Assembly: GCF_025947185.1 (NCBI RefSeq)
Contig: NZ_CP110001.1
Span: 1,674,001-1,738,000, forward strand
DNA length: 64,000 nucleotides
Origin: Flavobacterium sp. N2038
Lineage (GTDB): Bacteria; Bacteroidota; Bacteroidia; Flavobacteriales; Flavobacteriaceae
Reading direction: 5' to 3'
The position numbers and the translations under genes were made by a program. Within the stretch, counting starts at the first letter, position 1. Each line of letters opens with the position of its first letter. The notes beneath the pieces are model-generated. The model was not told the DNA's origin and did no database searches. It worked only from the letters and a program-made list of their open reading frames with translations. This document shows, one piece after another, positions 1-64,000 of the stretch.

Positions 1-1
1 A

Positions 2-466
2 CTTTCGGGATCGGCTCAAATGTATATTGCAGAATTATGGAATCTGCCAATTGCCAGTATTATTATTGGTTTTGTAGTGTATTTTATTGGAGGCTATTTT
101 CTCTATAGTTCATTTTATGCAGCAATTGGTGCAGCAGTAGATAATCAAACCGATTCACAACAGTTTTTGTTGCCTATTATTATGCCGCTTATTCTAAGTG
201 TCTATATCGGTTTTTTTACAGTTGTAAATGACCCGCACGGAACAGTTGCTGTTGCATTTTCAATGATTCCGTTAACTTCCCCAATTGTAATGCTAATGCG
301 TATTCCGTTTGGTGTACCTTGGTGGCAAATCGCAATTTCGGTATCATTATTGTTTGCTACATTTTTCCTTGTCGTTTGGTTCGCTGCAAAAATTTACCGC
401 GTAGGTATTTTAATGTACGGAAAAAAACCAACCTGGAAGGAGTTATATAAGTGGCTTAAATATTAA
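2..466 (+). CDS. ABC-2 type transporter permease, C-terminal part (5' end outside window)
   Basis: The reading frame is open from the window edge, so this is the last about 154 residues of a larger protein. It shows four to five hydrophobic segments, with a Y-F-I-G-G-Y-F-L-Y-S-S stretch and a G-A-A-V-D-N-Q-T-D-S-Q-Q segment that are typical of NatB/ABC-2 family permeases (Na+ or drug efflux pumps of Bacteroidota). The family forms the membrane part of an exporter with a separate ATPase, which would lie upstream. The gene ends with a basic cytoplasmic tail. It is followed by an octamer-ladder hairpin that probably ends transcription. The substrate cannot be read from this fragment. Confidence 0.8.
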   Translation, partial: LSGSAQMYIAELWNLPIASIIIGFVVYFIGGYFLYSSFYAAIGAAVDNQTDSQQFLLPIIMPLILSVYIGFFTVVNDPHGTVAVAFSMIPLTSPIVMLMRIPFGVPWWQIAISVSLLFATFFLVVWFAAKIYRVGILMYGKKPTWKELYKWLKY

Positions 467-474
467 TTTTTTTT

Positions 475-570
475 AAGTTGCTAAGATTCTAAGGTACTGA
501 GATGCTAAGTTTTTTTTAGCTTCTTGTAGAAAAACCTCAGAACCTTAGTAACTTAGAACCTCAGAACCTT
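475..570. repeat. Octamer-ladder hairpin repeat (copy 1)
   Basis: The left arm (478-509) is four tandem 8-nt units, TTGCTAAG, ATTCTAAG, GTACTGAG and ATGCTAAG. The right arm (536-570) is units of the form CTYAGNNN, the reverse complement. Together they form a long imperfect hairpin filling the gap between two same-strand genes. Further copies lie near 26827, 28283, 40834 and 49963. Confidence 0.85.
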
Positions 571-577
571 AAAAAAA

Positions 578-1741
578 ATGAGTAAAATACTAATTATTGA
601 AGACGAAGCAGCGATTAGAAGAGTTTTGGTGAAAATATTATCAGAAGAAAATGATTCGTATCAGGTTGATGAAGCTGAAGATGGAGTTGCCGGACTTGAA
701 AAAATAAAAAACAACGACTATGATTTGGTTTTGTGCGATATCAAAATGCCAAAAATGGACGGTGTTGAGGTTTTAGAAGAAGCAAAAAAGATAAAGCCCG
801 AAATTCCTATGGTGATGATTTCCGGTCATGGCGACATGGAAACGGCAATTCACACCATGCGTTTAGGTGCTTTTGATTATATTTCAAAACCGCCAGATTT
901 GAATCGTTTGTTAAATACGGTTCGAAATGCTTTGGATAAGAAACAATTAGTAGTTGAGAACAAAATTTTAAAGAAAAAAGTCAGTAAGAACTACGAAATG
1001 ATAGGCGACAGCGATTCTATTAATCACATTAAAGTGATGATTGATAAAGTGGCTCCAACCGAAGCGAGAGTTTTGATTACAGGACCAAACGGGACGGGAA
1101 AAGAATTGGTAGCACATCAATTGCATGAAAAAAGTGAACGTTCCGGTTTTCCTTTAATAGAAGTAAACTGTGCGGCGATTCCGAGTGAATTGATCGAAAG
1201 TGAATTATTCGGACACGTAAAAGGTGCATTTACATCGGCAGTTAAAGATCGTGCCGGAAAGTTTGAAGCGGCCGACAAAGGAACTATTTTTCTGGATGAA
1301 ATTGGTGATATGAGTCTTTCGGCACAAGCCAAGGTTTTGCGTGCTTTGCAAGAAAGTATGATTACCAGAGTGGGGGCAGATAAAGATATTAAAGTGGATG
1401 TTCGTGTTGTGGCGGCAACCAATAAAGATTTAAAAACAGAAATTGCAGAAGGCCGTTTTCGTGAGGATTTATATCATCGTCTGGCTGTAATTTTAATTAA
1501 AGTTCCGCCATTAAATGAAAGACGTGATGATATTCCGGCTTTGATTTTGCATTTTGCACAAAAAATAGCTTTAGAACAAGGAAATGCAGTTAAAGTATTT
1601 TCGACACAAGCTATAAAATTATTGCAGGAATACGATTGGACAGGAAATATTCGTGAGCTTAGAAATGTGATTGAAAGACTGATCATTTTAGGAGGAAGTG
1701 AAATTTCTGAGGGAGACGTAAAGATGTTCGCAAGCAAGTAG
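578..1741 (+). CDS. Sigma-54-dependent response regulator lacking a C-terminal DNA-binding domain
   Basis: A 387-residue NtrC-type protein. A receiver domain (about 1-120) has acidic residues E8/D9, phospho-acceptor D54 and conserved K104. A AAA+ domain follows with Walker A at 169-176 (G-P-N-G-T-G-K-E), the sigma-54 contact loop GAFTSA at 216-221 and a Walker B of the form I-F-L-D-E. Such proteins remodel the RNA polymerase-sigma-54 closed complex when phosphorylated. The protein ends at about the point where the Fis-type helix-turn-helix normally begins; usual NtrC proteins are some 70-90 residues longer. It may therefore act from solution or with a DNA-binding partner. No sensor kinase is adjacent on the downstream side. 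The family call is firm. Confidence 0.93.
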   Translation: MSKILIIEDEAAIRRVLVKILSEENDSYQVDEAEDGVAGLEKIKNNDYDLVLCDIKMPKMDGVEVLEEAKKIKPEIPMVMISGHGDMETAIHTMRLGAFDYISKPPDLNRLLNTVRNALDKKQLVVENKILKKKVSKNYEMIGDSDSINHIKVMIDKVAPTEARVLITGPNGTGKELVAHQLHEKSERSGFPLIEVNCAAIPSELIESELFGHVKGAFTSAVKDRAGKFEAADKGTIFLDEIGDMSLSAQAKVLRALQESMITRVGADKDIKVDVRVVAATNKDLKTEIAEGRFREDLYHRLAVILIKVPPLNERRDDIPALILHFAQKIALEQGNAVKVFSTQAIKLLQEYDWTGNIRELRNVIERLIILGGSEISEGDVKMFASK

Positions 1742-1841
1742 ATGCTTCGCGCAATAGGCTATAAGCTTTAGGCTTTATGCTATTAAAATTATAAATAATT
1801 TTTGCTTGTAGTCTACGGCTAACAGCTTAAAGCACAAAAAA

Positions 1842-2504
1842 ATGAAACTAAAAAAAATAAACGAAAAATTACAGGACGCTTTAATTGAAAATGGTTTAAC
1901 GGAAGCAAATGTTTTGCAGATGGAAACTTTTTCTACCATAAAAAGTGGTGCCGATTGTATGATTATTTCGCCAAAAGGGAGTGGAAAAACAACTACGATT
2001 GTATTGAATGTAATTCAACAATTGGCAGGACAAACAGAAGAGTCTCCACGTGCATTGATTATTGTAGAAGATAAAGCTAAGGTCTTGGAAATGGAAGAGC
2101 TTTTTGAGAAGTATGGAAAATATACTAATCTTGAAGTTTATGGTGTGCATGATAAAGGCGATATGGATTATGATAAAAATTATGTTTCTACAGGAATTGA
2201 TGTTTTAATTGGAACGCCAGCAAAACTGAGCGATATGTTTTCTACAGCTGGTTACAATGTAAACCGTCTTAAAATGTTTATCCTTGATGATGCAGATCCT
2301 ATTTTGAAACTGCGTCATGAAACCAAGATTATGCGTATATCTAACAGTATTGCAAAAACACAACGAATTATTTTTGCTGAAACATTGACAGAGAGGATTG
2401 ATATCTTGGCAGAAAAAATGCTTCTGGAACCTTATTTCTTTGATATGGATGAAGAAGGAGAAGAAGAACTTGATGAAGAGGAAGACGACGTTGAGGAGGA
2501 ATAA
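1842..2504 (+). CDS. DEAD-box-helicase-like protein with a single RecA domain
   Basis: 220 residues. The N-terminal RecA-like fold of DEAD-box RNA helicases is recognisable: a Q-motif-like region, Walker A S-P-K-G-S-G-K-T-T at 43-51, a G-T-P motif Ib, and Walker B D-D-A-D at 149-152 in place of DEAD. The second RecA domain, which carries the arginine finger and is needed for unwinding, is absent. Instead there is a strongly acidic tail from about residue 200. It may bind nucleotide or RNA without being a helicase. It starts after a 100-nt spacer holding AGCTTTAGGC-type repeat words. Confidence 0.85.
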   Translation: MKLKKINEKLQDALIENGLTEANVLQMETFSTIKSGADCMIISPKGSGKTTTIVLNVIQQLAGQTEESPRALIIVEDKAKVLEMEELFEKYGKYTNLEVYGVHDKGDMDYDKNYVSTGIDVLIGTPAKLSDMFSTAGYNVNRLKMFILDDADPILKLRHETKIMRISNSIAKTQRIIFAETLTERIDILAEKMLLEPYFFDMDEEGEEELDEEEDDVEEE

Positions 2505-2569
2505 AATAGTTCTAGTTTAACGTTTTTTACTAAAAACCGAAACTGTGAATAAAAGGTAAATAATACTAT

Positions 2570-3388
2570 ATGGAGATTTTTAAAACAGTTAAATTCTTGG
2601 TAATGGCACTTTTGTGTTTTTTTCTGATTATTTATGTTTTAATGATTTCTTATGTTTATTTCAATCAGGTTGAATTAGTTTTTCATAGTTCAAGATTGCC
2701 GAAAGATTATAAGTTTGATTATCAGCAAAAATTTGAAGAACTAAATATCAAATCATTTGACGGAACCGTTCTTAATGGATTGTTATTTAAAGCTGAAAAT
2801 TCTAAAGGACTGGTTTTTTATCTTCATGGAAATGCAGGAACACTTGAAACCTGGGGCAAAATTGCAAAAGTATACACTTCTTTAGGATATGATATTTTTA
2901 TTTTAGATTACAGAAGTTTCGGGAAAAGCGAAGGTGAAATCGAAAATGAAGAACAATTGTCAAAAGATATTTCGATTGTTTATAAATCAATGTCTAAAAG
3001 ATATCCGGAAAGTAAAATCATAATTGCCGGATATTCTATTGGCTCTGGATTTGCGGTTAAATTAGCCTTAGACAATAAACCAAAAGCGTTACTGTTACAG
3101 GCTCCTTATTATAATTTTTTAGAGCTGTCAGGTTCAAGAGTGCCGATGTTTCCGGACTTTATGAAAAAGTTTAGTTTAGAAACCAATAAATATCTTCCAG
3201 AAGTAAAAGTTCCAATTTATATTTTTCACGGAACTGCAGATCAATTAATTCCTTTTGAGAATTCAATACGGTTAAAAAAGCTTTTGAAATCGAATGTTGT
3301 TTTTTATCCACTAAAAAATCAGGAACATATTGGAATAAATGAAAATGAAGATTTTCAAAATCAGTTAAAAACAATATTAAATAAATAA
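2570..3388 (+). CDS. Membrane-anchored alpha/beta hydrolase (BEM46/YqkD-like)
   Basis: 272 residues with one N-terminal hydrophobic anchor (about 8-30). The fold shows an H-G-N-A-G oxyanion motif, Y-R-S-F-G-K-S-E-G, and the nucleophile elbow G-Y-S-I-G-S-G with S156. The rest of the triad is D224 (H-G-T-A-D) and H253 (Q-E-H). Family members are serine hydrolases (esterase, thioesterase or peptidase); the substrate is not predictable. It lies 12 nt upstream of a DUF2007 gene and heads a same-strand run of four genes. Confidence 0.88.
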   Translation: MEIFKTVKFLVMALLCFFLIIYVLMISYVYFNQVELVFHSSRLPKDYKFDYQQKFEELNIKSFDGTVLNGLLFKAENSKGLVFYLHGNAGTLETWGKIAKVYTSLGYDIFILDYRSFGKSEGEIENEEQLSKDISIVYKSMSKRYPESKIIIAGYSIGSGFAVKLALDNKPKALLLQAPYYNFLELSGSRVPMFPDFMKKFSLETNKYLPEVKVPIYIFHGTADQLIPFENSIRLKKLLKSNVVFYPLKNQEHIGINENEDFQNQLKTILNK

Positions 3389-3400
3389 AAAGAAGAAGTC

Positions 3401-3619
3401 ATGGGATTAATGAAGGTGTTTTCAGGAAGCGAAGTTTTAGCAATTGCCTTACAGGAAAGATTAGAAGAGGCTGGAGTAGAGACAGTAAAAAAAGATAATA
3501 TTCAGTCTGCAAGATTAGGTGGTTTTGGCAGTACAGATTTAGCAGTTGAGGTTTTTATTCAGGAAACAGAATTTGCAAAAGCAAATCCGGTTATCGAGAA
3601 TTTCAGAATGAGTATTTAA
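3401..3619 (+). CDS. DUF2007 family small protein
   Basis: 72 residues. It matches the pattern of the DUF2007 family (called putative signal-transducing proteins): M-K-V-F-S-G-S-E at the N terminus, then a helix with A-I-A-L-Q-E-R-L-E-E-A-G and a beta-alpha ending. The fold is ferredoxin-like and PII-like members are known, but no function is established. It is probably co-transcribed with the hydrolase 12 nt upstream. The 80 nt after it contain degenerate CAGTTTTATACTG/ACTGCGACAG words of the intergenic repeat type. Confidence 0.8.
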   Translation: MGLMKVFSGSEVLAIALQERLEEAGVETVKKDNIQSARLGGFGSTDLAVEVFIQETEFAKANPVIENFRMSI

Positions 3620-3699
3620 AAATAAAAAACGCTCAATTTACAGTTACGGTTTGCAGTTTTATACTGAATGCCAGGACTGCGACAGAAAACGTAGAAAAT

Positions 3700-4503
3700 A
3701 TGCAGTATAAAATGTTAGTACTCGACATGGATGATACCCTGTTGACGGACGACCACAAAATATCAGATTTAAATAAAAAAGTACTTCTTGAAGCACAGGC
3801 AAAAGGAATTTATGTCGTTTTGGCTTCCGGTAGACCAACTTCTGCCATGACAGCTTATGCTAAGGAATTAGAATTAGATTTGAATGACTCCTATATGATT
3901 TCTTTTAATGGAGCGATTGTAAGCAGCGTAAAAGATGATGTTGTTTTATTTGAGCAAAAACTGACTGTAGAGCAGATTCATGATCTATATGATTATAGTA
4001 TCAGGAAAAACACCCACATTATAACTTATCTGGATGATGAGATTATAAGCGAAACAGATTCGGAATTTATCGAAATCGAGAAAGAAATTACCGGAATGGC
4101 ACATCTTAAAGTTGCCAGTTTTAAAGATACTATAAACAGACCAACGGTAAAATGTATATTGCTGGAAGAACCCTCTTATCTGAAGCAATTAGAAAGTGAT
4201 TTAAAGGCAACAATGCCACATTTGAGTGTTTCAATGTCAAAGCCCTTCTTCTTGGAAGTAGCTCAAAACGGAATAGATAAAGCAGCTAGTTTGAGATTTT
4301 TGGCTCAAAAACTAAATATTCTTCAGGAAGAAATTATTGCGGTTGGAAATGCCGGAAACGATTTAACAATGATTGAATATGCCGGTTTAGGAGTTTGGGT
4401 TGATAATGTTACACCAGAATTACGTGATAAAGCAGATTTAATAGTAGCTTCAAATAACTATGACGGAGTTGCCGAAGTGGTGCAAAAATATTTATTAAAC
4501 TAA
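3700..4503 (+). CDS. Cof-type HAD-IIB family phosphatase
   Basis: 267 residues. Motif I is D9-M-D11-D-T-L-L, with D9 the nucleophile and D11 the general acid. Motif II is A-S-G-R-P, motif III is G-I-D-K-A-A-S-L, and motif IV is G-N-A-G-N-D-L-T-M-I. A large C2-type cap lies between motifs II and III. Cof proteins dephosphorylate sugar phosphates, FMN, PLP or similar small metabolites in the cytoplasm. The downstream acetyltransferase starts only 6 nt later, so the two are likely one transcript. Confidence 0.92.
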   Translation: MQYKMLVLDMDDTLLTDDHKISDLNKKVLLEAQAKGIYVVLASGRPTSAMTAYAKELELDLNDSYMISFNGAIVSSVKDDVVLFEQKLTVEQIHDLYDYSIRKNTHIITYLDDEIISETDSEFIEIEKEITGMAHLKVASFKDTINRPTVKCILLEEPSYLKQLESDLKATMPHLSVSMSKPFFLEVAQNGIDKAASLRFLAQKLNILQEEIIAVGNAGNDLTMIEYAGLGVWVDNVTPELRDKADLIVASNNYDGVAEVVQKYLLN

Positions 4504-4509
4504 AATTTT

Positions 4510-5037
4510 ATGAAAGAACCAATTGAAACAAATCGCTTGATATTGCGTGAAGTACTTTCTACTGACGTTGAAGGAATGTTTGAATTGGATTCAAACCCGA
4601 ATGTTCATATCTATATCGGAAAAAAACCTGTAGTAGATATTGAAGAAAGCAGAAATTATATTGTAAATCTTCAGCAACAATATAAAGATCATGGAACAGG
4701 AAGATGGGCTGTGGTTTTAAAAGAAACGAATGAGTTTATTGGGTGGTCAGGAATAAAATTTATTACTGATGAGATCAACAATCATAAAGACTTTTACGAA
4801 ATAGGGTATCGCTTTATTGAAAAACACTGGGGCAAGGGCTATGCAACAGAAGCCGGAAAGGCTTTTATTGATTATGCTTTTAATGTAATGAAAGTGGAAG
4901 CTTTGTATGCTTACGCTGATGAAGGAAATGATAACTCAAGAAAAATCCTGGAGAAATTGGGTTTACAATATGTAAACACTTTTGAACATGAAGAAGAAAT
5001 GGAAGTTTGGTATAAACTAAAAAATCCAAACGTGTAG
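4510..5037 (+). CDS. GNAT family N-acetyltransferase (RimJ/RimL-like)
   Basis: 175 residues. It begins with the T-N-R-L-I-L-R-E signature of the Acetyltransf_3 group (RimJ/RimL). It continues to the acetyl-CoA-binding segment I-G-Y-R-F-I-E-K-H-W-G-K-G-Y-A-T-E-A (V/I-G-Y-x-x-x-x-x-x-x-G-x-G) and ends with N-x-x-S-R-K-I-L-E-K-L-G-L. Relatives acetylate ribosomal protein N termini, antibiotics or polyamines; the substrate here is unknown. It is the last gene of the run and converges on a minus-strand gene. Confidence 0.9.
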   Translation: MKEPIETNRLILREVLSTDVEGMFELDSNPNVHIYIGKKPVVDIEESRNYIVNLQQQYKDHGTGRWAVVLKETNEFIGWSGIKFITDEINNHKDFYEIGYRFIEKHWGKGYATEAGKAFIDYAFNVMKVEALYAYADEGNDNSRKILEKLGLQYVNTFEHEEEMEVWYKLKNPNV

Positions 5038-5052
5038 AATCTAAGAAATGTG

Positions 5053-5102
5053 TTCCAAATCTTTGTAAACTTATCTCATTTGAAATTTGCAAAGATTTGG
5101 AA
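5053..5102. terminator. Convergent-gene hairpin
   Basis: A 13-bp perfect stem (TTCCAAATCTTTG at 5053-5065 with its complement at 5090-5102) lies between the convergent GNAT gene and the minus-strand secreted protein gene. A-rich and T-rich flanks make it a candidate bidirectional terminator. Confidence 0.5.
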
Positions 5103-5150
5103 AACAGCTCGTAGTTTTTTAATACTTAAATTTAATTTTAGGTATTGGTA

Positions 5151-5669
5151 TTATTTTTTAGCTACAGAAACGAAATATTTGTTTCCATCACCCATTGTTA
5201 ATTTTACTCTTTCATCGCAAAGATCGATTGCAAAATTTGCACTTTCATAACAGCTGCAAGTTGTGTTTTTGTCTTTAGACATCTCAGTTTTACAGTTGTT
5301 GTTTTTAAAAGTTGCTAACTGAGGAGTGTATAAACTAACTAAATCTGTAGAAGCCGTTACTAACGAAATAATACTTGCCGAATTATTATTTGTAATTCTG
5401 TATACAATTCTGTCAGTATAGTTTACTTCGTTTACAGTTACTTTACGGATATAAGTGTAAGCAGTAGATTCTGCACCTGGTTCTTTTACTTCAAATTTAA
5501 AACCAACTGCACGTATAGCAATATCAAATTGTGATTGCGAATTTAAGCTCGCCCAGTTTGTTAAAGTACTAATAGATGGAAAAGGATTAGTTGCCGGAGC
5601 GGCAGTTTGCGCCTGTGAGCAGAAAGCGGTTAAGAACATTAGGCAGATTGCGGGTAGAAATAATTTCAT
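5151..5669 (-). CDS. Secreted protein of unknown function
   Basis: 172 residues with a classic signal peptide (M-K-L-F-L-P then a hydrophobic core, cleavage near A-Q-A or the following Q-T-A). The mature part has five cysteines, including C-S-C, so disulphides are possible. It contains threonine-rich beta-type sequence (V-T-V-N-E-V-N-Y-T-D-R-I-V-Y-R-I). I do not recognise a family. It stands alone on its strand, with almost 500 nt of non-coding DNA upstream. A periplasmic or outer membrane location is inferred only from the signal peptide. Confidence 0.7.
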   Translation of the reverse strand: MKLFLPAICLMFLTAFCSQAQTAAPATNPFPSISTLTNWASLNSQSQFDIAIRAVGFKFEVKEPGAESTAYTYIRKVTVNEVNYTDRIVYRITNNNSASIISLVTASTDLVSLYTPQLATFKNNNCKTEMSKDKNTTCSCYESANFAIDLCDERVKLTMGDGNKYFVSVAKK

Positions 5670-6102
5670 TTGGAGTTTATATTTTTAATTTTTTGCCTAC
5701 AATTATGGGTTTCGGCTTGCCCATCTTTTATTATAACAAAGCAACAACATAACGAGGGAAATTCAAAATTGTTGTGGCTATTTTGTTAGTAAAAATGCAT
5801 ATTTTTTTATTATTATTTTTTCAATCTTAAAATTAGATGCTACCAAAAGTCTAATTCAGGATTAAATGTAAGAAAATTTCAGTTTAAATCATAAAAAAAT
5901 GTATTTAATCGATGAAATGTGTTTTTTATCGATATTTTGTCATTTTATTCTTATCGAATTGATTTCAGTAAATTTGGATGAAAAAATCGGGGATTAAAAA
6001 TAAATACGATTTTCAGCCTGTTTTTGCTTTTGAAAATTAAGTTAATAGGGCAAATTGTTGAAACGAAGTGGCTTATTGATTTTCTTTTACAAATATTGTT
6101 TG
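5670..6102. other. Long AT-rich intergenic region between divergent genes
   Basis: About 480 nt separate the secreted-protein gene from mtaB. I see no coding signal. It contains runs of T and A, three TATCGA/ATCGA words (5906-5956), and a second TAAATTTG box at 5969-5976 besides the mtaB-proximal one. No stable RNA could be assigned. Confidence 0.5.
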
Positions 6103-6110
6103 TAAATTTG
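6103..6110 (+). promoter_or_regulatory. Promoter -7 box of mtaB
   Basis: TAAATTTG matches the Bacteroidota consensus TAnnTTTG exactly and lies about 45 nt before the mtaB ATG. A weak -33 candidate (ATTG, 6075-6078) lies upstream. Confidence 0.6.
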
Positions 6111-6155
6111 CACCCTTAAATTTTTTGACAACGATTTCATTAATTTAAGACAATT

Positions 6156-7490
6156 ATGGAAAATAGAAAAAAAGTTGCCTTTTATACGCTTGGCTGCAAA
6201 CTGAACTTTTCAGAAACCTCTACAATCGCGCGAAATTTCAATGACGAAGGTTTTGATCGCGTAGATTTTGAAGAAGTAGCCGATATTTATGTTATTAATA
6301 CCTGTTCTGTAACAGATAATGCTGATAAACAATTTAAGCAGGTTGTAAAAAAGGCGATGAAACTCAACGATAAAGCTTTTGTTGCTGCTGTTGGATGTTA
6401 TGCGCAATTAAAACCAGAAGAATTGGCAGCTGTTGATGGTGTTGATTTGGTTTTGGGAGCTACAGAAAAATTTAAAATCACAGATTATATTCACGATTTA
6501 AGCAAAAACGACATGGGTGAAGTTCATTCATGCGAAATTGCCGAAGCTGATTTCTATGTTGGAAGTTATTCCATCGGAGACAGAACACGTGCATTCCTGA
6601 AAGTGCAGGACGGATGTGATTATAAATGTACTTATTGTACAATTCCGTTGGCAAGAGGAATTTCCAGAAGTGATGCTTTAGAAAATGTACTTAAAAATGC
6701 TAAAGACATTTCGGCTCAGAATATCAGAGAAATTGTTTTAACCGGAGTTAATATTGGCGATTACGGAAAAGGTGAATTCGGAAATAAAAAACATGAGCAC
6801 ACTTTTCTTGACTTAGTTCAGGCGTTAGACCAGGTAGAAGGAATTGAGCGTTTAAGAATTTCTTCGATAGAACCAAATTTATTGAAAAATGAAACCATAG
6901 AGTTTGTTTCTACAAGCCGCACTTTTGTACCGCATTTTCATATTCCGTTACAATCCGGAAGTAATGATATATTAAAATTAATGAAACGTCGTTACTTGCG
7001 GGAAGTTTACACCGATCGTGTAAATAAAATTCGTGAAGTCATGCCTCATGCCTGTATTGGTGTAGATGTAATTGTTGGTTTTCCCGGAGAAACAGATGAG
7101 CACTTTTTAGAAACCTATCATTTCTTAAACGAAATGGACATTTCTTATTTGCATGTATTCACCTATTCAGAAAGAGATAATACAGAAGCAGTTGATATGG
7201 ATGGAGTGGTTCCGGCAAATGTGAGAGCAAAACGCAGTAAAATGCTACGCGGATTATCAGTAAAAAAACGTCGTGCATTTTATGAAAGCCAATTAGGAAC
7301 CAACAGAACGGTTCTTTTTGAAAGCGAAAATAAAGAAGGATACATTCACGGATTTACAGAAAATTACGTAAAAGTAAAAACACCATGGAATCCGGAATTG
7401 GTAAATACACTACAGGAAATCAATTTGACAAAAATCGATGAAGATGGAAGCGTTCGTTTGGAGTTTTTGAACAAATTGACAGAAGCATAA
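6156..7490 (+). CDS. mtaB: tRNA (t6A37-C2)-methylthiotransferase MtaB
   Basis: 444 residues, the usual length. The N-terminal methylthiotransferase domain has T-L-G-C14-K-L-N-x-x-E, N-T-C-S-V-T and G-C-Y-A-Q, supplying the three cysteines of the auxiliary 4Fe-4S cluster. The radical SAM motif C154-D-Y-K-C158-T-Y-C161 follows, and a C-terminal TRAM region closes the protein. The K-L-N-x-x-E form and C-T-Y-C-T-I-P-x-A-R-G pattern point to MtaB (ms2t6A formation on tRNA position 37) rather than MiaB or RimO. It is a single-gene unit with its own promoter and a strong downstream terminator. Confidence 0.95.
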   Translation: MENRKKVAFYTLGCKLNFSETSTIARNFNDEGFDRVDFEEVADIYVINTCSVTDNADKQFKQVVKKAMKLNDKAFVAAVGCYAQLKPEELAAVDGVDLVLGATEKFKITDYIHDLSKNDMGEVHSCEIAEADFYVGSYSIGDRTRAFLKVQDGCDYKCTYCTIPLARGISRSDALENVLKNAKDISAQNIREIVLTGVNIGDYGKGEFGNKKHEHTFLDLVQALDQVEGIERLRISSIEPNLLKNETIEFVSTSRTFVPHFHIPLQSGSNDILKLMKRRYLREVYTDRVNKIREVMPHACIGVDVIVGFPGETDEHFLETYHFLNEMDISYLHVFTYSERDNTEAVDMDGVVPANVRAKRSKMLRGLSVKKRRAFYESQLGTNRTVLFESENKEGYIHGFTENYVKVKTPWNPELVNTLQEINLTKIDEDGSVRLEFLNKLTEA

Positions 7491-7498
7491 ACGTAAAG

Positions 7499-7522
7499 TT
7501 TATCATTCTTCGGAATGATAAA
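7499..7522. repeat. Perfect 10-bp hairpin with TTCG loop
   Basis: TTTATCATTC, TTCG, GAATGATAAA just after the mtaB stop. It has no T-run on the plus strand, so it is better seen as a 3'-end stabiliser or the first half of a double terminator. Confidence 0.6.
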
Positions 7523-7528
7523 AAAAAC

Positions 7529-7558
7529 AAAAATCCCTTTGCAATAAAGGGATTTTTT
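7529..7558. terminator. Bidirectional intrinsic terminator
   Basis: The stem AAAAATCCCTTT / AAAGGGATTTTTT with loop GCAAT lies between mtaB (plus) and the convergent gene ending at 7571. There are T-runs for both directions. Confidence 0.85.
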
Positions 7559-7570
7559 GTTTTTATATAA

Positions 7571-8083
7571 CTATTTCAGATTCTCAGCAATCACAAGTTT
7601 CAAAGAATTGATATAATCGGTATCAAATTCAATAACTCTTATTTTTTCAGGATTAAAACTTAGTTCTCCGCCAAACTGGCCACGTATATCGATAAAATCC
7701 AGAGTTAGCTCTTCATTATTCAGCTCTATTAATTTTCCTAAATAAGCAGATTTAGATGATTTTTTTGCAATTTGAAAAATGCCATACTTTTCAGAGATGA
7801 AATTTATAATCGAAGTCAAATCTTTGATGGGTATGATATCTTCAGAATTAATTTTTAGGCCTTTTAGCCGGATTACCTTTTCTGTAAAAGCCAGATCATG
7901 ATCCCGATTTACTGCTTCGATATTTTTGTTTCTCAAAATGACAAAGCCATCCAAAATAAAATCAACCGGATTATTTCGTAACAAAATCCAATCGTCAGAA
8001 TAATCAATTAAAAATCCGCTGTAGATTTCTTTTTTATCCGTAAATTCTATTTCGACTAATTGTCTTAAATATTGTTCCATCAT
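7571..8083 (-). CDS. Conserved hypothetical protein, possible Sm-like repeats
   Basis: 170 residues, no signal peptide and no membrane segment. The N-terminal part (about 8-55) reads V-E-I-E-F-T-D-K-K-E-I-Y-S-G-F-L-I-D-Y, then D-W-I-L-L-R-N, then F-V-I-L-R-N-K-N-I-E-A-V. That is the strand order expected of a small Sm-like barrel. A second, looser version (S-A-Y-L-G-K-L-I-E-L, then E-L-T-L-D-F-I-D, then E-K-I-R-V-I-E-F) occupies about 110-160. The two-barrel reading is my inference; no database family is recognised with certainty. Two adjacent ATG codons (M-M) make the start ambiguous by one residue. Confidence 0.65.
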   Translation of the reverse strand: MMEQYLRQLVEIEFTDKKEIYSGFLIDYSDDWILLRNNPVDFILDGFVILRNKNIEAVNRDHDLAFTEKVIRLKGLKINSEDIIPIKDLTSIINFISEKYGIFQIAKKSSKSAYLGKLIELNNEELTLDFIDIRGQFGGELSFNPEKIRVIEFDTDYINSLKLVIAENLK

Positions 8084-8107
8084 AATTGTTTTTAAATTCT
8101 AATAATC

Positions 8108-8178
8108 AAATTCCAATAATCAAATTCCAAATTCCAATTGCTTTGAGATTGGAATTTGGAATTTGATTATTGGAATTT
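8108..8178. repeat. 31-bp perfect inverted repeat (long hairpin)
   Basis: The 31-nt arms at 8108-8138 and 8148-8178 are exact reverse complements around a 9-nt loop. The arms are built from AATTCCAA and AATCAAATTCC words. They sit between two minus-strand genes. Related ATTCCAAATTCC words occur near 49230-49256. Confidence 0.9.
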
Positions 8179-8184
8179 ACTTTT

Positions 8185-8901
8185 TTAAGGATTAGTAGAC
8201 CAGATACTGCTGTTTTTTACAAAAACTCTTCGGTTTAATTTTAACTGCGAAACGATTAGTTCAGCCATATCTTCAGACTGCATTACTTTTTCAGGATTTC
8301 CATCTGTTAAATTTAAATCTTTTGCCATGTCTGTAGCGACAGTACTTGGAGTTAAAGCAGTAACACGAATGTTGTGTTTTCTCATTTCCTGCATCAGAGA
8401 ATCGGTTAAACCTAAAACAGCAAATTTAGAGGCGCTGTAGGCGCTTGTTAAAGCATTTCCGTTTAATCCTGCAGTTGAGGAAATATTAATAATATCTCCT
8501 GTTTGTCTTTCGATCATGTTTGGGATAATGGCACGGGTTGTATAGTATGTTCCCATTAAATTCACCTGAATAATTCTTTCCCAGGCTTCCGGCTCCAATT
8601 CTAAGAATTTTCCAAAAGAAGCAATTCCGGCACTATTAATTAAAATATCGATATGTTTGAATTCTGCCAAAGCTTTTTCTGCCGCAGCATTTATGGAGTT
8701 AATATCAGATACATCAGCAGCAATAGCCAAAGCTTTTACACCAAGATTTGAAGCTTCATCTGCCAGTTGTTCAATATCTTTTTGAGTTCTGGATACTAAA
8801 ATAAGGTTAACTCCTTCTTTTGCAAGGGCAATTGCAATAGCTTTTCCTATACCTTTTCCAGCGCCAGTAATAAAGGCGTTTTTATTTTTTAAATCGGTCA
8901 T
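8185..8901 (-). CDS. SDR family oxidoreductase (FabG-like 3-ketoacyl reductase)
   Basis: 238 residues. The Rossmann motif T-G-A-G-K-G-I-G lies near residue 13, N-S-A-G near 89, the catalytic S in I-I-N-I-S-S-T-A-G, and Y-S-A-S-K gives the catalytic Y and K. The overall pattern is that of FabG/3-oxoacyl-ACP reductases, cytoplasmic NAD(P)H enzymes. It stands apart from any fatty acid operon, so it may reduce another substrate. It has its own unit: a 31-bp hairpin downstream and a double-stem terminator upstream. Confidence 0.9.
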
Positions 8902-8923
8902 GACTTTGTTTTTAGAAATGCAA

Positions 8924-8979
8924 AAAGCATCATTTTAATTCTTACAAAAATAAGCTTTTGTAAACTAAAATGATGCTTT
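8924..8979 (-). terminator. Double-stem terminator of the LURP-one-like gene
   Basis: An outer 14-bp stem (AAAGCATCATTTTA with its complement) encloses an inner 8-bp stem (TTACAAAA/TTTTGTAA). The A-run just before it on the plus strand is a T-run for minus-strand transcripts. Confidence 0.75.
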
Positions 8980-9015
8980 CAAATGTTTTCTTAATCTAAG
9001 TTTAACAACTTTTTG

Positions 9016-9603
9016 TTATTCTTTCAGAACCATATCAATGCACATTACGGCTCCTAAAATTAATTGTCTCAATGGACTTTCCGGCGCAATAGTTTCTTCA
9101 ATTTGAAGTACATAATTATCAGCGCTTGTAAAAAGTTCTTTACCCATTCCTGCCCATTTTTTACTTACCTGAGCCAATTGTTTATTTTCGTGCGAAAATT
9201 TAAAATCCCAGCCAGTCCATTTTCCTTGTAATGTTGCAACAGGCTTTTCGTTTTTATCCAGAATTTCAAACTTTCCTCCAATAGAAAAGAATTTTTGTTT
9301 GAAAGTTCCAATTAGCCTGTCTTTTTCATCCAGAACTTCAACTGTCGATCTGAATATTGCGATTCCTCTTTTTACAGTTATTAATTTTTCTCCGGATGCG
9401 GTAGTGATTTCAACATTAAACGGAGTTGCTCTTTTATATTCTGTGAAGCGTAACATTTTGGTAAAAAATCCCAAGTTGTTTTCACGGCAATTCATAATTA
9501 TTTGATTGGTTTCCGGATTGTAAATATCATAGTTGTTTGACGCTTTAAACATTCCGACATGTTCTTTTACTAAAAATAGATTTTGGCTTAAAATTGGATT
9601 CAT
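9016..9603 (-). CDS. LURP-one / phospholipid scramblase-like protein
   Basis: 195 residues from the ATG at 9603. The sequence is a repeated beta pattern, Y-D-I-Y-N-P-E-T-N-Q-I-I, then K-F-E-I-L-D-K-N-E-K-P-V-A-T-L-Q-G-K-W-T-G-W-D-F, followed by a hydrophobic C-terminal helix. This is typical of bacterial proteins of the LURP-one/scramblase (tubby-like) superfamily, whose function in bacteria is not settled. An in-frame TTG at 9639 is part of the promoter -7 box and cannot be the start. No operon partners are evident. Confidence 0.82.
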   Translation of the reverse strand: MNPILSQNLFLVKEHVGMFKASNNYDIYNPETNQIIMNCRENNLGFFTKMLRFTEYKRATPFNVEITTASGEKLITVKRGIAIFRSTVEVLDEKDRLIGTFKQKFFSIGGKFEILDKNEKPVATLQGKWTGWDFKFSHENKQLAQVSKKWAGMGKELFTSADNYVLQIEETIAPESPLRQLILGAVMCIDMVLKE

Positions 9604-9636
9604 CCGAGTATATAAATTAGGTTTTTGAATAAAGCC

Positions 9637-9644
9637 CAAATGTA
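9637..9644 (-). promoter_or_regulatory. Promoter -7 box of the LURP-one-like gene
   Basis: On the minus strand this reads TACATTTG, an exact TAnnTTTG match, 33 nt before the ATG at 9603. It decides the start, because the upstream TTG lies inside the box. Confidence 0.65.
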
Positions 9645-9698
9645 AAAAAATATTTATTAATTTTAAGGCGCAAAAACTTTAGAATAGCAGTGATTGAG

Positions 9699-10016
9699 TT
9701 ATTTTTTAAGCGTAATAACTATAACACCATTTATACTTTTTTCTCCATAAGCCAATTTGGCTTCGTTTCCTTTTAAAACTTTCATTTCTTTAATGTCATT
9801 TGGATTGATTTTAGAAAGTTGTTTTGAATTTGTTATTTTTCCATCGATTATATATAAAGGTTCGTTTGCAGAAGATCTTGACGGGGCGCAAATTATGAAT
9901 TGCTTAGTTGTAGTTTGTTGTTGGATTGTATCTTTTGAAATTGGTTTTTCCTGTGCTATTGACACGAAACCTATATGCATAGTAAGGACTAATGAAATAA
10001 GTTTTACACTCTTCAT
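9699..10016 (-). CDS. Small secreted protein with a TonB-plug-like domain
   Basis: 105 residues. A signal peptide (M-K-S-V-K-L-I-S-L-V-L, cleavage near S-I-A-Q) is followed by a domain reading E-P-L-Y-I-I-D-G-K, then I-N-P-N-D-I-K-E-M-K-V-L-K-G, then Y-G-E-K-S-I-N-G-V-I-V-I-T-L-K. This is the core of SusC-type TonB receptor plugs (D-G, V-L-K, Y-G, G-V-I-x-I-T). There is no barrel. It is the last gene of an ECF sigma/anti-sigma unit, and the preceding anti-sigma protein ends in the same kind of domain. It could be a periplasmic signalling decoy or partner. Confidence 0.75.
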   Translation of the reverse strand: MKSVKLISLVLTMHIGFVSIAQEKPISKDTIQQQTTTKQFIICAPSRSSANEPLYIIDGKITNSKQLSKINPNDIKEMKVLKGNEAKLAYGEKSINGVIVITLKK

Positions 10017-10052
10017 ATTAATAAGTTTTAAGATTTAGTTTTGGATTTAACT

Positions 10053-10078
10053 ATATCAAAGTTTTGGAACTTTGATAT
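10053..10078. repeat. 11-bp hairpin between anti-sigma and small-protein genes
   Basis: ATATCAAAGTT, TTGG, AACTTTGATAT. It is perfect but lacks a T-run in the minus direction, so it is more likely an mRNA-processing or stability element than a terminator. Confidence 0.5.
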
Positions 10079-10089
10079 CGTTTTGCAGA

Positions 10090-11046
10090 CTATTTTTTTA
10101 GTGCCGGTTTTCCTGTTTTTGTAGTAATAATAACGACTCCTTTTTTTCCTTTTTCGCCATATTTAGAAGTGGCTTCCAAATCCTGAAGTATCGTGATCGT
10201 TTTAATTTCCTGTTCGTTTAAAGGCGCATAAGGACTTGTTGGATTTTTGCCAAATAAATCATTTTCAGAATAATAAATGCCGTCAATAATGTATAAAGGT
10301 TCATCTAAGATTACCAGAGAATCTACATTTTCCGGCTGAACATTCGATAGTTCTGCCTGCATCATTTTATCTCGCTTAACATCATCACTATGTGCCATTG
10401 CGTTTCCGTTAAGTACAACTAAAGGACTGCTTTTTTTTGCTTTTTGTGATGCTGAAGCAGCATAAGCAACTTTTGCGGACTCTCTTTCTGGATAACCTGA
10501 ATATCCCATTTGTGGAGAAACTTCTTTTTTTGAAAGTATTTTGTCGCTTTCTTCTTCAACGGGTTCATCTTTAGCTGGTTCAACCGGAGCTGCAATTTCG
10601 GCGCTAACGGGTGCATAAGATTCTGTTTGCATATTTAGTGCTGGTTCCTGAATTGCTACACTTTCTTTGTTTTTTGTATGATTGTCTAAAATTTTAACTG
10701 CTTCTTCATCAGAAACAATTCCAGATTCAGCTGAAGGGACACTGTTTTTTTGATCTAAAACCGGTTGTGTAGATTTTTCTTTTTCAGTTTCTTGAAGAAC
10801 TACTTTTTCAGTTTCTGTTGCAACCATTTTGTCTGATTTTAAGAATTGAGAGCCTAAAGAAATTATTAATAAAAGAGAAGCTGCAACGGCAATTTTTTTC
10901 CATAATGCAATGGTTTTTTTATCTTCTTTTTTATCGAGTTTTTGTTCTACGCGCGACCAGACTTGTTCCATTCCCGGAAAATCCTTTGGAGCTACATTTT
11001 CTGCCGCTTCTTTAAATTTGTCGAATATTTTATCTTGATTGTTCAT
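10090..11046 (-). CDS. Transmembrane anti-sigma factor with a C-terminal TonB-plug-like domain
   Basis: 318 residues. The N-terminal cytoplasmic segment (1-48) has M-E-Q-V-W-S-R-V-E-Q-K-L, like Bacteroidota anti-sigma proteins. One membrane segment lies at about 52-68, followed by a long low-complexity Glu/Lys/Ser/Pro-rich periplasmic linker (about 70-235). The C-terminal module reads E-P-L-Y-I-I-D-G-I-Y-Y, then L-N-E-Q-E-I-K-T-I-T-I-L-Q-D, then K-Y-G-E-K-G-K-K-G-V-V-I-I-T-T-K, a receptor-plug motif. It starts 2 nt after the sigma gene stop, so the pair is translationally coupled. It presumably holds the sigma factor at the membrane until a periplasmic signal acts. Confidence 0.85.
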   Translation of the reverse strand: MNNQDKIFDKFKEAAENVAPKDFPGMEQVWSRVEQKLDKKEDKKTIALWKKIAVAASLLLIISLGSQFLKSDKMVATETEKVVLQETEKEKSTQPVLDQKNSVPSAESGIVSDEEAVKILDNHTKNKESVAIQEPALNMQTESYAPVSAEIAAPVEPAKDEPVEEESDKILSKKEVSPQMGYSGYPERESAKVAYAASASQKAKKSSPLVVLNGNAMAHSDDVKRDKMMQAELSNVQPENVDSLVILDEPLYIIDGIYYSENDLFGKNPTSPYAPLNEQEIKTITILQDLEATSKYGEKGKKGVVIITTKTGKPALKK

Positions 11047-11048
11047 GA

Positions 11049-11585
11049 CTATTTTGCTTTTTGATAATACAATTTATTAACCAGTTCTTTTAGTTTGGTC
11101 TTGGCGGCATTTAATTGTGATTTTGATGTGCCTTCAGAAATATTAAGCATTGCTGCTATTTCTTTGTGTCCAAAACCTTCAATAACAAAAAGGTTAAAAA
11201 CCGTTTTGCATCCATCCGGAATATGGTTTAATAAATTGAGTAAATCTTCTTCTTCCAGTGCGCTCATTTCCTCTGTAAAAGGCTGCGAAAGCACTTTTAC
11301 ATCATCAAGATACATGTTGAAATTGGTGCTTTTTCTAATAGTTGCTAAACAATGATTTACAGTAATTTTTCTGGCCCAGGCCTCAAAAGCTTTTTCTTCT
11401 TTGAGCTGATCCAGTTTTGTAAATATGGTATAGAAAGCATCAGCAAGAGCTTCTTCAATCTCTTCCTCTTTCTTGAGGTATCGTTTGCAAACGCGATACA
11501 ATTTTGGAGCCATGTGCTCATAAACCTGACGCTGCGCATCGCGGTTCATTTTTTTGCAGTTAGAAATTAGCGTTTCGTTTATCAC
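11049..11585 (-). CDS. ECF RNA polymerase sigma factor
   Basis: 178 residues. Region 2 (L-I-S-N-C-K-K-M-N-R-D-A-Q-R to W-A-R-K-I-T-V-N-H) and region 4 (L-L-N-L-L-N-H-I-P-D-G-C-K-T-V-F-N-L-F-V-I-E-G-F-G-H-K-E-I-A, then S-E-G-T-S-K-S-Q) are complete. The start is GTG at 11585: region 2 begins right after it, and the internal ATG would remove the first helix. The linked anti-sigma gene sets its activity. The target promoters are not visible; self-regulation is usual in the family. Confidence 0.93.
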   Translation of the reverse strand: MINETLISNCKKMNRDAQRQVYEHMAPKLYRVCKRYLKKEEEIEEALADAFYTIFTKLDQLKEEKAFEAWARKITVNHCLATIRKSTNFNMYLDDVKVLSQPFTEEMSALEEEDLLNLLNHIPDGCKTVFNLFVIEGFGHKEIAAMLNISEGTSKSQLNAAKTKLKELVNKLYYQKAK

Positions 11586-11697
11586 AATATTGGTCTTTAA
11601 TTATAAAGAGAGCGAAAAAGATAAAAAGGTTGGGACGGGGGTAAATTTTTTTTTTAGGTTCACAGGTACAAAGGGGCAAAGTTACAAAGGTTTTATG

Positions 11698-11725
11698 GTA
11701 GAGACGCACTGCGGTGCGTCTCTAC
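11698..11725. repeat. GTAGAGACGCAC palindrome, flanked by outer CTTTG repeats
   Basis: Arms of 12 nt (GTAGAGACGCAC / GTGCGTCTCTAC) surround a TGCG loop. Outside it, GGCAAAGTTACAAAGG (11676 on) and CCTTTGTGAAACTTTGCG (11747 on) form a second, imperfect inverted pair, so the palindrome appears nested inside another repeat. Confidence 0.8.
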
Positions 11726-11807
11726 ATTATTATTGTAATCGAAAGCCTTTGTGAAACTTTGCGATAAAATTATAACATAACGCTACGCAAGGTCAAAGTA
11801 ATGTATC

Positions 11808-12644
11808 TTATTTAACTGGCAAAGTCAATTTAAAAATCTTCGTTTCTAGAATCTCCGTGTCATTGTCCTCGCAAAGTAAAAATTCAATATTGTTGTTTTC
11901 TTTTTTATAGAAAGTCAAGCCTTCGAATTTATTGGTTGAGGTAATTTTTTGCGTAAAATCTATTTTCATCGTTTTAAGGTCGATTCTTCCTATGAAACTT
12001 CCCAGGATTTCGCCGTCATCATAAGTTGATTTGGTGTTTTCGGTTGTAGAAAGAAAATAAATTTTATCTTCAACTAAAATCGCGTCCGTAAAACTGGAAC
12101 GAATACCTTTTATTTTTGGAAGTTTATAATTGGTTGCAACCAATGCAAATTCTTCTCCTAAACTTTTGGCATGGATAGTAAAAATGGTGTTTTTATTTGA
12201 AATCCCATTTCCGCGATTGAATAAATACCAGTTTTCGCCATCGAAAATAGCGCCTTCCAGATTGAAATCTTCCGGTTTTATTTCGCCAAAACTTTGCATT
12301 AAACCATACAAATCGACCAAATTGTTTTTTTGTAAAATGTTTTTATTCTTCAAATCAAATTCGATCATTTTATTTCGATTTTCGGTCGAACCGGAACCAA
12401 AAACATAAAGCGTGTCATTATGATGCGTAATAGATTCAAAATCGGGTTTTAATTTTTTTGGAATGTTTTGCGTCGGATTATCAATTAAAGCGTGTTGATT
12501 TAATTGCTTGTTCTGAATATTGTATTCGTACAGAAATCCGCTGTTGTCGCCAATAATGTAAAGTGCGTTATTATTATAAAATAATCCTGATGCCGAACCG
12601 ATTCCGATGATTTGAAATAATATTTCTAAGGTGAATTTTTCCAT
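11808..12644 (-). CDS. Beta-propeller-like protein (DUF6929-type)
   Basis: 278 residues with no clear signal peptide. Repeated units of the form A-L-Y-I-I-G-D-N-S-G-F-L-Y-E-Y, then D-T-L-Y-V-F-G-S-G-S-T-E-N-R, then D-G-E-N-W-Y-L-F-N-R-G and D-K-I-Y-F-L-S-T-T-E look like blades of a propeller. The E-S-I-T, L-E-G-A and F-E-G-L motifs recur, as in DUF6929/SdiA-regulated-like proteins of Bacteroidota. The function is unknown. It starts 24 nt after the stop of the gene upstream at 12669-13322, so they are probably one transcript. Confidence 0.7.
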   Translation of the reverse strand: MEKFTLEILFQIIGIGSASGLFYNNNALYIIGDNSGFLYEYNIQNKQLNQHALIDNPTQNIPKKLKPDFESITHHNDTLYVFGSGSTENRNKMIEFDLKNKNILQKNNLVDLYGLMQSFGEIKPEDFNLEGAIFDGENWYLFNRGNGISNKNTIFTIHAKSLGEEFALVATNYKLPKIKGIRSSFTDAILVEDKIYFLSTTENTKSTYDDGEILGSFIGRIDLKTMKIDFTQKITSTNKFEGLTFYKKENNNIEFLLCEDNDTEILETKIFKLTLPVK

Positions 12645-12668
12645 GAATGTTTTATTTTGTACTCTTTG

Positions 12669-13322
12669 TTATCTTGACTTTATCTTTTTAAATGTATTAT
12701 TTTTTTCTGCTTCTGAGACTGTTTTTTCGAGAATATCCATAATTAGGTTGCTTTTTAATCTATTATTATGCTTATAATTAATGTTTACAATTCCGTCATC
12801 ATTTTGTTCCTTCATCTGAAAAGAGTTGAATTCTTTTTTAATCATTGAGCCTTTAATAATCATTTTGAAATTTTGAACCGGAGAATGATCAATTAATAAA
12901 GCACATTTTACTTCTTTAAAATTTTTATATGGAAAATATTCAAATTGCTTAAATTTTTCCTTTTTTATGATGTTTTGATTAGAAAAGTAAATCTCCCAAA
13001 AATCATCTTGTAGAATATTAACTTCTGAATATTCCGAACAGGTACTAATTTTTGTTAGATAAGTTTTTTTGTTTCTTTTCCAAAAAATATAAATGGATTG
13101 ATTTCTTTGATTATCATCACAAATTTCATTGCTATTGGAGTCAAAAAGCATTCTACAACCAACACAATAACTTTCATAAATGCAAATTGTATCTATTTTT
13201 TGGCTTTGAAGTTTTTTAATGTAGTTTGAAACTAAACTGTCAATTTTAATTTCGGAATTACTTTGTGCATTTCCTATAAATGTTACACAAAAGAGAAATG
13301 AAAATATAATTCTTTTCGTCAT
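12669..13322 (-). CDS. Secreted protein of unknown function
   Basis: 217 residues with a signal peptide (F-S-F-L-F-C-V-T-F-I-G-N-A-Q). The mature part is lysine- and asparagine-rich. It contains clustered cysteines (T-I-C-I-Y-E-S-Y-C-V-G-C, E-I-C, S-T-C, K-C), suggesting disulphides or metal binding. I do not recognise the family. It is upstream of and probably co-transcribed with the propeller-like gene. Confidence 0.65.
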   Translation of the reverse strand: MTKRIIFSFLFCVTFIGNAQSNSEIKIDSLVSNYIKKLQSQKIDTICIYESYCVGCRMLFDSNSNEICDDNQRNQSIYIFWKRNKKTYLTKISTCSEYSEVNILQDDFWEIYFSNQNIIKKEKFKQFEYFPYKNFKEVKCALLIDHSPVQNFKMIIKGSMIKKEFNSFQMKEQNDDGIVNINYKHNNRLKSNLIMDILEKTVSEAEKNNTFKKIKSR

Positions 13323-13548
13323 TATTGATTTTGAAATATTGAATAAGTTCTTTTAAAAATGATACCCTAGCCCTGATAGCAATGAAAATACTTTATAAAG
13401 AAATTGCGTTTTTTCCTGACAGAACAAGGCACCACCAGAAGCTCTTGGTGTGTTTTAGAAAAATACAATTTATTGAAAAAGTATTGCAATGAATAGCGGG
13501 AATATGCTTCGTAAAATTACTACATTTATAATTCAAAATTTGAAAAAT

Positions 13549-14430
13549 ATGAAATCAATAGACCCGAAAGATTTTAAAGTAGTAGATAAAATTAAGTTAA
13601 GTAAGATTCCAACTTTACTCAATATCGATGCCGACGACGATGAAAAAGAAGAAAAACTGGATAAGGTTCAGGCAAAATTGAGTGATTTGCAGGATGTGAT
13701 GTATGCACACAATAAATATGGAGTTTTAATTTGTCTTCAGGGAATGGATACTTCGGGAAAAGACAGTTTGATTAGGGAAGTTTTTAAAGAATTTAATCCG
13801 CGTGGGGTTGTGGTGCACAGTTTTAAAACACCAAATTCAACTGAGCTGGAACATGATTATTTATGGAGACATTATATTGCGTTGCCGGAAAAAGGAAAGT
13901 TTGCAATTTTTAACAGAACACATTATGAAAACGTTTTGGTGACGCGTGTTCATCCTGAATATATTTTGGCAGAGAATTTACCGGATATAAAATCGATAGA
14001 TGATATTACATCAGAGTTTTGGGAAAACAGAATTAAACAAATTAATAATTTCGAAAAACATATTGCTCAAAACGGGACAATTGTAATGAAGTTTTTTCTG
14101 CATTTGAGTAAAGAAGAACAACGCCAGCGTTTATTACGCCGTTTAGAAGAAGAAAAACATCACTGGAAATTTTCTCCGGGTGATTTAAAAGAACGTGAAC
14201 ATTGGGATGAATATCAAAAATATTATGAAGAAGCGATAAACGAAACTTCAAAAGAACATGCGCCCTGGTATGTCGTTCCTGCCGATGATAAAGAAATGGC
14301 CCGTTATATTGTAGCCAAAATTATCTGGGAAGAAATGCAAAAGCATACCGATATAAAGGAACCGGAACTTGATGATAAAATAAAAGCCAATTTTGAGGTC
14401 TATAAACAGCAATTAAAAAAGGAGTCTTAA
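13549..14430 (+). CDS. ppk2: Polyphosphate kinase 2 family protein
   Basis: 293 residues from the ATG at 13549. Walker A is G65-M-D-T-S-G-K71-D. Walker B/lid elements follow (F-N-R-T-H-Y-E-N-V, then R-R-L-E-E-E-K-H-H-W-K-F-S). The family moves phosphate between polyphosphate and nucleoside mono- or diphosphates in the cytoplasm. The single-domain form with G-M-D-x-S-G-K-D fits class I-III PPK2; which nucleotide it prefers cannot be told. An upstream in-frame ATG at 13489 would add 20 residues outside the family's usual start. Its terminator overlaps the stop codon. Confidence 0.92.
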   Translation: MKSIDPKDFKVVDKIKLSKIPTLLNIDADDDEKEEKLDKVQAKLSDLQDVMYAHNKYGVLICLQGMDTSGKDSLIREVFKEFNPRGVVVHSFKTPNSTELEHDYLWRHYIALPEKGKFAIFNRTHYENVLVTRVHPEYILAENLPDIKSIDDITSEFWENRIKQINNFEKHIAQNGTIVMKFFLHLSKEEQRQRLLRRLEEEKHHWKFSPGDLKEREHWDEYQKYYEEAINETSKEHAPWYVVPADDKEMARYIVAKIIWEEMQKHTDIKEPELDDKIKANFEVYKQQLKKES

Positions 14431-14448
14431 AGTAAGACTCTTTTTTTT
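14422..14448 (+). terminator. Intrinsic terminator of ppk2
   Basis: The stem GAGTCTTA / TAAGACTC with a 3-nt loop is followed by eight T. The left arm includes the stop codon. Confidence 0.88.
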
Positions 14449-14625
14449 GCTCCAATGTTAATGTAAGTTTATGAGTATTTTGTATTACTAATTTATTGTT
14501 AATTTTTTTGTGCTTAATGAAGTAATTGTGCTAAAAGTCTTGTTTTTTTGATAATATCCAAGTCATTTTAAGTTAAAGTGATAGCGTTTACTTTGTCAAA
14601 AAAATAAAAACCAATATTTAGCTAC

Positions 14626-16077
14626 ATGAAACGAGTTATTTTACCTTTAATTATGCTGGGTTCGTTAATTACATCTTGTAATAACGACTCAAAAGACGAC
14701 GCTGTAACCACGAGCGTTGTGTTAAAAGATCAATCTGTTACCCCAAGTTTACTAAAAGCGAAACCAGGTTTCGAAAATTTGAAAATTTATTCTCTTTTTA
14801 GTTCAGATGACGTTTTTATTGAAACTCCAAAGTTTGTTTTTGGAGGATCTGCAGATGGTTCAGGTTTGTTAAAAAATGCTGATGGTACGTTTACTTTTTT
14901 GGTTAACAATGAAGATAACTTTGCTGTTTCGAGAATTACATTTGACAAAACATTTAAGCCTACAAAAGGAGAATATTTGTTAAACTCAAGCGGAGGAACC
15001 TGGAGATTATGCGGTGCTACAATGGCAACACAAGCAGAACATGGTTTTGGACCGGTTTATTTAACATGTGGAGAATCTGGTGAAGAATCTCGTACGCATG
15101 CTTTAGATCCTTATGCAAGCGCTGGCGGAGCATCTGTATCTAAAGAATTATCTGGATTTGGACGTTTAAGTGCTGAGAACGCATTGCCATTACGTTCTAC
15201 TGCTTACAAAGGAAAAACAGTAGTAGTAATTGGTGATGATGATTCAGGAACTTATGGAGGTCAGGTTTTTATGTATGTATCTAATACTATAGGTGATTTA
15301 ACCGGAGGTTCTTTATACATGCTAAAAAGAAATGATGACAACCAAAGAGAAAAAGATATGGAAGTAAGTAAAACTTATCCGGTATCTTTTGTAAAAATTG
15401 ATAACCATACTACACTTACAGGAGCTCAGATTAATGCTGCGGTAAATACGCTGAAAGCAATTAAGTTTGGTCGTGTTGAGGATTTGGATTACCGTAAAGG
15501 AGGAAACGCTGCAGATCGTGAATTGTATTTTAACGTAACTGGACAAAATACTACAGGTACAAATGCAGATGGTTCAAGAACTAAATATGGTAGAGTTTAC
15601 AGATTAAATCTTGATGCTGCTGACCCATTAAAAGGAACTTTAGAAGTTGTTCTTGACGGTGATAACCGTAGCGGAATTGCAGGTAAATTCCAGAATCCGG
15701 ATAACATTTGTGTAACTAAAAATTACGTTTATGTTGAGGAAGATGCTAACGGTTACGGAGACGAAACTCATGATGCTTATATTTATCAATATAATATCGC
15801 TACAAAAGATTTGAAAGTTGTAGTAGAACTAGATCACCGTCGTACAGCAGCTGACGCGGCAAAATATAACGTAGGTGGTATGTCTAAATTTGGTGACTGG
15901 GAGTATGGTGCTTTAATAGATGTATCTGATCAATTAGGTATTGATGATACTTTTATGCTAAGTGTTCAGCCACATAGCTGGACTGGCGACAAGTATTTAA
16001 GTCCGGACGGAGGTACAAATCGTCCTAAAGAAAATCAGGCAAGTCAAATTTTAGTTCTAAAAGGTTTACCAAGATAA
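14626..16077 (+). CDS. PhoX-like (DUF839) phosphatase family lipoprotein
   Basis: 483 residues. A lipoprotein signal ends at L-I-T-S-C18. The propeller-like body has G-R-V-E-D-L-D-Y, G-R-V-Y-R-L-N-L-D, F-Q-N-P-D-N-I-C-V and V-E-E-D-A-N-G. These correspond to the metal-binding acidic segments of PhoX/DUF839 proteins, Ca2+/Fe3+-dependent alkaline phosphatases at the cell surface. Codon use is regular and the protein is glycine-rich, suggesting strong expression. It precedes a cytochrome c peroxidase lipoprotein on the same strand, with a hairpin between them. Enzyme activity is inferred, not certain. Confidence 0.78.
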   Translation: MKRVILPLIMLGSLITSCNNDSKDDAVTTSVVLKDQSVTPSLLKAKPGFENLKIYSLFSSDDVFIETPKFVFGGSADGSGLLKNADGTFTFLVNNEDNFAVSRITFDKTFKPTKGEYLLNSSGGTWRLCGATMATQAEHGFGPVYLTCGESGEESRTHALDPYASAGGASVSKELSGFGRLSAENALPLRSTAYKGKTVVVIGDDDSGTYGGQVFMYVSNTIGDLTGGSLYMLKRNDDNQREKDMEVSKTYPVSFVKIDNHTTLTGAQINAAVNTLKAIKFGRVEDLDYRKGGNAADRELYFNVTGQNTTGTNADGSRTKYGRVYRLNLDAADPLKGTLEVVLDGDNRSGIAGKFQNPDNICVTKNYVYVEEDANGYGDETHDAYIYQYNIATKDLKVVVELDHRRTAADAAKYNVGGMSKFGDWEYGALIDVSDQLGIDDTFMLSVQPHSWTGDKYLSPDGGTNRPKENQASQILVLKGLPR

Positions 16078-16093
16078 AATTTTAAGTCCTTAT

Positions 16094-16140
16094 AAAACAG
16101 TTATCCACTATTTCAATTTGAGGTAGTGGTTTCTGTTTTT
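16094..16140 (+). terminator. Hairpin after the PhoX-like gene
   Basis: AACAG...CCACTA pairs with TAGTGG...CTGTT and is followed by five T. It is probably a partial terminator between the PhoX-like and peroxidase genes. Confidence 0.6.
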
Positions 16141-16172
16141 CTAAACATTCCTCTTTTAATCGTTATTACATC

Positions 16173-17954
16173 ATGAAAAAAATATACTGTTTGTTGTTTT
16201 TGATAGTTTTTGTTGCCTGTCAGAAAAAAAGCAAACATCAGGAAGTAAATGAATTGTTTCAGGCAGATATTACTTCATTAATTGAAAAAGTTGCCAAATT
16301 AAAATATTCGGTGCAGGAAGATTCAACCGAATCCCAAATTCAGAAACAATTTTTGGAAGCACATAAAAATTACAAAAAGGTCGAAATGATCAGTGAATAT
16401 TATTCGCCTTCAGTTTCTAAATCTATTAACGGACCCGCAATACCGGAGTTTGAAGAAAATGATAAAGTAACTGTTGCGCCGGAAGGATTTCAGGTTATTG
16501 AAGAACTGGTTTTTCCGAAGTATGACAAAAAAAATAAAAAAGAATTAATTCAGGAACTGGGAGTTTTATCGGCAAATTTAATTCGATTAGAAAAAGTTTC
16601 AAACACAAATGAATTAACCGATGCTCATGTTTTTGACGCCATGAGACTGGAAGTTTACAGAATTATTACTTTAGGAATCACCGGTTTTGATTCGCCGGTT
16701 GTACTCAACTCTCTTCCCGAAGCATTGACATCTTTAGAAAGTATCGAAAAATATTATCATGTTTATCTTAAAGATCAATCTGTATCTAATGCTAAGCAAG
16801 TAGTTCAGCTTTTAGAAAATGGGAAAAAGTACTTAAAATCGAATACCAATTTTAATGCTTTTGATCGCGCTTATTTTATTAAAGAAATTTTAAATCCGTT
16901 AAGTAAAGGACTTTTTAAAACACAATCAGAATTAGGAATTCCTTTAATGAAAGAGCAAAGAGGCTTAAAAGTTACAGCACAAACTTTATTTGACCAGGAT
17001 GCTTTTGATCCTGAAGCTTTCTCCGGTTTTCCGGATTACAAAACAACACCAGAAAAAATTGCTCTGGGTAAAAAGTTATTCAATGATCCTGTTTTATCAG
17101 GAAACAATACGCGTTCGTGCGCTTCGTGCCATCATGAAGACAAGGCTTTTACAGATGGTCTGGAGAGAGCAGTTGCACTAGACGGAAAATCAATGATTCA
17201 GCGGAATACACCAACGCTTACTAATATTGCTTTTCAACGTGTGTTTTTTGCAGATTCAAGAGTGAGTTATCTAGAAGATCAGGCGGTTGCAGTTATTAAA
17301 AACGAAAACGAAATGCATGGATCTCTGGAGAAATCAGCTTTGGCAATTCAGAAAAATGCAGCATATGTAAAAGAATTTCAGAAAGCTTTTCCAAAAGGAG
17401 AAATAAACGAATTTGCAATCAAAAATGCTTTGGCATCTTATATACGTTCGTTAAGTCAATACGATTCTAAATTTGACCGCTTTATGCAAAATAAAACCAC
17501 ATTTACTGTCGATGAAAAAGCAGGGTTTAATTTATTTGCCGGAAAAGGAAAATGTGCCACCTGCCATTTTATTCCGCTTACCAATGGAACAGTTCCGCCA
17601 AATTTTGACAGATCAGAAAGCGAAATTCTGGGTGTTCCGGATAAAAATAAAAAACTGGATGGAGATCTGGGGAAATTTGTGATTACACAAGCAGCCATTC
17701 ATAAACATTCGTTTAAAACGCCAACAATTAGGAACATTGAACTTACAGCTCCATATATGCATAATGGCGTTTATAAAACTTTAGAAGAAGTTATCGATTT
17801 CTATAATGAAGGTGGAGGTTTAGGCAAAGGATTTGATGTTCCGAACCAAACTTTACCGGAAGACAAATTGAATTTATCAGATCTCGAGAAAAAACAGCTT
17901 ATTGCTTTTATGAAAACTTTGACGGATAAGAAGTATTCGGAGAAAAGAGAATAG
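16173..17954 (+). CDS. Di-heme cytochrome c peroxidase with N-terminal imelysin-like domain (lipoprotein)
   Basis: 593 residues. The lipoprotein signal ends at V-A-C16. Residues about 25-240 form a helical region with G-F-Q-V-I-E-E-L-V-F-P, which resembles the G-x-H-x-I-E motif of imelysin/EfeO-type iron-binding domains. From about 285 it is a MauG/CcpA-type peroxidase with two haem c sites, C316-A-S-C319-H320 and C461-A-T-C464-H465, and the usual P-T-L-T-N-I-A and P-T-I-R-N-I motifs. It would act in the periplasm at a membrane. The fusion, and its place next to a PhoX-like gene, suggest metal-linked redox handling. Typical single-domain peroxidases are some 200 residues shorter. Confidence 0.88.
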   Translation: MKKIYCLLFLIVFVACQKKSKHQEVNELFQADITSLIEKVAKLKYSVQEDSTESQIQKQFLEAHKNYKKVEMISEYYSPSVSKSINGPAIPEFEENDKVTVAPEGFQVIEELVFPKYDKKNKKELIQELGVLSANLIRLEKVSNTNELTDAHVFDAMRLEVYRIITLGITGFDSPVVLNSLPEALTSLESIEKYYHVYLKDQSVSNAKQVVQLLENGKKYLKSNTNFNAFDRAYFIKEILNPLSKGLFKTQSELGIPLMKEQRGLKVTAQTLFDQDAFDPEAFSGFPDYKTTPEKIALGKKLFNDPVLSGNNTRSCASCHHEDKAFTDGLERAVALDGKSMIQRNTPTLTNIAFQRVFFADSRVSYLEDQAVAVIKNENEMHGSLEKSALAIQKNAAYVKEFQKAFPKGEINEFAIKNALASYIRSLSQYDSKFDRFMQNKTTFTVDEKAGFNLFAGKGKCATCHFIPLTNGTVPPNFDRSESEILGVPDKNKKLDGDLGKFVITQAAIHKHSFKTPTIRNIELTAPYMHNGVYKTLEEVIDFYNEGGGLGKGFDVPNQTLPEDKLNLSDLEKKQLIAFMKTLTDKKYSEKRE

Positions 17955-18029
17955 AATAAAGAGAATAGAATAAAGAGAATAGAATAAAGAGAATAGAATA
18001 AAGAGGATAGAGTAAAGAGGATAGAGTAA
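17946..18029. repeat. 14-bp tandem repeat, six copies
   Basis: Four copies of AGAGAATAGAATAA are followed by two of AGAGGATAGAGTAA. The first copy contains the peroxidase stop codon. The unit is purine-rich on the plus strand. Confidence 0.92.
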
Positions 18030-18053
18030 AGAAATTTAGCTTTGTGGTTTGAT

Positions 18054-18211
18054 TTTACTGCAAAGCACGCAAAGATTTTTATTTTTAAGATTTTATAAAA
18101 ACGCAAAGTTCGCAAAGCTATTTCTACACAAAGCTTTGCGAATTTTGTATTTTTTGAACAGTTGGAAACGTCGCGCACTTTGCGAAAACTTTGTGTTCTT
18201 TGCAGTTAAAT
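18054..18211. repeat. Imperfect long inverted repeat of CTTTGCG/CGCAAAG words
   Basis: Outer arms TTTTACTGCAAAGCACGC and its near complement (18190-18211) enclose further CGCAAAG and CTTTGCG words, giving an extensive imperfect hairpin. The rest of the 17955-18374 gap holds the tandem repeat, degenerate ATTCGTG words and no gene. Confidence 0.75.
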
Positions 18212-18374
18212 TTTCCACTTACAGATTTCTAAAAATTAATTCGTGCTAATTTGTGAAATTCGTGGCTAACAAAAAAAAATCCGTTGGTCAAAATAATAAT
18301 GTAGTTCATCAAACTAATTTTAATAGCGGTTTTTGTTTGTGCTCCTTTGCATCAAATTAATAAAAACTATTATC

Positions 18375-18974
18375 ATGAACATGTACAAATTAGTATTGTT
18401 GACTACAATTTTCTTATTAGGATTAATTTCTTCTAAAATTAATGCTCAATCTCCGCTTCCAATTCATTTGGGAATAAAAGGAGGTTCTAATTATTCTGAA
18501 TTGCCAGTTTCAGAAGGTTTCAGCTCAGAATATGCGGCTGGCTATTTTGGGGGGGTAATGGCTCGATTTGATTTTAAACGATTCTATATTCAGAATGAAA
18601 TTCTGTACAGCGAGAAATCTTCTAAGATTGAAAAGACTACTACAGCAGCATCTAAAAATGCAAAATGGAAAAGTATCGATGTACCTTTGGTTATTGGTTA
18701 TAAAGTGGTTGATTTTTCTACATTAAATGTTCGGGTTTTTGCCGGAGGAGTTTATTCGTATGTTCTGGATGAAAACTTTTCATCATTGAATCAGTTAAAA
18801 AATGCCTACAACACATTTGACAAATCTAATATTGGATATCAGGTTGGGGCAGGTGTTGAGTTTTGGAAGTTTACTGTTGATTTTACTTATCAAGGCGGAT
18901 TAAATAATGTGAGTAAAAATTTTAATTCTAAACCAAACTCGTTTAACATTGGTGTTGGATATTTTTTCCTGTAA
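18375..18974 (+). CDS. Outer membrane beta-barrel (porin-family) protein
   Basis: 199 residues from the ATG at 18375, where a good signal peptide begins (cleavage after I-N-A-Q). Alternating beta strands (L-G-I-K-G-G-S-N-Y-S-E-L, then F-Y-I-Q-N-E-I-L-Y-S-E-K) and the terminal F-N-I-G-V-G-Y-F-F-L are typical of the OMP_b-brl_2 family. An in-frame ATG at 18333 would put 14 extra residues before the signal peptide and is unlikely. A terminator follows. The physiological role is unknown. Confidence 0.85.
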   Translation: MNMYKLVLLTTIFLLGLISSKINAQSPLPIHLGIKGGSNYSELPVSEGFSSEYAAGYFGGVMARFDFKRFYIQNEILYSEKSSKIEKTTTAASKNAKWKSIDVPLVIGYKVVDFSTLNVRVFAGGVYSYVLDENFSSLNQLKNAYNTFDKSNIGYQVGAGVEFWKFTVDFTYQGGLNNVSKNFNSKPNSFNIGVGYFFL

Positions 18975-19003
18975 CGCTATATTTTATTCATTTATCCTAT
19001 ATG

Positions 19004-19039
19004 CAGCAAAGAATCTTTTTGGTTCTTTGCTGTTTCTTT
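19004..19039 (+). terminator. Terminator of the porin-family gene
   Basis: The stem CAGCAAAGAA / TTCTTTGCTG is followed by TTTCTTT. Confidence 0.8.
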
Positions 19040-19092
19040 AAAAATTATAGGGCTATTTTTGAAGTTAAATTTTCTCAATAAATTATTTTTAG

Positions 19093-20142
19093 ATGATTGC
19101 AATCAATAAAAATAGACACTGGATGTTTTTAGTCTTTTTTTGGAGTCTGCTAGGTATGACAATCTGGGCGCAGATGATCGAAGATTACGATTTTTTCACG
19201 GCCACGATTCAGGCAGTTTTAGTTTTGATTTGTTCTGCCATTTTAGCTCATATTTTGAGTGATGTTATATTGCCCAAAGCGCTAAAACAAAATAAAATGA
19301 ACTGGTTTGCGGTACAAAGCGTTATTGTTGTACTGCTTTTGGCATTTTGTCTGTCATTGATTTATATTGTTTTTTCAGATTCGGTTTTGAGAAGCAAGAT
19401 ATATCCTGAAGAAGCAGATGCGGATTCTCTTCATTTTTTGTGGGCGCGATTTTACGGCAACATTCCATCAGCGATTTTAATTTGCGGTACTGCTTGCGGA
19501 CTTCGGTTTTATCAGGAACATAATGTTATCGAAAGAAATCACGCGCAATTGCAGCAAGTTCACCTTGAAGCACAAATCAAGATTTTGCAGGATCAGATTA
19601 ATCCGCATTTGATGTTTAATATCCTGAATCATATTCATATTCTAATGCAGAGCAATGTACAGTTGGCGTCTGTTTTGTTGGTTCAGTTTTCGGATATTTT
19701 GAGGTATCAACTGTACGAATGTAACAAAGAATACGTGCCGCTGTATCTCGAGATTAAATACTTGAAAGATTTAATTGCTGTTGAAGAAACCCGCTGGGGA
19801 AATGAATTAGAAGTAAAAAGCAAATGGAATATCGAAGACGGACAGCTTCAAATCGTACCATTGCTTTTAGTTCCTTTAATAGAAAATGCCTTTAAACATG
19901 TTTCCCGACTTCCAAACAAAAAAGGATATGTGCATTTATCGTGCGAGCAGCTAAACCATCAATTGAATTTTAGAATCGAAAACTCGTATACAGAACAATA
20001 TAAAATTCCGTCTAAAAGCCAGGGGTTAGGACTTGAAAACGTCAAAAAAAGATTGGCAATTCAGTATCCGGAAAAACATCAATTCAATATCAATAAAACC
20101 GATTCTGATTTTACGGTCATCGTGACTTTAGATTTAAAATGA
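19093..20142 (+). CDS. LytS/YehU-type sensor histidine kinase
   Basis: 349 residues. Four hydrophobic segments lie in the first about 140 residues, then a coiled linker. The His_kinase (PF06580) box is D-Q-I-N-P-H172-L-M-F-N-I-L-N-H, with H172 the phospho-site. The ATP-binding part has L-V-P-L-I-E-N-A-F-K-H and G-L-G-L-E-N-V-K-K-R-L. The kinase pairs with the LytTR regulator 297 nt downstream. The gap between the two holds several intergenic repeats, an unusually large spacer for such a pair. Confidence 0.93.
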   Translation: MIAINKNRHWMFLVFFWSLLGMTIWAQMIEDYDFFTATIQAVLVLICSAILAHILSDVILPKALKQNKMNWFAVQSVIVVLLLAFCLSLIYIVFSDSVLRSKIYPEEADADSLHFLWARFYGNIPSAILICGTACGLRFYQEHNVIERNHAQLQQVHLEAQIKILQDQINPHLMFNILNHIHILMQSNVQLASVLLVQFSDILRYQLYECNKEYVPLYLEIKYLKDLIAVEETRWGNELEVKSKWNIEDGQLQIVPLLLVPLIENAFKHVSRLPNKKGYVHLSCEQLNHQLNFRIENSYTEQYKIPSKSQGLGLENVKKRLAIQYPEKHQFNINKTDSDFTVIVTLDLK

Positions 20143-20439
20143 TTTTTTGGACAAAGATTATATAGATTTTTTGCCACGACCCGAGCGATAGCGAACAGGC
20201 AAAGCAATTCACGAATTTTTAATCTGCAAAATCTTAAGACATAATGCTTAGTGATCTTTGCATCCTTTTTAAGAGTTAAAAACTTTGCGAACTTTGCGTA
20301 TCCCGATAGCTATCGGGATTGCGCTCTTTGCGGTTAAATTTTTAGCCACAGATTATCAGATTAAAAGGATTTCAAAAAAAAATCTGCTAAATCTGCAGGA
20401 AACAAAAAAACATTAAACCTGAAATAAAAAAATACGAAC
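20143..20439. repeat. Mosaic of intergenic repeats between kinase and regulator
   Basis: The spacer contains CTTTGCG words (20282-20299, 20320-20336) interrupted by a perfect palindrome TCCCGATAGCTATCGGGA at 20301-20318. Next comes a GCCACAGATT element (20345 on) with AATCTGCTAAATCTGC words. It looks like one repeat inserted into another. No gene was seen. Confidence 0.75.
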
Positions 20440-21147
20440 ATGAAATGTCTCATTATCGACGATGAACCTATAGCAAGAAACGGAATCGCAGATTTCGTTT
20501 CTAAAATTGATTTTCTTGAAGTTGCAGGTACTTGTGCTTCGGCTTTAGAAGCCACTTCTTATCTTCAGGAAAAGCAAATCGATTTGATGTTTTTAGATAT
20601 CAATATGCCTTATCTATCCGGATTAGAGTTTTTGGAATCATTAGATAATCCACCATTGGTGATTTTTACTACGGCTTATTCAGAACACGCTTTAGATGGA
20701 TATCGCTTACAGGTAGTAGATTATTTATTAAAACCTATTACTTTTCAGCGTTTTTATCAGGCTACGTTAAAAGCGAGGCAATGGTATCAAATGATGAGTT
20801 CTCCAAAACAAAGTCAGTTGGATCCTTTCTTATATGTGCGTCAGGAAGAAGGATTTCAGAAAATTTCCTGGATAGATATTCTGTATATCGAAGGAATGCA
20901 AAATTATGCAAAGCTTCATTTTAAGGATAAAGTTCTGATTATTCATCAAACTATGATTTCATTAGAGGAAACACTTCCCACAGAAATCTTTTTTAGAATT
21001 CATAAATCATTTCTGGTAAATGTTACGCATATAGATTCTGTTTCCGGCGGACGCTTATTTATTAAAGGACAAGAACTACCTATTTCAAGAACTCGCAGAG
21101 AAGTATTATTGAAAGAGGTAGTCTATAAAAACTTATTAAGCAGATAG
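20440..21147 (+). CDS. LytTR family response regulator
   Basis: 235 residues. The receiver domain has acidic D7/D8, phospho-acceptor D53 (F-L-D-I-N-M-P), T-T-A-Y and L-L-K-P. The LytTR DNA-binding domain (about 130-235) contains F-L-Y-V-R-Q-E-E-G-F-Q-K-I, I-L-Y-I-E-G-M-Q-N-Y-A-K and F-F-R-I-H-K-S-F-L-V-N. It is the partner of the upstream LytS-type kinase. Targets are unknown; the neighbouring barrel-protein genes are candidates. Confidence 0.94.
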   Translation: MKCLIIDDEPIARNGIADFVSKIDFLEVAGTCASALEATSYLQEKQIDLMFLDINMPYLSGLEFLESLDNPPLVIFTTAYSEHALDGYRLQVVDYLLKPITFQRFYQATLKARQWYQMMSSPKQSQLDPFLYVRQEEGFQKISWIDILYIEGMQNYAKLHFKDKVLIIHQTMISLEETLPTEIFFRIHKSFLVNVTHIDSVSGGRLFIKGQELPISRTRREVLLKEVVYKNLLSR

Positions 21148-21149
21148 CT

Positions 21150-22085
21150 CTAGAATTTCCATTTTAGAGCTAGTGCTCCATAAAAGGTAGTGGTGAATTT
21201 TGGATCTGGAATATCTTTTTCTTTAAAAATATCTTTAATTTTTCGGTTAGTAGTCGAGAAACTTCGAAGAAGAGTAGTTCCTCCTGTTGGTTCTAAAATC
21301 CAGTGTTTTCCTAGTTTTACCTGAGGTCTTAAACCTGCAATTATTTGTTGATAACCAAGTAAGGTCGATTTATTTCCAATTTTGGTTTCGGCTGTCATTC
21401 CGCTTAACTCGGCTACTGCTTTTAGATCAAAATGATCAGACATTCGGTAACCTAATTCTACACCTTCAGGAAAAGTAATTTTAAAATGTAAAGCCCCTTT
21501 TGATTCCCAATTAAAGTAAATTCCGGGAAGAACCATTGGTACACCAAAACTATTGGTCAGAACGGGGCCTACACCCAAAGCCAGATTAGGATTAAATTGT
21601 TTGATAAAAAGAACACCTCCCTGCATCAGGACATCATCTTTATTAATTTCCACCATATCTGTATAAACACCAACAGAAGCCATTATTAATAAAGACCAGG
21701 AAGGAGAAATAGAACGTAAATGTTTGACCCCGATTTGTGTGTTCAGTAATTCATTAGGAAATCCGCCCTGAAATTCTATTGGAAGGGATTCAATCTCATA
21801 ATTTCTGTTTTCCATTTTGGCATAACTTCCATTAAAAAATACCGACCAAAGCTTTGGGTGGTCGTATTGATCCATCTTTAAAGAAAGCGGTACTTCAAAA
21901 GCGATTTGTGCTCTTTTAAAATTGCTTTCGGCATTTGTTTTAGTACTGTCCATTGGTCGGATATACTTTGAAAAAGGAACATAATCGACTTTAAATTCTC
22001 CCGAAATTCCCGTTTGTGATTGTGCAGCAACAGTAACCAGTAAAAAAAGGAAAAGCTGCGATAAATAAATGACTGTTTTGTTCAT
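21150..22085 (-). CDS. DUF6268-type outer membrane protein
   Basis: 311 residues with a signal peptide (cleavage near V-A-A-Q-S-Q). The body is alternating beta strands: G-E-F-K-V-D-Y-V-P-F-S-K-Y, L-K-M-D-Q-Y-D-H-P-K-L-W-S-V-F-F-N-G-S-Y, L-R-P-Q-V-K-L-G-K-H-W. It ends in a Trp/Phe terminus (A-L-A-L-K-W-K-F) as in barrel proteins. The pattern fits DUF6268. It converges on the LytTR gene with only 2 nt between stop codons. Confidence 0.75.
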   Translation of the reverse strand: MNKTVIYLSQLFLFLLVTVAAQSQTGISGEFKVDYVPFSKYIRPMDSTKTNAESNFKRAQIAFEVPLSLKMDQYDHPKLWSVFFNGSYAKMENRNYEIESLPIEFQGGFPNELLNTQIGVKHLRSISPSWSLLIMASVGVYTDMVEINKDDVLMQGGVLFIKQFNPNLALGVGPVLTNSFGVPMVLPGIYFNWESKGALHFKITFPEGVELGYRMSDHFDLKAVAELSGMTAETKIGNKSTLLGYQQIIAGLRPQVKLGKHWILEPTGGTTLLRSFSTTNRKIKDIFKEKDIPDPKFTTTFYGALALKWKF

Positions 22086-22187
22086 GATTGAATTAAATTT
22101 TCTGCGAATTACAGTGTTCTAAACCAATCCTGAAAAATCATTTGACTAATAGCACTTTTGTTTTGACCAACGGTATAAAATACAAAA

Positions 22188-22213
22188 CCCGACAGATTAC
22201 GCGATCTGTCGGG
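22188..22213 (-). terminator. CCCGACAGAT palindrome acting as terminator
   Basis: CCCGACAGAT and ATCTGTCGGG around a 6-nt loop, downstream of the minus-strand barrel gene. The AAAA before it gives a U-run in the minus direction. It belongs to the same palindrome family as 28156-28188 and 45419-45452. Confidence 0.7.
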
Positions 22214-22253
22214 CTTGTTACCAAAAACAAAAAAATAAATTAAACCTTAATTT

Positions 22254-22769
22254 TTATAAGTCAAAACCATAAGCAACACGCAATGCTACCTGATTGGTTT
22301 TGAAATCATGATAATCTTCGTAACGTACACTTAAATCAATATATTTATTAGCGTATCCAATTCCGGGAGCCCATAAAAAAGTTGTTTTGTCATAACCGTT
22401 TGTTACAGCAAAACCGGCACCCACTTCTCCTAAAACATAAAACTGGTCTTCCCAGACAAAGGCTTTAAAACCGGCTTTTGCAGGAATAAATCCCAGATCT
22501 TTTACTTCAACACCATTTTGATCTTTCATAAACAAGTTAGTAAAACCTGTTGTTAAGGTCAATGATGTTTTCTTAGACAAATCATATTGTAAACGAACAT
22601 CTCCTCCAAGTGACCATCTGTAATCATTGTCGGTTGGGATTCCTCCGTTTAAACCAAATCCTAATCTAAAACCCTGATCATAATTTTTGACTTCGCTGTC
22701 CTGAGCAAAAGTCGTGTTGGCGTATAAAAAAGCGAAAGCAGCAAGGCAGATCATTTGTAATTTTTTCAT
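22254..22769 (-). CDS. Outer membrane beta-barrel protein
   Basis: 171 residues. A signal peptide (cleavage after T-T-F-A-Q) precedes strands such as G-F-R-L-G-F-G-L-N-G-G, K-T-S-L-T-L-T-T-G-F-T-N-L-F and Y-I-D-L-S-V-R-Y-E-D-Y-H. The end V-A-L-R-V-A-Y-G-F-D-L is a barrel C terminus. Function unknown. It is divergent from the MATE gene. Confidence 0.8.
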   Translation of the reverse strand: MKKLQMICLAAFAFLYANTTFAQDSEVKNYDQGFRLGFGLNGGIPTDNDYRWSLGGDVRLQYDLSKKTSLTLTTGFTNLFMKDQNGVEVKDLGFIPAKAGFKAFVWEDQFYVLGEVGAGFAVTNGYDKTTFLWAPGIGYANKYIDLSVRYEDYHDFKTNQVALRVAYGFDL

Positions 22770-22930
22770 GGCAAATATTTTGAATTATTAATACTGTAAA
22801 AGTAATTTGGACGGTATATGACCTTGTTATATAATTTTTAAAAATCGTTACATAATATTAGGGCGTGCTTATTTTTGTCTTAAAATTGGTATATATTTTT
22901 ATTAATGAGATAGAATTCGTCGCTTCTGAT

Positions 22931-22938
22931 TATCTTTG
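22931..22938 (+). promoter_or_regulatory. Promoter -7 box of the MATE gene
   Basis: TATCTTTG is an exact consensus match lying 20 nt before a GTG codon at 22958. Transcription would start near 22945, so any start codon upstream is excluded. Confidence 0.65.
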
Positions 22939-22957
22939 CCGACTAAAAGGAATAAAA

Positions 22958-24343
22958 GTGAATTTAAAGCAATACACCAAAGAGTTTTCATATAATTTCA
23001 GACTGGCCTATCCCGTAATTTTAGGAATGGTTGGGCATACCTTAATTGGTATTGTAGATAATATCATGGTGGGGAAATTAGGTAGTACCGAATTGGCAGC
23101 AGTTTCATTAGGAAACAGCATGATTTTTATCGCCATGTCATTAGGAATTGGTTTTTCTACTGCAATTACTCCAATCGTTGCAGAAGGCGATGCTGAGAAA
23201 AATGATACCAAAATCAGAACGGCGTTTCATCACGGATTGTTTTTATGTACAATTTTGGGATTAGCTCTTTTTGGAGTTATTGTTCTGGCAAAGCCAATAA
23301 TGGAAATGCTGGATCAGCCGGCTGATGTAATTGCACTTGCAAAACCTTATCTGGACTGGGTAGCTTTTTCGTTGATTCCTTTAATAATGTATCAGGGATA
23401 CAAACAGTTTGCTGATGGTTTATCATTAACAAAATACTCGATGTATGCTATGGTTATGGCAAATGTACTGCACGTTGGTATTAATTATATGTTGATTTAT
23501 GGTGTTTGGATTTTTCCAAAAATGGGAATTATCGGAGCAGCATTAGGAACTGTGATCTCGAGAATCTTTTTAGTAATGTTCATGCATATTATGCTCTCAA
23601 GAAGAGATGACTTAAAACGCTTTTTTAAGAGTTTCAGTTTTGACGAAATCAAGAAAGAAACCATAAAGAAAATAATTGCAATTGGTTTCCCTTCTGCAAT
23701 GCAAATGCTTTTTGAAGTGGTATTGTTTACAGCATCAATCTGGCTTTGCGGAAATATTGGAAAAACCAGTCAGGCAGCCAATCAAATTGCTTTGAGTCTG
23801 GCTTCGATGACTTTTATGTTTGCAATGGGACTAAGTGTAACATCAATGATCAGGGTGAGTAATCAAAGAGGACTGAATGATTTTAAAAATTTGGTCGTTG
23901 TGGCTCGTTCTATTTTCCTGCTTGCCATTATTTTAGAAACCGTTTTTGCGATTCTGTTTATAGCTTTCCATGAATATTTACCTCATATTTTCCTGAATAT
24001 GGAGAATACCGGACAAATCCTGGATAATGAAGAAGTAATAAGTATCGCATCAAAATTACTTTTAATAGCAGCCGTTTTTCAAATTTCTGATGGGATTCAG
24101 GTGGTTGTTCTTGGTGCTTTGCGTGGTTTACAGGATGTAAAAATTCCTATGTATATCACTTTTGTGGCCTATTGGGTTATTGGTTTTCCAATTTCGTACT
24201 ATTTAGGAGAATATACAGAATGGAAAGCAGAAGGAGTATGGATTGGACTTTTGGCAGGATTAACTTCGGCGGCAATTTTTCTGTACATTCGCTTTCATTT
24301 CCTGACAAAGAAATTAATCATTAATTCAGAGTCAAATAATTAA
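22958..24343 (+). CDS. MATE family efflux transporter
   Basis: 461 residues with twelve membrane segments in two homologous halves, typical for MATE proteins. Recognisable pieces are P-V-I-L-G-M-V-G-H-T-L-I-G-I-V-D-N-I-M-V-G near the start and F-P-S-A-M-Q-M-L-F-E-V at the start of the second half. It exports cationic drugs or metabolites using Na+ or H+ gradients across the inner membrane. The GTG start at 22958 is chosen because the promoter box lies just upstream and the protein then has normal length; the longer frame from 22865 adds unrelated residues. Confidence 0.9.
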   Translation: MNLKQYTKEFSYNFRLAYPVILGMVGHTLIGIVDNIMVGKLGSTELAAVSLGNSMIFIAMSLGIGFSTAITPIVAEGDAEKNDTKIRTAFHHGLFLCTILGLALFGVIVLAKPIMEMLDQPADVIALAKPYLDWVAFSLIPLIMYQGYKQFADGLSLTKYSMYAMVMANVLHVGINYMLIYGVWIFPKMGIIGAALGTVISRIFLVMFMHIMLSRRDDLKRFFKSFSFDEIKKETIKKIIAIGFPSAMQMLFEVVLFTASIWLCGNIGKTSQAANQIALSLASMTFMFAMGLSVTSMIRVSNQRGLNDFKNLVVVARSIFLLAIILETVFAILFIAFHEYLPHIFLNMENTGQILDNEEVISIASKLLLIAAVFQISDGIQVVVLGALRGLQDVKIPMYITFVAYWVIGFPISYYLGEYTEWKAEGVWIGLLAGLTSAAIFLYIRFHFLTKKLIINSESNN

Positions 24344-24387
24344 ATTTGAGAATAAAATAAGCTTTAAATTTCCGGGAAAAATAACTA

Positions 24388-24406
24388 TTCCGATAGTTAT
24401 CGGGAA
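24388..24406. repeat. TTCCGATAG/TATCGGGAA palindrome
   Basis: A 19-nt near-perfect palindrome between two plus-strand genes, of the same family as 20301-20318 and 49341-49358. Confidence 0.7.
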
Positions 24407-24438
24407 TGGCTAAATAATAATTATAAAAAATAAATAAA

Positions 24439-24666
24439 ATGGAATTACCTAAATTTTTACTTGGAGACAATACCGATTTTCCAGATGATATCTTTATCAT
24501 TCACCTTGATTACCCAAGATTTATCATCAATTTAAAAGATGATGAGGTAGAATTTTTGGAAGAAGCTGAAGATCTTGATGAAGCTGAATTAAATGCAGAA
24601 ATGGAAGGTCTTATTATTAAGGCAAATGATTTTTATGACCGTGAAATAAATCGATACGAAGAGTAA
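24439..24666 (+). CDS. Small acidic conserved hypothetical protein
   Basis: 75 residues and strongly acidic (many Glu and Asp, with E-F-L-E-E-A-E-D-L-D-E-A-E in the centre). It has no signal peptide or membrane segment. The start and the compact beta-then-helix layout look genuine, and the codon use is like that of the neighbours. I recognise no named family. Function is unknown. Confidence 0.7.
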   Translation: MELPKFLLGDNTDFPDDIFIIHLDYPRFIINLKDDEVEFLEEAEDLDEAELNAEMEGLIIKANDFYDREINRYEE

Positions 24667-24889
24667 AGACGAAAGAGTAAAGATGAAAGGGTAGAGGCGC
24701 AGTGTAGTGAGTCTTTAATGTTTTCTGGATTTTTTTCATGCTGATTTAATTTTAAAATTTGTTATGCAAAATTTTGCACATATCTGCTTAAATCTTTTAA
24801 ATCTGCGTGAAACAAAAACTTCGAGACTCTGTGACTTGCGACTTAGTATCTTCCCATATTCTCAATTAAAAATTAATGTAAATCATCTA

Positions 24890-26824
24890 ATGAAAAAATT
24901 AAGTTTTTTAAAACCCATTTTTAATTTCATAGCAATAGGATTGCTGATTACAACTTTAAGCCGATTATTTTTATTTTTTATTTTTAAAGATAGAGTAGTC
25001 GAGACACCAAATTTCTGGTATATTTTTCCAATCGGTCTTAGAATGGATTTAATATTACTTTGTTATTTGTCTTTTTTGCCAGCAGTTTTAATTACTTTTT
25101 TACCTGATAAATGGCTTAAATTCACCAATAATTTTTTGGTAATTTATAGCTTTTTGTTTCTGTTTCTGATTCTTTTTGTAGAATTAGCTTCTCCTGATTT
25201 TGTAAAACAATACGATACACGTCCGAATAAGATTTTCTTAGATTACTTAATCTATCCAAAAGAAGTTGTTGGGATGCTTTTAAAAAGTTATCTGACTTCT
25301 ATAATTGTGACATTCCTTATTTTGGGAGTTGTATTATATTTTGCTTTCAAAAAAGGGAAAAAGTTTTTTCATACTACAAGTACAGCGTATAAATTTAAAT
25401 TAATGGTATTTCCATTAGTTGCTTTTTTATTGTTTTTCGGAGCACGTTCAAGTCTTACTTCAAAACGACCAATTAATGCCAGTAATGCTGTGTTTTCTAC
25501 AGATCAGTTAACCAATACATTAGGGTTAAACTCATTTTATACTGTTGCCTTTGCTGCTTATTCGATTAAAAACGAAGGAAATACAAAAATGTACGGAAAA
25601 ATGGATGAAGCTGAAGCAATCGCTCGTGTGAAGAAATATATGATTGCCGGACCAAATGACTTTACAGATGCAGATATTCCGTTTCTTCATGTACAGCAGC
25701 CAGATTCTGTTTTAAAGAAACCATATAATCTGGTGATCTTTCTTCAGGAAAGTTTAGGAGCTGAATATGTTGGAATTTTAGGAGGAAAACCATTAACTCC
25801 GGAATTTGATAAATTATCTAAAGAAGGAACACTGTTTACTAATTTATACTGCACAGGAACACGTAGTGTGCGCGGAATCGAAGCTGTTGTTACAGGATTT
25901 TTACCTTCGCCATCTGAAAGTGTGGTTAAACTAGGTAACTCACAACAAGGATTTTTTACCCTTGCCGATGCCTTAAAGCAAAAAGGGTATGACACTAGTT
26001 TTATTTACGGTGGAATGGCCAATTTTGATAATATGGCTTCTTTTTTTAACGGAAATGGTTTTAGTGATATTATCGATCAGGAAGATTTTGAATCTGATGG
26101 AAATAAATATGCTTTCAAAGGAACCTGGGGGTATTCAGATGAAGATTTGGTTACTAAAGCAAATAATTATTTCAAGTCAAAAGGAGATAAACCTTTCTTC
26201 TCTCTAATGTTCTCGACTTCAAATCATGAACCTTTTGAATATCCTGCAGGAAGAATTAAACCATATGATAAGACGCCGGCAACAGTAAATAACGCAATGA
26301 AATATGCCGATTTCTCCATTGGAAAATTCTTTGAAATGGCTAAGAAAGAGCCTTACTTTAAGAATACAATTTTCATTGTTATTGCTGATCACAATACTAG
26401 AACATATGGTAAAAATTTAGTTCCGATAAATAAATTTCATATTCCGGCATTTATTATGGGGCCTGGTGTTCCAAAAGGTGCTGTTTATAACAGATTGGCA
26501 AGTCAAATAGATATTCCGCCAACATTATTAGGGTATTTAGGAATTCCTTTTGAAACACCAATGGTGGGTAGAAACTTAACAAAACTAGATCAAAAAGTAC
26601 AAGGAAGATCGATTATGCAGTTTAATGATATTAATGCATTTAGAGTAGAAAACCAGGTTGTAATTATGCAGCCAAATTTGAAACCACTGCAATTCGAAAT
26701 CAAAAATGATACTACTTTGATTCCTGTAAAACTAAACGAAGAGTTAGCAAAAGATGCTTTAGCGCATGTAATTACAGCAGGGAATTTGTATAAACAGAGT
26801 AAATATAAGCTTAGAAGTAAGTAA
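24890..26824 (+). CDS. LTA synthase-like sulfatase-family membrane protein
   Basis: 644 residues from the ATG at 24890. Five membrane segments occupy the first about 190 residues. An extracytoplasmic alkaline-phosphatase-superfamily domain follows with metal ligand E287 (F-L-Q-E-S), catalytic T324 (C-T-G-T-R-S-V-R-G) and the I-A-D-H-N metal site. Family members transfer phosphoglycerol or phosphoethanolamine from lipids to glycans or lipid A. In a Gram-negative cell a role in decorating periplasmic or surface glycans is the best guess. An in-frame ATG at 24764 lies in repeat-like DNA and adds non-conserved residues. Confidence 0.87.
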   Translation: MKKLSFLKPIFNFIAIGLLITTLSRLFLFFIFKDRVVETPNFWYIFPIGLRMDLILLCYLSFLPAVLITFLPDKWLKFTNNFLVIYSFLFLFLILFVELASPDFVKQYDTRPNKIFLDYLIYPKEVVGMLLKSYLTSIIVTFLILGVVLYFAFKKGKKFFHTTSTAYKFKLMVFPLVAFLLFFGARSSLTSKRPINASNAVFSTDQLTNTLGLNSFYTVAFAAYSIKNEGNTKMYGKMDEAEAIARVKKYMIAGPNDFTDADIPFLHVQQPDSVLKKPYNLVIFLQESLGAEYVGILGGKPLTPEFDKLSKEGTLFTNLYCTGTRSVRGIEAVVTGFLPSPSESVVKLGNSQQGFFTLADALKQKGYDTSFIYGGMANFDNMASFFNGNGFSDIIDQEDFESDGNKYAFKGTWGYSDEDLVTKANNYFKSKGDKPFFSLMFSTSNHEPFEYPAGRIKPYDKTPATVNNAMKYADFSIGKFFEMAKKEPYFKNTIFIVIADHNTRTYGKNLVPINKFHIPAFIMGPGVPKGAVYNRLASQIDIPPTLLGYLGIPFETPMVGRNLTKLDQKVQGRSIMQFNDINAFRVENQVVIMQPNLKPLQFEIKNDTTLIPVKLNEELAKDALAHVITAGNLYKQSKYKLRSK

Positions 26825-26826
26825 AG

Positions 26827-26906
26827 ATACTAAGGTTCTAAGTTGCTGAGATTCTAAGTAAAGTTTTGCGAAAAAACCTTAGAACCTTAGCGTCTTAGAA
26901 TCTTTT
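26827..26906. repeat. Octamer-ladder hairpin repeat (copy 2)
   Basis: The left arm is ATACTAAG, GTTCTAAG, TTGCTGAG and ATTCTAAG. The right arm is CTTAGAAC, CTTAGCGT, CTTAGAAT and CTTTT. It lies between convergent genes and the right arm contains the meaB stop codon. Confidence 0.87.
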
Positions 26907-27989
26907 CTCAAAATATAATTTTAATAAATCAGAAGCAGCTGCAAAAGGTGATATTTCATCATTTTGCACTGCTTTTTTGTTTTGTTCCAGTTGCGAAATG
27001 ATTTCAGGGTGATTATAAAAATTGAGTTTCAGTTGTTCGTTAATGGTTTCCATCATCCAGAAATGATTTTGCTCACTTCTCTTTTCCTGAAAAAAACCGG
27101 TATTATTAGTCATTTCTACATAATCAGAAATAGTGTTCCATATATCTGAAATTCCTTCTTTAGTAATGGCGCTGCAAGTAGTAACTTTTGGCTGCCAGTT
27201 TGATTTTTTCGGAGGGAATAAATGCAGAGCTCTGTTAAATTCTAATTTCGCCTGATTTGCCTTTTTAATATTATCACCATCGGCTTTGTTGATCACAATT
27301 GCGTCTGCCATTTCCATAATACCACGTTTGATTCCCTGAAGTTCATCACCAGCACCGGAAATTTTCAGTAGTAAAAAAAAGTCAACCATACTGTGTACGG
27401 CAGTTTCACTTTGACCAACACCAACAGTTTCAATAATAATAGTGTCAAATCCTGCAGCTTCGCATAAAATAATAGCTTCGCGTGTTTTACGGGCAACTCC
27501 GCCCAAAGTATCTCCGGAGGCACTTGGTCTGATAAAGGCATTTTCATCTTTTACCAATTCTTCCATTCGGGTTTTATCACCCAGAATGCTTCCATGAGAA
27601 AGTGAACTGCTTGGATCAACTGCCAGCACAGCTACTTTCTTGCCCAATTGTGTGAGATAACTTCCAAAGGCTTCAATAAAAGTACTTTTTCCAACACCGG
27701 GAACACCTGTAATTCCTATTCGGATTGATCTGTTGGCGTGAGGCAAACTGCCATTAATTACTTCATTTGCTTTTGTAGCATGTTCCGGATTTGTACTTTC
27801 TACCAAAGTTATGGCGCGGCTTAGAGCTGTTCTGTTTCCACTCAAAATTCCATCAATTAATTCTGTCGAAGAAGGTTGTTGTCTTCGGTTCTTTTTAATT
27901 TGATGGATAGCAGAAACATTGGTAATTTCCGGAGGTGAAATTCCTGCTTTTTCTTGTAAACTGCCTGAGTGTTTTTTTGAACTTGACAA
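26895..27989 (-). CDS. meaB: Methylmalonyl-CoA mutase-associated GTPase MeaB
   Basis: 364 residues. The GTPase core has G-I-T-G-V-P-G-V-G-K101-S-T, A-V-D-P-S-S, E-T-V-G-V-G-Q-S-E and N-K-A-D, the signature of MeaB/ArgK G3E-like chaperones. These protect and reload adenosylcobalamin-dependent methylmalonyl-CoA mutase. The mutase genes are not in the window, but a cobalamin adenosyltransferase is (49383-49952). No ATG or GTG precedes the conserved region, so the start is a TTG at 27989. It is read as M-S-S-S-K-K, a plausible beginning for this family. Confidence 0.92.
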   Translation of the reverse strand: MSSSKKHSGSLQEKAGISPPEITNVSAIHQIKKNRRQQPSSTELIDGILSGNRTALSRAITLVESTNPEHATKANEVINGSLPHANRSIRIGITGVPGVGKSTFIEAFGSYLTQLGKKVAVLAVDPSSSLSHGSILGDKTRMEELVKDENAFIRPSASGDTLGGVARKTREAIILCEAAGFDTIIIETVGVGQSETAVHSMVDFFLLLKISGAGDELQGIKRGIMEMADAIVINKADGDNIKKANQAKLEFNRALHLFPPKKSNWQPKVTTCSAITKEGISDIWNTISDYVEMTNNTGFFQEKRSEQNHFWMMETINEQLKLNFYNHPEIISQLEQNKKAVQNDEISPFAAASDLLKLYFEKRF

Positions 27990-28097
27990 AATATACTTTT
28001 TGGTACTGTAAAAGTACAGAAAACAAAAACAGTTTCAAAAAGTAAGTTTGCCACGAATTATATGTATTTACACTAATTTGTTACGTTTTTTTTGTCA

Positions 28098-28236
28098 TCC
28101 TGAGCGAAGTCGAAGGACACGCAAGTAACTCGACAAAGATTGTTTAACTGCAAAGAGACCCGACAGGTTTTTAAAACCTGTCGGGTCTGAGTAGTATTGC
28201 AGAATTATTTTGTGTGTCCTTCGACTTCGCTCAGGA
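28098..28236. repeat. Nested palindrome: 23-bp outer arms around a 16-bp core palindrome
   Basis: Outer arms at 28098-28120 and 28214-28236 are exact reverse complements (the CTGAGCGAAGTCGAAGGA element). Inside, at 28156-28188, AGACCCGACAGGTTTT faces its exact complement around one base. The 27990-28327 gap holds only this, an octamer ladder and promoter DNA for meaB; no gene. Confidence 0.92.
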
Positions 28237-28282
28237 AGACATAAAAGACTCAAAAAAATCGTAAAAATTCGTGGCAACAAAA

Positions 28283-28318
28283 CTCAGCATCTTAGAACCT
28301 TAGTTCCTTAGAGTCTTT
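28283..28318. repeat. Octamer ladder, single arm (copy 3)
   Basis: CTCAGCAT, CTTAGAAC, CTTAGTTC and CTTAGAGT in tandem, without a facing arm, just downstream of a minus-strand gene. Confidence 0.8.
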
Positions 28319-28327
28319 AAAAATAAA

Positions 28328-28969
28328 TTAATAAGCTGCTGTAAAACGAACTTGATGGTGTTTTGGATTTTCAGCTTCGTCGGCAATAACAACTGCTAAA
28401 TCTTCTACAGAAAGAATACTTCTTTGATCGTCATTAAAAACAGGATTTTCTAAACCTAAACGGTATTTTCCTGTTCTTCCTGTTGTAATACCCTGATGCA
28501 TCTCGAAAGCCGGACTAAAAAATGCCCAGTCTAAATCTTTTTCATCTTTAATAATATTCAAATAATCTCTTGCTGCAGTTGCGCCGGCATGATATTCTTT
28601 TGGGAAATCAGGAGTGTCAACTGCTTGTAAATTTGGAGCTACAAATAAACTTCCAGCACCACCAATTGTAATAAAACGTTTCACGCCTGATTTTGTCACC
28701 GCTTCCTGAATCGCTTTTGATCCTGCAATAAAATCATCATAAATGTTTGGATTTGCCCAACCTGAATTGTAGGCGTTAATTACAACATCATTTCCTTTTA
28801 GAATTTCTGCTAAAGCATCTACATTAAAAATGTCAGCTTTTTTCCAAGTCGCATTTGTGGTTTCTTTTGGATTTCTTGCGATTGCAGTAATTTCATGTTT
28901 TCTGTCTGCCACTTCATTTAAGATTGCTGAGCCAACAAAACCAGTTGCTCCAATAATTGCGATTTTCAT
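28328..28969 (-). CDS. NAD(P)-binding reductase (YwnB/NmrA-like)
   Basis: 213 residues. The Rossmann motif G-A-T-G-F-V-G-S lies at the N terminus, then T-A-I-A-R-N-P, V-I-N-A-Y-N-S and I-T-I-G-G-A-G-S. The overall pattern is that of short atypical SDRs such as YwnB. The Rrf2 regulator gene lies immediately upstream on the same strand, an arrangement that also exists as ywnA-ywnB in Bacillus. The upstream region carries the same operator-like sequence as the regulator's own promoter. Substrate unknown; a quinone or aldehyde stress role is inference. Confidence 0.85.
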   Translation of the reverse strand: MKIAIIGATGFVGSAILNEVADRKHEITAIARNPKETTNATWKKADIFNVDALAEILKGNDVVINAYNSGWANPNIYDDFIAGSKAIQEAVTKSGVKRFITIGGAGSLFVAPNLQAVDTPDFPKEYHAGATAARDYLNIIKDEKDLDWAFFSPAFEMHQGITTGRTGKYRLGLENPVFNDDQRSILSVEDLAVVIADEAENPKHHQVRFTAAY

Positions 28970-28987
28970 AATATATAAATTTATTTA

Positions 28988-29004
28988 GTAATAAAAAATG
29001 TTAC
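28988..29004 (-). promoter_or_regulatory. Putative Rrf2 operator upstream of the reductase
   Basis: GTAATAAAAAATGTTAC is near-palindromic (GTAA...TTAC) and almost identical to the site at the rrf2 promoter, about 20 nt before the reductase ATG. Confidence 0.55.
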
Positions 29005-29026
29005 AGTTTTGTGTAAAAAAATAGCT

Positions 29027-29434
29027 TTAGAATTGATTAGAGAAATCTTCAAGAGAAATTCCTTCTAATTGTAAACTAACTTTTTGATTCATATCAGCAT
29101 ATAAAGAACTTAAATTCTGATTGATCTTTTTTCCAACCGGGCAATCCGGATTAGGCTGATTTTTTGCATAACCTAAATTTATGGATTCAAAAGTCATTTC
29201 AAATATTTCTTTCAATGTAATTTTAGAAGGATCAACAGATAGTTTTGTTCCGCCATTTTTACCTTCTTTGCTTTCTACAATATGATTTGCTTTTAGATTA
29301 GCAATTTCTTTCCTTACCAACACCGGATTTAAATTGATGCTTCCCGCAATAAATTCAGATGATAAAAAATCATTTGGGAATTTAGTGAGTAAAGTCAAAA
29401 TGTGAATCGTTATGGCAAACTTACCTGAAATCAT
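29027..29434 (-). CDS. Rrf2 family transcriptional regulator
   Basis: 135 residues. The winged-helix N terminus reads F-A-I-T-I-H-I-L-T-L-L, then S-S-E-F-I-A-G-S-I-N-L-N-P-V-L-V-R-K-E-I-A-N-L, then G-K-N-G-G-T-K-L, followed by the dimerisation helix. Only one cysteine is present (N-P-D-C-P-V-G), so the three-cysteine iron-sulphur form (IscR/NsrR) is ruled out. A one-cysteine redox sensor of the YwnA/SaiR type is possible. It likely represses itself and the adjacent reductase through a shared operator. Confidence 0.9.
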   Translation of the reverse strand: MISGKFAITIHILTLLTKFPNDFLSSEFIAGSINLNPVLVRKEIANLKANHIVESKEGKNGGTKLSVDPSKITLKEIFEMTFESINLGYAKNQPNPDCPVGKKINQNLSSLYADMNQKVSLQLEGISLEDFSNQF

Positions 29435-29435
29435 A

Positions 29436-29455
29436 CTGTAATAAAATATGTTACA
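29436..29455 (-). promoter_or_regulatory. Putative Rrf2 operator at its own promoter
   Basis: CTGTAATAAAATATGTTACA: TGTAA/TTACA half-sites spaced over the expected transcription start, overlapping the -7 box and ending one base before the ATG. Confidence 0.6.
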
Positions 29456-29461
29456 AATATA
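29454..29461 (-). promoter_or_regulatory. Promoter -7 box of the rrf2-type gene
   Basis: On the minus strand this reads TATATTTG, an exact TAnnTTTG match 19 nt before the ATG. Confidence 0.6.
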
Positions 29462-29555
29462 AAGCGTTTTTTGAAATAAAAAAAAGTTTTAACTAAAAAT
29501 TAATTGCAGTAACTAAAAGCATAAAATGAAACTAAAGAAAAAATGATACACATCA

Positions 29556-30053
29556 TTAATACAAATGATGTGCATTTTCCTGATTGACTATTTTGATTTT
29601 TGATTGATTTCTTATGGCAGAAAAATATACCCACGCTATAAAAAGAAGCTGCATTGGTATTCTAAGCCATAAGTATGATAGGCCTTTGCCTGTATAGTCG
29701 GCAGCTTGTAAATTGATATTATGTCTTGCAGCAAAAATGTTAGCTGGAAGAAGCAGGATAAAAAATAAAATAAGTAGTTTTCCTGTAAGGATTTTAGTTT
29801 TAGGCAGAAGTAGTCCAATTGCAGCAATTAACTCTATGATTCCTGTAGTGATCACAATAGCATTTGCCCAAGGCAAAAAAGAGATCATCATTGCCATTCC
29901 TTTAGTAAAAGTAAAATGGCCTATAGCCGTAAATATTAGCATAAGTGCCATGGCTACTCTGCCGGCAAATGATAGTTCAAGTCGTTTGGTTGTTAACCAA
30001 ATAATAAGAAGCGTTGCGGTAAAAACTCCAAAGAGCACAATTAAGGTTTCCAT
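29556..30053 (-). CDS. DoxX-like membrane protein
   Basis: 165 residues from the ATG at 30053. Four membrane helices show the DoxX layout: A-L-M-L-I-F-T-A-I-G-H-F, then G-I-I-E-L-I-A-A-I-G-L-L-L-P, then a third helix with I-F-A-A-R-H-N-I, then a C-terminal helix. DoxX proteins are inner membrane proteins linked to redox stress in some bacteria. A GTG at 30083 is rejected because it overlaps a CAACTTTG box that resembles the -7 element. The Crp-type regulator gene lies 60 nt upstream on the same strand. Confidence 0.82.
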   Translation of the reverse strand: METLIVLFGVFTATLLIIWLTTKRLELSFAGRVAMALMLIFTAIGHFTFTKGMAMMISFLPWANAIVITTGIIELIAAIGLLLPKTKILTGKLLILFFILLLPANIFAARHNINLQAADYTGKGLSYLWLRIPMQLLFIAWVYFSAIRNQSKIKIVNQENAHHLY

Positions 30054-30113
30054 ATCTTTTTGTTTTATTATACAAAGTTGCACAGTAAAGAAACCTAAAA
30101 CAATGAACCTGGG

Positions 30114-30680
30114 TTAATAAATGCGTTTTCTGATCCGGCTTAAAGCTTGTGGAGTAATACCAATGTAAGAGGCAAGGTATTTTTGTGGAATCTTTTGTAT
30201 TAGCTGAGGTTGCTCTGTGAATAAATTTAGATATCGTTGTTCTGCAGAATCGTTTAGCAAAGACAATTCTCTCTTTGATTTTTTAAGAAATAAATCTTCG
30301 CTTGCCAGTCGGCCAATGGTATTTCCAACTTTAGTTTGGGCATAAATGTCCTGAAGATCACTATAAGAAATACGCCAAAGTACGGTATCTGCAAGAGCTT
30401 CGATAGTGTAGTTTACGGGTAATCTTGTAATAAATGAATCATATCCGCTTGCAAATTCGCCATCAAATACAAAAGTAAATGTAAGGTCTTTATTCTCAGA
30501 AGGAACATAATATCTAACGATTCCTTTCTCTATAAAGGAAAGGTAATTTTCTATATGACCGGTTTGGAGGATTGATGCTTTCTTTGAAAATTCCTGACGA
30601 ATGAGTTTTGATGAAAAGGTGTTCCAGTCTTCATCAGAAAGTTTAGCCATTCGTTCGAAATTATCCCTTATTTGCTGCAT
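30114..30680 (-). CDS. Crp/Fnr family transcriptional regulator
   Basis: 188 residues. A cNMP-binding-like beta roll (F-S-K-K-A-S-I-L-Q-T-G-H-I-E-N-Y-L-S-F-I-E-K-G-I-V-R-Y-Y) precedes the dimer helix and a short C-terminal helix-turn-helix (I-P-Q-K-Y-L-A-S-Y-I-G-I-T-P-Q-A-L-S-R-I-R). This form is common in Bacteroidota and generally does not bind cAMP. It may control the DoxX-like gene downstream. It is divergent from the carrier gene at 30787. Confidence 0.9.
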   Translation of the reverse strand: MQQIRDNFERMAKLSDEDWNTFSSKLIRQEFSKKASILQTGHIENYLSFIEKGIVRYYVPSENKDLTFTFVFDGEFASGYDSFITRLPVNYTIEALADTVLWRISYSDLQDIYAQTKVGNTIGRLASEDLFLKKSKRELSLLNDSAEQRYLNLFTEQPQLIQKIPQKYLASYIGITPQALSRIRKRIY

Positions 30681-30763
30681 AGATTTTTAGAATTACATAT
30701 TAAAAGTAACAAAAAACTTAAAGAAGCGCTATAATTTGTTCAGCCCATCAATTTATAAATACC

Positions 30764-30771
30764 TATTTTTG
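30764..30771 (+). promoter_or_regulatory. Promoter -7 box of the AEC carrier gene
   Basis: TATTTTTG, exact consensus, with TTTG at 30735-30738 upstream. Transcription would start near 30778, just before the ATG at 30787, and excludes the earlier in-frame start at 30736. Confidence 0.6.
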
Positions 30772-30786
30772 TGTTTAAGCCTTGAT

Positions 30787-31698
30787 ATGAACAACTTTAT
30801 TATAATATTCTTCTTTTTATTTTTAGGATTGCTGCTGCAAAGAGTAAAGCAATTTCCAACGCATATTTATAAGAGTATCAATAAAATTGTCATTTATATT
30901 TGTCTTCCTGCAATTACTTTATATCATATTCCTAAAATTAAATGGAACAATGAATTATTGTTTCCAATAGGAGCGGGGTGGATTAGTTTTTTTCTGGCTT
31001 TCGGCTTTTTTCATTTTTTAGGGAGAAGACTTGGATGGTCCAATAAACTCATTGGTTGTTTGGTGTTGACAGCCGGATTAAGTAATTCATCATTTCTTGG
31101 ATATCCGATTATTGAAGCTTTGTTCGGAAAAAAAGGTTTAGAAACTGCCGTTTTGGTAGATCAGCCCGGAACCTTTGTTGTTGTTTCGACTTTGGGAGTT
31201 TTTGTTGCCGCCTTCTATTCTAAAGGTAGTCCGGATGCGATTAGTATTTTTAAAAAGATCATTTCTTTTCCACCTTTCCTGACATTTGTTGTGGCTTGTT
31301 TAATGAATGTTTCTCAATTTGATTTGGCTTTAAATGTTCAGTCAGTTTTATTAAAACTAGGCAGCTTAGTAACGCCTTTAGCACTATTTTCGGTGGGGTT
31401 GCAATTGACTTTTGACCGAAACAGCCGACACTGGAAATTTTTGCAATTGGGACTTTTCGTAAGACTTATTATGACGCCCCTGATCATTTTTGTTTTATAT
31501 GTCTTTATTTTCAACCAACATTCTGAAGCTATAAAAATTACTATTATCGAAATCGCAATGGCGCCTATGATTACAGGTGCAATTCTGGCTTCGACGTATG
31601 GTTTAAAACCAAAATTAAGCAGTATGATGATTGGTTTTGGAATTCCAATTTCGTTTTTAACACTTGCTATTTGGTACTTTATTGTGAGTTTTATTTAA
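30787..31698 (+). CDS. AEC (auxin efflux carrier) family transporter
   Basis: 303 residues from the ATG at 30787. About ten membrane segments are present. The typical features are V-I-Y-I-C-L-P-A-I-T-L-Y in the first half, G-L-S-N-S-S-F-L-G-Y-P-I (substrate motif region) and L-F-S-V-G-L-Q-L in the second half. Bacterial members carry malate or similar carboxylates across the inner membrane. Substrate not assignable. It is a single-gene unit. Confidence 0.87.
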   Translation: MNNFIIIFFFLFLGLLLQRVKQFPTHIYKSINKIVIYICLPAITLYHIPKIKWNNELLFPIGAGWISFFLAFGFFHFLGRRLGWSNKLIGCLVLTAGLSNSSFLGYPIIEALFGKKGLETAVLVDQPGTFVVVSTLGVFVAAFYSKGSPDAISIFKKIISFPPFLTFVVACLMNVSQFDLALNVQSVLLKLGSLVTPLALFSVGLQLTFDRNSRHWKFLQLGLFVRLIMTPLIIFVLYVFIFNQHSEAIKITIIEIAMAPMITGAILASTYGLKPKLSSMMIGFGIPISFLTLAIWYFIVSFI

Positions 31699-31809
31699 AT
31701 TAAAATACTAATTATATAGAGGAAATAGAATTTTAACTTTTTTTAAGAAAATGAATGTTTTCCTTATCCATTTTTTAGTTAATTTTAGATGAACTAAAAA
31801 AACATAATT

Positions 31810-32448
31810 ATGTCAACATTAAGATTAGGCGATATAGCTCCGGATTTTCAGGCAGAAACCACACAAGGAAAAGTTAGTTTTCATGAATGGCTAGGAGATT
31901 CATGGGGTGTTTTATTTTCGCATCCAGCAGATTTTACTCCCGTTTGTACTACTGAATTAGGAACTGTAGCGAACTATGTTCCTGAATTTACAAAAAGAAA
32001 TACTAAGGTTATTGCTTTGAGTGTAGATGGTTTACAATCGCACTTAGATTGGATTAAGGACATCAACGAAACTCAAAATACAACTGTTAATTTTCCAATT
32101 ATTGCTGATGAGGATAAAAAAGTAGCGAATTTATATGATATGCTTCATCCAAATGCGAGCGATAAATTTACAGTTCGTTCTGTTTTTGTAATTGGTGCCG
32201 ATAAAAAAATAAAACTAACCTTGACTTATCCAGCTTCTACAGGAAGAAATTTTGACGAATTGCTTCGTGTTATTGATAGTTTGCAATTGACAGCCAATTA
32301 TAGTGTTGCTACTCCTGCAAACTGGAAAGATGGTGAAGATGTAGTAATTGCGCCAGCAATTCCGGATAGTGATATTCCGGCTAAATTCCCTAAAGGGCAT
32401 AATCCTATAAAACCATATTTGCGTATGACACCGCAACCAAATAAGTAA
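31810..32448 (+). CDS. 1-Cys peroxiredoxin (Prx6 type)
   Basis: 212 residues. The active site F-T-P-V-C46-T-T-E-L is the only cysteine in the protein, so this is a 1-Cys enzyme. P-A-S-T-G-R-N-F-D-E-L-L-R and the long C-terminal arm (W-K-D-G-E-D-V, then P-K-G) are typical of the AhpC/TSA Prx6 group. It reduces H2O2 and organic peroxides in the cytoplasm. It is followed by its own terminator. Confidence 0.95.
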   Translation: MSTLRLGDIAPDFQAETTQGKVSFHEWLGDSWGVLFSHPADFTPVCTTELGTVANYVPEFTKRNTKVIALSVDGLQSHLDWIKDINETQNTTVNFPIIADEDKKVANLYDMLHPNASDKFTVRSVFVIGADKKIKLTLTYPASTGRNFDELLRVIDSLQLTANYSVATPANWKDGEDVVIAPAIPDSDIPAKFPKGHNPIKPYLRMTPQPNK

Positions 32449-32458
32449 TTAAAAAGAA

Positions 32459-32496
32459 AGCCACAGAAATTTTATTAATCTGTGGCTGTTTTTTTT
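32459..32496 (+). terminator. Intrinsic terminator of the peroxiredoxin gene
   Basis: The stem AGCCACAGA / TCTGTGGCT with an 11-nt loop is followed by GTTTTTTTT. Confidence 0.88.
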
Positions 32497-32514
32497 ATTA
32501 TATGTGATTAAATC

Positions 32515-34764
32515 TTAAAATGCAACAGGTGTACTTTTTTGCATTAATTCGTTCATTCGTTTTTTATCACCTACAACCCAGATAATATCATTTTTTTCTA
32601 AAATGATATTAGATTCAGGATTCAGGATTCGATTACCGTTTCTTTCAATTCCTACAACAAGCCCGCCGGTTCTGCCTCTAAACTGACCGATACTTTTTTG
32701 AATAAAATCTTCTTTAGAAATCTCCAATTGACGAAGTACGATATCCGATTCTTCACTATTGTTTGGAGCTTCAATTTCGTTCTTTAAGTAAGTAGTAAAC
32801 TGTGCAATCTGCTCATCAGTACCAATAACGCATATTTCGTCACCAGGAAACAAGCGTTCATTTTTAGTTGGAATTGGAATTGTAACTTCTCCACGTCGAA
32901 TAAAAGCAATATTTATTCCCATATTTTCTCTAATTCGCAATTCCTCAAGCGTTTTACCCGCAAGGTTTGATTCTTTTCCAATATCAAAAATAGACATGTG
33001 ACCGTCCCAGGGCATTAAATTGGCATAACGTCTATCTATTTTTTTGTTTTCGCGATCGTTTAAGTTCTTTAAAAAGTGATTTTCAATTTTGTGATATTGT
33101 TCGTTTAACTTTTTAGGAAAAATTTGATAGGCTCCAATTGCAATAATCAGCGCAATAAAAGCCACCAAAGGCGAAAAGAAAATATTCAGTAAGAATCCAA
33201 TAAAAAACAAACCAAGGCTCATTCTTATTAGAATCAACATTAGAAGTGCGCCACGATATTTACGCTCTTCCCATAAAGAATCGACTTCCTCTACTTTTAC
33301 ACGACGTAGTGATAAGGCCCATAAAAAAGGAGCGATTACTACTAAAGTTATTAATGCTGCTAATGTATTTCCGAATCTTGTATCTGCGACTAATGGGGCA
33401 ACAAATCGCGATGATAGTAAAATGATTGCCGTAATGATTATAGTATGAAGTATAATTTGTGTTATTGAAGCCCTCAAGACAATTTGCCAGGTACTGACCG
33501 ATTTTATGGCTTGGGCATTCACACTATATCGGTTAATGTTTTTAACCCATCTTTTTGGCATTTTTGATTCTAAAAACAAAGCAAAAGATTCCGAATACTT
33601 AATTAAGAATGGAGTTGTAAATGTTGTAATTGCCGAAACTGCTACAATTATAGGATATAAGAAATCGCTGGTAACTTTAAGCGTCATTCCGAGTGTGGCA
33701 ATAATAAAAGAGAACTCCCCAATTTGTGCCAGACTCATTCCGGTTTGGACTGATTGTTTCAATGGCTGACCAGATAATAAAGCTCCAAATGCGGAACTAA
33801 ACGCTTTTCCGAAAATAGTCACCAAAGTGATAATCAAAACCGGAAGAGCGAAATCTACCAATGTTACGGGATTAATTAACATTCCCACTGATACAAAGAA
33901 AACGGCACCAAATAAGTCTTTTACGGGCTGTATTAAATGTTCTATTTTTTCAGCCTGTGTAGTTTCGGCGATTATTGAACCCATTATAAAGGCTCCTAAT
34001 GCTGGCGAGAACCCAACATTTGCCGCAAACATTACCATCATTAGACATAATGCAAGCGAAATAATGAGCAGCATTTCATCACTTAATAAATGTTTTGCCT
34101 TTTTTAAAAATGTTGGAATAATGAAGATACCTCCCAGAAACCAAATGATTAAAAAGAAAACCAGTTTTAAAACAGATTGCAGTAATGCAGCGCCGGAAAC
34201 CTGATCGCTAACCGCAATTGTCGATAATAACACAAGCATTAAAATGGCGACAATATCTTCGACGATAAGAGCTCCAAATACAATCCCGACGAACTTTTTT
34301 CCTTTAACTCCCAATTCATCAAATGCTCTGATAATAATAGTTGTTGAGGAAATTGACAGCGTTGCACCAAGAAAAATACTGTCCATTTTTCCCCAGCCCA
34401 TCCATTGACCGACCATATAGCCTATTAAGGTCATAAACATAATCTGGGTTATCGCGGTTACAGAGGATGTTCCGCCTACTTTCATTAGTTTCTTAAAACT
34501 AAATTCGAGCCCCAGACTAAAAAGCAAAAAGATAACTCCAATTTCAGCCCAGACTTCTACGCTTTTCATATCCGTAATTGATGGAAAAAAGTCAAAGTGA
34601 TTTCCAGCCAGAAAGCCTGCAATAAGATACCCTAAAACCAAGGGCTGTTTCATTTTTTTAAAAATAAGTACAGCAATTCCGGCGGTCATCAGGATTAATC
34701 CCAAGTCGCTGATTAAGGGTTGTAAATGGTGTGTAGTTTCGGCAGCGGCGCTTAAGGCAATCAT
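32515..34764 (-). CDS. CPA2 family cation:proton antiporter with two TrkA-C domains
   Basis: 749 residues. The membrane part (about 15-400) is a Na+/H+ exchanger fold (P-L-V-L-G-Y-L-I-A-G-F-L-A-G, then A-E-I-G-V-I-F-L-L-F-S-L-G-L-E-F). An extra four-helix hydrophobic block lies at about 440-560. Two TrkA-C/RCK_C domains close the protein (about 595-660 and 675-745; E-R-L-F-P-G-D-E-I-C-V-I-G and I-I-L-E-K-N-D-I-I-W-V-V-G). It is probably a K+ or Na+/H+ antiporter gated by a nucleotide ligand. No TrkA-N domain is evident. Confidence 0.9.
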   Translation of the reverse strand: MIALSAAAETTHHLQPLISDLGLILMTAGIAVLIFKKMKQPLVLGYLIAGFLAGNHFDFFPSITDMKSVEVWAEIGVIFLLFSLGLEFSFKKLMKVGGTSSVTAITQIMFMTLIGYMVGQWMGWGKMDSIFLGATLSISSTTIIIRAFDELGVKGKKFVGIVFGALIVEDIVAILMLVLLSTIAVSDQVSGAALLQSVLKLVFFLIIWFLGGIFIIPTFLKKAKHLLSDEMLLIISLALCLMMVMFAANVGFSPALGAFIMGSIIAETTQAEKIEHLIQPVKDLFGAVFFVSVGMLINPVTLVDFALPVLIITLVTIFGKAFSSAFGALLSGQPLKQSVQTGMSLAQIGEFSFIIATLGMTLKVTSDFLYPIIVAVSAITTFTTPFLIKYSESFALFLESKMPKRWVKNINRYSVNAQAIKSVSTWQIVLRASITQIILHTIIITAIILLSSRFVAPLVADTRFGNTLAALITLVVIAPFLWALSLRRVKVEEVDSLWEERKYRGALLMLILIRMSLGLFFIGFLLNIFFSPLVAFIALIIAIGAYQIFPKKLNEQYHKIENHFLKNLNDRENKKIDRRYANLMPWDGHMSIFDIGKESNLAGKTLEELRIRENMGINIAFIRRGEVTIPIPTKNERLFPGDEICVIGTDEQIAQFTTYLKNEIEAPNNSEESDIVLRQLEISKEDFIQKSIGQFRGRTGGLVVGIERNGNRILNPESNIILEKNDIIWVVGDKKRMNELMQKSTPVAF

Positions 34765-34841
34765 AGAGTGGTATCGTTTTCAGGAGCAAAACCCAGCTTT
34801 CAATTCCAAATGAAATCCACTAAACTGCTCCGCGTTAAATA

Positions 34842-34874
34842 AAAAAAGCTATCTCGATAAAGATAGCTTTTTTT
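34842..34874. terminator. Bidirectional terminator after purB
   Basis: The stem AAAAAAGCTATCT / AGATAGCTTTTTTT with loop CGATAA, downstream of the minus-strand purB. Confidence 0.87.
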
Positions 34875-34896
34875 GGGAAAATATTTTAGGTTTTTT

Positions 34897-36243
34897 TTAA
34901 ATACCTGTGTAATTGCTAGGTGTTATTTGCATTAATTCGGCTCTTACAGCATCAGAAACTTCCAAAGTTGCAATGAAATTATGAATTGCATTTTTGTCAA
35001 TAGCTTCATTTGTTCTGGTTAAACCTTTAAGCGCTTCATATGGATTTGGATAAGCTTCGCGACGTAAAATAGTCTGAATAGCTTCTGCTACTACTGCCCA
35101 GTTTTTTTCTAAATCTTCAGCAAATTTGCTTTCATTTAAAAGTAATTTGTTTAAACCTTTCAAGGTAGCTTCAAAAGCAATAATTGTATGTCCAACCGGA
35201 ACTCCAATATTTCTTAAAACTGTACTGTCTGTTAAATCACGCTGTAATCTTGAAATAGGAAGTTTTGCAGATAAATGTTCGAAAATAGCATTTGCAATTC
35301 CTAGATTTCCTTCAGAATTTTCAAAATCAATTGGGTTTACTTTGTGTGGCATTGCAGAAGAACCAATTTCTCCGGCTTTGATTTTTTGTTTAAAATAATC
35401 CATTGAAACATAGGTCCAGATATCACGATCTAAATCGATAATGATATTGTTGATTCTTTTTAAACCATCAAAAAATGCGGCAAAATGATCGTAATGCTCA
35501 ATTTGTGTTGTTGGGAATGAATGTTGTAGACCTAAATCAGTTTCAACAAATTTAGTTCCAAACTGTTTCCAGTCAATTTGTGGGTAAGCTACGTGATGCG
35601 CATTAAAGTTTCCGGTTGCACCACCAAATTTGGCAGCAAAAGGAACATTAAATAACAAACGCATTTGTTCTTCAAGACGTTCTACAAATACCAGAATCTC
35701 TTTTCCTAAACGAGTAGGAGAAGCTGGTTGGCCATGTGTACGTGCCAGCATTGGAATGTTTGCCCATTCAACACTTAATTCTTTTAATTTTGAGATTAAA
35801 GTAATCAGTGATGGCATATAAACCTGCTCAAAAGCATCTTTTGTAGATAGCGGAATAGCAGTGTTGTTAATATCCTGAGATGTTAATCCGAAGTGAATGA
35901 ACTCTTTGTGTTGAGATAAACCTAATTTTTCGAAAGCATCTTTTATAAAGTATTCTACCGCTTTTACATCGTGGTTGGTTACTTTTTCTGTTTCTTTAAT
36001 CCAAAGAGCATCTTCAGTCGAAAAGTTTTTGTAGATGTTTCTTAGGCTTTCAAATAAACTTGAATCGATACCTTTTAATTGAGGTAATGGAATTTCGCAT
36101 AACGCGATAAAGTATTCCACTTCAACCAATACACGGTATTTTATTAAAGCTTCTTCAGAAAAGAAAGGCGCTAAATTTTGGGTTTTATTTCTATATCTTC
36201 CGTCAATTGGTGATATAGCATTCAATTCGTTTAGAGTAGTCAT
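34897..36243 (-). CDS. purB: Adenylosuccinate lyase
   Basis: 448 residues from the ATG at 36243. The fumarase/aspartase superfamily signature S-S-A-M-P-H-K-V-N-P-I-D-F-E-N-S-E-G-N is complete. The N terminus L-N-A-I-S-P-I-D-G-R-Y, the T-S-Q-D-I-N-N-T-A motif and the H-G-Q-P-A-S-P-T segment are characteristic of PurB. It cleaves SAICAR and adenylosuccinate in purine synthesis. A TTG at 36270 is inside the -7 box and is not the start. Confidence 0.96.
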   Translation of the reverse strand: MTTLNELNAISPIDGRYRNKTQNLAPFFSEEALIKYRVLVEVEYFIALCEIPLPQLKGIDSSLFESLRNIYKNFSTEDALWIKETEKVTNHDVKAVEYFIKDAFEKLGLSQHKEFIHFGLTSQDINNTAIPLSTKDAFEQVYMPSLITLISKLKELSVEWANIPMLARTHGQPASPTRLGKEILVFVERLEEQMRLLFNVPFAAKFGGATGNFNAHHVAYPQIDWKQFGTKFVETDLGLQHSFPTTQIEHYDHFAAFFDGLKRINNIIIDLDRDIWTYVSMDYFKQKIKAGEIGSSAMPHKVNPIDFENSEGNLGIANAIFEHLSAKLPISRLQRDLTDSTVLRNIGVPVGHTIIAFEATLKGLNKLLLNESKFAEDLEKNWAVVAEAIQTILRREAYPNPYEALKGLTRTNEAIDKNAIHNFIATLEVSDAVRAELMQITPSNYTGI

Positions 36244-36267
36244 TGTTATGTTGTTTTTCGAAAGGTG

Positions 36268-36275
36268 CAAATATA
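36268..36275 (-). promoter_or_regulatory. Promoter -7 box of purB
   Basis: Minus strand TATATTTG, exact consensus, 24 nt before the ATG at 36243. Confidence 0.65.
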
Positions 36276-36332
36276 AGTGATTGTTAAAACTTCTGAAAGT
36301 TACTGAAGCTTTATTATGGCCAAACTTGCAAT

Positions 36333-37025
36333 TTAAATAATGGTTTTGAATATTTTATCCCAAATGGTGAAGTAAAAACCAAAATTCTGAGATTCGTTTT
36401 TATGATGGTCATTATGGAATTTAGTAGTCGAAATCCATTTTGTAAAATAGTTTTTGTACCAAAAAGCAGGAAATACATCGGTCTTTAAATGACCAAATAT
36501 TCCGTATGATAAATTTAAAATAAGATAGATGATAATACTTAAAAAATTAAACTCTAAAATGGTAATTAAAAATAACCATATAAAACCAAAGCCTAAGGTT
36601 TCTACAGGATGTAATACATACAGACTATAAACATTGGTTTCGATGTGTGTATGATGAAGTTTATGAATGGGGTACATCCATTTTAAATGATGAACCAAAT
36701 AATGAAAAATGAACATTAGAAGATCCATTAAGAGTATCAATATCAGGGTGTCAAGAAACATAGCATACCATGATCCTGAGAAATCTACTTTCATTATTCC
36801 GTAACGATACAATTCAAAGCCGGTAATAGTGATGAATGTATTGCATAATAGGGTAGAAAGAACCCATTTTTGATCTGTTTTCTTTAATACGGTATTTTCA
36901 GGCTCAATTATTTTTCCAATTAAAACAGAAATATAGATCAAAATTAAGTTTTCGATCAAAAAGAAAATAGCGAGTAAAGGCAGATTAAACTGGGATAATT
37001 GCTGTAACCAATTTTCAAAAATCAT
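36333..37025 (-). CDS. Sterol desaturase/fatty acid hydroxylase family protein
   Basis: 230 residues with four membrane segments. The di-iron histidine clusters are all visible: F-H-Y-L-V-H-H, H-K-L-H-H-T-H and F-H-N-D-H-H. The family hydroxylates or desaturates lipids such as fatty acids, carotenoids or sterols at the inner membrane. It overlaps the sirtuin stop by 4 nt (37022-37025), so the two are translationally coupled, with the sirtuin first. The lipid substrate is not predictable. Confidence 0.9.
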   Translation of the reverse strand: MIFENWLQQLSQFNLPLLAIFFLIENLILIYISVLIGKIIEPENTVLKKTDQKWVLSTLLCNTFITITGFELYRYGIMKVDFSGSWYAMFLDTLILILLMDLLMFIFHYLVHHLKWMYPIHKLHHTHIETNVYSLYVLHPVETLGFGFIWLFLITILEFNFLSIIIYLILNLSYGIFGHLKTDVFPAFWYKNYFTKWISTTKFHNDHHKNESQNFGFYFTIWDKIFKTII

Positions 37026-37723
37026 AGCGCATTTTCTAAAACCAGGAGACGTTCTCTTAAATCGGCAACACCTTCTGAAGCAAATTTTGCGATTGTTTCT
37101 ACTTTATTACTAATATTTGGTATTGCAATTGGTTTTGGGTCAATATAAAAAACAGGTGTAATACTATAAGTATACGAAATTAATCCTGCGGCTGGATAAA
37201 CTTGCAATGAAGTACCAATTACAGCAAAGTAATCTGCTTCTTCAACAATAGAAATGGCCTCTTCGAGCGCAGGAACGTCTTCACCAAACCAAACAATATG
37301 TGGTCGCAATTGATGTCCGTTTTCATCCAGATCACCGGTAAATAAATCATCTGTCCAGTCTAAAATCAGGTCGCGATTTTTGGTGCTTCTTACTTTTAAT
37401 AATTCTCCATGTAAATGCAAAACATTTGAACTTCCGGCTCTTTCGTGCAAATCGTCAACATTTTGAGTTATAATATACACGTCGAAATCTTTTTCTAATT
37501 CAGCCAGAATAAGATGTCCTAAATTGGGTTTAACCTCTTTTAGTTGTTGGCGTCTTTTATTGTAAAAATCAAGAACCAATTCCTGATTTTTATGCCAGCC
37601 TTCGGGAGTTGCTACTTCCATAACATCATGTCCTTCCCATAAACCATCACTGTCACGAAAAGTTTTTATTCCGCTTTCAGCACTTATTCCGGCTCCGGTC
37701 AAAACAACAAGCTTCTTTTTCAT
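37022..37723 (-). CDS. Sir2 family NAD-dependent deacylase lacking zinc cysteines
   Basis: 233 residues. The motifs are T-G-A-G-I-S-A-E-S-G (9-18), F-R-D-S-D-G-L-W, T-Q-N-V-D-D-L-H, and the catalytic H105 in L-H-L-H-G-E. Y54 and R57 match the Y-x-x-R pair of SIRT5/CobB-type desuccinylases. The region that normally carries the four-cysteine zinc ribbon (about 111-140) keeps its length and the R-P-H-I-V-W-F-G-E end, but has no cysteine; the whole protein has none. It may fold without zinc. It is the first gene of a two-gene unit with the hydroxylase. Confidence 0.92.
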   Translation of the reverse strand: MKKKLVVLTGAGISAESGIKTFRDSDGLWEGHDVMEVATPEGWHKNQELVLDFYNKRRQQLKEVKPNLGHLILAELEKDFDVYIITQNVDDLHERAGSSNVLHLHGELLKVRSTKNRDLILDWTDDLFTGDLDENGHQLRPHIVWFGEDVPALEEAISIVEEADYFAVIGTSLQVYPAAGLISYTYSITPVFYIDPKPIAIPNISNKVETIAKFASEGVADLRERLLVLENAL

Positions 37724-37845
37724 ATTCTATTTTAATTAAAAGATAAAAATAGTGATTTTAAAACCTGTTTTAATTAAAATCTGAGATTGATTGCACGAAA
37801 AAATAAAGCGTATTTCTACGTATTGTCCGGACTTGGGGAATTATT

Positions 37846-37853
37846 TAGTTTTA
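37846..37853 (+). promoter_or_regulatory. Candidate promoter of the sulfation cassette
   Basis: TAGTTTTA (seven of eight to consensus) with TTG at 37823-37825 about 20 nt upstream, 29 nt before the ATG at 37883. Confidence 0.4.
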
Positions 37854-37882
37854 ATGTGGCATAAAATGAAAAGAAATTTGAA

Positions 37883-38413
37883 ATGATTTTAATACAGTTT
37901 ACAGGATTATCAGGTTCGGGAAAAACTACATTGGCAGAGCATGTTAGTGAGATGTTAGTGGAAAATGGTTATCAGGTAAAAATTGTCGACGGCGATGTTT
38001 ATCGACAAACTGTTTGTAAAGATTTAGGTTTCTCAAAAGATGACCGTTGTGAAAATGTAAGACGTCTTTTTAATATAAGTCAGGATTTTGTTCAGTCTAA
38101 AATTATCGTTTTAATGTCGGTTATAAACCCATACGAAGAGGTAAGAAAGGAAATTGGTCAGTATAAATTTGTTCGGACTGTATTTGTTGATTGTTCAATC
38201 GATAATCTGATAAAAAGAGATCCAAAAGGATTGTATAAGAAAGCCTTATTACCAGATGATGACATTAATAAAATTAAAAATTTTACCGGAATAAGTGCTG
38301 TTTATGAAACTCCTTCGAAAGTTGATTTAGTATTAAAAACAGACTTTGAAGAGGTATCGGTTTCAACACAAAAGTTGTATCATTTTATCGTTACCAATTT
38401 ATCCGATTTATAA
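37883..38413 (+). CDS. cysC: Adenylyl-sulfate (APS) kinase
   Basis: 176 residues. The P-loop is G8-L-S-G-S-G-K14-T. V-D-G-D-V-Y-R-Q-T-V-C-K-D-L-G-F-S-K-D-D-R matches the APS-binding motif of CysC. The segment R-D-P-K-G-L-Y-K-K-A, then I-K-N-F-T-G-I-S-A-V-Y-E-T-P is the family's lid and C-terminal signature. It phosphorylates APS to PAPS, the donor for sulfotransferases. No ATP sulfurylase (cysDN) or PAPS reductase genes lie beside it. The adjacent sulfotransferase gene indicates that PAPS is made for sulfation rather than for cysteine synthesis. Confidence 0.93.
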   Translation: MILIQFTGLSGSGKTTLAEHVSEMLVENGYQVKIVDGDVYRQTVCKDLGFSKDDRCENVRRLFNISQDFVQSKIIVLMSVINPYEEVRKEIGQYKFVRTVFVDCSIDNLIKRDPKGLYKKALLPDDDINKIKNFTGISAVYETPSKVDLVLKTDFEEVSVSTQKLYHFIVTNLSDL

Positions 38414-38434
38414 ATAAAGCTAACCTTTAAACAT

Positions 38435-39118
38435 ATGAATCCTTCTTCCTGCCAGCTTCCGATTTCATTTTCAATAGAAAAGTTGCAAAAAGATCTTGCA
38501 ATCTGCGAGACTAATTTATGGACACCTCATTTTAATACGTATCGATACGAAGGGGACTGGACAAGTGTTTCCTTAAGATCGCAATCAGGAGAAGTTAATG
38601 ATATTTTGTCTTTTCCAAATGCAACCTATAAGAATACTAATTTATTGGAGAGCTGTACCTATTTTAAAGAAATCATGGACTGGTTTCAATGTGAAAAAGA
38701 GGCAGTGCGTCTATTAAAACTGGGCCCTGAAAGTAAAATCAAGGAACATGTTGATAACGACACTTCTTATGAAGATGGATTTTTCAGAATTCATGTACCA
38801 ATAATTACAAATGATGAAGTATTTTTTTATGTCGATAAAAAGTTGGTTCCTATGAAAATGGGAGAATGTTGGTACGCTAATTTCCAGCTTCTGCATAGTG
38901 TTGAAAATAAGAGCCGGGAAGCTCGCATTCATCTTACTTTAGATTGTATACGCAATGAGTGGTCAGATGAATTGTTTTCGAAAATGGGTTTTAATATCAA
39001 TTCTTCTTCAAAACCAAATCTGTTTTCTGATGAAGTGAAACAGCAAATTATTGCAGAACTTTCCAGAAATCCTTCAGAAATTAATGCTAAACTAATTGCA
39101 GATCTGCAGTCAAATTGA
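38435..39118 (+). CDS. Aspartyl/asparaginyl beta-hydroxylase-type 2-oxoglutarate oxygenase
   Basis: 227 residues. The core (about 90-175) follows PF05118. Proposed iron ligands are H105 (K-E-H-V-D-N-D) and H154 (L-L-H-S-V-E-N). Proposed 2-oxoglutarate contacts are R118 and H120 (F-R-I-H-V-P-I) and R164 (A-R-I-H-L-T-L-D), the same order as in human AspH. The family hydroxylates aspartyl or asparaginyl residues, free proline, or lipid-linked amino acids. It starts 21 nt after cysC and lies 11 nt before the sulfotransferase ATG. A hydroxyl group that the next enzyme sulfates is a reasonable inference. Confidence 0.85.
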   Translation: MNPSSCQLPISFSIEKLQKDLAICETNLWTPHFNTYRYEGDWTSVSLRSQSGEVNDILSFPNATYKNTNLLESCTYFKEIMDWFQCEKEAVRLLKLGPESKIKEHVDNDTSYEDGFFRIHVPIITNDEVFFYVDKKLVPMKMGECWYANFQLLHSVENKSREARIHLTLDCIRNEWSDELFSKMGFNINSSSKPNLFSDEVKQQIIAELSRNPSEINAKLIADLQSN

Positions 39119-39129
39119 AATTAATAAAT

Positions 39130-40098
39130 ATGGAAAATATAGCGCATTCACTTTTAAACTGGATTCCAATTAAATTAATTGAAAAGGATAATGAAATTTA
39201 TTTTGAATGGATTTATCTGGGAGATTTAAATTATAATGAGCCTTTTTTTGACGAAACGATTGCTAAATGCAGAAAGCTGCCTTACAATTCTAATTGGTTT
39301 AAAACAGTAAGCACTTTAGAAAATCTTATTGATTGGTCTAAAGAATTGGTTGCTGTCGAAGTAAAATCATTGGTTTTTCATGTGTCCAGATGCGGGTCTA
39401 CCATGTTGAGTCAGTCTCTGGCGACTTCAGCTGAAAATATTGTGATTTCTGAAGCTCCCATTATCGATCAGATTCTAAGAAGTTATTCTTTTGATTTAGA
39501 AAAAAAGACCATTTTGTTAAAATCGGTAATTGCTTTGTTAGGACAAAAAAGATTCCCGGAACAAAAGAATTTAATTGTAAAACTCGATGCCTGGCATATA
39601 TTTAATGCCCCTTATTTACGATCAGTTTTTCCTGAAACTCCTTTTGCTTTGCTTTATAGAAATCCGGCAGAAGTTTTAAGGTCACACCAAAAAATGACAG
39701 GAATGCATATGGTGCCTAATTTATTAGAGCCTGGTATTTTTGGCATAACTTCAAAAGAAATTAGTGAAATAAGTTTTCATCAATATGGAGCATTGGTGTT
39801 GGAGAAATACTATCAGGGATTCTTAGATTTTAATGCTTTAGATAAAAATGTGATAATACTCAACTATAATGAGGGAATGAGAGATGTGGTGGAAAGATTT
39901 ATATCTTTTATCAATGTTGAGTATTCAAATAATGAACTCAATCAAATTTATGATCGTTTAAAAAAGCATTCAAAAAATGAAGCGAATATTTTTAACGGAG
40001 ATTCCTATAAAGATGATGTTTTATTGGCAGATCTTAGTAAAGCTTTTTTATTGCACGAGAAATTGAACAATTGTTTTGTTGAAGATTTAGCCCGTTGA
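39130..40098 (+). CDS. PAPS-dependent sulfotransferase family protein
   Basis: 322 residues from the ATG at 39130; a TTG at 39115 overlapping the previous stop is the alternative start. The 5'-phosphosulfate loop is F83-H-V-S-R-C-G-S-T-M-L-S-Q and the 3'-phosphate segment is L-L-Y-R-N-P-A-E-V-L-R-S-H. This is the cytosolic-type sulfotransferase fold, with no signal or membrane segment. It probably uses PAPS from the linked APS kinase. The acceptor is unknown; the linked oxygenase suggests a hydroxylated amino acid, peptide or lipid head group. Confidence 0.85.
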   Translation: MENIAHSLLNWIPIKLIEKDNEIYFEWIYLGDLNYNEPFFDETIAKCRKLPYNSNWFKTVSTLENLIDWSKELVAVEVKSLVFHVSRCGSTMLSQSLATSAENIVISEAPIIDQILRSYSFDLEKKTILLKSVIALLGQKRFPEQKNLIVKLDAWHIFNAPYLRSVFPETPFALLYRNPAEVLRSHQKMTGMHMVPNLLEPGIFGITSKEISEISFHQYGALVLEKYYQGFLDFNALDKNVIILNYNEGMRDVVERFISFINVEYSNNELNQIYDRLKKHSKNEANIFNGDSYKDDVLLADLSKAFLLHEKLNNCFVEDLAR

Positions 40099-40135
40099 AA
40101 ATAGTTGCAAATTTTTTTCTGTTTTATTTATGATG

Positions 40136-40143
40136 TATTTTTG
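40136..40143 (+). promoter_or_regulatory. Promoter -7 box of trmH
   Basis: TATTTTTG, exact consensus, 17 nt before the ATG at 40161. It separates trmH from the sulfation cassette. Confidence 0.6.
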
Positions 40144-40160
40144 CTGCAAACACAAATAAA

Positions 40161-40823
40161 ATGATTGATTTAGATTACCTCGCTTTTCTTGAAAATATAT
40201 TAACTGATAATCGAAAGGAAAGATTTTATACTGTTTTGGCAAACCGTACCAAACATTTTACAGTTGCAGTAGAAGATGTTTTTCAGATGCATAATACAAG
40301 TGCCGTAATGCGCAGCTGTGAGGTTTTTGGAATTCAGGAACTGAATGTAATCGAGCAACGTTACGGAAAACGTATTGATAAAGAAATTGCCATGGGAGCT
40401 CAAAAGTGGGTTGACATCCATCAATATGATTCGATTACCAATTGTGTTTCTACTTTAAAGAATCAAGGCTACCAAATCATTGCTACAACACCACACGAAA
40501 ATGATTGCCTGCTGGAGGATTTTGATATTACTAAACCAAGCGCTTTATTTTTCGGGACTGAACGTGATGGACTCTCTCAGGAAATATTAGAAAAAGCCGA
40601 TGGTTTTCTTAAAATACCAATGGTTGGTTTTACAGAGAGTTTAAATATTTCTGTTTCGGCTGCGATCATCATTCAAAATCTTACGAACAGATTACGTAAT
40701 TCTGATATCAATTGGCAATTGTCTGAGGAAGAAATTTTAGAAAAACGTTTAGCCTGGGCCAGAAATTCTATAAAAGATATCAAACGAATAGAAGCTCGCT
40801 ACTATCAGGAAAATCCAAGATAA
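40161..40823 (+). CDS. trmH: tRNA 2'-O-ribose methyltransferase, TrmH/SpoU family
   Basis: 220 residues. The SPOUT motifs are N-T-S-A-V-M-R-S-C-E-V-F-G (motif 1 with catalytic R), A-L-F-F-G-T-E-R-D-G-L (motif 2) and G-F-T-E-S-L-N-I-S-V-S-A-A-I (motif 3, knot). The length and the C-terminal helical extension fit tRNA Gm18 methyltransferase. It has its own promoter and is followed by an octamer-ladder hairpin. Confidence 0.92.
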   Translation: MIDLDYLAFLENILTDNRKERFYTVLANRTKHFTVAVEDVFQMHNTSAVMRSCEVFGIQELNVIEQRYGKRIDKEIAMGAQKWVDIHQYDSITNCVSTLKNQGYQIIATTPHENDCLLEDFDITKPSALFFGTERDGLSQEILEKADGFLKIPMVGFTESLNISVSAAIIIQNLTNRLRNSDINWQLSEEEILEKRLAWARNSIKDIKRIEARYYQENPR

Positions 40824-40833
40824 GTTTTTAGAG

Positions 40834-40911
40834 GTTCTAAGGTGCTAAGGGACTAAGATTCTGAGGAAAGAAAACTTAGTGTCTTAGAACCTTAGTCCCT
40901 TAGCACCTTTT
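40834..40911. repeat. Octamer-ladder hairpin repeat (copy 4, best ordered)
   Basis: Left units are GTTCTAAG, GTGCTAAG, GGACTAAG and ATTCTGAG. Right units are CTTAGTGT, CTTAGAAC, CTTAGTCC and CTTAGCAC, then CTTTT. Units two and three of the left arm pair perfectly with units four and three of the right arm. It lies between convergent genes and probably terminates both. Confidence 0.92.
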
Positions 40912-40913
40912 AT

Positions 40914-42512
40914 CTATTTTTTCAAAAAAAGAATAAAACCTAACACACTGACAATTAAAATGGACAGCGCTGCTAAAACCGTTGTCAAATCCCGAATGTT
41001 TTTTCCAGCCCAGTCCATAAATAAGAATTTATGAAAAATGGCAAAAGAATAACCTTCAACTTTGTCTGCATTATTAATTACAGCAGCAAGTCTTGAAGTT
41101 GATGTCTCGATAAAGTATGTTGTTTTTTCGGGTGTATCATAAGCCAGTTTTATTACCGGAAGTCTTTTGTTGACAAAACCATATTCTCTGCTTTCAAAAT
41201 CGGTTAGAACTTTTGATTCTAACAATTTTACATTTTCCAGAGAAGGCTGAGAATCATCTTCAGAAGAAGTAGCCATTTCACAGCAGGAAGCTTTTGGTGC
41301 TCCGTCGGTAAAATAATAGGCTAAAAATTCAGCATATTCCAAATCCAGATTTGGTGTAATTTTATTTGTTGTCGCATTAATGTAAACTACTTCAGATTTT
41401 GGATCGTCTTTTTTGTTCCATTTAGAATCAGATTTTGGCTTCTTGAATCTTCCAGTTTCTTTTTCAAGTAATTGACAGCGATAATATGTGGTATCGTTTA
41501 GTGTAATAATACTCATGTTTTGAAAACGATCCCAGTCTAAAATCAAATTATTATTTGCAGTTGGAATTTCTTTTGTCACAAAAGTAGGTTCGTAAACCAT
41601 TTGTGATAAGGTATATGGCGTCCATTTTGTGGTAGCATGATACGCACCACTAAAAGCGAAAGTTAGCGTAAAAAGTGAAACCCAGATTCCAATTTGTCGA
41701 TGGTATTTTCTAAGTCCTTTTTTAGGTTGCAAATTATCTGTTTTTTTGAATTGTTTCCAAAGCAAACCATAAATCAAAATACCGCTCAAGGCAGAAAACC
41801 CAATAATAGACAACAGGAAAATCATCGTAATAATTCGGATACTGTTGTTGGAAATGGCGTCTATAAAAGACCAATTATGAAACGTATCGAAGAACCAGAT
41901 AAAAGCTTGTCTGGAAGTTGGGTTATAAGTTGCCAGTTTGCCCGATGAAGTTTCTACATAGATCTGCATAGCATCCGGACGGTCAAAACTTAGTTTGTAA
42001 ACGGGCAAATAACGGTTTACGTATTTGTATTGCGAGGTAAATTCAGTTACCACTTCGCTGTTTTTTACAGTGCTTTTTTGATCATCTAAGAAGTAGCGAG
42101 AAAGCCACTCGGCATATTTTTGATCTCCGTTTTGGAGTTTTTTAGCAGTTGAAGTATCAAAATACCATAATTCTCCCAGAATTGTTTTTACCTGATAATA
42201 GGTGGCATTATTAAAAGTGACAATTCTGAAATTTTTGAACTGTGATATTTCATTTTTCTGCAAAACTTCCTGAATAGAATAATGCAGTTGACTTTTGTTA
42301 ATAACTGGCTGTTCAATTTTATCATGAGCAATTTCGGGTTTGAAAAAATGCGCCATAAAAGGATGCATTAAACCAGAAAAGGTCCAGAAAATTACAGGAA
42401 CAATAGTCACTAAACCAATAACACGATGCCACTTGTACATGTGCTGTTTGATTTTTTTTACGATTTTTGAATCTTTCTTTTTAGAAGAGTTTTTCTTTGC
42501 TTCTTTACTCAT
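40914..42512 (-). CDS. PepSY domain-containing membrane protein (PiuB-like)
   Basis: 532 residues from the ATG at 42512; a GTG at 42551 lies in a GCCACAGATT repeat and is less likely. A lysine-rich start precedes W-H-R-V-I-G-L-V-T-I-V-P-V-I-F-W-T-F-S-G, the typical first helix of PepSY_TM proteins. Three further helices and two long periplasmic PepSY-like parts (S-Q-Y-K-Y-V-N-R-Y-L-P-V-Y-K-L-S-F-D, then G-F-V-N-K-R-L-P-V-I-K-L-A-Y-D) follow. The second one carries C-C (A-S-C-C-E-M). Such proteins accompany siderophore or haem receptors and may reduce ferric complexes. It follows the TonB receptor gene. Confidence 0.88.
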   Translation of the reverse strand: MSKEAKKNSSKKKDSKIVKKIKQHMYKWHRVIGLVTIVPVIFWTFSGLMHPFMAHFFKPEIAHDKIEQPVINKSQLHYSIQEVLQKNEISQFKNFRIVTFNNATYYQVKTILGELWYFDTSTAKKLQNGDQKYAEWLSRYFLDDQKSTVKNSEVVTEFTSQYKYVNRYLPVYKLSFDRPDAMQIYVETSSGKLATYNPTSRQAFIWFFDTFHNWSFIDAISNNSIRIITMIFLLSIIGFSALSGILIYGLLWKQFKKTDNLQPKKGLRKYHRQIGIWVSLFTLTFAFSGAYHATTKWTPYTLSQMVYEPTFVTKEIPTANNNLILDWDRFQNMSIITLNDTTYYRCQLLEKETGRFKKPKSDSKWNKKDDPKSEVVYINATTNKITPNLDLEYAEFLAYYFTDGAPKASCCEMATSSEDDSQPSLENVKLLESKVLTDFESREYGFVNKRLPVIKLAYDTPEKTTYFIETSTSRLAAVINNADKVEGYSFAIFHKFLFMDWAGKNIRDLTTVLAALSILIVSVLGFILFLKK

Positions 42513-42546
42513 ACTTGAGTTGTTTTGATTTGTTTTTTTGTTTTTT

Positions 42547-42660
42547 GCCACAGATTAAAAAGATTATAATGATTTTTTATTCCTAGAAGATTAAAGAAAA
42601 TCGGTTTGTTACTTAATGAACCTTACTTTAAAATCCTTTTAATCTGTGTAATCTGTGGCA
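42547..42660. repeat. Inverted GCCACAGATT element pair
   Basis: GCCACAGATTAAAAAGATTA at the left faces its near complement, AATCCTTTTAATCTGTG followed by TAATCTGTGGC, at the right. It fills the gap between receptor and PepSY genes. A related copy lies at 20345. Confidence 0.8.
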
Positions 42661-42668
42661 GATAATTT

Positions 42669-44828
42669 TTATTTTTTTAATGAAAAATTGTACTGAATTC
42701 CAAATACAAAGGTTCGTGGCGCTGCTGCTGTGTACGTTGGCTGTGCGTTTACCGTATTGGCTCTCGAAACATTGTAAGCGTATAATTTATCAGTTAAGTT
42801 CATTACGTTTCCATATACTTCAATTCCTTTCCATTGATAACCAACCCTCGCGTTGAAGATGTTGTAACCATCATATTTTACAGTATTAATCTGATCCTGA
42901 TAATAACTGCCTACAAGCTGCCATTCTACTGATGTTCTTAAATTAGGAAGCCAGTTAGGATAATAACTCACTTCTGAATTCCCTGACCATTTTGGCGCTG
43001 CCGGCATTTCTTTTCCGTTCAGGTTCTGAATAGGATCTGATGGTTTGTCTGAAAGTTTAAAATCTATGTAAGTATGTTGCGCGTAAGTACCACCAACACG
43101 TATATTGAATTGTTTAGAAGGTCTGTACGAACCGCCAAACTCGATTCCTTTATGACGGGTTTCACCAGCAGAACGGTAATCTGTTGAATTATCAGGAAGT
43201 TTAATATTTAATAATTCATTTTTGCCTTCCATGTAGTAGAAAGCATAATCGAAGTTTAGTTTATTTTCTAAGAAAGAAAACCATCCGCCAACTTCGTAAT
43301 TATAGAAAGTTGCAGGCTCAAGATTATAATAGAAAGCTGCAGGAACACCTGTTGTACCGCCAGTTCCGGGTTTGGTTCTAAAGATTGAAGTAATACCTGG
43401 AGGAGCAAAACCTTGTGAGTAGTTCCCATAAAATCCTGCAAATTCTACAGGATTATAATTTACTCCTGCCTTAAAAGTGGCTTTATCATACACTTTGCTT
43501 CCTGAAGAAAGATCAAGTGCATTATCATAATTAACCTTCATATTGTCGTAACGACCACCAAGAGTAACGACTAATTTTTCAATTGGATTAAAGCTTATTT
43601 GTGCATAACCTGCTGTATTGAAAATATCTGCTGTGTAATCGGCCAGTTTAGCATCTGGGCGTTCGGCAATAATCTCATAAGAATCTACCGTTTGTTTTCC
43701 AGGAGTTCCAGGATTTAAGTTGGCTTTTAAATCAATTACATACGACCAATAAGTTACAGGAGAATAATCGTATAATGCGCCTGCGACAATTTTAGTATTC
43801 AGAAAATCAAATTTTTGAGTATGTTGCCCAATAGCTCCATAACTTTTAAAGTTGTTTGAGTTGACTTCACCTTTTGCTGTTGTTGGGTTTACAGTTGGAC
43901 TCCATTTAATTCCGTAAGATGGATTTTGCCCCAATTTGTTGTCACGCAAATAGGCTGTTATATAACTACTGGAATTACTGTTCCAATCATGTTCCAGTGT
44001 TAATCGGGTTCTTAAGGCATCAGATTTTCTATAAGTAAAATTAGAAGTGCTTTTGTAGGTTCTGTTGTTAAAAGCCTCTTCGTTTACAGTACCACTCATA
44101 TCTGAATAATATTTTCCATACATGGTATTGCTGATCAGCCGGGTAGAAGGAGAGATGTTATAATCAATTCTGGCATTCAGATTGTCTTTGTTGTAATCAG
44201 AATAGGTCATCCATCCGTTTTCCTGTAAACTTGAAATTCCGGCAATATGAAAACCTACTTTTCCAATTGTTGCACCGCCAGCTGCCTGAAATCTTCTGTA
44301 ACCGTAATTGTCGGCCTGAACTCCAAATTTAAATTCCGGATCAACAGGAGGTTTTAATGAAATTAAATTTATAGTTCCGCCTACAGCTTCAGGGCCATAT
44401 AAAGAAGATACCGGACCTTTTACAACTTCAATGCTCTGCAAATTATATTGGTTTATCTCTAATAAGGCATTGTGATTAAAAATTCCCATTGGGCGAATTG
44501 GTAATCCGTCTTCCAGATATAAGTAATAGGCATTAGTTGTCATAGGCTGACGAATAGACATCATATGCTGCTCGTTTCCTAAATTGACCATTAATACACC
44601 AGGTGTTTTGTTTATGATTTCGTAAACCGCAGTTGCTTTAGTTTCGTTAATTGTTTTGGCGGTTAATTTACTAATGGCGACAGGCGTTTCTTTTCTTAAA
44701 GTTGCTGTACGATTTGCTGTAATGAAAACATTTTCAAGTTCCTGTGATTTTGTTGTATCCTGCGTTGTTTTGTTTTGCGCAAAAACACATTGCCCTATGA
44801 TGAATAGGGTAAAGTATATTTTTTTCAT
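42669..44828 (-). CDS. TonB-dependent outer membrane receptor
   Basis: 719 residues. A signal peptide (cleavage after C-V-F-A-Q) precedes the TonB-box/plug region (V-F-I-T-A-N-R-T, then I-N-K-T-P-G-V-L-M-V-N, then I-E-V-V-K-G-P-V-S-S-L-Y-G-P-E-A-V-G-G-T-I-N-L). A 22-strand-type barrel ends in F-V-F-G-I-Q-Y-N-F-S-L-K-K. The classical plug without a carboxypeptidase-like N-domain fits a siderophore, haem or metal receptor rather than a SusC glycan importer. Together with the small CNGRC protein upstream and the PepSY protein downstream it forms an uptake locus, probably for iron or copper. Confidence 0.93.
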   Translation of the reverse strand: MKKIYFTLFIIGQCVFAQNKTTQDTTKSQELENVFITANRTATLRKETPVAISKLTAKTINETKATAVYEIINKTPGVLMVNLGNEQHMMSIRQPMTTNAYYLYLEDGLPIRPMGIFNHNALLEINQYNLQSIEVVKGPVSSLYGPEAVGGTINLISLKPPVDPEFKFGVQADNYGYRRFQAAGGATIGKVGFHIAGISSLQENGWMTYSDYNKDNLNARIDYNISPSTRLISNTMYGKYYSDMSGTVNEEAFNNRTYKSTSNFTYRKSDALRTRLTLEHDWNSNSSSYITAYLRDNKLGQNPSYGIKWSPTVNPTTAKGEVNSNNFKSYGAIGQHTQKFDFLNTKIVAGALYDYSPVTYWSYVIDLKANLNPGTPGKQTVDSYEIIAERPDAKLADYTADIFNTAGYAQISFNPIEKLVVTLGGRYDNMKVNYDNALDLSSGSKVYDKATFKAGVNYNPVEFAGFYGNYSQGFAPPGITSIFRTKPGTGGTTGVPAAFYYNLEPATFYNYEVGGWFSFLENKLNFDYAFYYMEGKNELLNIKLPDNSTDYRSAGETRHKGIEFGGSYRPSKQFNIRVGGTYAQHTYIDFKLSDKPSDPIQNLNGKEMPAAPKWSGNSEVSYYPNWLPNLRTSVEWQLVGSYYQDQINTVKYDGYNIFNARVGYQWKGIEVYGNVMNLTDKLYAYNVSRANTVNAQPTYTAAAPRTFVFGIQYNFSLKK

Positions 44829-44921
44829 TTTAAATTATATAAATTTTGAAATGCAACCAGTTTTCTTAGGCTTTAAGCCAAAGAATGATTTTTCAGTTTT
44901 GGCATAAAGCCAGTCTAAAAT

Positions 44922-45299
44922 TTATATAAGATAGGATGGAGGTCGAAAAGTTGAGGTAGAAACAGCAATAGGTTTTTTATCGAATGAAGCAAAAATTTTT
45001 GCTTTTGATTCGATCAGTGCTGCTAGTTTGAAATTGTTTAGAGTTGAATTCTGAATGTAAACTACTTCTGCTTTTTCTTTCAGATTGTTTTGCATTCTTT
45101 TTTCATTATCTGCGTATTTTTTTAAACTTTTTTGAAGTTCACAACGTCCATTACAGCTATTAAAAACCATTTTTCGCTGCACACAGATTGTTTTAGAAAT
45201 TTCTTCCTGATTTAATTTGAATGAGGTATAAACAAAGAAACTGCCAAAAGAAGGAACTAATAGCATGCAGGAAAGAAATATGACGAAAAATCGTTTCAA
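44922..45299 (-). CDS. Small exported protein with a C-N-G-R-C motif
   Basis: 125 residues. One N-terminal hydrophobic segment (signal or anchor) is followed by I-C-V-Q-R-K-M-V-F-N-S-C-N-G-R-C-E-L-Q-K-S-L. This three-cysteine motif is shared by small proteins found next to TonB receptors in Bacteroidota. The remainder is basic and helical. Metal binding is a natural guess, but no function is established. It is the first gene of the receptor/PepSY unit, with its own promoter box. Confidence 0.75.
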   Translation of the reverse strand: MKRFFVIFLSCMLLVPSFGSFFVYTSFKLNQEEISKTICVQRKMVFNSCNGRCELQKSLKKYADNEKRMQNNLKEKAEVVYIQNSTLNNFKLAALIESKAKIFASFDKKPIAVSTSTFRPPSYLI

Positions 45300-45323
45300 A
45301 ATCTGTTTCGTTGTTTATGGGAG

Positions 45324-45331
45324 CAAAAATA
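45324..45331 (-). promoter_or_regulatory. Promoter -7 box of the CNGRC-protein/receptor unit
   Basis: Minus strand TATTTTTG, exact consensus, 24 nt before the ATG at 45299. Confidence 0.6.
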
Positions 45332-45418
45332 CATTTTATTCGTTTTAGAATGAATTTATTCAATCATTTTTCTAAAAAAAATATTCGGGTCTTACAAACT
45401 GGAAGTTTTCTAAAAAGA

Positions 45419-45452
45419 TAAACCCGACAGATTTTAAAATCTGTCGGGTTTA
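45419..45452. repeat. 34-nt perfect palindrome of the CCCGACAG family
   Basis: Each 17-nt half is the exact complement of the other with no loop (core CCCGACAGATTTT and complement). It lies just past the secA stop and probably serves as its terminator. Confidence 0.87.
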
Positions 45453-45481
45453 ATATGTAATTTGAAATAATAAAATTATTC

Positions 45482-48400
45482 TTAAACAAGAACCCAGGTA
45501 CCAGCAGCTAATAAACTCTCAGCTTTTTTGTACTTCATTGTTTCTGTTTTACCTGTTGCAACTTCCTGAACCGTAACGGTGTCATTTCTATTGATTTTTG
45601 GCATCTCTCTAACGATAGTTTCTGTAACCTGACGTTGTTGCGTTTCTCCGGCTTCACGGTTGATATCTTCACTGTTTACAATTTCGTCTTTTGTTAATTG
45701 TAAATTTTCTTTTTGACGAACTTCTCTTGCTTCGTGGATTTCAGAGCTAACGTTTTGAGCAGGCAAATCACCTTTGAACAAGAATGAAATAACTTCTTTA
45801 TTAACATTGTCTAACATTCCTCTGAACAAATTAAAAGCTTCTAATTTGTAGATAAGCAATGGATCTTTTTGTTCGTGAACAGCCAATTGAACAGATTGTT
45901 TCAATTCGTCCATTTTGCGTAAATGTTTTTTCCATGCTTCATCAACAATTGATAAGGTGATGTTTTTCTCAAAATCAGCAATTAACTGAGCTCCTTGGCT
46001 TTCGTATGCTTTCTTTAAGTCTGTAACAACATTCAAAGTTTTGATTCCATCTGTAAAAGGAACTACAATTCTTTCGAAATGATTGTTTGGCTCTTCAAAA
46101 ACTCCTCTAATGATTGGGAAAGCTTCTCTTGCACTTCTTTCTGTTTTTTCAGTATAGAACGCTAAAGCTTCTTTGTATACTTTTCCTGTAACTTCAATAT
46201 CAGTTAATTTTGCGAAATCTGCTTCTGAAATTGGAGATGTAATTCCGAAATAACGAATTAAATCAAATTCAAAATCTTTAAAATCATTTGCAATTTTAGT
46301 TTGACTTACGATTAATTCGCAAGTATCATAAAGCATATTGGCAATATCTAATTTCAAACGCTCACCAAATAATGCATGACGACGACGTTTGTAAACTACT
46401 TCACGTTGAGAGTTCATTACGTCATCATATTCTAATAAACGTTTACGAACACCAAAGTTGTTTTCTTCTACTTTTTTCTGAGCACGTTCGATAGATTTAG
46501 TCATCATAGAATGCTGAATAACTTCACCTTCCTGTAATCCCATTCTGTCCATTACTTTAGCAACTCTTTCAGAACCAAATAAACGCATTAGGTTATCTTC
46601 AAGAGAAACATAAAATTGAGAACTTCCCGGATCTCCCTGACGTCCTGCACGACCACGTAACTGTCTGTCTACACGACGAGAATCATGACGCTCTGTACCT
46701 ACGATTGCTAAACCACCAGCAGCTTTTACTTCTGGAGATAATTTAATATCGGTACCACGACCAGCCATGTTTGTTGCAATAGTTACAACTCCGGCTTTAC
46801 CGGCTTCTTCTACAATTTGCGCCTCTTGTTTGTGCATTTTAGCATTCAAGACGTTATGCGTAACGCCTCTCATTTTTAACATTCGGCTTAATAATTCTGA
46901 AATCTCTACAGAAGTTGTCCCAATCAATACAGGTCTTCCTGCGTTTGATAATTCAGTAACATCTTCGATTACAGCGTTGAATTTTTCACGTGTAGTTTTG
47001 TAGATATAATCTTCTTTGTCTTGTCTTGCGATTGGACGGTTTGTTGGAATTTCAACAACGTCTAATTTGTAAATCTGCCATAACTCTCCAGCTTCTGTAA
47101 CAGCTGTACCTGTCATACCACCCAATTTGCTGTACATTCTGAAATAATTCTGTAATGTAACTGTAGCAAAAGTTTGTGTAGCAGCTTCGATTTTTACATT
47201 TTCTTTAGCTTCGATTGCCTGGTGTAAACCGTCAGAATAACGACGGCCATCCATGATACGACCTGTTTGCTCATCGACAATCATAATTTTGTTGTCCATG
47301 ATCACATATTCTACATCTTTTTCAAATAAAGCGTAAGCTTTTAAAAGTTGTGTTAAGGTGTGAATACGCTCACTTTTTACACCAAAGTCCTGGAATAATC
47401 TTTCTTTAGCCTCAGCTTCAGCATCTTTATCCAGTTTTTGTTTTTCGATTGCAGCTATTTCTGTTCCGATATCCGGTAAAACGAAGAAATCAGAATCAGT
47501 ATCTCCAGAAAGGTATTTAATACCATTGTCTGTCAATTCTACCTGATTGTTTTTTTCTTCAATCACAAAATACAAAGCTTCGTCAACTTTGTGCATCTCA
47601 CGATTGTTATCCTGCATGTATTGATTTTCAGTTTTTTGAAGTAATTGTTTAATTCCTTCTTCACTTAAAAATTTAATTAATGCTTTATTTTTAGGTAAAC
47701 TTCTGTAAGCTCTTAATAATAAGAATCCGCCTTCTTTAGTATTTCCTTCTTTGATTAATTTTTTAGCTTCTGCCAAGAAACCATTTGCTAACTGACGTTG
47801 TTGAGATACTAAGTTTTCGATTTTTGGTTTCAGTTCATTAAATTCATGACGATCTCCCTGAGGAACCGGACCAGAAATAATAAGTGGAGTTCTTGCATCA
47901 TCAATTAATACAGAATCGACCTCATCGACAATGGCATAATTGTGTTTTCTTTGCACTAAATCGCCTGGCGAATGTGCCATGTTATCTCTTAAGTAGTCAA
48001 AACCAAATTCGTTGTTGGTTCCGTAAGTGATATCTGCGTCGTATGCTTTTTTTCTTTGTTCTGTACTTGGTTGGTGATTATCAATACAATCAACAGTTAA
48101 ACCGTGGAACTCAAACAATGGAGCTTTCCATGTACTATCACGTTTTGCCAGATAGTCATTCACAGTTACTAAGTGAACACCATTTCCTGTCAAAGCATTT
48201 AAGTAAAGAGGAAGAGTTGCAACCAATGTTTTACCTTCACCCGTTTGCATTTCGGCAACTTTACCTTCGTGCAATACCATACCACCAATTAACTGAACAT
48301 CATAATGAATCATGTCCCAAGTGATATCTTTTCCGGCAGCATTCCATTTGTTAGCCCAAACTGCTTTTTCACCATCAATTGTGATATATGCTTTTGTTGC

Positions 48401-48823
48401 TGAAAATTCACGATCTTTTGGAGTTGCAGTAACTTCGATATGTGAGTTTTCTTTAAAACGGCGAGCTGTTTCTTTTACTACAGAAAATGCTTCAGGAAGA
48501 ATTTCCAATAAAGTTTTTTCTGAGATTTCGTAAGCTTCTTTTTCAAGAGAATCAATTGCATCATAAAGATCTTCTCTTTTGTCGATGTCTTCGATGTTTT
48601 CTACTTCTGCTTTAAGCGAAGCAATTTTAGCATCCTTATCAGCTCTGGCTTCTTTTATTCTATCTTTAAAATATACGGTTCTTGCTCTTAATTCGTCATG
48701 AGACAAACTCATTAAGCTAGTTTCGAATGTTTTAATTTTGTTTAAATAAGGTTGTAAAGCTTTGACATCTTTCTGTGATTTATCACCGACAAAGACTTTA
48801 ATGATACTGTTTATGAAACTCAT
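45482..48823 (-). CDS. secA: Preprotein translocase ATPase SecA
   Basis: 1113 residues. The signature motifs are [46 protein letters not shown] and [11 protein letters not shown]. It is about 200 residues longer than E. coli SecA. Much of this is a lysine-rich insertion after the I-S-G-P segment (about 330-400), typical of Bacteroidota. The C terminus (A-A-G-T-W-V-L-V) lacks the C-x-C-x-S-G zinc motif that binds SecB and lipids in E. coli. It drives Sec export at the inner membrane. Confidence 0.97.
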
Positions 48824-48867
48824 GATTTATTGTATTTCTTTATTATATATATGTATTTGAACCAAAA

Positions 48868-48893
48868 AAAAAGTCTCTGTGATGAGACTTTTT
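48868..48893 (-). terminator. Terminator of the DUF2795 gene
   Basis: The stem AAAAAGTCTC / GAGACTTTTT with loop TGTGAT, between the DUF2795 gene and secA. Confidence 0.85.
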
Positions 48894-48908
48894 CCTTTGG
48901 TTTATTTT

Positions 48909-49130
48909 TTAATATTCATCCTCATTCCAAAGATAATCTTCGTCTGTTGGATAATCAGGCCAAATTTCTTCCATTGATTCATATATCTCGCCTTCATCTT
49001 CGATAGACTGAAGGTTTTCTACTACTTCTAATGGAGCACCAGCTCTAATAGCGTAGTCAATAAGTTCATCTTTGTTAGCAGGCCATGGCGCATCACTTAA
49101 ATAAGATGCTAATTCTAATGTCCAATACAT
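48909..49130 (-). CDS. DUF2795 family small protein
   Basis: 73 residues, acidic. The sequence M-Y-W-T-L-E-L-A-S-Y-L-S-D-A-P-W-P-A-N-K-D-E-L-I-D-Y-A followed by G-A-P-L-E-V-V-E-N-L matches DUF2795, a small helical family of unknown role. An acidic W-P-D-Y-P-T-D-E-D-Y tail follows. It is located directly upstream of secA but separated by a terminator. Confidence 0.87.
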   Translation of the reverse strand: MYWTLELASYLSDAPWPANKDELIDYAIRAGAPLEVVENLQSIEDEGEIYESMEEIWPDYPTDEDYLWNEDEY

Positions 49131-49151
49131 CTGTTATCTGTTTAGTTTGTG

Positions 49152-49159
49152 CAAAAATA
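49152..49159 (-). promoter_or_regulatory. Promoter -7 box of the DUF2795 gene
   Basis: Minus strand TATTTTTG, 21 nt before the ATG at 49130. Confidence 0.6.
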
Positions 49160-49340
49160 AATTTTTTACTGAAAAAGACAAGTAAATTTTGATTTATTTT
49201 AATAAAATTTAAGAACGTCTTCTTTAAATTCCAAAAATTAAATTCCAAATTCCAAAAAAGGAGCCTGAAATTGCCAATATTAGGAACTTTATATATTGTT
49301 TAAATTCGCAGAATTTTTAAATTATTTCTTTAGAATTTGG

Positions 49341-49358
49341 TTCCGATAGCTATCGGAA
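49341..49358. repeat. TTCCGATAGCTATCGGAA palindrome
   Basis: An 18-nt perfect palindrome after the adenosyltransferase gene, related to 20301-20318 and 24388-24406. The same gap has AATTCCAAATTCC words. Confidence 0.75.
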
Positions 49359-49382
49359 TTAAAAATCGGAGTTTAAGAAAGT

Positions 49383-49952
49383 TTATTTTCTGGGTATCCA
49401 TTTTACTTCTTCTGCTTTTAAGTCAGACGACAACTTCCGTGCCAAGACAAAAAGGTAGTCAGAAAGTCGGTTTAAGTACTTGATTGCTATTTCGGGAACG
49501 TGTTCATTATGGCTTAAATGTACTGCCAAACGCTCTGCGCGACGACAAATACAGCGTGCTATATGACAATGTGACACGGTTGGATGGCCTCCGGGTAAAA
49601 CAAAATGAGTCATTGGTGGAAGGCTTTCTTCCATTTTGTCTATTTCGTTTTCTAATAATTCAATATCCGAATCAATTATTCCTAAGTTTTTTAAACGAAG
49701 TTCTCCGTTTTTTAAAACTTCTTTTTCCTGTGGAGTTGCCAAAATGGCACCAACAGTAAAAAGACGATCCTGAATTTCGATTAAAATGGTTTTATAATGA
49801 GAATCCATTTCCTGATCACGAATTAATCCGATATAAGAGTTTAGTTCGTCAACAGTTCCATAACTGTCAATTCTGATGTCATCTTTAGGAACACGTGTGC
49901 CGCCAAAAAGAGCTGTGGTTCCTTTGTCGCCTGTTTTTGTATATACTTTCAT
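49383..49952 (-). CDS. Cob(I)alamin adenosyltransferase, PduO type
   Basis: 189 residues. The N terminus K-V-Y-T-K-T-G-D-K-G-T-T-A-L-F-G-G-x-R-V-P-K-D is the ATP-binding signature of PduO-type ATRs. R-I-D-S-Y-G-T-V-D-E-L-N-S and the helix with C-R-R-A-E-R (catalytic R) follow. It makes adenosylcobalamin for B12 enzymes such as methylmalonyl-CoA mutase, and so fits with meaB at 26895. It follows an ABC ATPase gene on the same strand, with an octamer-ladder segment in between. Confidence 0.93.
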   Translation of the reverse strand: MKVYTKTGDKGTTALFGGTRVPKDDIRIDSYGTVDELNSYIGLIRDQEMDSHYKTILIEIQDRLFTVGAILATPQEKEVLKNGELRLKNLGIIDSDIELLENEIDKMEESLPPMTHFVLPGGHPTVSHCHIARCICRRAERLAVHLSHNEHVPEIAIKYLNRLSDYLFVLARKLSSDLKAEEVKWIPRK

Positions 49953-49962
49953 TTTTTTTAAG

Positions 49963-49986
49963 ATGCTAAGGTTCTGAGATGCTAAG
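49963..49986. repeat. Octamer ladder, single arm (copy 5)
   Basis: ATGCTAAG, GTTCTGAG and ATGCTAAG in tandem between the ABC ATPase and adenosyltransferase genes. Confidence 0.8.
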
Positions 49987-49996
49987 TTTTTTAAGA

Positions 49997-50701
49997 TTAA
50001 AGCAATATGTGATCCGGTTTTGTAGTATCACTTTCAATTAATCCATCTCTTAAACGAATTACGCGATGTGCGTAAGCTGCAATATCCTCTTCGTGAGTTA
50101 CTAGAATTACAGTATTTCCCTGAGCATGAATATCTCCAAACAGTTTCATGATTTCTACAGAAGTTTTACTGTCTAAGTTTCCGGTTGGTTCATCGGCTAA
50201 AATAATTGAAGGTTTATTTACCAATGCTCTCGCAATGGCAACACGCTGGCGCTGCCCTCCTGATAACTGATTGGGCTGATGATCCATTCTGTCTGCCAGA
50301 TTTACTTGCTTTAAAACTTCTGTTGCACGAACAACACGTTCTGATTTTGGATGCCCTGCATAAATCATTGGCAAGGCCACATTATCTAAAGCAGTTGTTC
50401 TTGGCAGAAGATTAAAAGTCTGAAATACGAAACCAATCTCTTTGTTTCTAATTCCGGCCAATTCATCATCACGCATTTGGCTTACATCTTTTCCATTTAA
50501 AACATAACGTCCGGAAGTTGGAGTGTCCAAACAACCTAGTAAGTTCATTAAAGTAGATTTTCCGGATCCTGATGGACCCATTAAAGCAACATATTCGCCT
50601 TTTTGTATTTCTAAATTTATTCCTTTTAAAACATATACGATTTCATTACCCAGAACAAAATTTCGTTTAATGTCGGTTATTTTAATTAATGGTTCAGCCA
50701 T
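49997..50701 (-). CDS. MacB/LolD-type ABC transporter ATPase
   Basis: 234 residues. Walker A is [10 protein letters not shown], the Q-loop [12 protein letters not shown], the signature [15 protein letters not shown] and Walker [13 protein letters not shown]. These are features of the MacB/LolD group, which drive lipoprotein release, antimicrobial peptide or macrolide export with FtsX-like permeases. No permease gene is adjacent, so its partner is unknown. Confidence 0.94.
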
Positions 50702-50959
50702 TTCATCTTACAATTTTGGATTTAAAAGTACAAAACACTTTTCAATAAGTAGTTGATTATTGGTTTTTGTTACAAAAATCTCTTTTGTTTCTAATGTGTG
50801 CCGGGATAAGCAGATCAATATGGTTTTTAAGCAAAAAGCTGTTACGTTATTCTGTTTAAATTTTGCATAATTATCATTGTTTTTTGTGTTTTACAGATTT
50901 AATATGTTTTTAGTTTTAAAAATGTGATAATAATGTAATTTATTACTTTGAGTAATAGG

Positions 50960-50967
50960 TAAATTTG
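50960..50967 (+). promoter_or_regulatory. Promoter -7 box of the lipoprotein gene
   Basis: TAAATTTG, exact consensus, 27 nt before the ATG at 50995. The rest of 50702-50959 shows no gene. Confidence 0.55.
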
Positions 50968-50994
50968 TTTATCTATTAATTAATAATCAAGATT

Positions 50995-51654
50995 ATGAAA
51001 AATATAAAAATAGCAATAGGAGTTTCTTTAATCGTATTTAGTTTTACTTCGTGTAAAGATGAAAAACAGGAAAAGGCTCAGAGAATAGTCGATTCTTATG
51101 TAACCTACGTTGATTCTGTCAAAAATGTGGCTGCTGACGATTTGAAAGAGAATTGGAAAACAGTGGAATCTGAATATGATAAAAGAGCTCAGGAAGCTGA
51201 ATTGGCTTTGGCAGATATTAAAGATAATTCGGTCGCGACCGAAAAAATAAATACAAGTAAAGTTAAGTACGAGGAATTTAGAAAAGAAATGACCGCCGTT
51301 TTTGCCCCACCAGCTCCAAGTCCGAAACAACAATTAAGAAATGCTTTATTTGGAGAAGGAAAAATAGGAGATGATATGAGTTTTAGCTGGGTAAATGCTC
51401 AGAATATTCATAGTGTTTATCAACAATTTGTACATACAGTCGAAAATAATAAAGATCGTTATTCAAGGGAAGACTGGGATGAAATAAAAGTATTGTATGA
51501 AGCATTAGACAGCCGAAAAAATACTGTTGAAAAAGAAGGTTTGACTGCTGAAGACAATAGAAAAATTGCTGGTTTGAAAATTAAATTTGCGCCTATGTAT
51601 ACAGTAAACAGAATGGGAGCAAAGGCTGAGGAAAATGCAGCAGCTAAGAAATAA
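50995..51654 (+). CDS. Putative lipoprotein, coiled-coil rich (DUF6565-like)
   Basis: 219 residues. The lipobox is S-F-T-S-C20-K. The mature part is highly charged and helical (V-D-S-Y-V-T-Y-V-D-S-V-K-N, then Y-D-K-R-A-Q-E-A-E-L-A-L-A-D-I-K), with a second helical half ending in A-K-A-E-E-N-A-A-A-K-K. The N-terminal repeat resembles DUF6565 proteins of Flavobacteriia; I am not certain of that name. It is a single-gene unit with a good promoter and terminator. Function unknown. Confidence 0.7.
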   Translation: MKNIKIAIGVSLIVFSFTSCKDEKQEKAQRIVDSYVTYVDSVKNVAADDLKENWKTVESEYDKRAQEAELALADIKDNSVATEKINTSKVKYEEFRKEMTAVFAPPAPSPKQQLRNALFGEGKIGDDMSFSWVNAQNIHSVYQQFVHTVENNKDRYSREDWDEIKVLYEALDSRKNTVEKEGLTAEDNRKIAGLKIKFAPMYTVNRMGAKAEENAAAKK

Positions 51655-51676
51655 ATGAGTTATTTTGGATTAAATG

Positions 51677-51708
51677 AAAAAGGCGATCATTTACTGATCG
51701 CCTTTTTT
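51677..51708. terminator. Strong bidirectional terminator
   Basis: The stem AAAAAGGCGATCA / TGATCGCCTTTTTT between the lipoprotein gene and the convergent XRE gene. Confidence 0.9.
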
Positions 51709-51737
51709 ATGTTTTAATGGTGAGATAATCCTGAAAT

Positions 51738-52139
51738 TTATTTGCTAATTAGTTTTTCAAGCTTTGCCATCATTTCATCTTTCTCTTTTAGCATACGCTC
51801 ATACAGTGCAATTTTTTCTTCATGCAATTGAATAATCTTTTCAATTGGATTGTAGTTATTAATTACTAATCCAGTTGCACTATCATTGCTGTTAAATGTA
51901 TTTGCAATAACATTTACTGCCTGTTCCTCGTCAAAGTTCTGAAAAGCTTCAACAGGAATTTTCAATGAATTAGAGATTTGTTTAAGCAGATTGTCTTCAA
52001 TTATGTCTTTTTGTTCCAGCATAGAAATTTTTTTCTGGTTCCAGTCTTCTCCCAAATCATAAGCCAGTGCTTCCTGTTTGATGCCAAGCATCTCTCTGAA
52101 GCGTTTTACATTTCTTCCCTGATGAATTTTCTGTTCCAT
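51738..52139 (-). CDS. XRE family transcriptional regulator with C-terminal coiled coil
   Basis: 133 residues. The helix-turn-helix (about 8-70) reads R-N-V-K-R-F-R-E-M-L-G-I-K-Q-E-A-L-A-Y-D-L-G, then Q-K-K-I-S-M-L-E-Q-K, then L-L-K-Q-I-S-N-S-L-K-I-P. A linker (F-N-S-N-D-S-A-T-G-L-V-I-N-N-Y-N-P) leads to a heptad-rich coiled coil (about 98-130). The coiled coil probably gives a dimer or larger assembly. Two TATCTTTG boxes upstream suggest tandem promoters. Confidence 0.85.
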   Translation of the reverse strand: MEQKIHQGRNVKRFREMLGIKQEALAYDLGEDWNQKKISMLEQKDIIEDNLLKQISNSLKIPVEAFQNFDEEQAVNVIANTFNSNDSATGLVINNYNPIEKIIQLHEEKIALYERMLKEKDEMMAKLEKLISK

Positions 52140-52164
52140 AATGAATGTCTTTTTTCCGAAGGTT

Positions 52165-52209
52165 CAAAGATAAAGCTATCTGCACTAAAAAGTGTGAATT
52201 TCAAAGATA
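52165..52209 (-). promoter_or_regulatory. Two TATCTTTG boxes upstream of the XRE gene
   Basis: Minus-strand -7 boxes at 52165-52172 and 52202-52209, 37 nt apart, both within a CAAAGATAAA direct repeat. They may be tandem promoters or a repeated site for the regulator. Confidence 0.5.
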
Positions 52210-52337
52210 AAAAAACATCTCAGAAAATAGCTGTTTTGTCAGATATTATATCAAATTTAGAATAGTTTATTTTAATAATAGAATTCAGTTTGCTTAAGTG
52301 TTCGGGTGAAAAGCCGCGTAATTACTTTGTTTGGAAG

Positions 52338-52345
52338 TATTTTTG
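52338..52345 (+). promoter_or_regulatory. Promoter-like box for a candidate small RNA
   Basis: TATTTTTG on the plus strand inside the 52140-52531 gap, about 100 nt before an intrinsic terminator and with no open reading frame between. Confidence 0.35.
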
Positions 52346-52351
52346 AAAAGC

Positions 52352-52472
52352 AGAAAAGAATCGAAGGCTATGAATGATTGAAAATGGGAAAAAAATAAAG
52401 AAACTAAAAAATAGATTTCAAAATATCTATATTTAAATAACAATGACAATCAGAAATGATTGTCTTTTTTTT
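52352..52472 (+). ncRNA. Candidate small RNA
   Basis: The DNA between the box at 52338 and the terminator at 52445-52472 has no usable reading frame (the longest ATG frame stops after three codons). It is A-rich and has a small ATAGAT/ATCTAT hairpin before the terminator. An RNA of about 120 nt is possible. An alternative is a terminated leader of the downstream gene at 52532. Confidence 0.3.
52445..52472 (+). terminator. Intrinsic terminator in the gap upstream of 52532
   Basis: The stem GACAATCA / TGATTGTC with GAAA loop and eight T. No annotated gene precedes it on this strand. Confidence 0.85.
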
Positions 52473-52531
52473 GTGCTTTTTTTTGATAATGATTGAAATA
52501 AAAAATATTTTAGTACCAAAGAACAATCCCT

Positions 52532-53050
52532 ATGAATTTTTTATTTAATCTCAATCCTGTTACTAACCTTTTGATCATAACAATTGTAACAGTATTACTT
52601 TTTCGGCTCTGCTATTTTCTGGATGGGTTTTCTAAATTTCCAATTTCAAATCTAATTGCAATTTTTGCATTAATGTTTATTGCGGTTTTTATGTCTCTGA
52701 AAACTTTAAGTGAAGTTTATCATTTTAGAAAATTAAAAGAAGGTTACAGTTTAACAGAAGGGAAAATTACGTATTTTAAACCTGATCGGGGACGAAAAAA
52801 GAAAGGTGAAGTGAACTACGAATATATGGTAAGAAACGAATTGATATTGAACAATGTGACAGGAAATGATTTTGTCAAGTTTCCCAAGATAAAACTTGAT
52901 ACAACTATAACTTATTTAGTGATTTATGAGCAAAAATCGCCTGAAAATAGTTTCTTACTATTTAATTATCCGATAAAAAAGAATGAGGATATGCAGAATT
53001 ATCAAAAGTTGTTTGCTAAAGAAATACCAAAAGATGCCTTTAATTATTAG
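52532..53050 (+). CDS. Membrane protein of unknown function
   Basis: 172 residues. Two membrane helices (about 10-32 and 40-62) are followed by a soluble part beginning G-Y-S-L-T-E-G-K-I-T-Y-F, reminiscent of DUF3592-type membrane proteins. The match is too weak to name. It overlaps the convergent methyltransferase gene by 4 nt. It is 60 nt downstream of a terminator. Confidence 0.68.
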   Translation: MNFLFNLNPVTNLLIITIVTVLLFRLCYFLDGFSKFPISNLIAIFALMFIAVFMSLKTLSEVYHFRKLKEGYSLTEGKITYFKPDRGRKKKGEVNYEYMVRNELILNNVTGNDFVKFPKIKLDTTITYLVIYEQKSPENSFLLFNYPIKKNEDMQNYQKLFAKEIPKDAFNY

Positions 53051-53826
53051 CTTCTAATCACAAAATGCTCTTTTTCCTGTTCATATCTAAAGAAGACAAA
53101 TCCCCATTGAAAAGTATCAATAGTAACTTTTACTTTTGGATGATTTTTGATAATTTCCCAGGCTTCTTCCATTTCTAAAGACCAATGAATATCATCAAAA
53201 ATCCAAACAGAATCATTATTAACTGTTTGCAATAAAACTTCAAAATATTTTAAGGTTGCTTTTTTAGAATGATTTCCGTCAAAATAGATAAGATCAAAGA
53301 TTGTATTGTGCAGGTTTTCAGAAATCAGAAAAGATTCAAATTCTGAAATTACATTTTCAACATTGTTGCAATCAAATCGATTTAAATGTTCTTTGGCAAT
53401 ATTTGCTGTTTGAGGACAGCCTTCTACTGTATATACTTTTGCTTTTGGATTGCCCAATGCCAGAGCAGCAGTAGCTAATCCTAAAGAAGTTCCAATTTCA
53501 AGAACGTTTTTTGGTTCAAAATAGGAAGTTACCCGATATAATAATTCGGCTCTTTTAGGTGAAATACCAGCTGTTGCAGCGATTTTTGAAATCTGTCGTA
53601 TGTTGGATTTAAAAACTTTTGAGCCGGCTCCAAAATCAGTTACTTCAATAAAATTTTTATTAGCAAGTAATGATTTTCGGTAATTATTCAGAACAATATA
53701 GGCAGATTTTGGTTTTTTGTCGTAAAAACATTTTGTTAATAGACTAAAAACAAAAGGGGAATGTACTCCGTGTTCATTTTTAGAATTCCAGAGGAATTTG
53801 ATGTATGATTTTATTTGGAAGAACAT
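53047..53826 (-). CDS. Class I SAM-dependent methyltransferase
   Basis: 259 residues. The SAM-binding motif is V-L-E-I-G-T-S-L-G-L-A-T-A-A-L-A, followed by V-Y-T-V-E-G-C-P-Q-T-A and F-D-L-I-Y-F-D-G-N-H-S. The D-G-N-H segment and W-I-F-D-D-I-H-W are as in the O-methyltransferase/Methyltransf_24 group. Cytoplasmic; the substrate is unknown. It is followed upstream by an FKBP gene on the same strand. Confidence 0.87.
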   Translation of the reverse strand: MFFQIKSYIKFLWNSKNEHGVHSPFVFSLLTKCFYDKKPKSAYIVLNNYRKSLLANKNFIEVTDFGAGSKVFKSNIRQISKIAATAGISPKRAELLYRVTSYFEPKNVLEIGTSLGLATAALALGNPKAKVYTVEGCPQTANIAKEHLNRFDCNNVENVISEFESFLISENLHNTIFDLIYFDGNHSKKATLKYFEVLLQTVNNDSVWIFDDIHWSLEMEEAWEIIKNHPKVKVTIDTFQWGFVFFRYEQEKEHFVIRS

Positions 53827-53876
53827 TGTTTTGTTTTTAGTCTACTCTCAATTTTTACCTTAATATAATTTCCGGA

Positions 53877-54344
53877 TTATTTGTCTACAGAAATTAGGTT
53901 TATATCAAAAACAAGTACAGAACCTCCAGGAATACCTCTTTGTGTGTAAGGTCCATATCCTAAATGTGATGGTACTAATAAAACTCCGCTTCCACCTTCT
54001 TTGAAAAAAGGAATTCCTTCTTTCCAGCCTGTAATTACTTCACTTAAGTTAAAACTAATTGGTTCAGTTCTTTTGTCAAAAACAGTTCCACTTGTGTAAT
54101 AACCTTTGTAAGTAACCGTAACTCTGGAGCTTGACGTTGGTTGTTTGCCGGTTCCAGCCTCGTTTATAATGTAATATAAACCAGAAGCAGTTTTTTGAGC
54201 TGTTAGTTTGTTTTTAGCGAGATAATCAACTATTTCTTTATCGTTTTCCTTAGTATAATCTGTTTTTTGTTCCTGAAGATTATCATTTCCAGAACAAGAA
54301 ATAAAAAGAGTCATTGCTATTAAAGCAGTTAAAATGTATTTCAT
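53877..54344 (-). CDS. FKBP-type peptidyl-prolyl isomerase lipoprotein
   Basis: 155 residues. The lipobox is L-F-I-S-C17. The FKBP domain follows: V-T-V-T-Y-K-G-Y-Y-T-S-G-T-V-F-D, then V-I-T-G-W-K-E-G-I-P, then L-V-P-S-H-L-G-Y-G, then S-V-L-V-F-D-I-N-L-I. It is complete with the conserved V-F-D, W, Y-G and F residues. It assists folding of exported proteins. It resembles gliding-associated GldI in type, but identity with GldI cannot be claimed without comparison. Confidence 0.93.
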   Translation of the reverse strand: MKYILTALIAMTLFISCSGNDNLQEQKTDYTKENDKEIVDYLAKNKLTAQKTASGLYYIINEAGTGKQPTSSSRVTVTYKGYYTSGTVFDKRTEPISFNLSEVITGWKEGIPFFKEGGSGVLLVPSHLGYGPYTQRGIPGGSVLVFDINLISVDK

Positions 54345-54365
54345 GTGGTATTATTTTTAGAATCG

Positions 54366-54373
54366 CAAATATA
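54366..54373 (-). promoter_or_regulatory. Promoter -7 box of the FKBP gene
   Basis: Minus strand TATATTTG, exact consensus, 21 nt before the ATG at 54344. Confidence 0.6.
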
Positions 54374-54441
54374 GAAAAATTAGTTTTCGGTCTTATATAT
54401 TTAACTTTTGGTTAAAAAAAGGGACTAAGCTCTAAAAAAAA

Positions 54442-56304
54442 TTATCCCTCAATTTTAGCCGAAAGCTCAAACCATCTTTCTTCTTTCTGATCTATTTTAT
54501 TAATGATGTTTTGAAGTTCATTAGCTTTTTTCTCAATATCAGCATCTGCGACTTTTCCTTCAGAGAATAATTGTTCGATTTTAGTTTTTTCGATTTCTAA
54601 ATCTTTGATTTCTCTTTCGATTTTTTGATATTCTTTTTGCTCGTTAAAGCTTAAATTTCCTGTTGGATTGTTTTGTTTCCAGTCTTTCTTTTCGGCCTTG
54701 TTTTCTTCTTTTTGAGCAACGTCGGCACTGTCTTCATAAGCGCGGAAATCAGAATAGTTTCCTGGGAAATTTTCGATTTCACCCTGCCCTCTAAAAATAA
54801 ATAAGTGATCGACAATTTTATCCATAAAATAACGGTCGTGGGATACTACCAATAAACACCCCGGATAATCTAATAGAAAACTTTCCAATACGTTAAGCGT
54901 TACAATATCTAAATCGTTTGTTGGCTCATCGAGAATTAAAAAGTTCGGATTCTGAATTAAAACAGTACATAAATACAAACGTTTTAATTCTCCACCGCTT
55001 AATTTTTCGACATAATCGTATTGTTTTTTAGCATCAAAAAGAAAGCGCTCTAATAACTGAGAAGCTGAAATAATTTTCCCTTTTGCAAGCGGAATGTATT
55101 CTCCGTACTCTTTAATAATATCAATAACACGCTGACCCGGTTTTGGATTAATTCCGGATTGTGTGTAATAACCAATTTTGATTGTATCTCCTTTTACAAC
55201 TCGGCCGCTGTCTGGCGGAATTGTTCCTGTAAGCAGATTTAAGAAAGTAGATTTTCCGGTTCCGTTTTTTCCAATAATCCCGATTCTTTCGCCACGCTGA
55301 AAATCAAAACTAAAGTTATTCAGAATAACACGGTCTTTGAATTTTTTAGAAAGTTTATGAAGCTCAATAATTTTGCTTCCCATTCTTTCCATATTAATTT
55401 CAAGTTCCACCTTATTTTCTTTTCGTCGGCTTTGTGCTTTTTCTTTAATTACATAAAAGTCATCCTGACGTGATTTAGATTTGGTTGTTCTCGCTTTTGG
55501 CTGGCGACGCATCCATTCTAATTCTTTTACAAATAAGTTTTTTGCTTTGTCAACACTAGCATTTTCAGAAGTGATTCTTTCTTCTTTTTTCTCTAAATAA
55601 TAAGAGTAATTTCCTTTGTATTGATATAATTTTCCGTTGTCTAATTCAATAATTTCATTACAAACACGCTCCAAGAAGAAACGGTCGTGCGTTACCATAA
55701 ACAACGTGATGTTTTCTTTAGCAAAATAACTTTCAAGCCATTCGATCATTTCCAAATCCAGATGGTTGGTTGGCTCATCAAGAATTAATAAATCAGGGCG
55801 ATTGATTAATATGATCGCCAATGAAAGACGCTTTTTTTGACCTCCCGAAAGATTTTTTACTTTAAGTTTAAAATCTTCTAATTTCAGTTTAAATAAAATT
55901 TGCTTGTATTGTGTTTCAAAATCCCAAGCGTTATGTTGATCCATTCCGTCAAAAGCTTTTTGATACGCTTCTTCGTCATTTGGGTTTTCAAGCGCTTTTT
56001 CGTAAGCTTCTATTATTTTAAGCGTTTCATTGTCTGAAGCGAAAATGCTTTCTTCGATCGTAAGCTCATCTTGTAGATTATTGTTTTGCGAAAGAAATGC
56101 CATTCGGATTCCTTTTCTCAACACAACTTGTCCTGTGTCAGGTTCATCCAAACCATTAATAATGCTCATAATGGTTGTTTTACCAGAACCATTTTTAGCA
56201 ATAAAAGCGATTTTTTGGTCTTTATTGATTCCAAAAGAAATGTTGTCAAAAAGGACTCTTTCGCCAAATGACTTCGATATATTTTCTACAGATAAGTAAT
56301 TCAT
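54442..56304 (-). CDS. ABC-F family ATPase (Uup-like)
   Basis: 620 residues with two ABC domains and no membrane part. Domain 1 has G-K-N-G-S-G-K-T-T-like Walker A (A-K-N-G-S-G-K-T-T), L-S-G-G-Q-K-K-R and L-L-I-L-D-E-P-T-N-H-L-D. Domain 2 has G-K-N-G-T-G-K-S-T, L-S-G-G-E-L-K-R and F-L-I-L-D-E-P-T-N-D-L-D. A charged linker (K-A-R-T-T-K-S-K-S-R) joins them and a C-terminal coiled coil (about 560-620) follows. This is the Uup layout; the family acts on ribosomes or DNA intermediates. A leader with two hairpins precedes it. Confidence 0.93.
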   Translation of the reverse strand: MNYLSVENISKSFGERVLFDNISFGINKDQKIAFIAKNGSGKTTIMSIINGLDEPDTGQVVLRKGIRMAFLSQNNNLQDELTIEESIFASDNETLKIIEAYEKALENPNDEEAYQKAFDGMDQHNAWDFETQYKQILFKLKLEDFKLKVKNLSGGQKKRLSLAIILINRPDLLILDEPTNHLDLEMIEWLESYFAKENITLFMVTHDRFFLERVCNEIIELDNGKLYQYKGNYSYYLEKKEERITSENASVDKAKNLFVKELEWMRRQPKARTTKSKSRQDDFYVIKEKAQSRRKENKVELEINMERMGSKIIELHKLSKKFKDRVILNNFSFDFQRGERIGIIGKNGTGKSTFLNLLTGTIPPDSGRVVKGDTIKIGYYTQSGINPKPGQRVIDIIKEYGEYIPLAKGKIISASQLLERFLFDAKKQYDYVEKLSGGELKRLYLCTVLIQNPNFLILDEPTNDLDIVTLNVLESFLLDYPGCLLVVSHDRYFMDKIVDHLFIFRGQGEIENFPGNYSDFRAYEDSADVAQKEENKAEKKDWKQNNPTGNLSFNEQKEYQKIEREIKDLEIEKTKIEQLFSEGKVADADIEKKANELQNIINKIDQKEERWFELSAKIEG

Positions 56305-56315
56305 GTTCTAACAGT

Positions 56316-56367
56316 GCCTGTTATGCAGGCTTATTTTTGTGATAGTCCTCTAAATTTAAACAGAGGA
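56316..56367 (-). promoter_or_regulatory. Leader hairpins of the ABC-F gene
   Basis: GCCTG/CAGGC (56316-56330) lies 12 nt before the ATG. TCCTCT/AGAGGA (56346-56367) lies next to the expected transcription start. ABC-F genes are often controlled in their leaders, so a regulatory role is possible. Confidence 0.4.
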
Positions 56368-56383
56368 TCAAATTTTAATCCGG

Positions 56384-56391
56384 CAAAGATA
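56384..56391 (-). promoter_or_regulatory. Promoter -7 box of the ABC-F gene
   Basis: Minus strand TATCTTTG, exact consensus, about 80 nt before the ATG, with TTTG motifs 15 nt upstream. Confidence 0.6.
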
Positions 56392-56511
56392 CCTTTTTGG
56401 AACAAACAAAAAAAGGATAGCTTATTAGTATATTTTATAAAATCAAATTCATTAGAATTGTAACAATTTAAGTCTTGTTTCGTCATACTAAAAACCAGTA
56501 AACCACTAAAG

Positions 56512-56943
56512 ATGGATACAGAAAAGGTAAAACCGGCCAGTTTAGAAGATTTTAAAATAAATACCAAAATCAAACTTTCTGCATTATGGACCTCCGTAAT
56601 GTTTTGCTACATATATGGAGATTATTTCTCTCTTTATGTTCCAAAGAAAGTTGAGGATTTTATAAGCGGAGATACATTGCTTGATTCTCCCGTAAAATTA
56701 TTTCTTGCCACAATTTTAATGACAATTCCGGCATTAATGATTTTTGTATCGGTTGTTTTAAAACCAAAATTAAACCGCGTACTTAATCTTGTTTTCGGAA
56801 TTATTTATACCGCCATAATGCTGTTAATTGCATTTACTACCATTGCGCCTTGGTGGAGTTTCTATGTTTTTCTGGCATTAATAGAAAGTGTACTTACAGC
56901 AATAATATTCTGGACCGCACTAAAATGGCCGAGACAATTTTAA
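56512..56943 (+). CDS. DUF6326-type membrane protein
   Basis: 143 residues. Four membrane helices follow a short charged start (K-I-K-L-S-A-L-W-T-S-V-M-F-C-Y-I-Y-G-D-Y-F-S-L-Y). That opening is typical of the DUF6326 family. The end is W-T-A-L-K-W-P-R. Function unknown. It is followed after 16 nt by a DUF4386 gene; the two probably form an operon. Confidence 0.8.
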   Translation: MDTEKVKPASLEDFKINTKIKLSALWTSVMFCYIYGDYFSLYVPKKVEDFISGDTLLDSPVKLFLATILMTIPALMIFVSVVLKPKLNRVLNLVFGIIYTAIMLLIAFTTIAPWWSFYVFLALIESVLTAIIFWTALKWPRQF

Positions 56944-56959
56944 TTTTAAAAGAAAAAGT

Positions 56960-57655
56960 ATGAATCAAGAATCAAAACTATCGTTTAGAAATACAGGAAG
57001 AATAGCAGGTTTGTTATATTTAGTAGTTGTGCTAACCGGAATTTTTAGTTTAGGATACGTTCCGTCAAAATTAATTATTTGGGATAATCCTTCAGCAACT
57101 TTCAATGCGATAAAAGAATCTGAGTTCCTTTTTAGATCTGGTATTGTGAGTGGATTGGTTTGTTATACTTTCTTTTTATTTCTTCCCTTAGTTTTATACA
57201 AATTATTGAAACCTGTTCATAAAACTTATGCAGGATATATGGTGGCTTTAGCAATTGTTAGTGTACCGATTTCTTTTGTTAATATGCTTAATAAATTTGC
57301 AGTGCTTTCAATAATTAACGAAAATTCCGGACAAACCGAAACAAAAGAAGCTGTTAAACAAGTACTATTTTATCTCAATCAATATGATTACGGAAATCTG
57401 ATTGTGCAGGTTTTCTGGGGACTTTGGCTTTTTCCTTTTGGTTATTTGGTTTATAAATCCGGAATTATTCCTAAGTTTTTTGGGATATTACTTATGTTGG
57501 GCTGTATAAGTTATTTGATCAATTTCTTTGGTAATTCATTATATCCTAATTATTCTCAGTTGGGCATATCTTCCATAATAAGACTTCCTGCAACTCTTGG
57601 CGAAATAGGGTCGTGTTTGTGGCTCCTGATAATGGGAGCAAAAAAAATATACTAA
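56960..57655 (+). CDS. DUF4386 family membrane protein
   Basis: 231 residues. It starts N-T-G-R-I-A-G-L-L-Y-L-V-V-V-L-T-G-I-F, the hallmark of DUF4386, and has six membrane helices with the internal L-F-P-F-G-Y-L-V-Y-K-S-G-I-I-P-K segment. Function unknown. It shares an operon with the DUF6326 gene and converges on the gene at 57667. Confidence 0.87.
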   Translation: MNQESKLSFRNTGRIAGLLYLVVVLTGIFSLGYVPSKLIIWDNPSATFNAIKESEFLFRSGIVSGLVCYTFFLFLPLVLYKLLKPVHKTYAGYMVALAIVSVPISFVNMLNKFAVLSIINENSGQTETKEAVKQVLFYLNQYDYGNLIVQVFWGLWLFPFGYLVYKSGIIPKFFGILLMLGCISYLINFFGNSLYPNYSQLGISSIIRLPATLGEIGSCLWLLIMGAKKIY

Positions 57656-57666
57656 TTTTTAAGATC

Positions 57667-58596
57667 TTAATGCGAGCCTAAAATCGGACTCAAATCTAAA
57701 TAGTGAATTTGCTGTGGAGTATTTAAAATAGGTTTTCGAACTAATGATTCATTGGTTATGAAATAATGAATCCCGTCTTTTGTCGTAATTCCTTCAATTT
57801 GATGAAATGGGAGTTTAAGATCAATTCTTCTCTTGTTTCCCGATAAAAAATTGTTGTTTTTAAAATTGTTTAGCAAATATAAAAAAGGCTTTCCAATTTT
57901 TGAATAGCCACAAAGTACAACAGTTTTTTTGTCTTCCAGATAAACTGAGCCCGTCACCAAGCCCTTGGTGTCGAATGTCTCCTTTAACTGTGCAATTTGA
58001 TTTCCTGTTTGATTTGGCAGGGCATAAATTGCACTTTTAGACGATTTCCATTGTTTTGTAAATAGAAAAATACTGTCTTTAGAAACAACAAACGCTTCGC
58101 AGTCGAAGTTGGTATTGTTTGGTTTTTGTGCTGCAAAATCGGTTTGATCACTATAGCGAAAGGCAATCTTTTCGATAATTGGATTTTGGCCCAAAAATGA
58201 TTTTTTATCAATTTTTAAAATGTGTAAATCAGTTCGGTTCCCACTGTAATTATTCCCAAAATCGCCAATATATAAATACAGGCTGTCTTGTGTTATTTCT
58301 TCCCAATCCTGATTTATAGCCTGAGTGAGGATGATTTTCTTTCTAATTTTTCCCAAAGAGTCTAATCCGTAGATTGTCTTGTCATGGTCATCGTTATGTG
58401 TCCACAATAGATCGTCAAAAGCAATTAATCCTGAAGTTTCTTTAATTGAATCGCTTAGTTTAATGGAATATTCAGGCTTTATTCTATTATTTTTCTTCTC
58501 TTTTTGAGCAATATTTTCAGCGTAAAAATCGGTGTTTTTCTTCTCCTGAGCATAAGAATAAGAAAATATTAATAAGAAAAAAATGATATTTTTCAT
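57667..58596 (-). CDS. Secreted beta-propeller-like protein
   Basis: 309 residues with a signal peptide (F-F-L-L-I-F-S-Y-S-Y-A-Q). The mature part has S-G-L-I-A-F-D-D-L-L-W-T-H-N-D-D-H-D, then D-W-E-E-I-T, L-Y-I-G-D-F-G-N-N-Y, F-D-C-E-A-F-V and I-E-G-I-T blades. These resemble SdiA-regulated/phytase-like propellers seen in Bacteroidota, and share the E-x-I-T, L/C-E-A and E-G-I/L-T periodicity with the protein at 11808-12644. Function unknown. Confidence 0.7.
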   Translation of the reverse strand: MKNIIFFLLIFSYSYAQEKKNTDFYAENIAQKEKKNNRIKPEYSIKLSDSIKETSGLIAFDDLLWTHNDDHDKTIYGLDSLGKIRKKIILTQAINQDWEEITQDSLYLYIGDFGNNYSGNRTDLHILKIDKKSFLGQNPIIEKIAFRYSDQTDFAAQKPNNTNFDCEAFVVSKDSIFLFTKQWKSSKSAIYALPNQTGNQIAQLKETFDTKGLVTGSVYLEDKKTVVLCGYSKIGKPFLYLLNNFKNNNFLSGNKRRIDLKLPFHQIEGITTKDGIHYFITNESLVRKPILNTPQQIHYLDLSPILGSH

Positions 58597-58762
58597 TTTA
58601 GATATTCCATAGTTTTTAAATGTAAAAATACATAAAAAAACCTTTGTTTATAAGGGATGAGAATCGAATTTGTTAGCTGTTTGGCTCTGGAACAATACGG
58701 TTAATAACTGATAGTATAGGACAATTCTGTCTTTTGGGCTTTTTAGAAGTTATATGATGGGG

Positions 58763-58770
58763 TACTTTTG
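58763..58770 (+). promoter_or_regulatory. Distal promoter box (P1) of the polysaccharide locus
   Basis: TACTTTTG, exact consensus. It is followed 81 nt later by the first copy of the leader repeat. Confidence 0.5.
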
Positions 58771-58850
58771 CAAAAAAAATGGAGAGTTAATCAATGTGTT
58801 TTTGGTTTAACTATTTGTTTTCTAGTGGTTTAAATGTTGTTTTCTGGCTA

Positions 58851-58878
58851 CTGTGAGTTGGAGCAGCGAAGCTGTGTC
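58851..58878 (+). repeat. Leader direct repeat, copy 1
   Basis: TGTGAGTTGGAG, CA, GCGAAGCTG then TGTC. The CAGC-GAA-GCTG part can form a small hairpin. Copy 2 is at 59051-59077. The 58597-59107 gap holds P1, P2 and these repeats, and no gene. Confidence 0.8.
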
Positions 58879-58979
58879 ATGGTTTTAAGACTTGATTTTT
58901 AGAACAAGATAATACGTTTTATAAATAACAACATAAGTCATTTCTTATTTTTTGGGTTTTTTTAAATATTCTGTTAGAA

Positions 58980-58987
58980 TACTTTTG
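58980..58987 (+). promoter_or_regulatory. Proximal promoter box (P2) of the polysaccharide locus
   Basis: TACTTTTG again, with TTTG at 58951-58954, followed 64 nt later by leader repeat copy 2 and then the first gene at 59108. Confidence 0.55.
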
Positions 58988-59050
58988 CACAAAAGTAAGA
59001 ATCTGTAATCTTTTTCTTGAATTATTTGATATGTATTGATATTCAAATAA

Positions 59051-59077
59051 TGTGAGTTGGAGTTGCGAAGCTGTATC
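59051..59077 (+). repeat. Leader direct repeat, copy 2
   Basis: TGTGAGTTGGAG, TT, GCGAAGCTG then TATC, 30 nt before the first gene of the locus. It differs from copy 1 at few positions. Confidence 0.8.
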
Positions 59078-59107
59078 TACAAATAACGAATTTACTTGTA
59101 AAGTGAT

Positions 59108-59533
59108 ATGAAAATAGGAATAACATTTAGCGCTTTTGATTTGCTTCATGCCGGACATATAAAAATGCTGGAAGAGGCAAAGGAGCAATGCGATTATTTA
59201 ATTGTTGGATTGCAAATTGATCCGGCATTAGACAGACCTGAAAAAAATAGTCCGACGCAAACTGTTGTCGAAAGATACATTCAGCTTAAAGGCTGCAAGT
59301 TTGTTGATGAAATTATCCCTTATGCAACAGAAGTCGATCTTGAAGATATCTTAAAATCACACAAAATTGATGTGCGTATTCTTGGTGATGAATATCAGCA
59401 TAAAAATTTTACCGGAAGATCGTATTGCGAAGAAAAGGGAATAAAGCTTTATTTTAATAAACGCGATCATCGTTTTTCCAGCAGTGGTTTGAGGAAAGAG
59501 GTAGCAGTTAGGGAATTAATCAAGGTACGCTAA
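59108..59533 (+). CDS. Glycerol-3-phosphate cytidylyltransferase-like nucleotidyltransferase
   Basis: 141 residues. The HxGH site is L-L-H-A-G-H-I-K-M-L near the N terminus, and the C-terminal loop R-F-S-S-S-G-L-R-K-E-V corresponds to the I-S-S-T/S-x-I-R motif. The fold is that of the small TagD/Tag-like cytidylyltransferases that activate glycerol phosphate or a similar polyol phosphate. As first gene of a surface polysaccharide locus it may supply an activated non-sugar substituent. 13 nt before fcl. Confidence 0.88.
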   Translation: MKIGITFSAFDLLHAGHIKMLEEAKEQCDYLIVGLQIDPALDRPEKNSPTQTVVERYIQLKGCKFVDEIIPYATEVDLEDILKSHKIDVRILGDEYQHKNFTGRSYCEEKGIKLYFNKRDHRFSSSGLRKEVAVRELIKVR

Positions 59534-59546
59534 AGTTTTCGAAATT

Positions 59547-60497
59547 ATGAAGAAAGAAACAAAAATCTATATCGCTGGGCACAATGGGATGGTTGGAAGT
59601 GCAATTTGGAGAGCATTAACATCCAAAGGATATTGTAATTTAATAGGTCTTTCAAGTAAAGAATTAGATCTGAGAGATCAGCAAGCAGTTTACGATTTTA
59701 TTAAGAATCAAAAACCAGAAGTTGTTATAGATGCTGCTGCCCGTGTTGGTGGAATTTTAGCGAATAATGATTATCCTTATCAATTTATAATGGAGAATAT
59801 GCAGATTCAAAATAATTTGATAGATGCATCGCATCAATTTGGAGTAGAAAAATTTATTTTTTTAGGAAGTTCTTGTATCTATCCAAAGTTAGCTTCACAG
59901 CCTTTAAAAGAGAAATATTTACTTACTGACGAACTTGAACCAACAAACGAATGGTATGCTATAGCAAAAATTGCGGGAGTAAAATCTTGTCAAGCAATTA
60001 GAAAACAATTTGGGAAAGATTACGTAAGTCTTATGCCGACTAATTTGTATGGCAGTCACGATAATTTTGATTTAAGCTCATCTCATGTTTTGCCAGCAAT
60101 GATTCGAAAATTTCACGATGCAAAACTAAAAAATAATGCTCCTGTTACCCTTTGGGGAAACGGAGAGCCTAAGCGCGAATTTTTGCATGTTGATGATATG
60201 GCTAATGCAACCATTTTTGCTATAGAGAATGTATTGCCAGATTATTTGTACAATGTGGGAACAGAAAAAGATTTAACTATAAAAGAATTATCAATACTTG
60301 TTCAAAACATAATAGGTCATAAAGGAGAAATAATATGGGACACAGATAAGCCTAATGGAACGCCAAGAAAATTACTAGATGTTTCAAAAATGCACAATCT
60401 GGGATGGAGACATACTATTGAGGTGGATAAAGGAATTGAACTAACATACAATTGGTTCTTGGAAAATACAGTGAATTTTAAAGAAGTGAAACTATAG
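59547..60497 (+). CDS. fcl: GDP-L-fucose synthase
   Basis: 316 residues. The NADP motif is G-H-N-G-M-V-G-S (residues about 9-16). The S-S-C-I-Y-P segment and the catalytic Y-A-I-A-K are followed by M-P-T-N-L-Y-G, all characteristic of Fcl/WcaG epimerase-reductases. It converts GDP-4-keto-6-deoxymannose, made by the next gene product, to GDP-L-fucose. The order fcl-gmd is the reverse of the usual gmd-fcl. Confidence 0.95.
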   Translation: MKKETKIYIAGHNGMVGSAIWRALTSKGYCNLIGLSSKELDLRDQQAVYDFIKNQKPEVVIDAAARVGGILANNDYPYQFIMENMQIQNNLIDASHQFGVEKFIFLGSSCIYPKLASQPLKEKYLLTDELEPTNEWYAIAKIAGVKSCQAIRKQFGKDYVSLMPTNLYGSHDNFDLSSSHVLPAMIRKFHDAKLKNNAPVTLWGNGEPKREFLHVDDMANATIFAIENVLPDYLYNVGTEKDLTIKELSILVQNIIGHKGEIIWDTDKPNGTPRKLLDVSKMHNLGWRHTIEVDKGIELTYNWFLENTVNFKEVKL

Positions 60498-60533
60498 TAA
60501 GCGGAGTTTGAAATTTGCAAATAATAATTTAAT

Positions 60534-61646
60534 ATGAAAATAGCATTTATTACAGGTATAACAGGACAAGACGGAGCTTATTTGAGCGAGTTTTTATTGA
60601 AAAAAGGCTATCAAGTACATGGTCTTAAAAGACGTTCATCATTACTTAATACCGATAGAATTGATCATTTGTATCAAGACCCACATATACATAACAGGAA
60701 TTTTTTTCTGCACTATGGTGATATGACTGATAGTACCAATTTAATTAGGCTGATTAAAGAAATTCAACCTGATGAAATTTATAATTTGGCAGCAATGAGC
60801 CATGTCGCGGTATCTTTTGAAATGCCTGAATATACAGGAAATGCAGATGGTCTGGGGACACTTCGTATTCTTGATGCAGTACGCTTGTTAGGTTTAGAAA
60901 AAAAAGTTCGTATTTATCAGGCTTCTACTTCTGAATTATATGGAAAAGTGCAGGAAGTTCCACAATCTGAAACGACACCTTTTTATCCACGCTCTCCTTA
61001 TGCTGTTGCGAAAATGTATGCATACTGGATAACGGTAAATTATAGAGAAGCATATGGAATGTTTGCTTGTAACGGAATATTGTTTAATCATGAATCTCCA
61101 ATTCGTGGAGAAACTTTTGTAACTCGAAAAATTACCAGAGCGACGGCAAGAATAGGTTTGGGATTACAGGATAAATTGTATTTAGGGAATTTGGATGCCA
61201 GACGTGATTGGGGACATGCAAAAGATTATGTTCGAATGATGTGGATGATTTTACAGACAGAAAAACCTGAAGATTGGGTAATTGCTACAGGTAAAACTAC
61301 AGCAGTCAGAGACTTTGTTCGAATGAGTTTTTCTGAAATAGGAGTTGAACTAGAATTCAGAGGAGAAGGCATTGATGAAAAAGGATATGTTAGATCTTGT
61401 AGTAATCCGGAGTTTCAAATAGAGATAGGTAAAGAAATATTAGCTGTTGATCCAAAGTATTTTAGGCCGACTGAAGTTGATCTACTAATTGGGGATCCAA
61501 CAAGAGCAAAGACTAAATTGGGATGGGAATGTAAATATGATCTAAAAGATTTAGTGCAAGATATGATGAGAAATGATTTGGAATTGATGCAAAAAGATCA
61601 ATACTTAAAAGAAGTTGGATATAAAACGTTGAACTATTTCGAATAG
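60534..61646 (+). CDS. gmd: GDP-mannose 4,6-dehydratase
   Basis: 370 residues. The Rossmann motif is [10 protein letters not shown], with S-S and D in Y-G-D-M-T-D. The catalytic Y-A-V-A-K and F-N-H-E-S-P-I-R-G are diagnostic of Gmd. It makes GDP-4-keto-6-deoxy-D-mannose for fcl. 36 nt after fcl, same operon. Confidence 0.97.
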
Positions 61647-61865
61647 TATTGAAAGCACAGGTGAAAAGAAGTAAAAGTTAAGGCACTTAATATAATTTTA
61701 AGCTTCAGAGCGGACTAAAACGCTTTCCTGTTAAGTAAATTAATGTACCTAGTTTTTATACTGAAAATTAAAATCTTAAAATTTATTAATATCTAAGAAA
61801 AAACTAACAGTTCAGAACTAGTTTTATAGCTCGTTTTGCATAAAGTTGAAAATATTTAAATTGTA

Positions 61866-63230
61866 GTGATAAAGAAAATAAAACAAAAAATTTATTCTTT
61901 TTTTTCAAAGGGTCATAGTAGGACGGTTTTGGCAAAAAAGAATATCGCGATTTCTTTTTTTATTAAAGGAGGCAGTGTAATTATTGGATTATTATTGGTT
62001 CCCATGACTATAAATTACGTTAGTCCTATTCAATATGGCATTTGGTTAACAATTAGTTCTTTAATTGGTTGGATGAATTTTTTTGATATAGGAATGGGTA
62101 ATGGTCTGCGAAATAAATTAACGGAGGCTTTAGCTTTAAATGAATATAGGCTTGCTAAAATATATATAAGCACAACCTATGCTTCTCTTCTAATAATTTC
62201 TTTTTGCTTATTTGTATTTTTTTGTTTTTTAAACCCTTATATTAATTGGCAAACTTTTCTAAATATACCTGAATCTGTAAAAGATGATATTTCATCAGTA
62301 GTTTTAATAATTTTTAGCTCTTTTTGCTTGCAATTTGTATTTCAATTGATCAACACAGTACTTACAGCAGTTCATAAACCTGCTATTGCTGGATTAATAT
62401 TGTTGATTGGACAATTATGTGTTTTAATTACTATATATATAATGACAAAAACGATTCAAGGGAATCTTACGGTTTTAGTAATGGCCTTAACAATGAATCC
62501 TGTAATTGTACTATTATTGGCTAGTGTTTTTTTCTATAAAACTAAACTTAGAAATATTGCTCCGGCATTTTCCCATATTGATTTCAGCTATTCAAAAAAA
62601 ATATTTAAAGTTGGAGGACATTTTTTTATTATTCAGATAGGGGCAATAGTATTACTCCAGACAGATAATATTATTTTATCAAAATTTGTGGGACCAGAAT
62701 CTGTAACAAAATTTAATGTAGCCCTTAAATTGTTTTCGACCGTAATTATGCTTTTTTCAATTATCATGATTCCATATTGGAGTGCTTTTACCGACGCTAA
62801 TGCAAAAAAAGATTACGAATGGATAAAAGCTAGTATGAGAAAAATAAGGCGAATATGGTTTTTGATTTCAATTGTTCTTATCCCTCTTATCTTGATGTCC
62901 TCAAATTTTATTTATAAGGTTTGGATAGGTAATTTAATCGAAATACCTTTTAGTTTGTCATTTTGGTTAGGATTGTATGTAATTGCATATATCTGTCTTA
63001 ATCTAAATAGTTATTTTTTAAATGGTGTGGGAAAGATAAGATTACAATTATATCTCTACATAATTGTCTGCATCGTGAATATTCCTTTGTGTTGTTTCTT
63101 GGTAAAAAAAATAGGCGTGAATGGAATAGTAATTTCTAATTTATTAATGTTTATTGGAATGAATATAATTCTTTGGATTCAAACTAATAAAATTTTGGCG
63201 CATACAGATAAAAATGTATGGAGCAAATAA
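61866..63230 (+). CDS. Polysaccharide flippase (Wzx/MVF-like)
   Basis: 454 residues with about twelve membrane segments. The start K-N-I-A-I-S-F-F-I-K-G-G-S-V-I-I-G-L-L-L-V-P-M-T is typical of the polysaccharide synthesis flippase family, as is the P-x-x-Y-G-I-W motif (S-P-I-Q-Y-G-I-W). It moves lipid-linked repeat units across the inner membrane. The start is GTG at 61866. It is more AT-rich than the preceding genes, as usual for exchangeable polysaccharide genes. 219 nt without a gene separate it from gmd. Confidence 0.87.
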   Translation: MIKKIKQKIYSFFSKGHSRTVLAKKNIAISFFIKGGSVIIGLLLVPMTINYVSPIQYGIWLTISSLIGWMNFFDIGMGNGLRNKLTEALALNEYRLAKIYISTTYASLLIISFCLFVFFCFLNPYINWQTFLNIPESVKDDISSVVLIIFSSFCLQFVFQLINTVLTAVHKPAIAGLILLIGQLCVLITIYIMTKTIQGNLTVLVMALTMNPVIVLLLASVFFYKTKLRNIAPAFSHIDFSYSKKIFKVGGHFFIIQIGAIVLLQTDNIILSKFVGPESVTKFNVALKLFSTVIMLFSIIMIPYWSAFTDANAKKDYEWIKASMRKIRRIWFLISIVLIPLILMSSNFIYKVWIGNLIEIPFSLSFWLGLYVIAYICLNLNSYFLNGVGKIRLQLYLYIIVCIVNIPLCCFLVKKIGVNGIVISNLLMFIGMNIILWIQTNKILAHTDKNVWSK

Positions 63231-63239
63231 AAGAATATT

Positions 63240-64000
63240 GTGAAACTAATACATACAAAAGAAGGTTCTAGTTTAAAGCAGGAAAGGACCAAGCGATCAA
63301 ATTTCCGTATCTTATTATTTGTTTATTTACAGCTTATAAACATTATTACTGGACCGGATGTTGTATTGAAGTTTTTAGGTTTTAAATATGACGATGTCAG
63401 TGAAATTGGGCTTGGGTGGTTTACAACTACAGTAAATTTTATGTTTGTTTTGCTATCGACATTAGTTCTTTTAAACAATAAAACTGCAAGCTATCAACTT
63501 ATTTTGAAGGCAAAAAAAATCATTTTTATTTTGGTCTTAACTTTTGGTTCGAGTTTTTTAGTTCTAGACAATATGTTTAATCAATCTATTAATTTAATTT
63601 TTTTAACGATTGGTTATTTTATTAAAATCTGTAGTCTAATCATTTTGTTTGATAAATATGATATTGAATTTTCTATAATATTACTTAAAGTGCTTAAAGT
63701 GCTAATGGTGTTAATGTTATTATATTTAACGTTTTTTTTTACAAATGGATTCTCAACGACGTTAATAGGTCGATATCAAAGCATTTTTAACCAACCTAAT
63801 ACTTTAGGGCAATTCTCTTCTTTAACAATAGCGGTTTTATTTTCGAATAGATTGTACTTTTCTAAAAAAGATAAACATAGTAATGATAATTTCTCATTTT
63901 TCTTTTTTTTGTCAATTGGGATAGTATTTGTTTTCATTAGCCAAAGTTTTACAAACTTGTTATTGATTACATTAATCTTATTGATGTATTTTTTTTATTC
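63240..64000 (+). CDS. Polymerase/ligase-like membrane protein (Wzy/WaaL type), 3' end outside window
   Basis: A frame starts at GTG 63240, 9 nt after the flippase stop, and is open to the window end (253 codons). It has several long hydrophobic segments. It contains G-R-Y-Q-S-I-F-N-Q-P-N-T-L-G-Q-F-S-S-L-T-I-A, which resembles the F-x-N-P-N-x-L-A/G motif of O-antigen ligase and Wzy polymerase families. Together with the flippase this indicates a Wzx/Wzy-dependent pathway. It is AT-rich and phenylalanine-rich. Confidence 0.78.
   Translation, partial: MKLIHTKEGSSLKQERTKRSNFRILLFVYLQLINIITGPDVVLKFLGFKYDDVSEIGLGWFTTTVNFMFVLLSTLVLLNNKTASYQLILKAKKIIFILVLTFGSSFLVLDNMFNQSINLIFLTIGYFIKICSLIILFDKYDIEFSIILLKVLKVLMVLMLLYLTFFFTNGFSTTLIGRYQSIFNQPNTLGQFSSLTIAVLFSNRLYFSKKDKHSNDNFSFFFFLSIGIVFVFISQSFTNLLLITLILLMYFFY

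Follow-up and report, generated by a model that had tools for sequence, protein, structure and literature searches.

A three-gene operon in Flavobacterium sp. N2038 encodes an adenylyl-sulfate (APS) kinase (CysC), a hydroxylase of family PF05118 (HydA) and a protein of sulfotransferase fold (ST), and travels with proteins that carry a Collar domain (PF07484) and mostly end in asparagine. We read the operon as a self-supplied unit in which the hydroxylase (Hyd) would hydroxylate the C-terminal asparagine of Collar proteins and ST would sulfate it, a reading to which we assign a probability a little under one half (about 0.47).

The operon lies within the window, the 64,000-nucleotide stretch of DNA that was analysed (Table 1). 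The initial annotation described three same-strand genes with gaps of 21 nt (cysC-HydA) and 11 nt (HydA-ST), bounded by a divergent sirtuin gene and by trmH, and the open reading frame coordinates and profile matches agree with this. Starting ST at the ATG at 39130 yields the 322 residue protein, while an alternative TTG at 39115 would overlap the HydA gene. Neighboring genes within the flanks comprise sir2, FA_hydroxylase and trmH.

Table 1. Genes of the cassette and its flanks, with positions in the window.
Gene	Position	Strand	Description
SIR2-family gene	37022..37723	-	PF02146; divergent; upstream boundary, flank outside the cassette
cysC	37883..38413	+	176 aa; APS kinase, predicted PAPS maker; TIGR00455 and PF01583
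HydA	38435..39118	+	227 aa; PF05118, cytosolic Fe(II)/2-oxoglutarate hydroxylase, Asp/Asn beta-hydroxylase family
ST	39130..40098	+	322 aa; predicted PAPS-dependent sulfotransferase, divergent, extra N-terminal beta hairpin
trmH/SpoU-type RNA methyltransferase gene	40161..40823	+	PF00588; downstream boundary, flank outside the cassette

All key motifs named at the outset are present in the three proteins. CysC reaches 163.8 bits with the adenylyl-sulfate kinase profile TIGR00455, whose curated cut-off is 138.7 bits, and contains the P-loop GLSGSGKTT including K14. HydA matches PF05118 with 58.5 bits (cut-off 22.6), and its residues H105, R118, H120, H154 and R164 are invariant in all 17 hydroxylases aligned. 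The same holds for D107, overlooked in the initial annotation, with which H105-x-D107...H154 forms the full 2-His-1-carboxylate set. ST falls below the Pfam cut-off (PF13469, 22.7 vs 27 bits), has no NCBIfam match and finds only weak, unrelated chains among PDB sequences; relatives at two other loci (L094 and L243) pass the sulfotransferase Pfam profile with 29.7 and 29.3 bits. The AlphaFold2 model of ST (mean pLDDT 81.4, pTM 0.84) indicates a sulfotransferase fold: all 50 Foldseek matches listed, of 52 with E <= 0.001, are sulfotransferases, with tyrosylprotein sulfotransferases (TPSTs) ranking first, at TM-scores of only about 0.43. Among 11 ST sequences S86, C88-T91, E108, R177 and S185 are invariant and R87, the first residue of the predicted R87-C-G-S-T PAPS loop, is nearly so. 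Sulfotransferase criteria quoted in PMC6637879 are an arginine in the 5'-loop, a serine in the 3'-motif and a Glu/His base between them, and by analogy these roles may be filled by R87, S185 and E108.

The cassette is conserved as a unit in several families of Bacteroidota. All three genes are present at 54/54 close Flavobacterium loci, two of which encode CysC and Hyd as a single open reading frame, and at 15 of 26 loci from more distant Bacteroidota (among them Chitinophaga, Pedobacter and Emticicia), so that the neighborhood goes beyond chance. The check for co-occurrence across Bacteroidota proposed with the initial annotation thus came out in favor of linkage. The SIR2 and trmH/SpoU flanks are each kept at 53 of the 54 close loci. 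Among 249 Flavobacterium genomes, 33 contain ST (35 before two weak partial matches, G265 and G393, were dropped); cysC is adjacent in every one and HydA lies between cysC and ST in 27. The six genomes with a Hyd-less cassette all encode a 45%-identical hydroxylase elsewhere in the genome or adjoining the cassette. F. johnsoniae strain CI04 (L237) also carries the cassette. Given the conserved linkage in the genus genomes and at the close loci, we rejected the idea of chance neighbors. A BLAST search of plasmids with the cassette DNA returned no match.

The genomic setting of cysC points to a PAPS supply dedicated to ST. It could be argued that cysC serves cysteine synthesis next to an unrelated HydA and ST, as many bacteria use cysC in sulfate assimilation and CysDN is encoded elsewhere in this genome, and the initial annotation had named such a plain assimilatory role as fatal to its proposal. 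The cysD/cysH pair, however, lies 1.6 Mb from the cassette in its own sulfate-assimilation operon, while HydA and ST are linked to cysC. The cassette gene is the sole APS-kinase match in the genome and no second cysC was found there. Most of the 249 Flavobacterium genomes lack cysC, and in 33 of the 45 that have a match it adjoins ST. In addition, the CysH of the assimilation operon (locus L035) contains two cysteine pairs, a feature typical of iron-sulfur reductases whose substrate is APS itself. Together with the three-gene linkage across genera and the CysC-Hyd fusions, these observations make ordinary neighbors highly improbable, and we rejected a plain cysteine-synthesis role for this single cysC beside ST. 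An APS kinase linked to a sulfotransferase, as in dedicated PAPS supply of the Nod, Rax and Sxt kind, was found in 33/33 ST genomes, and in this genome it lies apart from the assimilation operon. The original proposal, in which the cassette would supply its own sulfate donor, hydroxylate and sulfate, is supported by the conserved linkage, the separate assimilation operon and the hydroxylases that accompany Hyd-less cassettes. Hydroxylation followed by sulfation on one substrate is probable.

Sulfate appears to be one of two interchangeable caps. Each of 51/51 Flavobacterium genomes with a cap gene, 33 with ST and 18 with a close NodU/CmcH-type carbamoyltransferase (CarbT), encodes one intact Hyd of form A or B, and ST and close CarbT occur together in 0/249. 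The CarbT count excludes six of 24 genomes with partial or distant-only matches (G311, G360, G361, G395, G405 and G467), of which G360 and G405 are ST genomes. With one hydroxylase in every cap genome and never both caps, the unit looks like a hydroxylase with an exchangeable O-cap, sulfate or carbamate. F. beibuense (L266) is one of the species that pair HydB with CarbT. A close cap gene is missing from four HydB genomes, and two Aequorivita loci lack any near Hyd. Mutual exclusion holds for close orthologues in the 249 genus genomes and is not universal, since two Chitinophaga loci (L253 and L260) contain both carbamoyltransferase and ST. A HExxH protein, fused to HydB in one genome, is found in 27/28 HydB genomes, 18/27 HydA genomes and five Hyd-less genomes; its absence from this genome and from nine of the 27 HydA genomes excludes it as an obligatory partner.

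Collar proteins are the best candidates for the target. A Collar domain is found in 52 of 55 Hyd genomes compared with 49 of 194 others (Fisher 1.4e-21); the Hyd count omits one weak match (G354) from 56 and keeps the fragmentary G395, and two of the three Hyd genomes without a Collar match are incomplete assemblies. Two small Collar-domain proteins are encoded in this genome, away from the cassette at a distance of 2.3 Mb. Elsewhere the genes are physically linked: five loci (L234, which also carries cysC-HydA-ST, L240, L245, L255 and L264) encode 10 Collars that all end in RN, and six further loci (L041, L057, L069, L091, L092 and L094) encode 12, of which 11 do. Collar loci also hold formyltransferase and Peripla_BP_6 genes. 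The AlphaFold model of one Collar protein has a pLDDT of 37, too low to inform on the position of its tail.

The C-terminus of these proteins varies with the hydroxylase. In Collar tails taken from 89 loci in 82 genomes, after removal of two loci whose ends are not Collar-like (L122 and L138) and leaving out two Hyd-positive (G297 and G400) and 17 Hyd-negative Collar genomes, a Collar ending in RN is present in 50/50 Hyd genomes and in 11/31 without Hyd. For BP6-type Collars, the C-terminal asparagine (...FPSRN) ranks first of 179 columns for association with Hyd (75/79 vs 7/17), while the nearby arginine and proline show no change; in a wider set of 140 Collars, a phenylalanine six columns before the asparagine scores slightly better (2.5e-11 vs 1e-10). 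Across 11 phylogenetically independent pairs, about six point in the same direction and none in the opposite one (median p 0.03). All eight distant Hyd genomes examined contain a Collar ending in [FY]PSRN, a test made after the tail rule had been noted. Most Collars per genome in Chitinophaga lack the RN end, which 2/11 of the tails read carry when C. filiformis and C. oryziterrae are pooled. This co-occurrence of the cassette with mostly Asn-ending Collars suggests an undescribed protein modification and points to a protein of the Collar family as substrate, rather than a lipid or free amino acid. The TPST-like nearest folds of the ST model would fit a protein substrate. We consider a Collar substrate slightly better than an even bet, and the terminal asparagine as target residue falls just short of one.

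The relatives of the hydroxylase argue in another direction. The nearest solved structures to HydA are those of L-proline cis-4-hydroxylase (4p7w), of a proline oxidase/hydroxylase (1e5r) and of a beta-hydroxylase (7v4f). The nearest characterised relative acts on free L-proline, which would favor a small substrate. Models of nonproteinogenic amino acid hydroxylases and of LpxO also match HydA weakly, and PF05118 includes the lipid hydroxylases LpxO and OlsC. HydA shares family and iron and 2-oxoglutarate residues with AspH, LpxO, OlsC and L-proline cis-4-hydroxylase; we know of none that works with a sulfotransferase and an APS kinase. Hydroxylation and sulfation might instead occur on a small molecule, namely a lipid or an amino acid, either free or within a peptide, with the Collar unmodified and part of the same surface or secretion programme, and the formyltransferase and Peripla_BP_6 products could handle such molecules. 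We regard this as somewhat less probable than Collar modification. The last Collar residue tracks Hyd above 178 other columns of the BP6 set next to constant arginine and proline, GNAT-type Collars of the same genomes end in RN in 0/18 cases, and no recurrent acyl-, lipid- or NRPS-type gene was seen among labelled families in the neighborhoods examined. The two enzymes might instead act at different tail residues, for example Hyd on proline or asparagine and ST on the serine of FPSRN, with sulfation independent of the new hydroxyl. Proline, serine and asparagine are all present in the tail, the proline at -4 is near-constant across all Collar types and Hyd resembles proline hydroxylases. The serine varies, however, with FPTRN, FPARN and FPQRN found in Hyd genomes, the final asparagine is what tracks Hyd, and ST never occurs without a hydroxylase (33/33 genomes), which makes separate target residues improbable.

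In the favored reading of Collar modification, the CysDN sulfurylase, encoded away from the cassette, would provide APS, and CysC would phosphorylate it to PAPS. HydA, a predicted cytosolic 2-oxoglutarate oxygenase, would hydroxylate the asparagine that ends (...FPSRN-COOH) small Collar-domain proteins, which resemble phage short tail fibres, and ST would transfer the PAPS sulfate to the new hydroxyl, yielding O-sulfated beta-hydroxyasparagine at the Collar C-terminus. In related species, a NodU/CmcH-type carbamoyltransferase would replace CysC and ST and place a carbamate on the same hydroxyl. We infer these reactions and their order, as well as which protein and which residue are modified, from the gene families, folds, linkage, CysC-Hyd fusion, interchange of hydroxylase and cap, and Collar and C-terminal Asn co-occurrence observed directly.

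Parts of this scheme have precedents. Rhizobial NodPQ-NodH combines a dedicated PAPS supply with a sulfotransferase in Nod factors, with the carbamoyltransferase NodU in other strains as the alternative, similar to the cassette; unlike it, Nod enzymes modify a lipo-chitooligosaccharide whose hydroxyls are already present and involve no hydroxylase step. HypF, which contains a Kae1-like domain, carbamoylates the C-terminal cysteine of HypE, a precedent for carbamoyl capping of a protein's last residue, albeit on a thiol rather than a hydroxyl and in proteins unrelated to Collar. The Chitinophaga carbamoyltransferase shows no more than a HypF_C_2 match below cut-off. Saxitoxin hydroxylases belong to families other than PF05118. 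The cyanobacterial saxitoxin tailoring genes sxtI, sxtN and sxtO serve one product with a carbamoyltransferase of NodU type, a sulfotransferase and an APS kinase (PMC2679770). That product is a small molecule carrying carbamoyl and sulfate together, whereas the Flavobacterium caps are mutually exclusive. RaxST of Xanthomonas has, according to PMC6637879, a TPST-like fold and sulfates a tyrosine of the ribosomal peptide RaxX, fed by PAPS-making genes, which a reference title in that paper names as RaxP/RaxQ. The cassette resembles RaxX-RaxST, as presented there, in bacterial TPST-like fold and PAPS-making gene supply. RaxST uses a pre-existing tyrosine hydroxyl and housekeeping PAPS genes located elsewhere, in contrast to the operon hydroxylase and adjacent cysC found here. 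No raxX-like precursor or raxA/raxB-like maturation-export genes were seen beside ST within the flanks. A literature search, mostly of titles and abstract openings, found no described case of the three-enzyme combination or of Collar modification.

Operons with dedicated PAPS supply and a sulfotransferase usually signal a molecule for the cell's outside world, as in Nod factors, RaxX and saxitoxins, and to these the cassette adds its own hydroxylase, a distribution over several Bacteroidota families and a carbamoyl counterpart. Bacterial tail-collar proteins are annotated as 'tail fiber protein' or 'microcystin-dependent protein'. A wider proposal, which we hold tentatively and below even odds, is that the terminal asparagine of Bacteroidota Collars is beta-hydroxylated and then capped with sulfate (CysC and ST) or carbamate (NodU-type), exchangeably between species; that the HydB-linked HExxH protein, or a PqqD/Transglut_core3 pair in another genome, might cleave the modified tail; and that the Collar may act as scaffold for a small peptide secreted in sulfated or carbamoylated form. 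If the terminal asparagine is modified in this way, the last Collar residue would gain 15.995 Da, followed by 79.957 Da for sulfate or 43.006 Da for carbamoyl. Should the Collar tail be the target, the modification would be a new one for a protein C-terminus and would give a first indication of the function of bacterial tail-collar proteins.

The three genes of the cassette encode an APS kinase, a hydroxylase and a protein with a sulfotransferase fold. The host genome consists of one 4.67 Mb contig and lies near F. branchiicola, with 87% identity for the sulfotransferase (ST) and 89% for the hydroxylase (HydA). The initial annotation had described three ORFs on a common strand with gaps of 21 and 11 nt, which re-reading of the window reproduced. 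A curated model identifies the first gene product as APS kinase (CysC), and a profile match assigns the second to PF05118. The iron site of the latter, H105-x-D107...H154, is invariant across 17 aligned relatives; H105 and H154 had been recognized from the outset while D107 had been overlooked. As the third gene scores under the Pfam cut-off, its identity had to be sought in structure: sulfotransferases make up all 50 matches listed for the predicted fold, and among these human and tick tyrosylprotein sulfotransferases come first, with modest TM-scores of about 0.43. Arg-87, Glu-108 and Ser-185 of ST occupy the positions expected of three essential sulfotransferase residues, following criteria in PMC6637879.

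Coordinates of the cassette genes and of features at related loci
Sequence	Coordinates	Strand	Feature
Window	36333-37025		Fatty acid hydroxylase-type gene (PF04116) directly past the sirtuin gene; retained in many relatives
Window	37883-38413	+	cysC
Window	38435-39118	+	HydA gene
Window	39130-40098	+	ST gene
L041 (G424)	8210-10245		HydA remnants between cysC and ST; snapshot of hydroxylase replacement
L093 (G690)	9666-10745		PF05118 hydroxylase-HExxH fusion, one 359-residue ORF
L094 (G588)	8433-15178		Hydroxylase and ST beside NTP_transf_5, PqqD, Transglut_core3, three Collar genes and a formyltransferase
L100 (host genome)	10323-17156		2277-residue ORF after Collar and Peripla_BP_6 genes
L240	11986-12660		Further oxygenase-type gene, distant cluster
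L245	8699-9373		Further oxygenase-type gene, distant cluster
L248	11541-12467		Further oxygenase-type gene, distant cluster
L257	11619-12575		Further oxygenase-type gene, distant cluster
L300 (Azospirillum oryzae plasmid NZ_CP054615.1)	189817-200353		Three Collar genes; neighbours by annotation: lasso peptide B2 protein, asparagine synthetase B, 2OG-Fe(II) oxygenases, cupin, TIGR02466 protein

Other families of the phylum also contain loci related to the cassette. Within its own family, ST seems mostly restricted to Flavobacterium in a sample of 249 genomes, since the family scan found, besides the host, one genome with a distant ST match (29%, G027), whose adjoining genes include none labelled as cysC or hydroxylase. 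After removal of two weak matches, ST is present in 33 of 249 Flavobacterium genomes, with cysC adjacent in all 33 (69-78% identity, or the window's own) and HydA between the two in 27 (77-83% identical, or the window's own). A second scan of named genomes, in which the best 80 of 324 hydroxylase relatives were retained, has genomes in common with the first set (among them L210, which corresponds to G338), and the two linkage counts are therefore not independent. Among these best 80, all 54 close loci contain ST and 52 a separate cysC, with kinase and hydroxylase forming a single 409-residue ORF in the remaining two (F. hungaricum and F. foetidum). ST adjoins the hydroxylase at 20 of the 26 more distant loci, 15 of which, in Chitinophaga, Pedobacter, Emticicia and Pseudarcicella, also have cysC within 4 kb; Solitalea and three MAGs, among others, carry ST without cysC nearby. 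Some distant clusters contain additional oxygenase-type genes, namely a PhyH gene at L257 with similar ORFs at L248, L254 and L264, and a 2OG-FeII_Oxy_3 gene at L245 with a similar ORF at L240; these clusters may thus carry out more than a single hydroxylation.

Hydroxylases and cap genes interchange within Flavobacterium. HydB, a second hydroxylase sharing 41-47% identity with HydA, is encoded in 28 of the 249 genomes, none of which also has an intact HydA. All five genomes with cysC-ST but no hydroxylase between them encode HydB elsewhere, and in a sixth (G424) HydB lies immediately upstream of cysC and HydA is reduced to remnants. At 12 of the 27 HydB loci viewed, the next gene is a NodU/CmcH-type carbamoyltransferase (PF02543 and PF16861). 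A close orthologue (67% or more) is present in 18 of 249 genomes, each of which has HydB and lacks ST; this count leaves out distant, partial matches in the ST genomes G360 and G405. Exactly one intact hydroxylase is present in each of the 51 genomes with a cap gene, be it ST or the close carbamoyltransferase; four HydB genomes have neither. A gene pattern in which a cap needs a hydroxylase and the two caps can replace each other is to be expected if the newly made hydroxyl is capped. Mutual exclusion of caps fails beyond Flavobacterium at Chitinophaga L253 and L260, where a 31-34% carbamoyltransferase accompanies hydroxylase, ST and cysC.

The cassette kinase is not a kinase of sulfate assimilation. 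The host genome contains one APS-kinase match, and a profile search of it located two adjacent PF01507 genes 1.6 Mb from the cassette. Surrounding ORFs, named by eye, are presumably genes for sulfite/nitrite reductase and siroheme synthesis and a 414-aa cysN that lacks a kinase domain. Two pairs of cysteines, ECC... and CAPC..., are present in the CysH encoded there, a mark of iron-sulfur reductases using APS directly; some reductases of this type accept PAPS as well. Most of the 249 Flavobacterium genomes lack a cysC match, and 33 of the 45 that have one carry it next to ST.

The candidate substrate is Collar (PF07484), a protein whose sequence relatives include the T4 short tail fibre gp12. 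Collar genes adjoin the hydroxylase both within and beyond Flavobacterium (L041, L057, L069, L091, L092, L094, L240, L245, L255 and L264), and in F. limicola (L234) one lies downstream of cysC-HydA-ST, at a distance of less than 1 kb. Across the 249 genomes, Collar is present in 52 of 55 with a hydroxylase versus 49 of 194 others (Fisher 1.4e-21, uncorrected for kinship); the three hydroxylase genomes that lack it are G395 (76% complete), G453 (70%) and G401 (93%). The host has two Collar genes 2.3 Mb from the cassette, each with a VFPSRN end and beside a Peripla_BP_6 protein. In several other records, too, Collar genes have very large ORFs with Ig-like or similar annotations as neighbours; a surface role for the modified Collar is therefore plausible, although this is only a guess. 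Judged by its genes, the Azospirillum plasmid locus is possibly another tail-modifying set, in Proteobacteria.

The Collar C-terminus varies with the hydroxylase. Tails were read at 89 loci of 82 genomes, with two loci removed. At least one Collar ends in RN in 50 of 50 hydroxylase genomes versus 11 of 31 without. For the subtype beside a Peripla_BP_6 gene, the RN end is found in 75 of 79 Collars from hydroxylase genomes and in 7 of 17 from the others, the preceding Arg and the Pro at -4 being constant in both groups, and the last residue ranks top of 179 alignment columns for hydroxylase association (P 1.3e-6; next 5.7e-4). Among a wider set of 140 Collars, Phe four residues before Asn scores slightly higher (2.5e-11 versus 1e-10), so the signal there is the tail FxxRN and not Asn alone. 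GNAT-type Collars from six of the same genomes, an internal control, have the RN end in 0 of 18. In a tree from which the tail was excluded, with several rows per genome and a bootstrap not fully settled, 11 independent pairs differ in hydroxylase; the RN change is concordant in about six, opposite in none and absent in about five (median p 0.03, range 0.008-0.06). The RN-tail rule was written down before testing eight distant hydroxylase genomes (two Pedobacter, three Chitinophaga, Emticicia, Pseudarcicella and Aequorivita). All eight contain Collar and at least one [FY]PSRN end; RN ends 13 of the 24 tails read, with misses mostly in two Collar-rich Chitinophaga. The background in plasmid records of other bacteria, whose hosts may or may not have a hydroxylase, is 3 of 26 Collars with the RN end, from 10 of 71 Collar records.

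The most likely working order suggested by these sequence patterns is that CysC would phosphorylate APS supplied by CysDN, HydA would hydroxylate the terminal Asn of Collar, which fits the family name Asp/Asn beta-hydroxylase, and ST would place sulfate on the new hydroxyl. The tail Ser is disfavoured as the sulfation site because it varies in hydroxylase genomes (FPTRN, FPARN and FPQRN occur). A small molecule could be the substrate in place of Collar, the best argument being that the nearest solved hydroxylase relative acts on free proline; modification of the Collar Asn is the reading we favour.

HydB loci also hold an HExxH protein of 165-175 residues with no Pfam match. The G690 fusion would link hydroxylation to this putative metallopeptidase of no Pfam family, and the gene content of L094 resembles a lasso-peptide-like set of parts adjoining the Collar system. 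Nod factors have a dedicated PAPS-sulfotransferase system. Others are described for Rax (PMC6637879) and saxitoxin (PMC2679770), and RiPP clusters are reported to contain sulfotransferases and PF05118 enzymes, each singly (PMC13417212). In a literature search whose reach stopped short of subscription journals and preprints, neither the cassette combination nor a modified Collar protein was described. The Collar step is one that we infer; if confirmed, it would represent a new kind of C-terminal modification.
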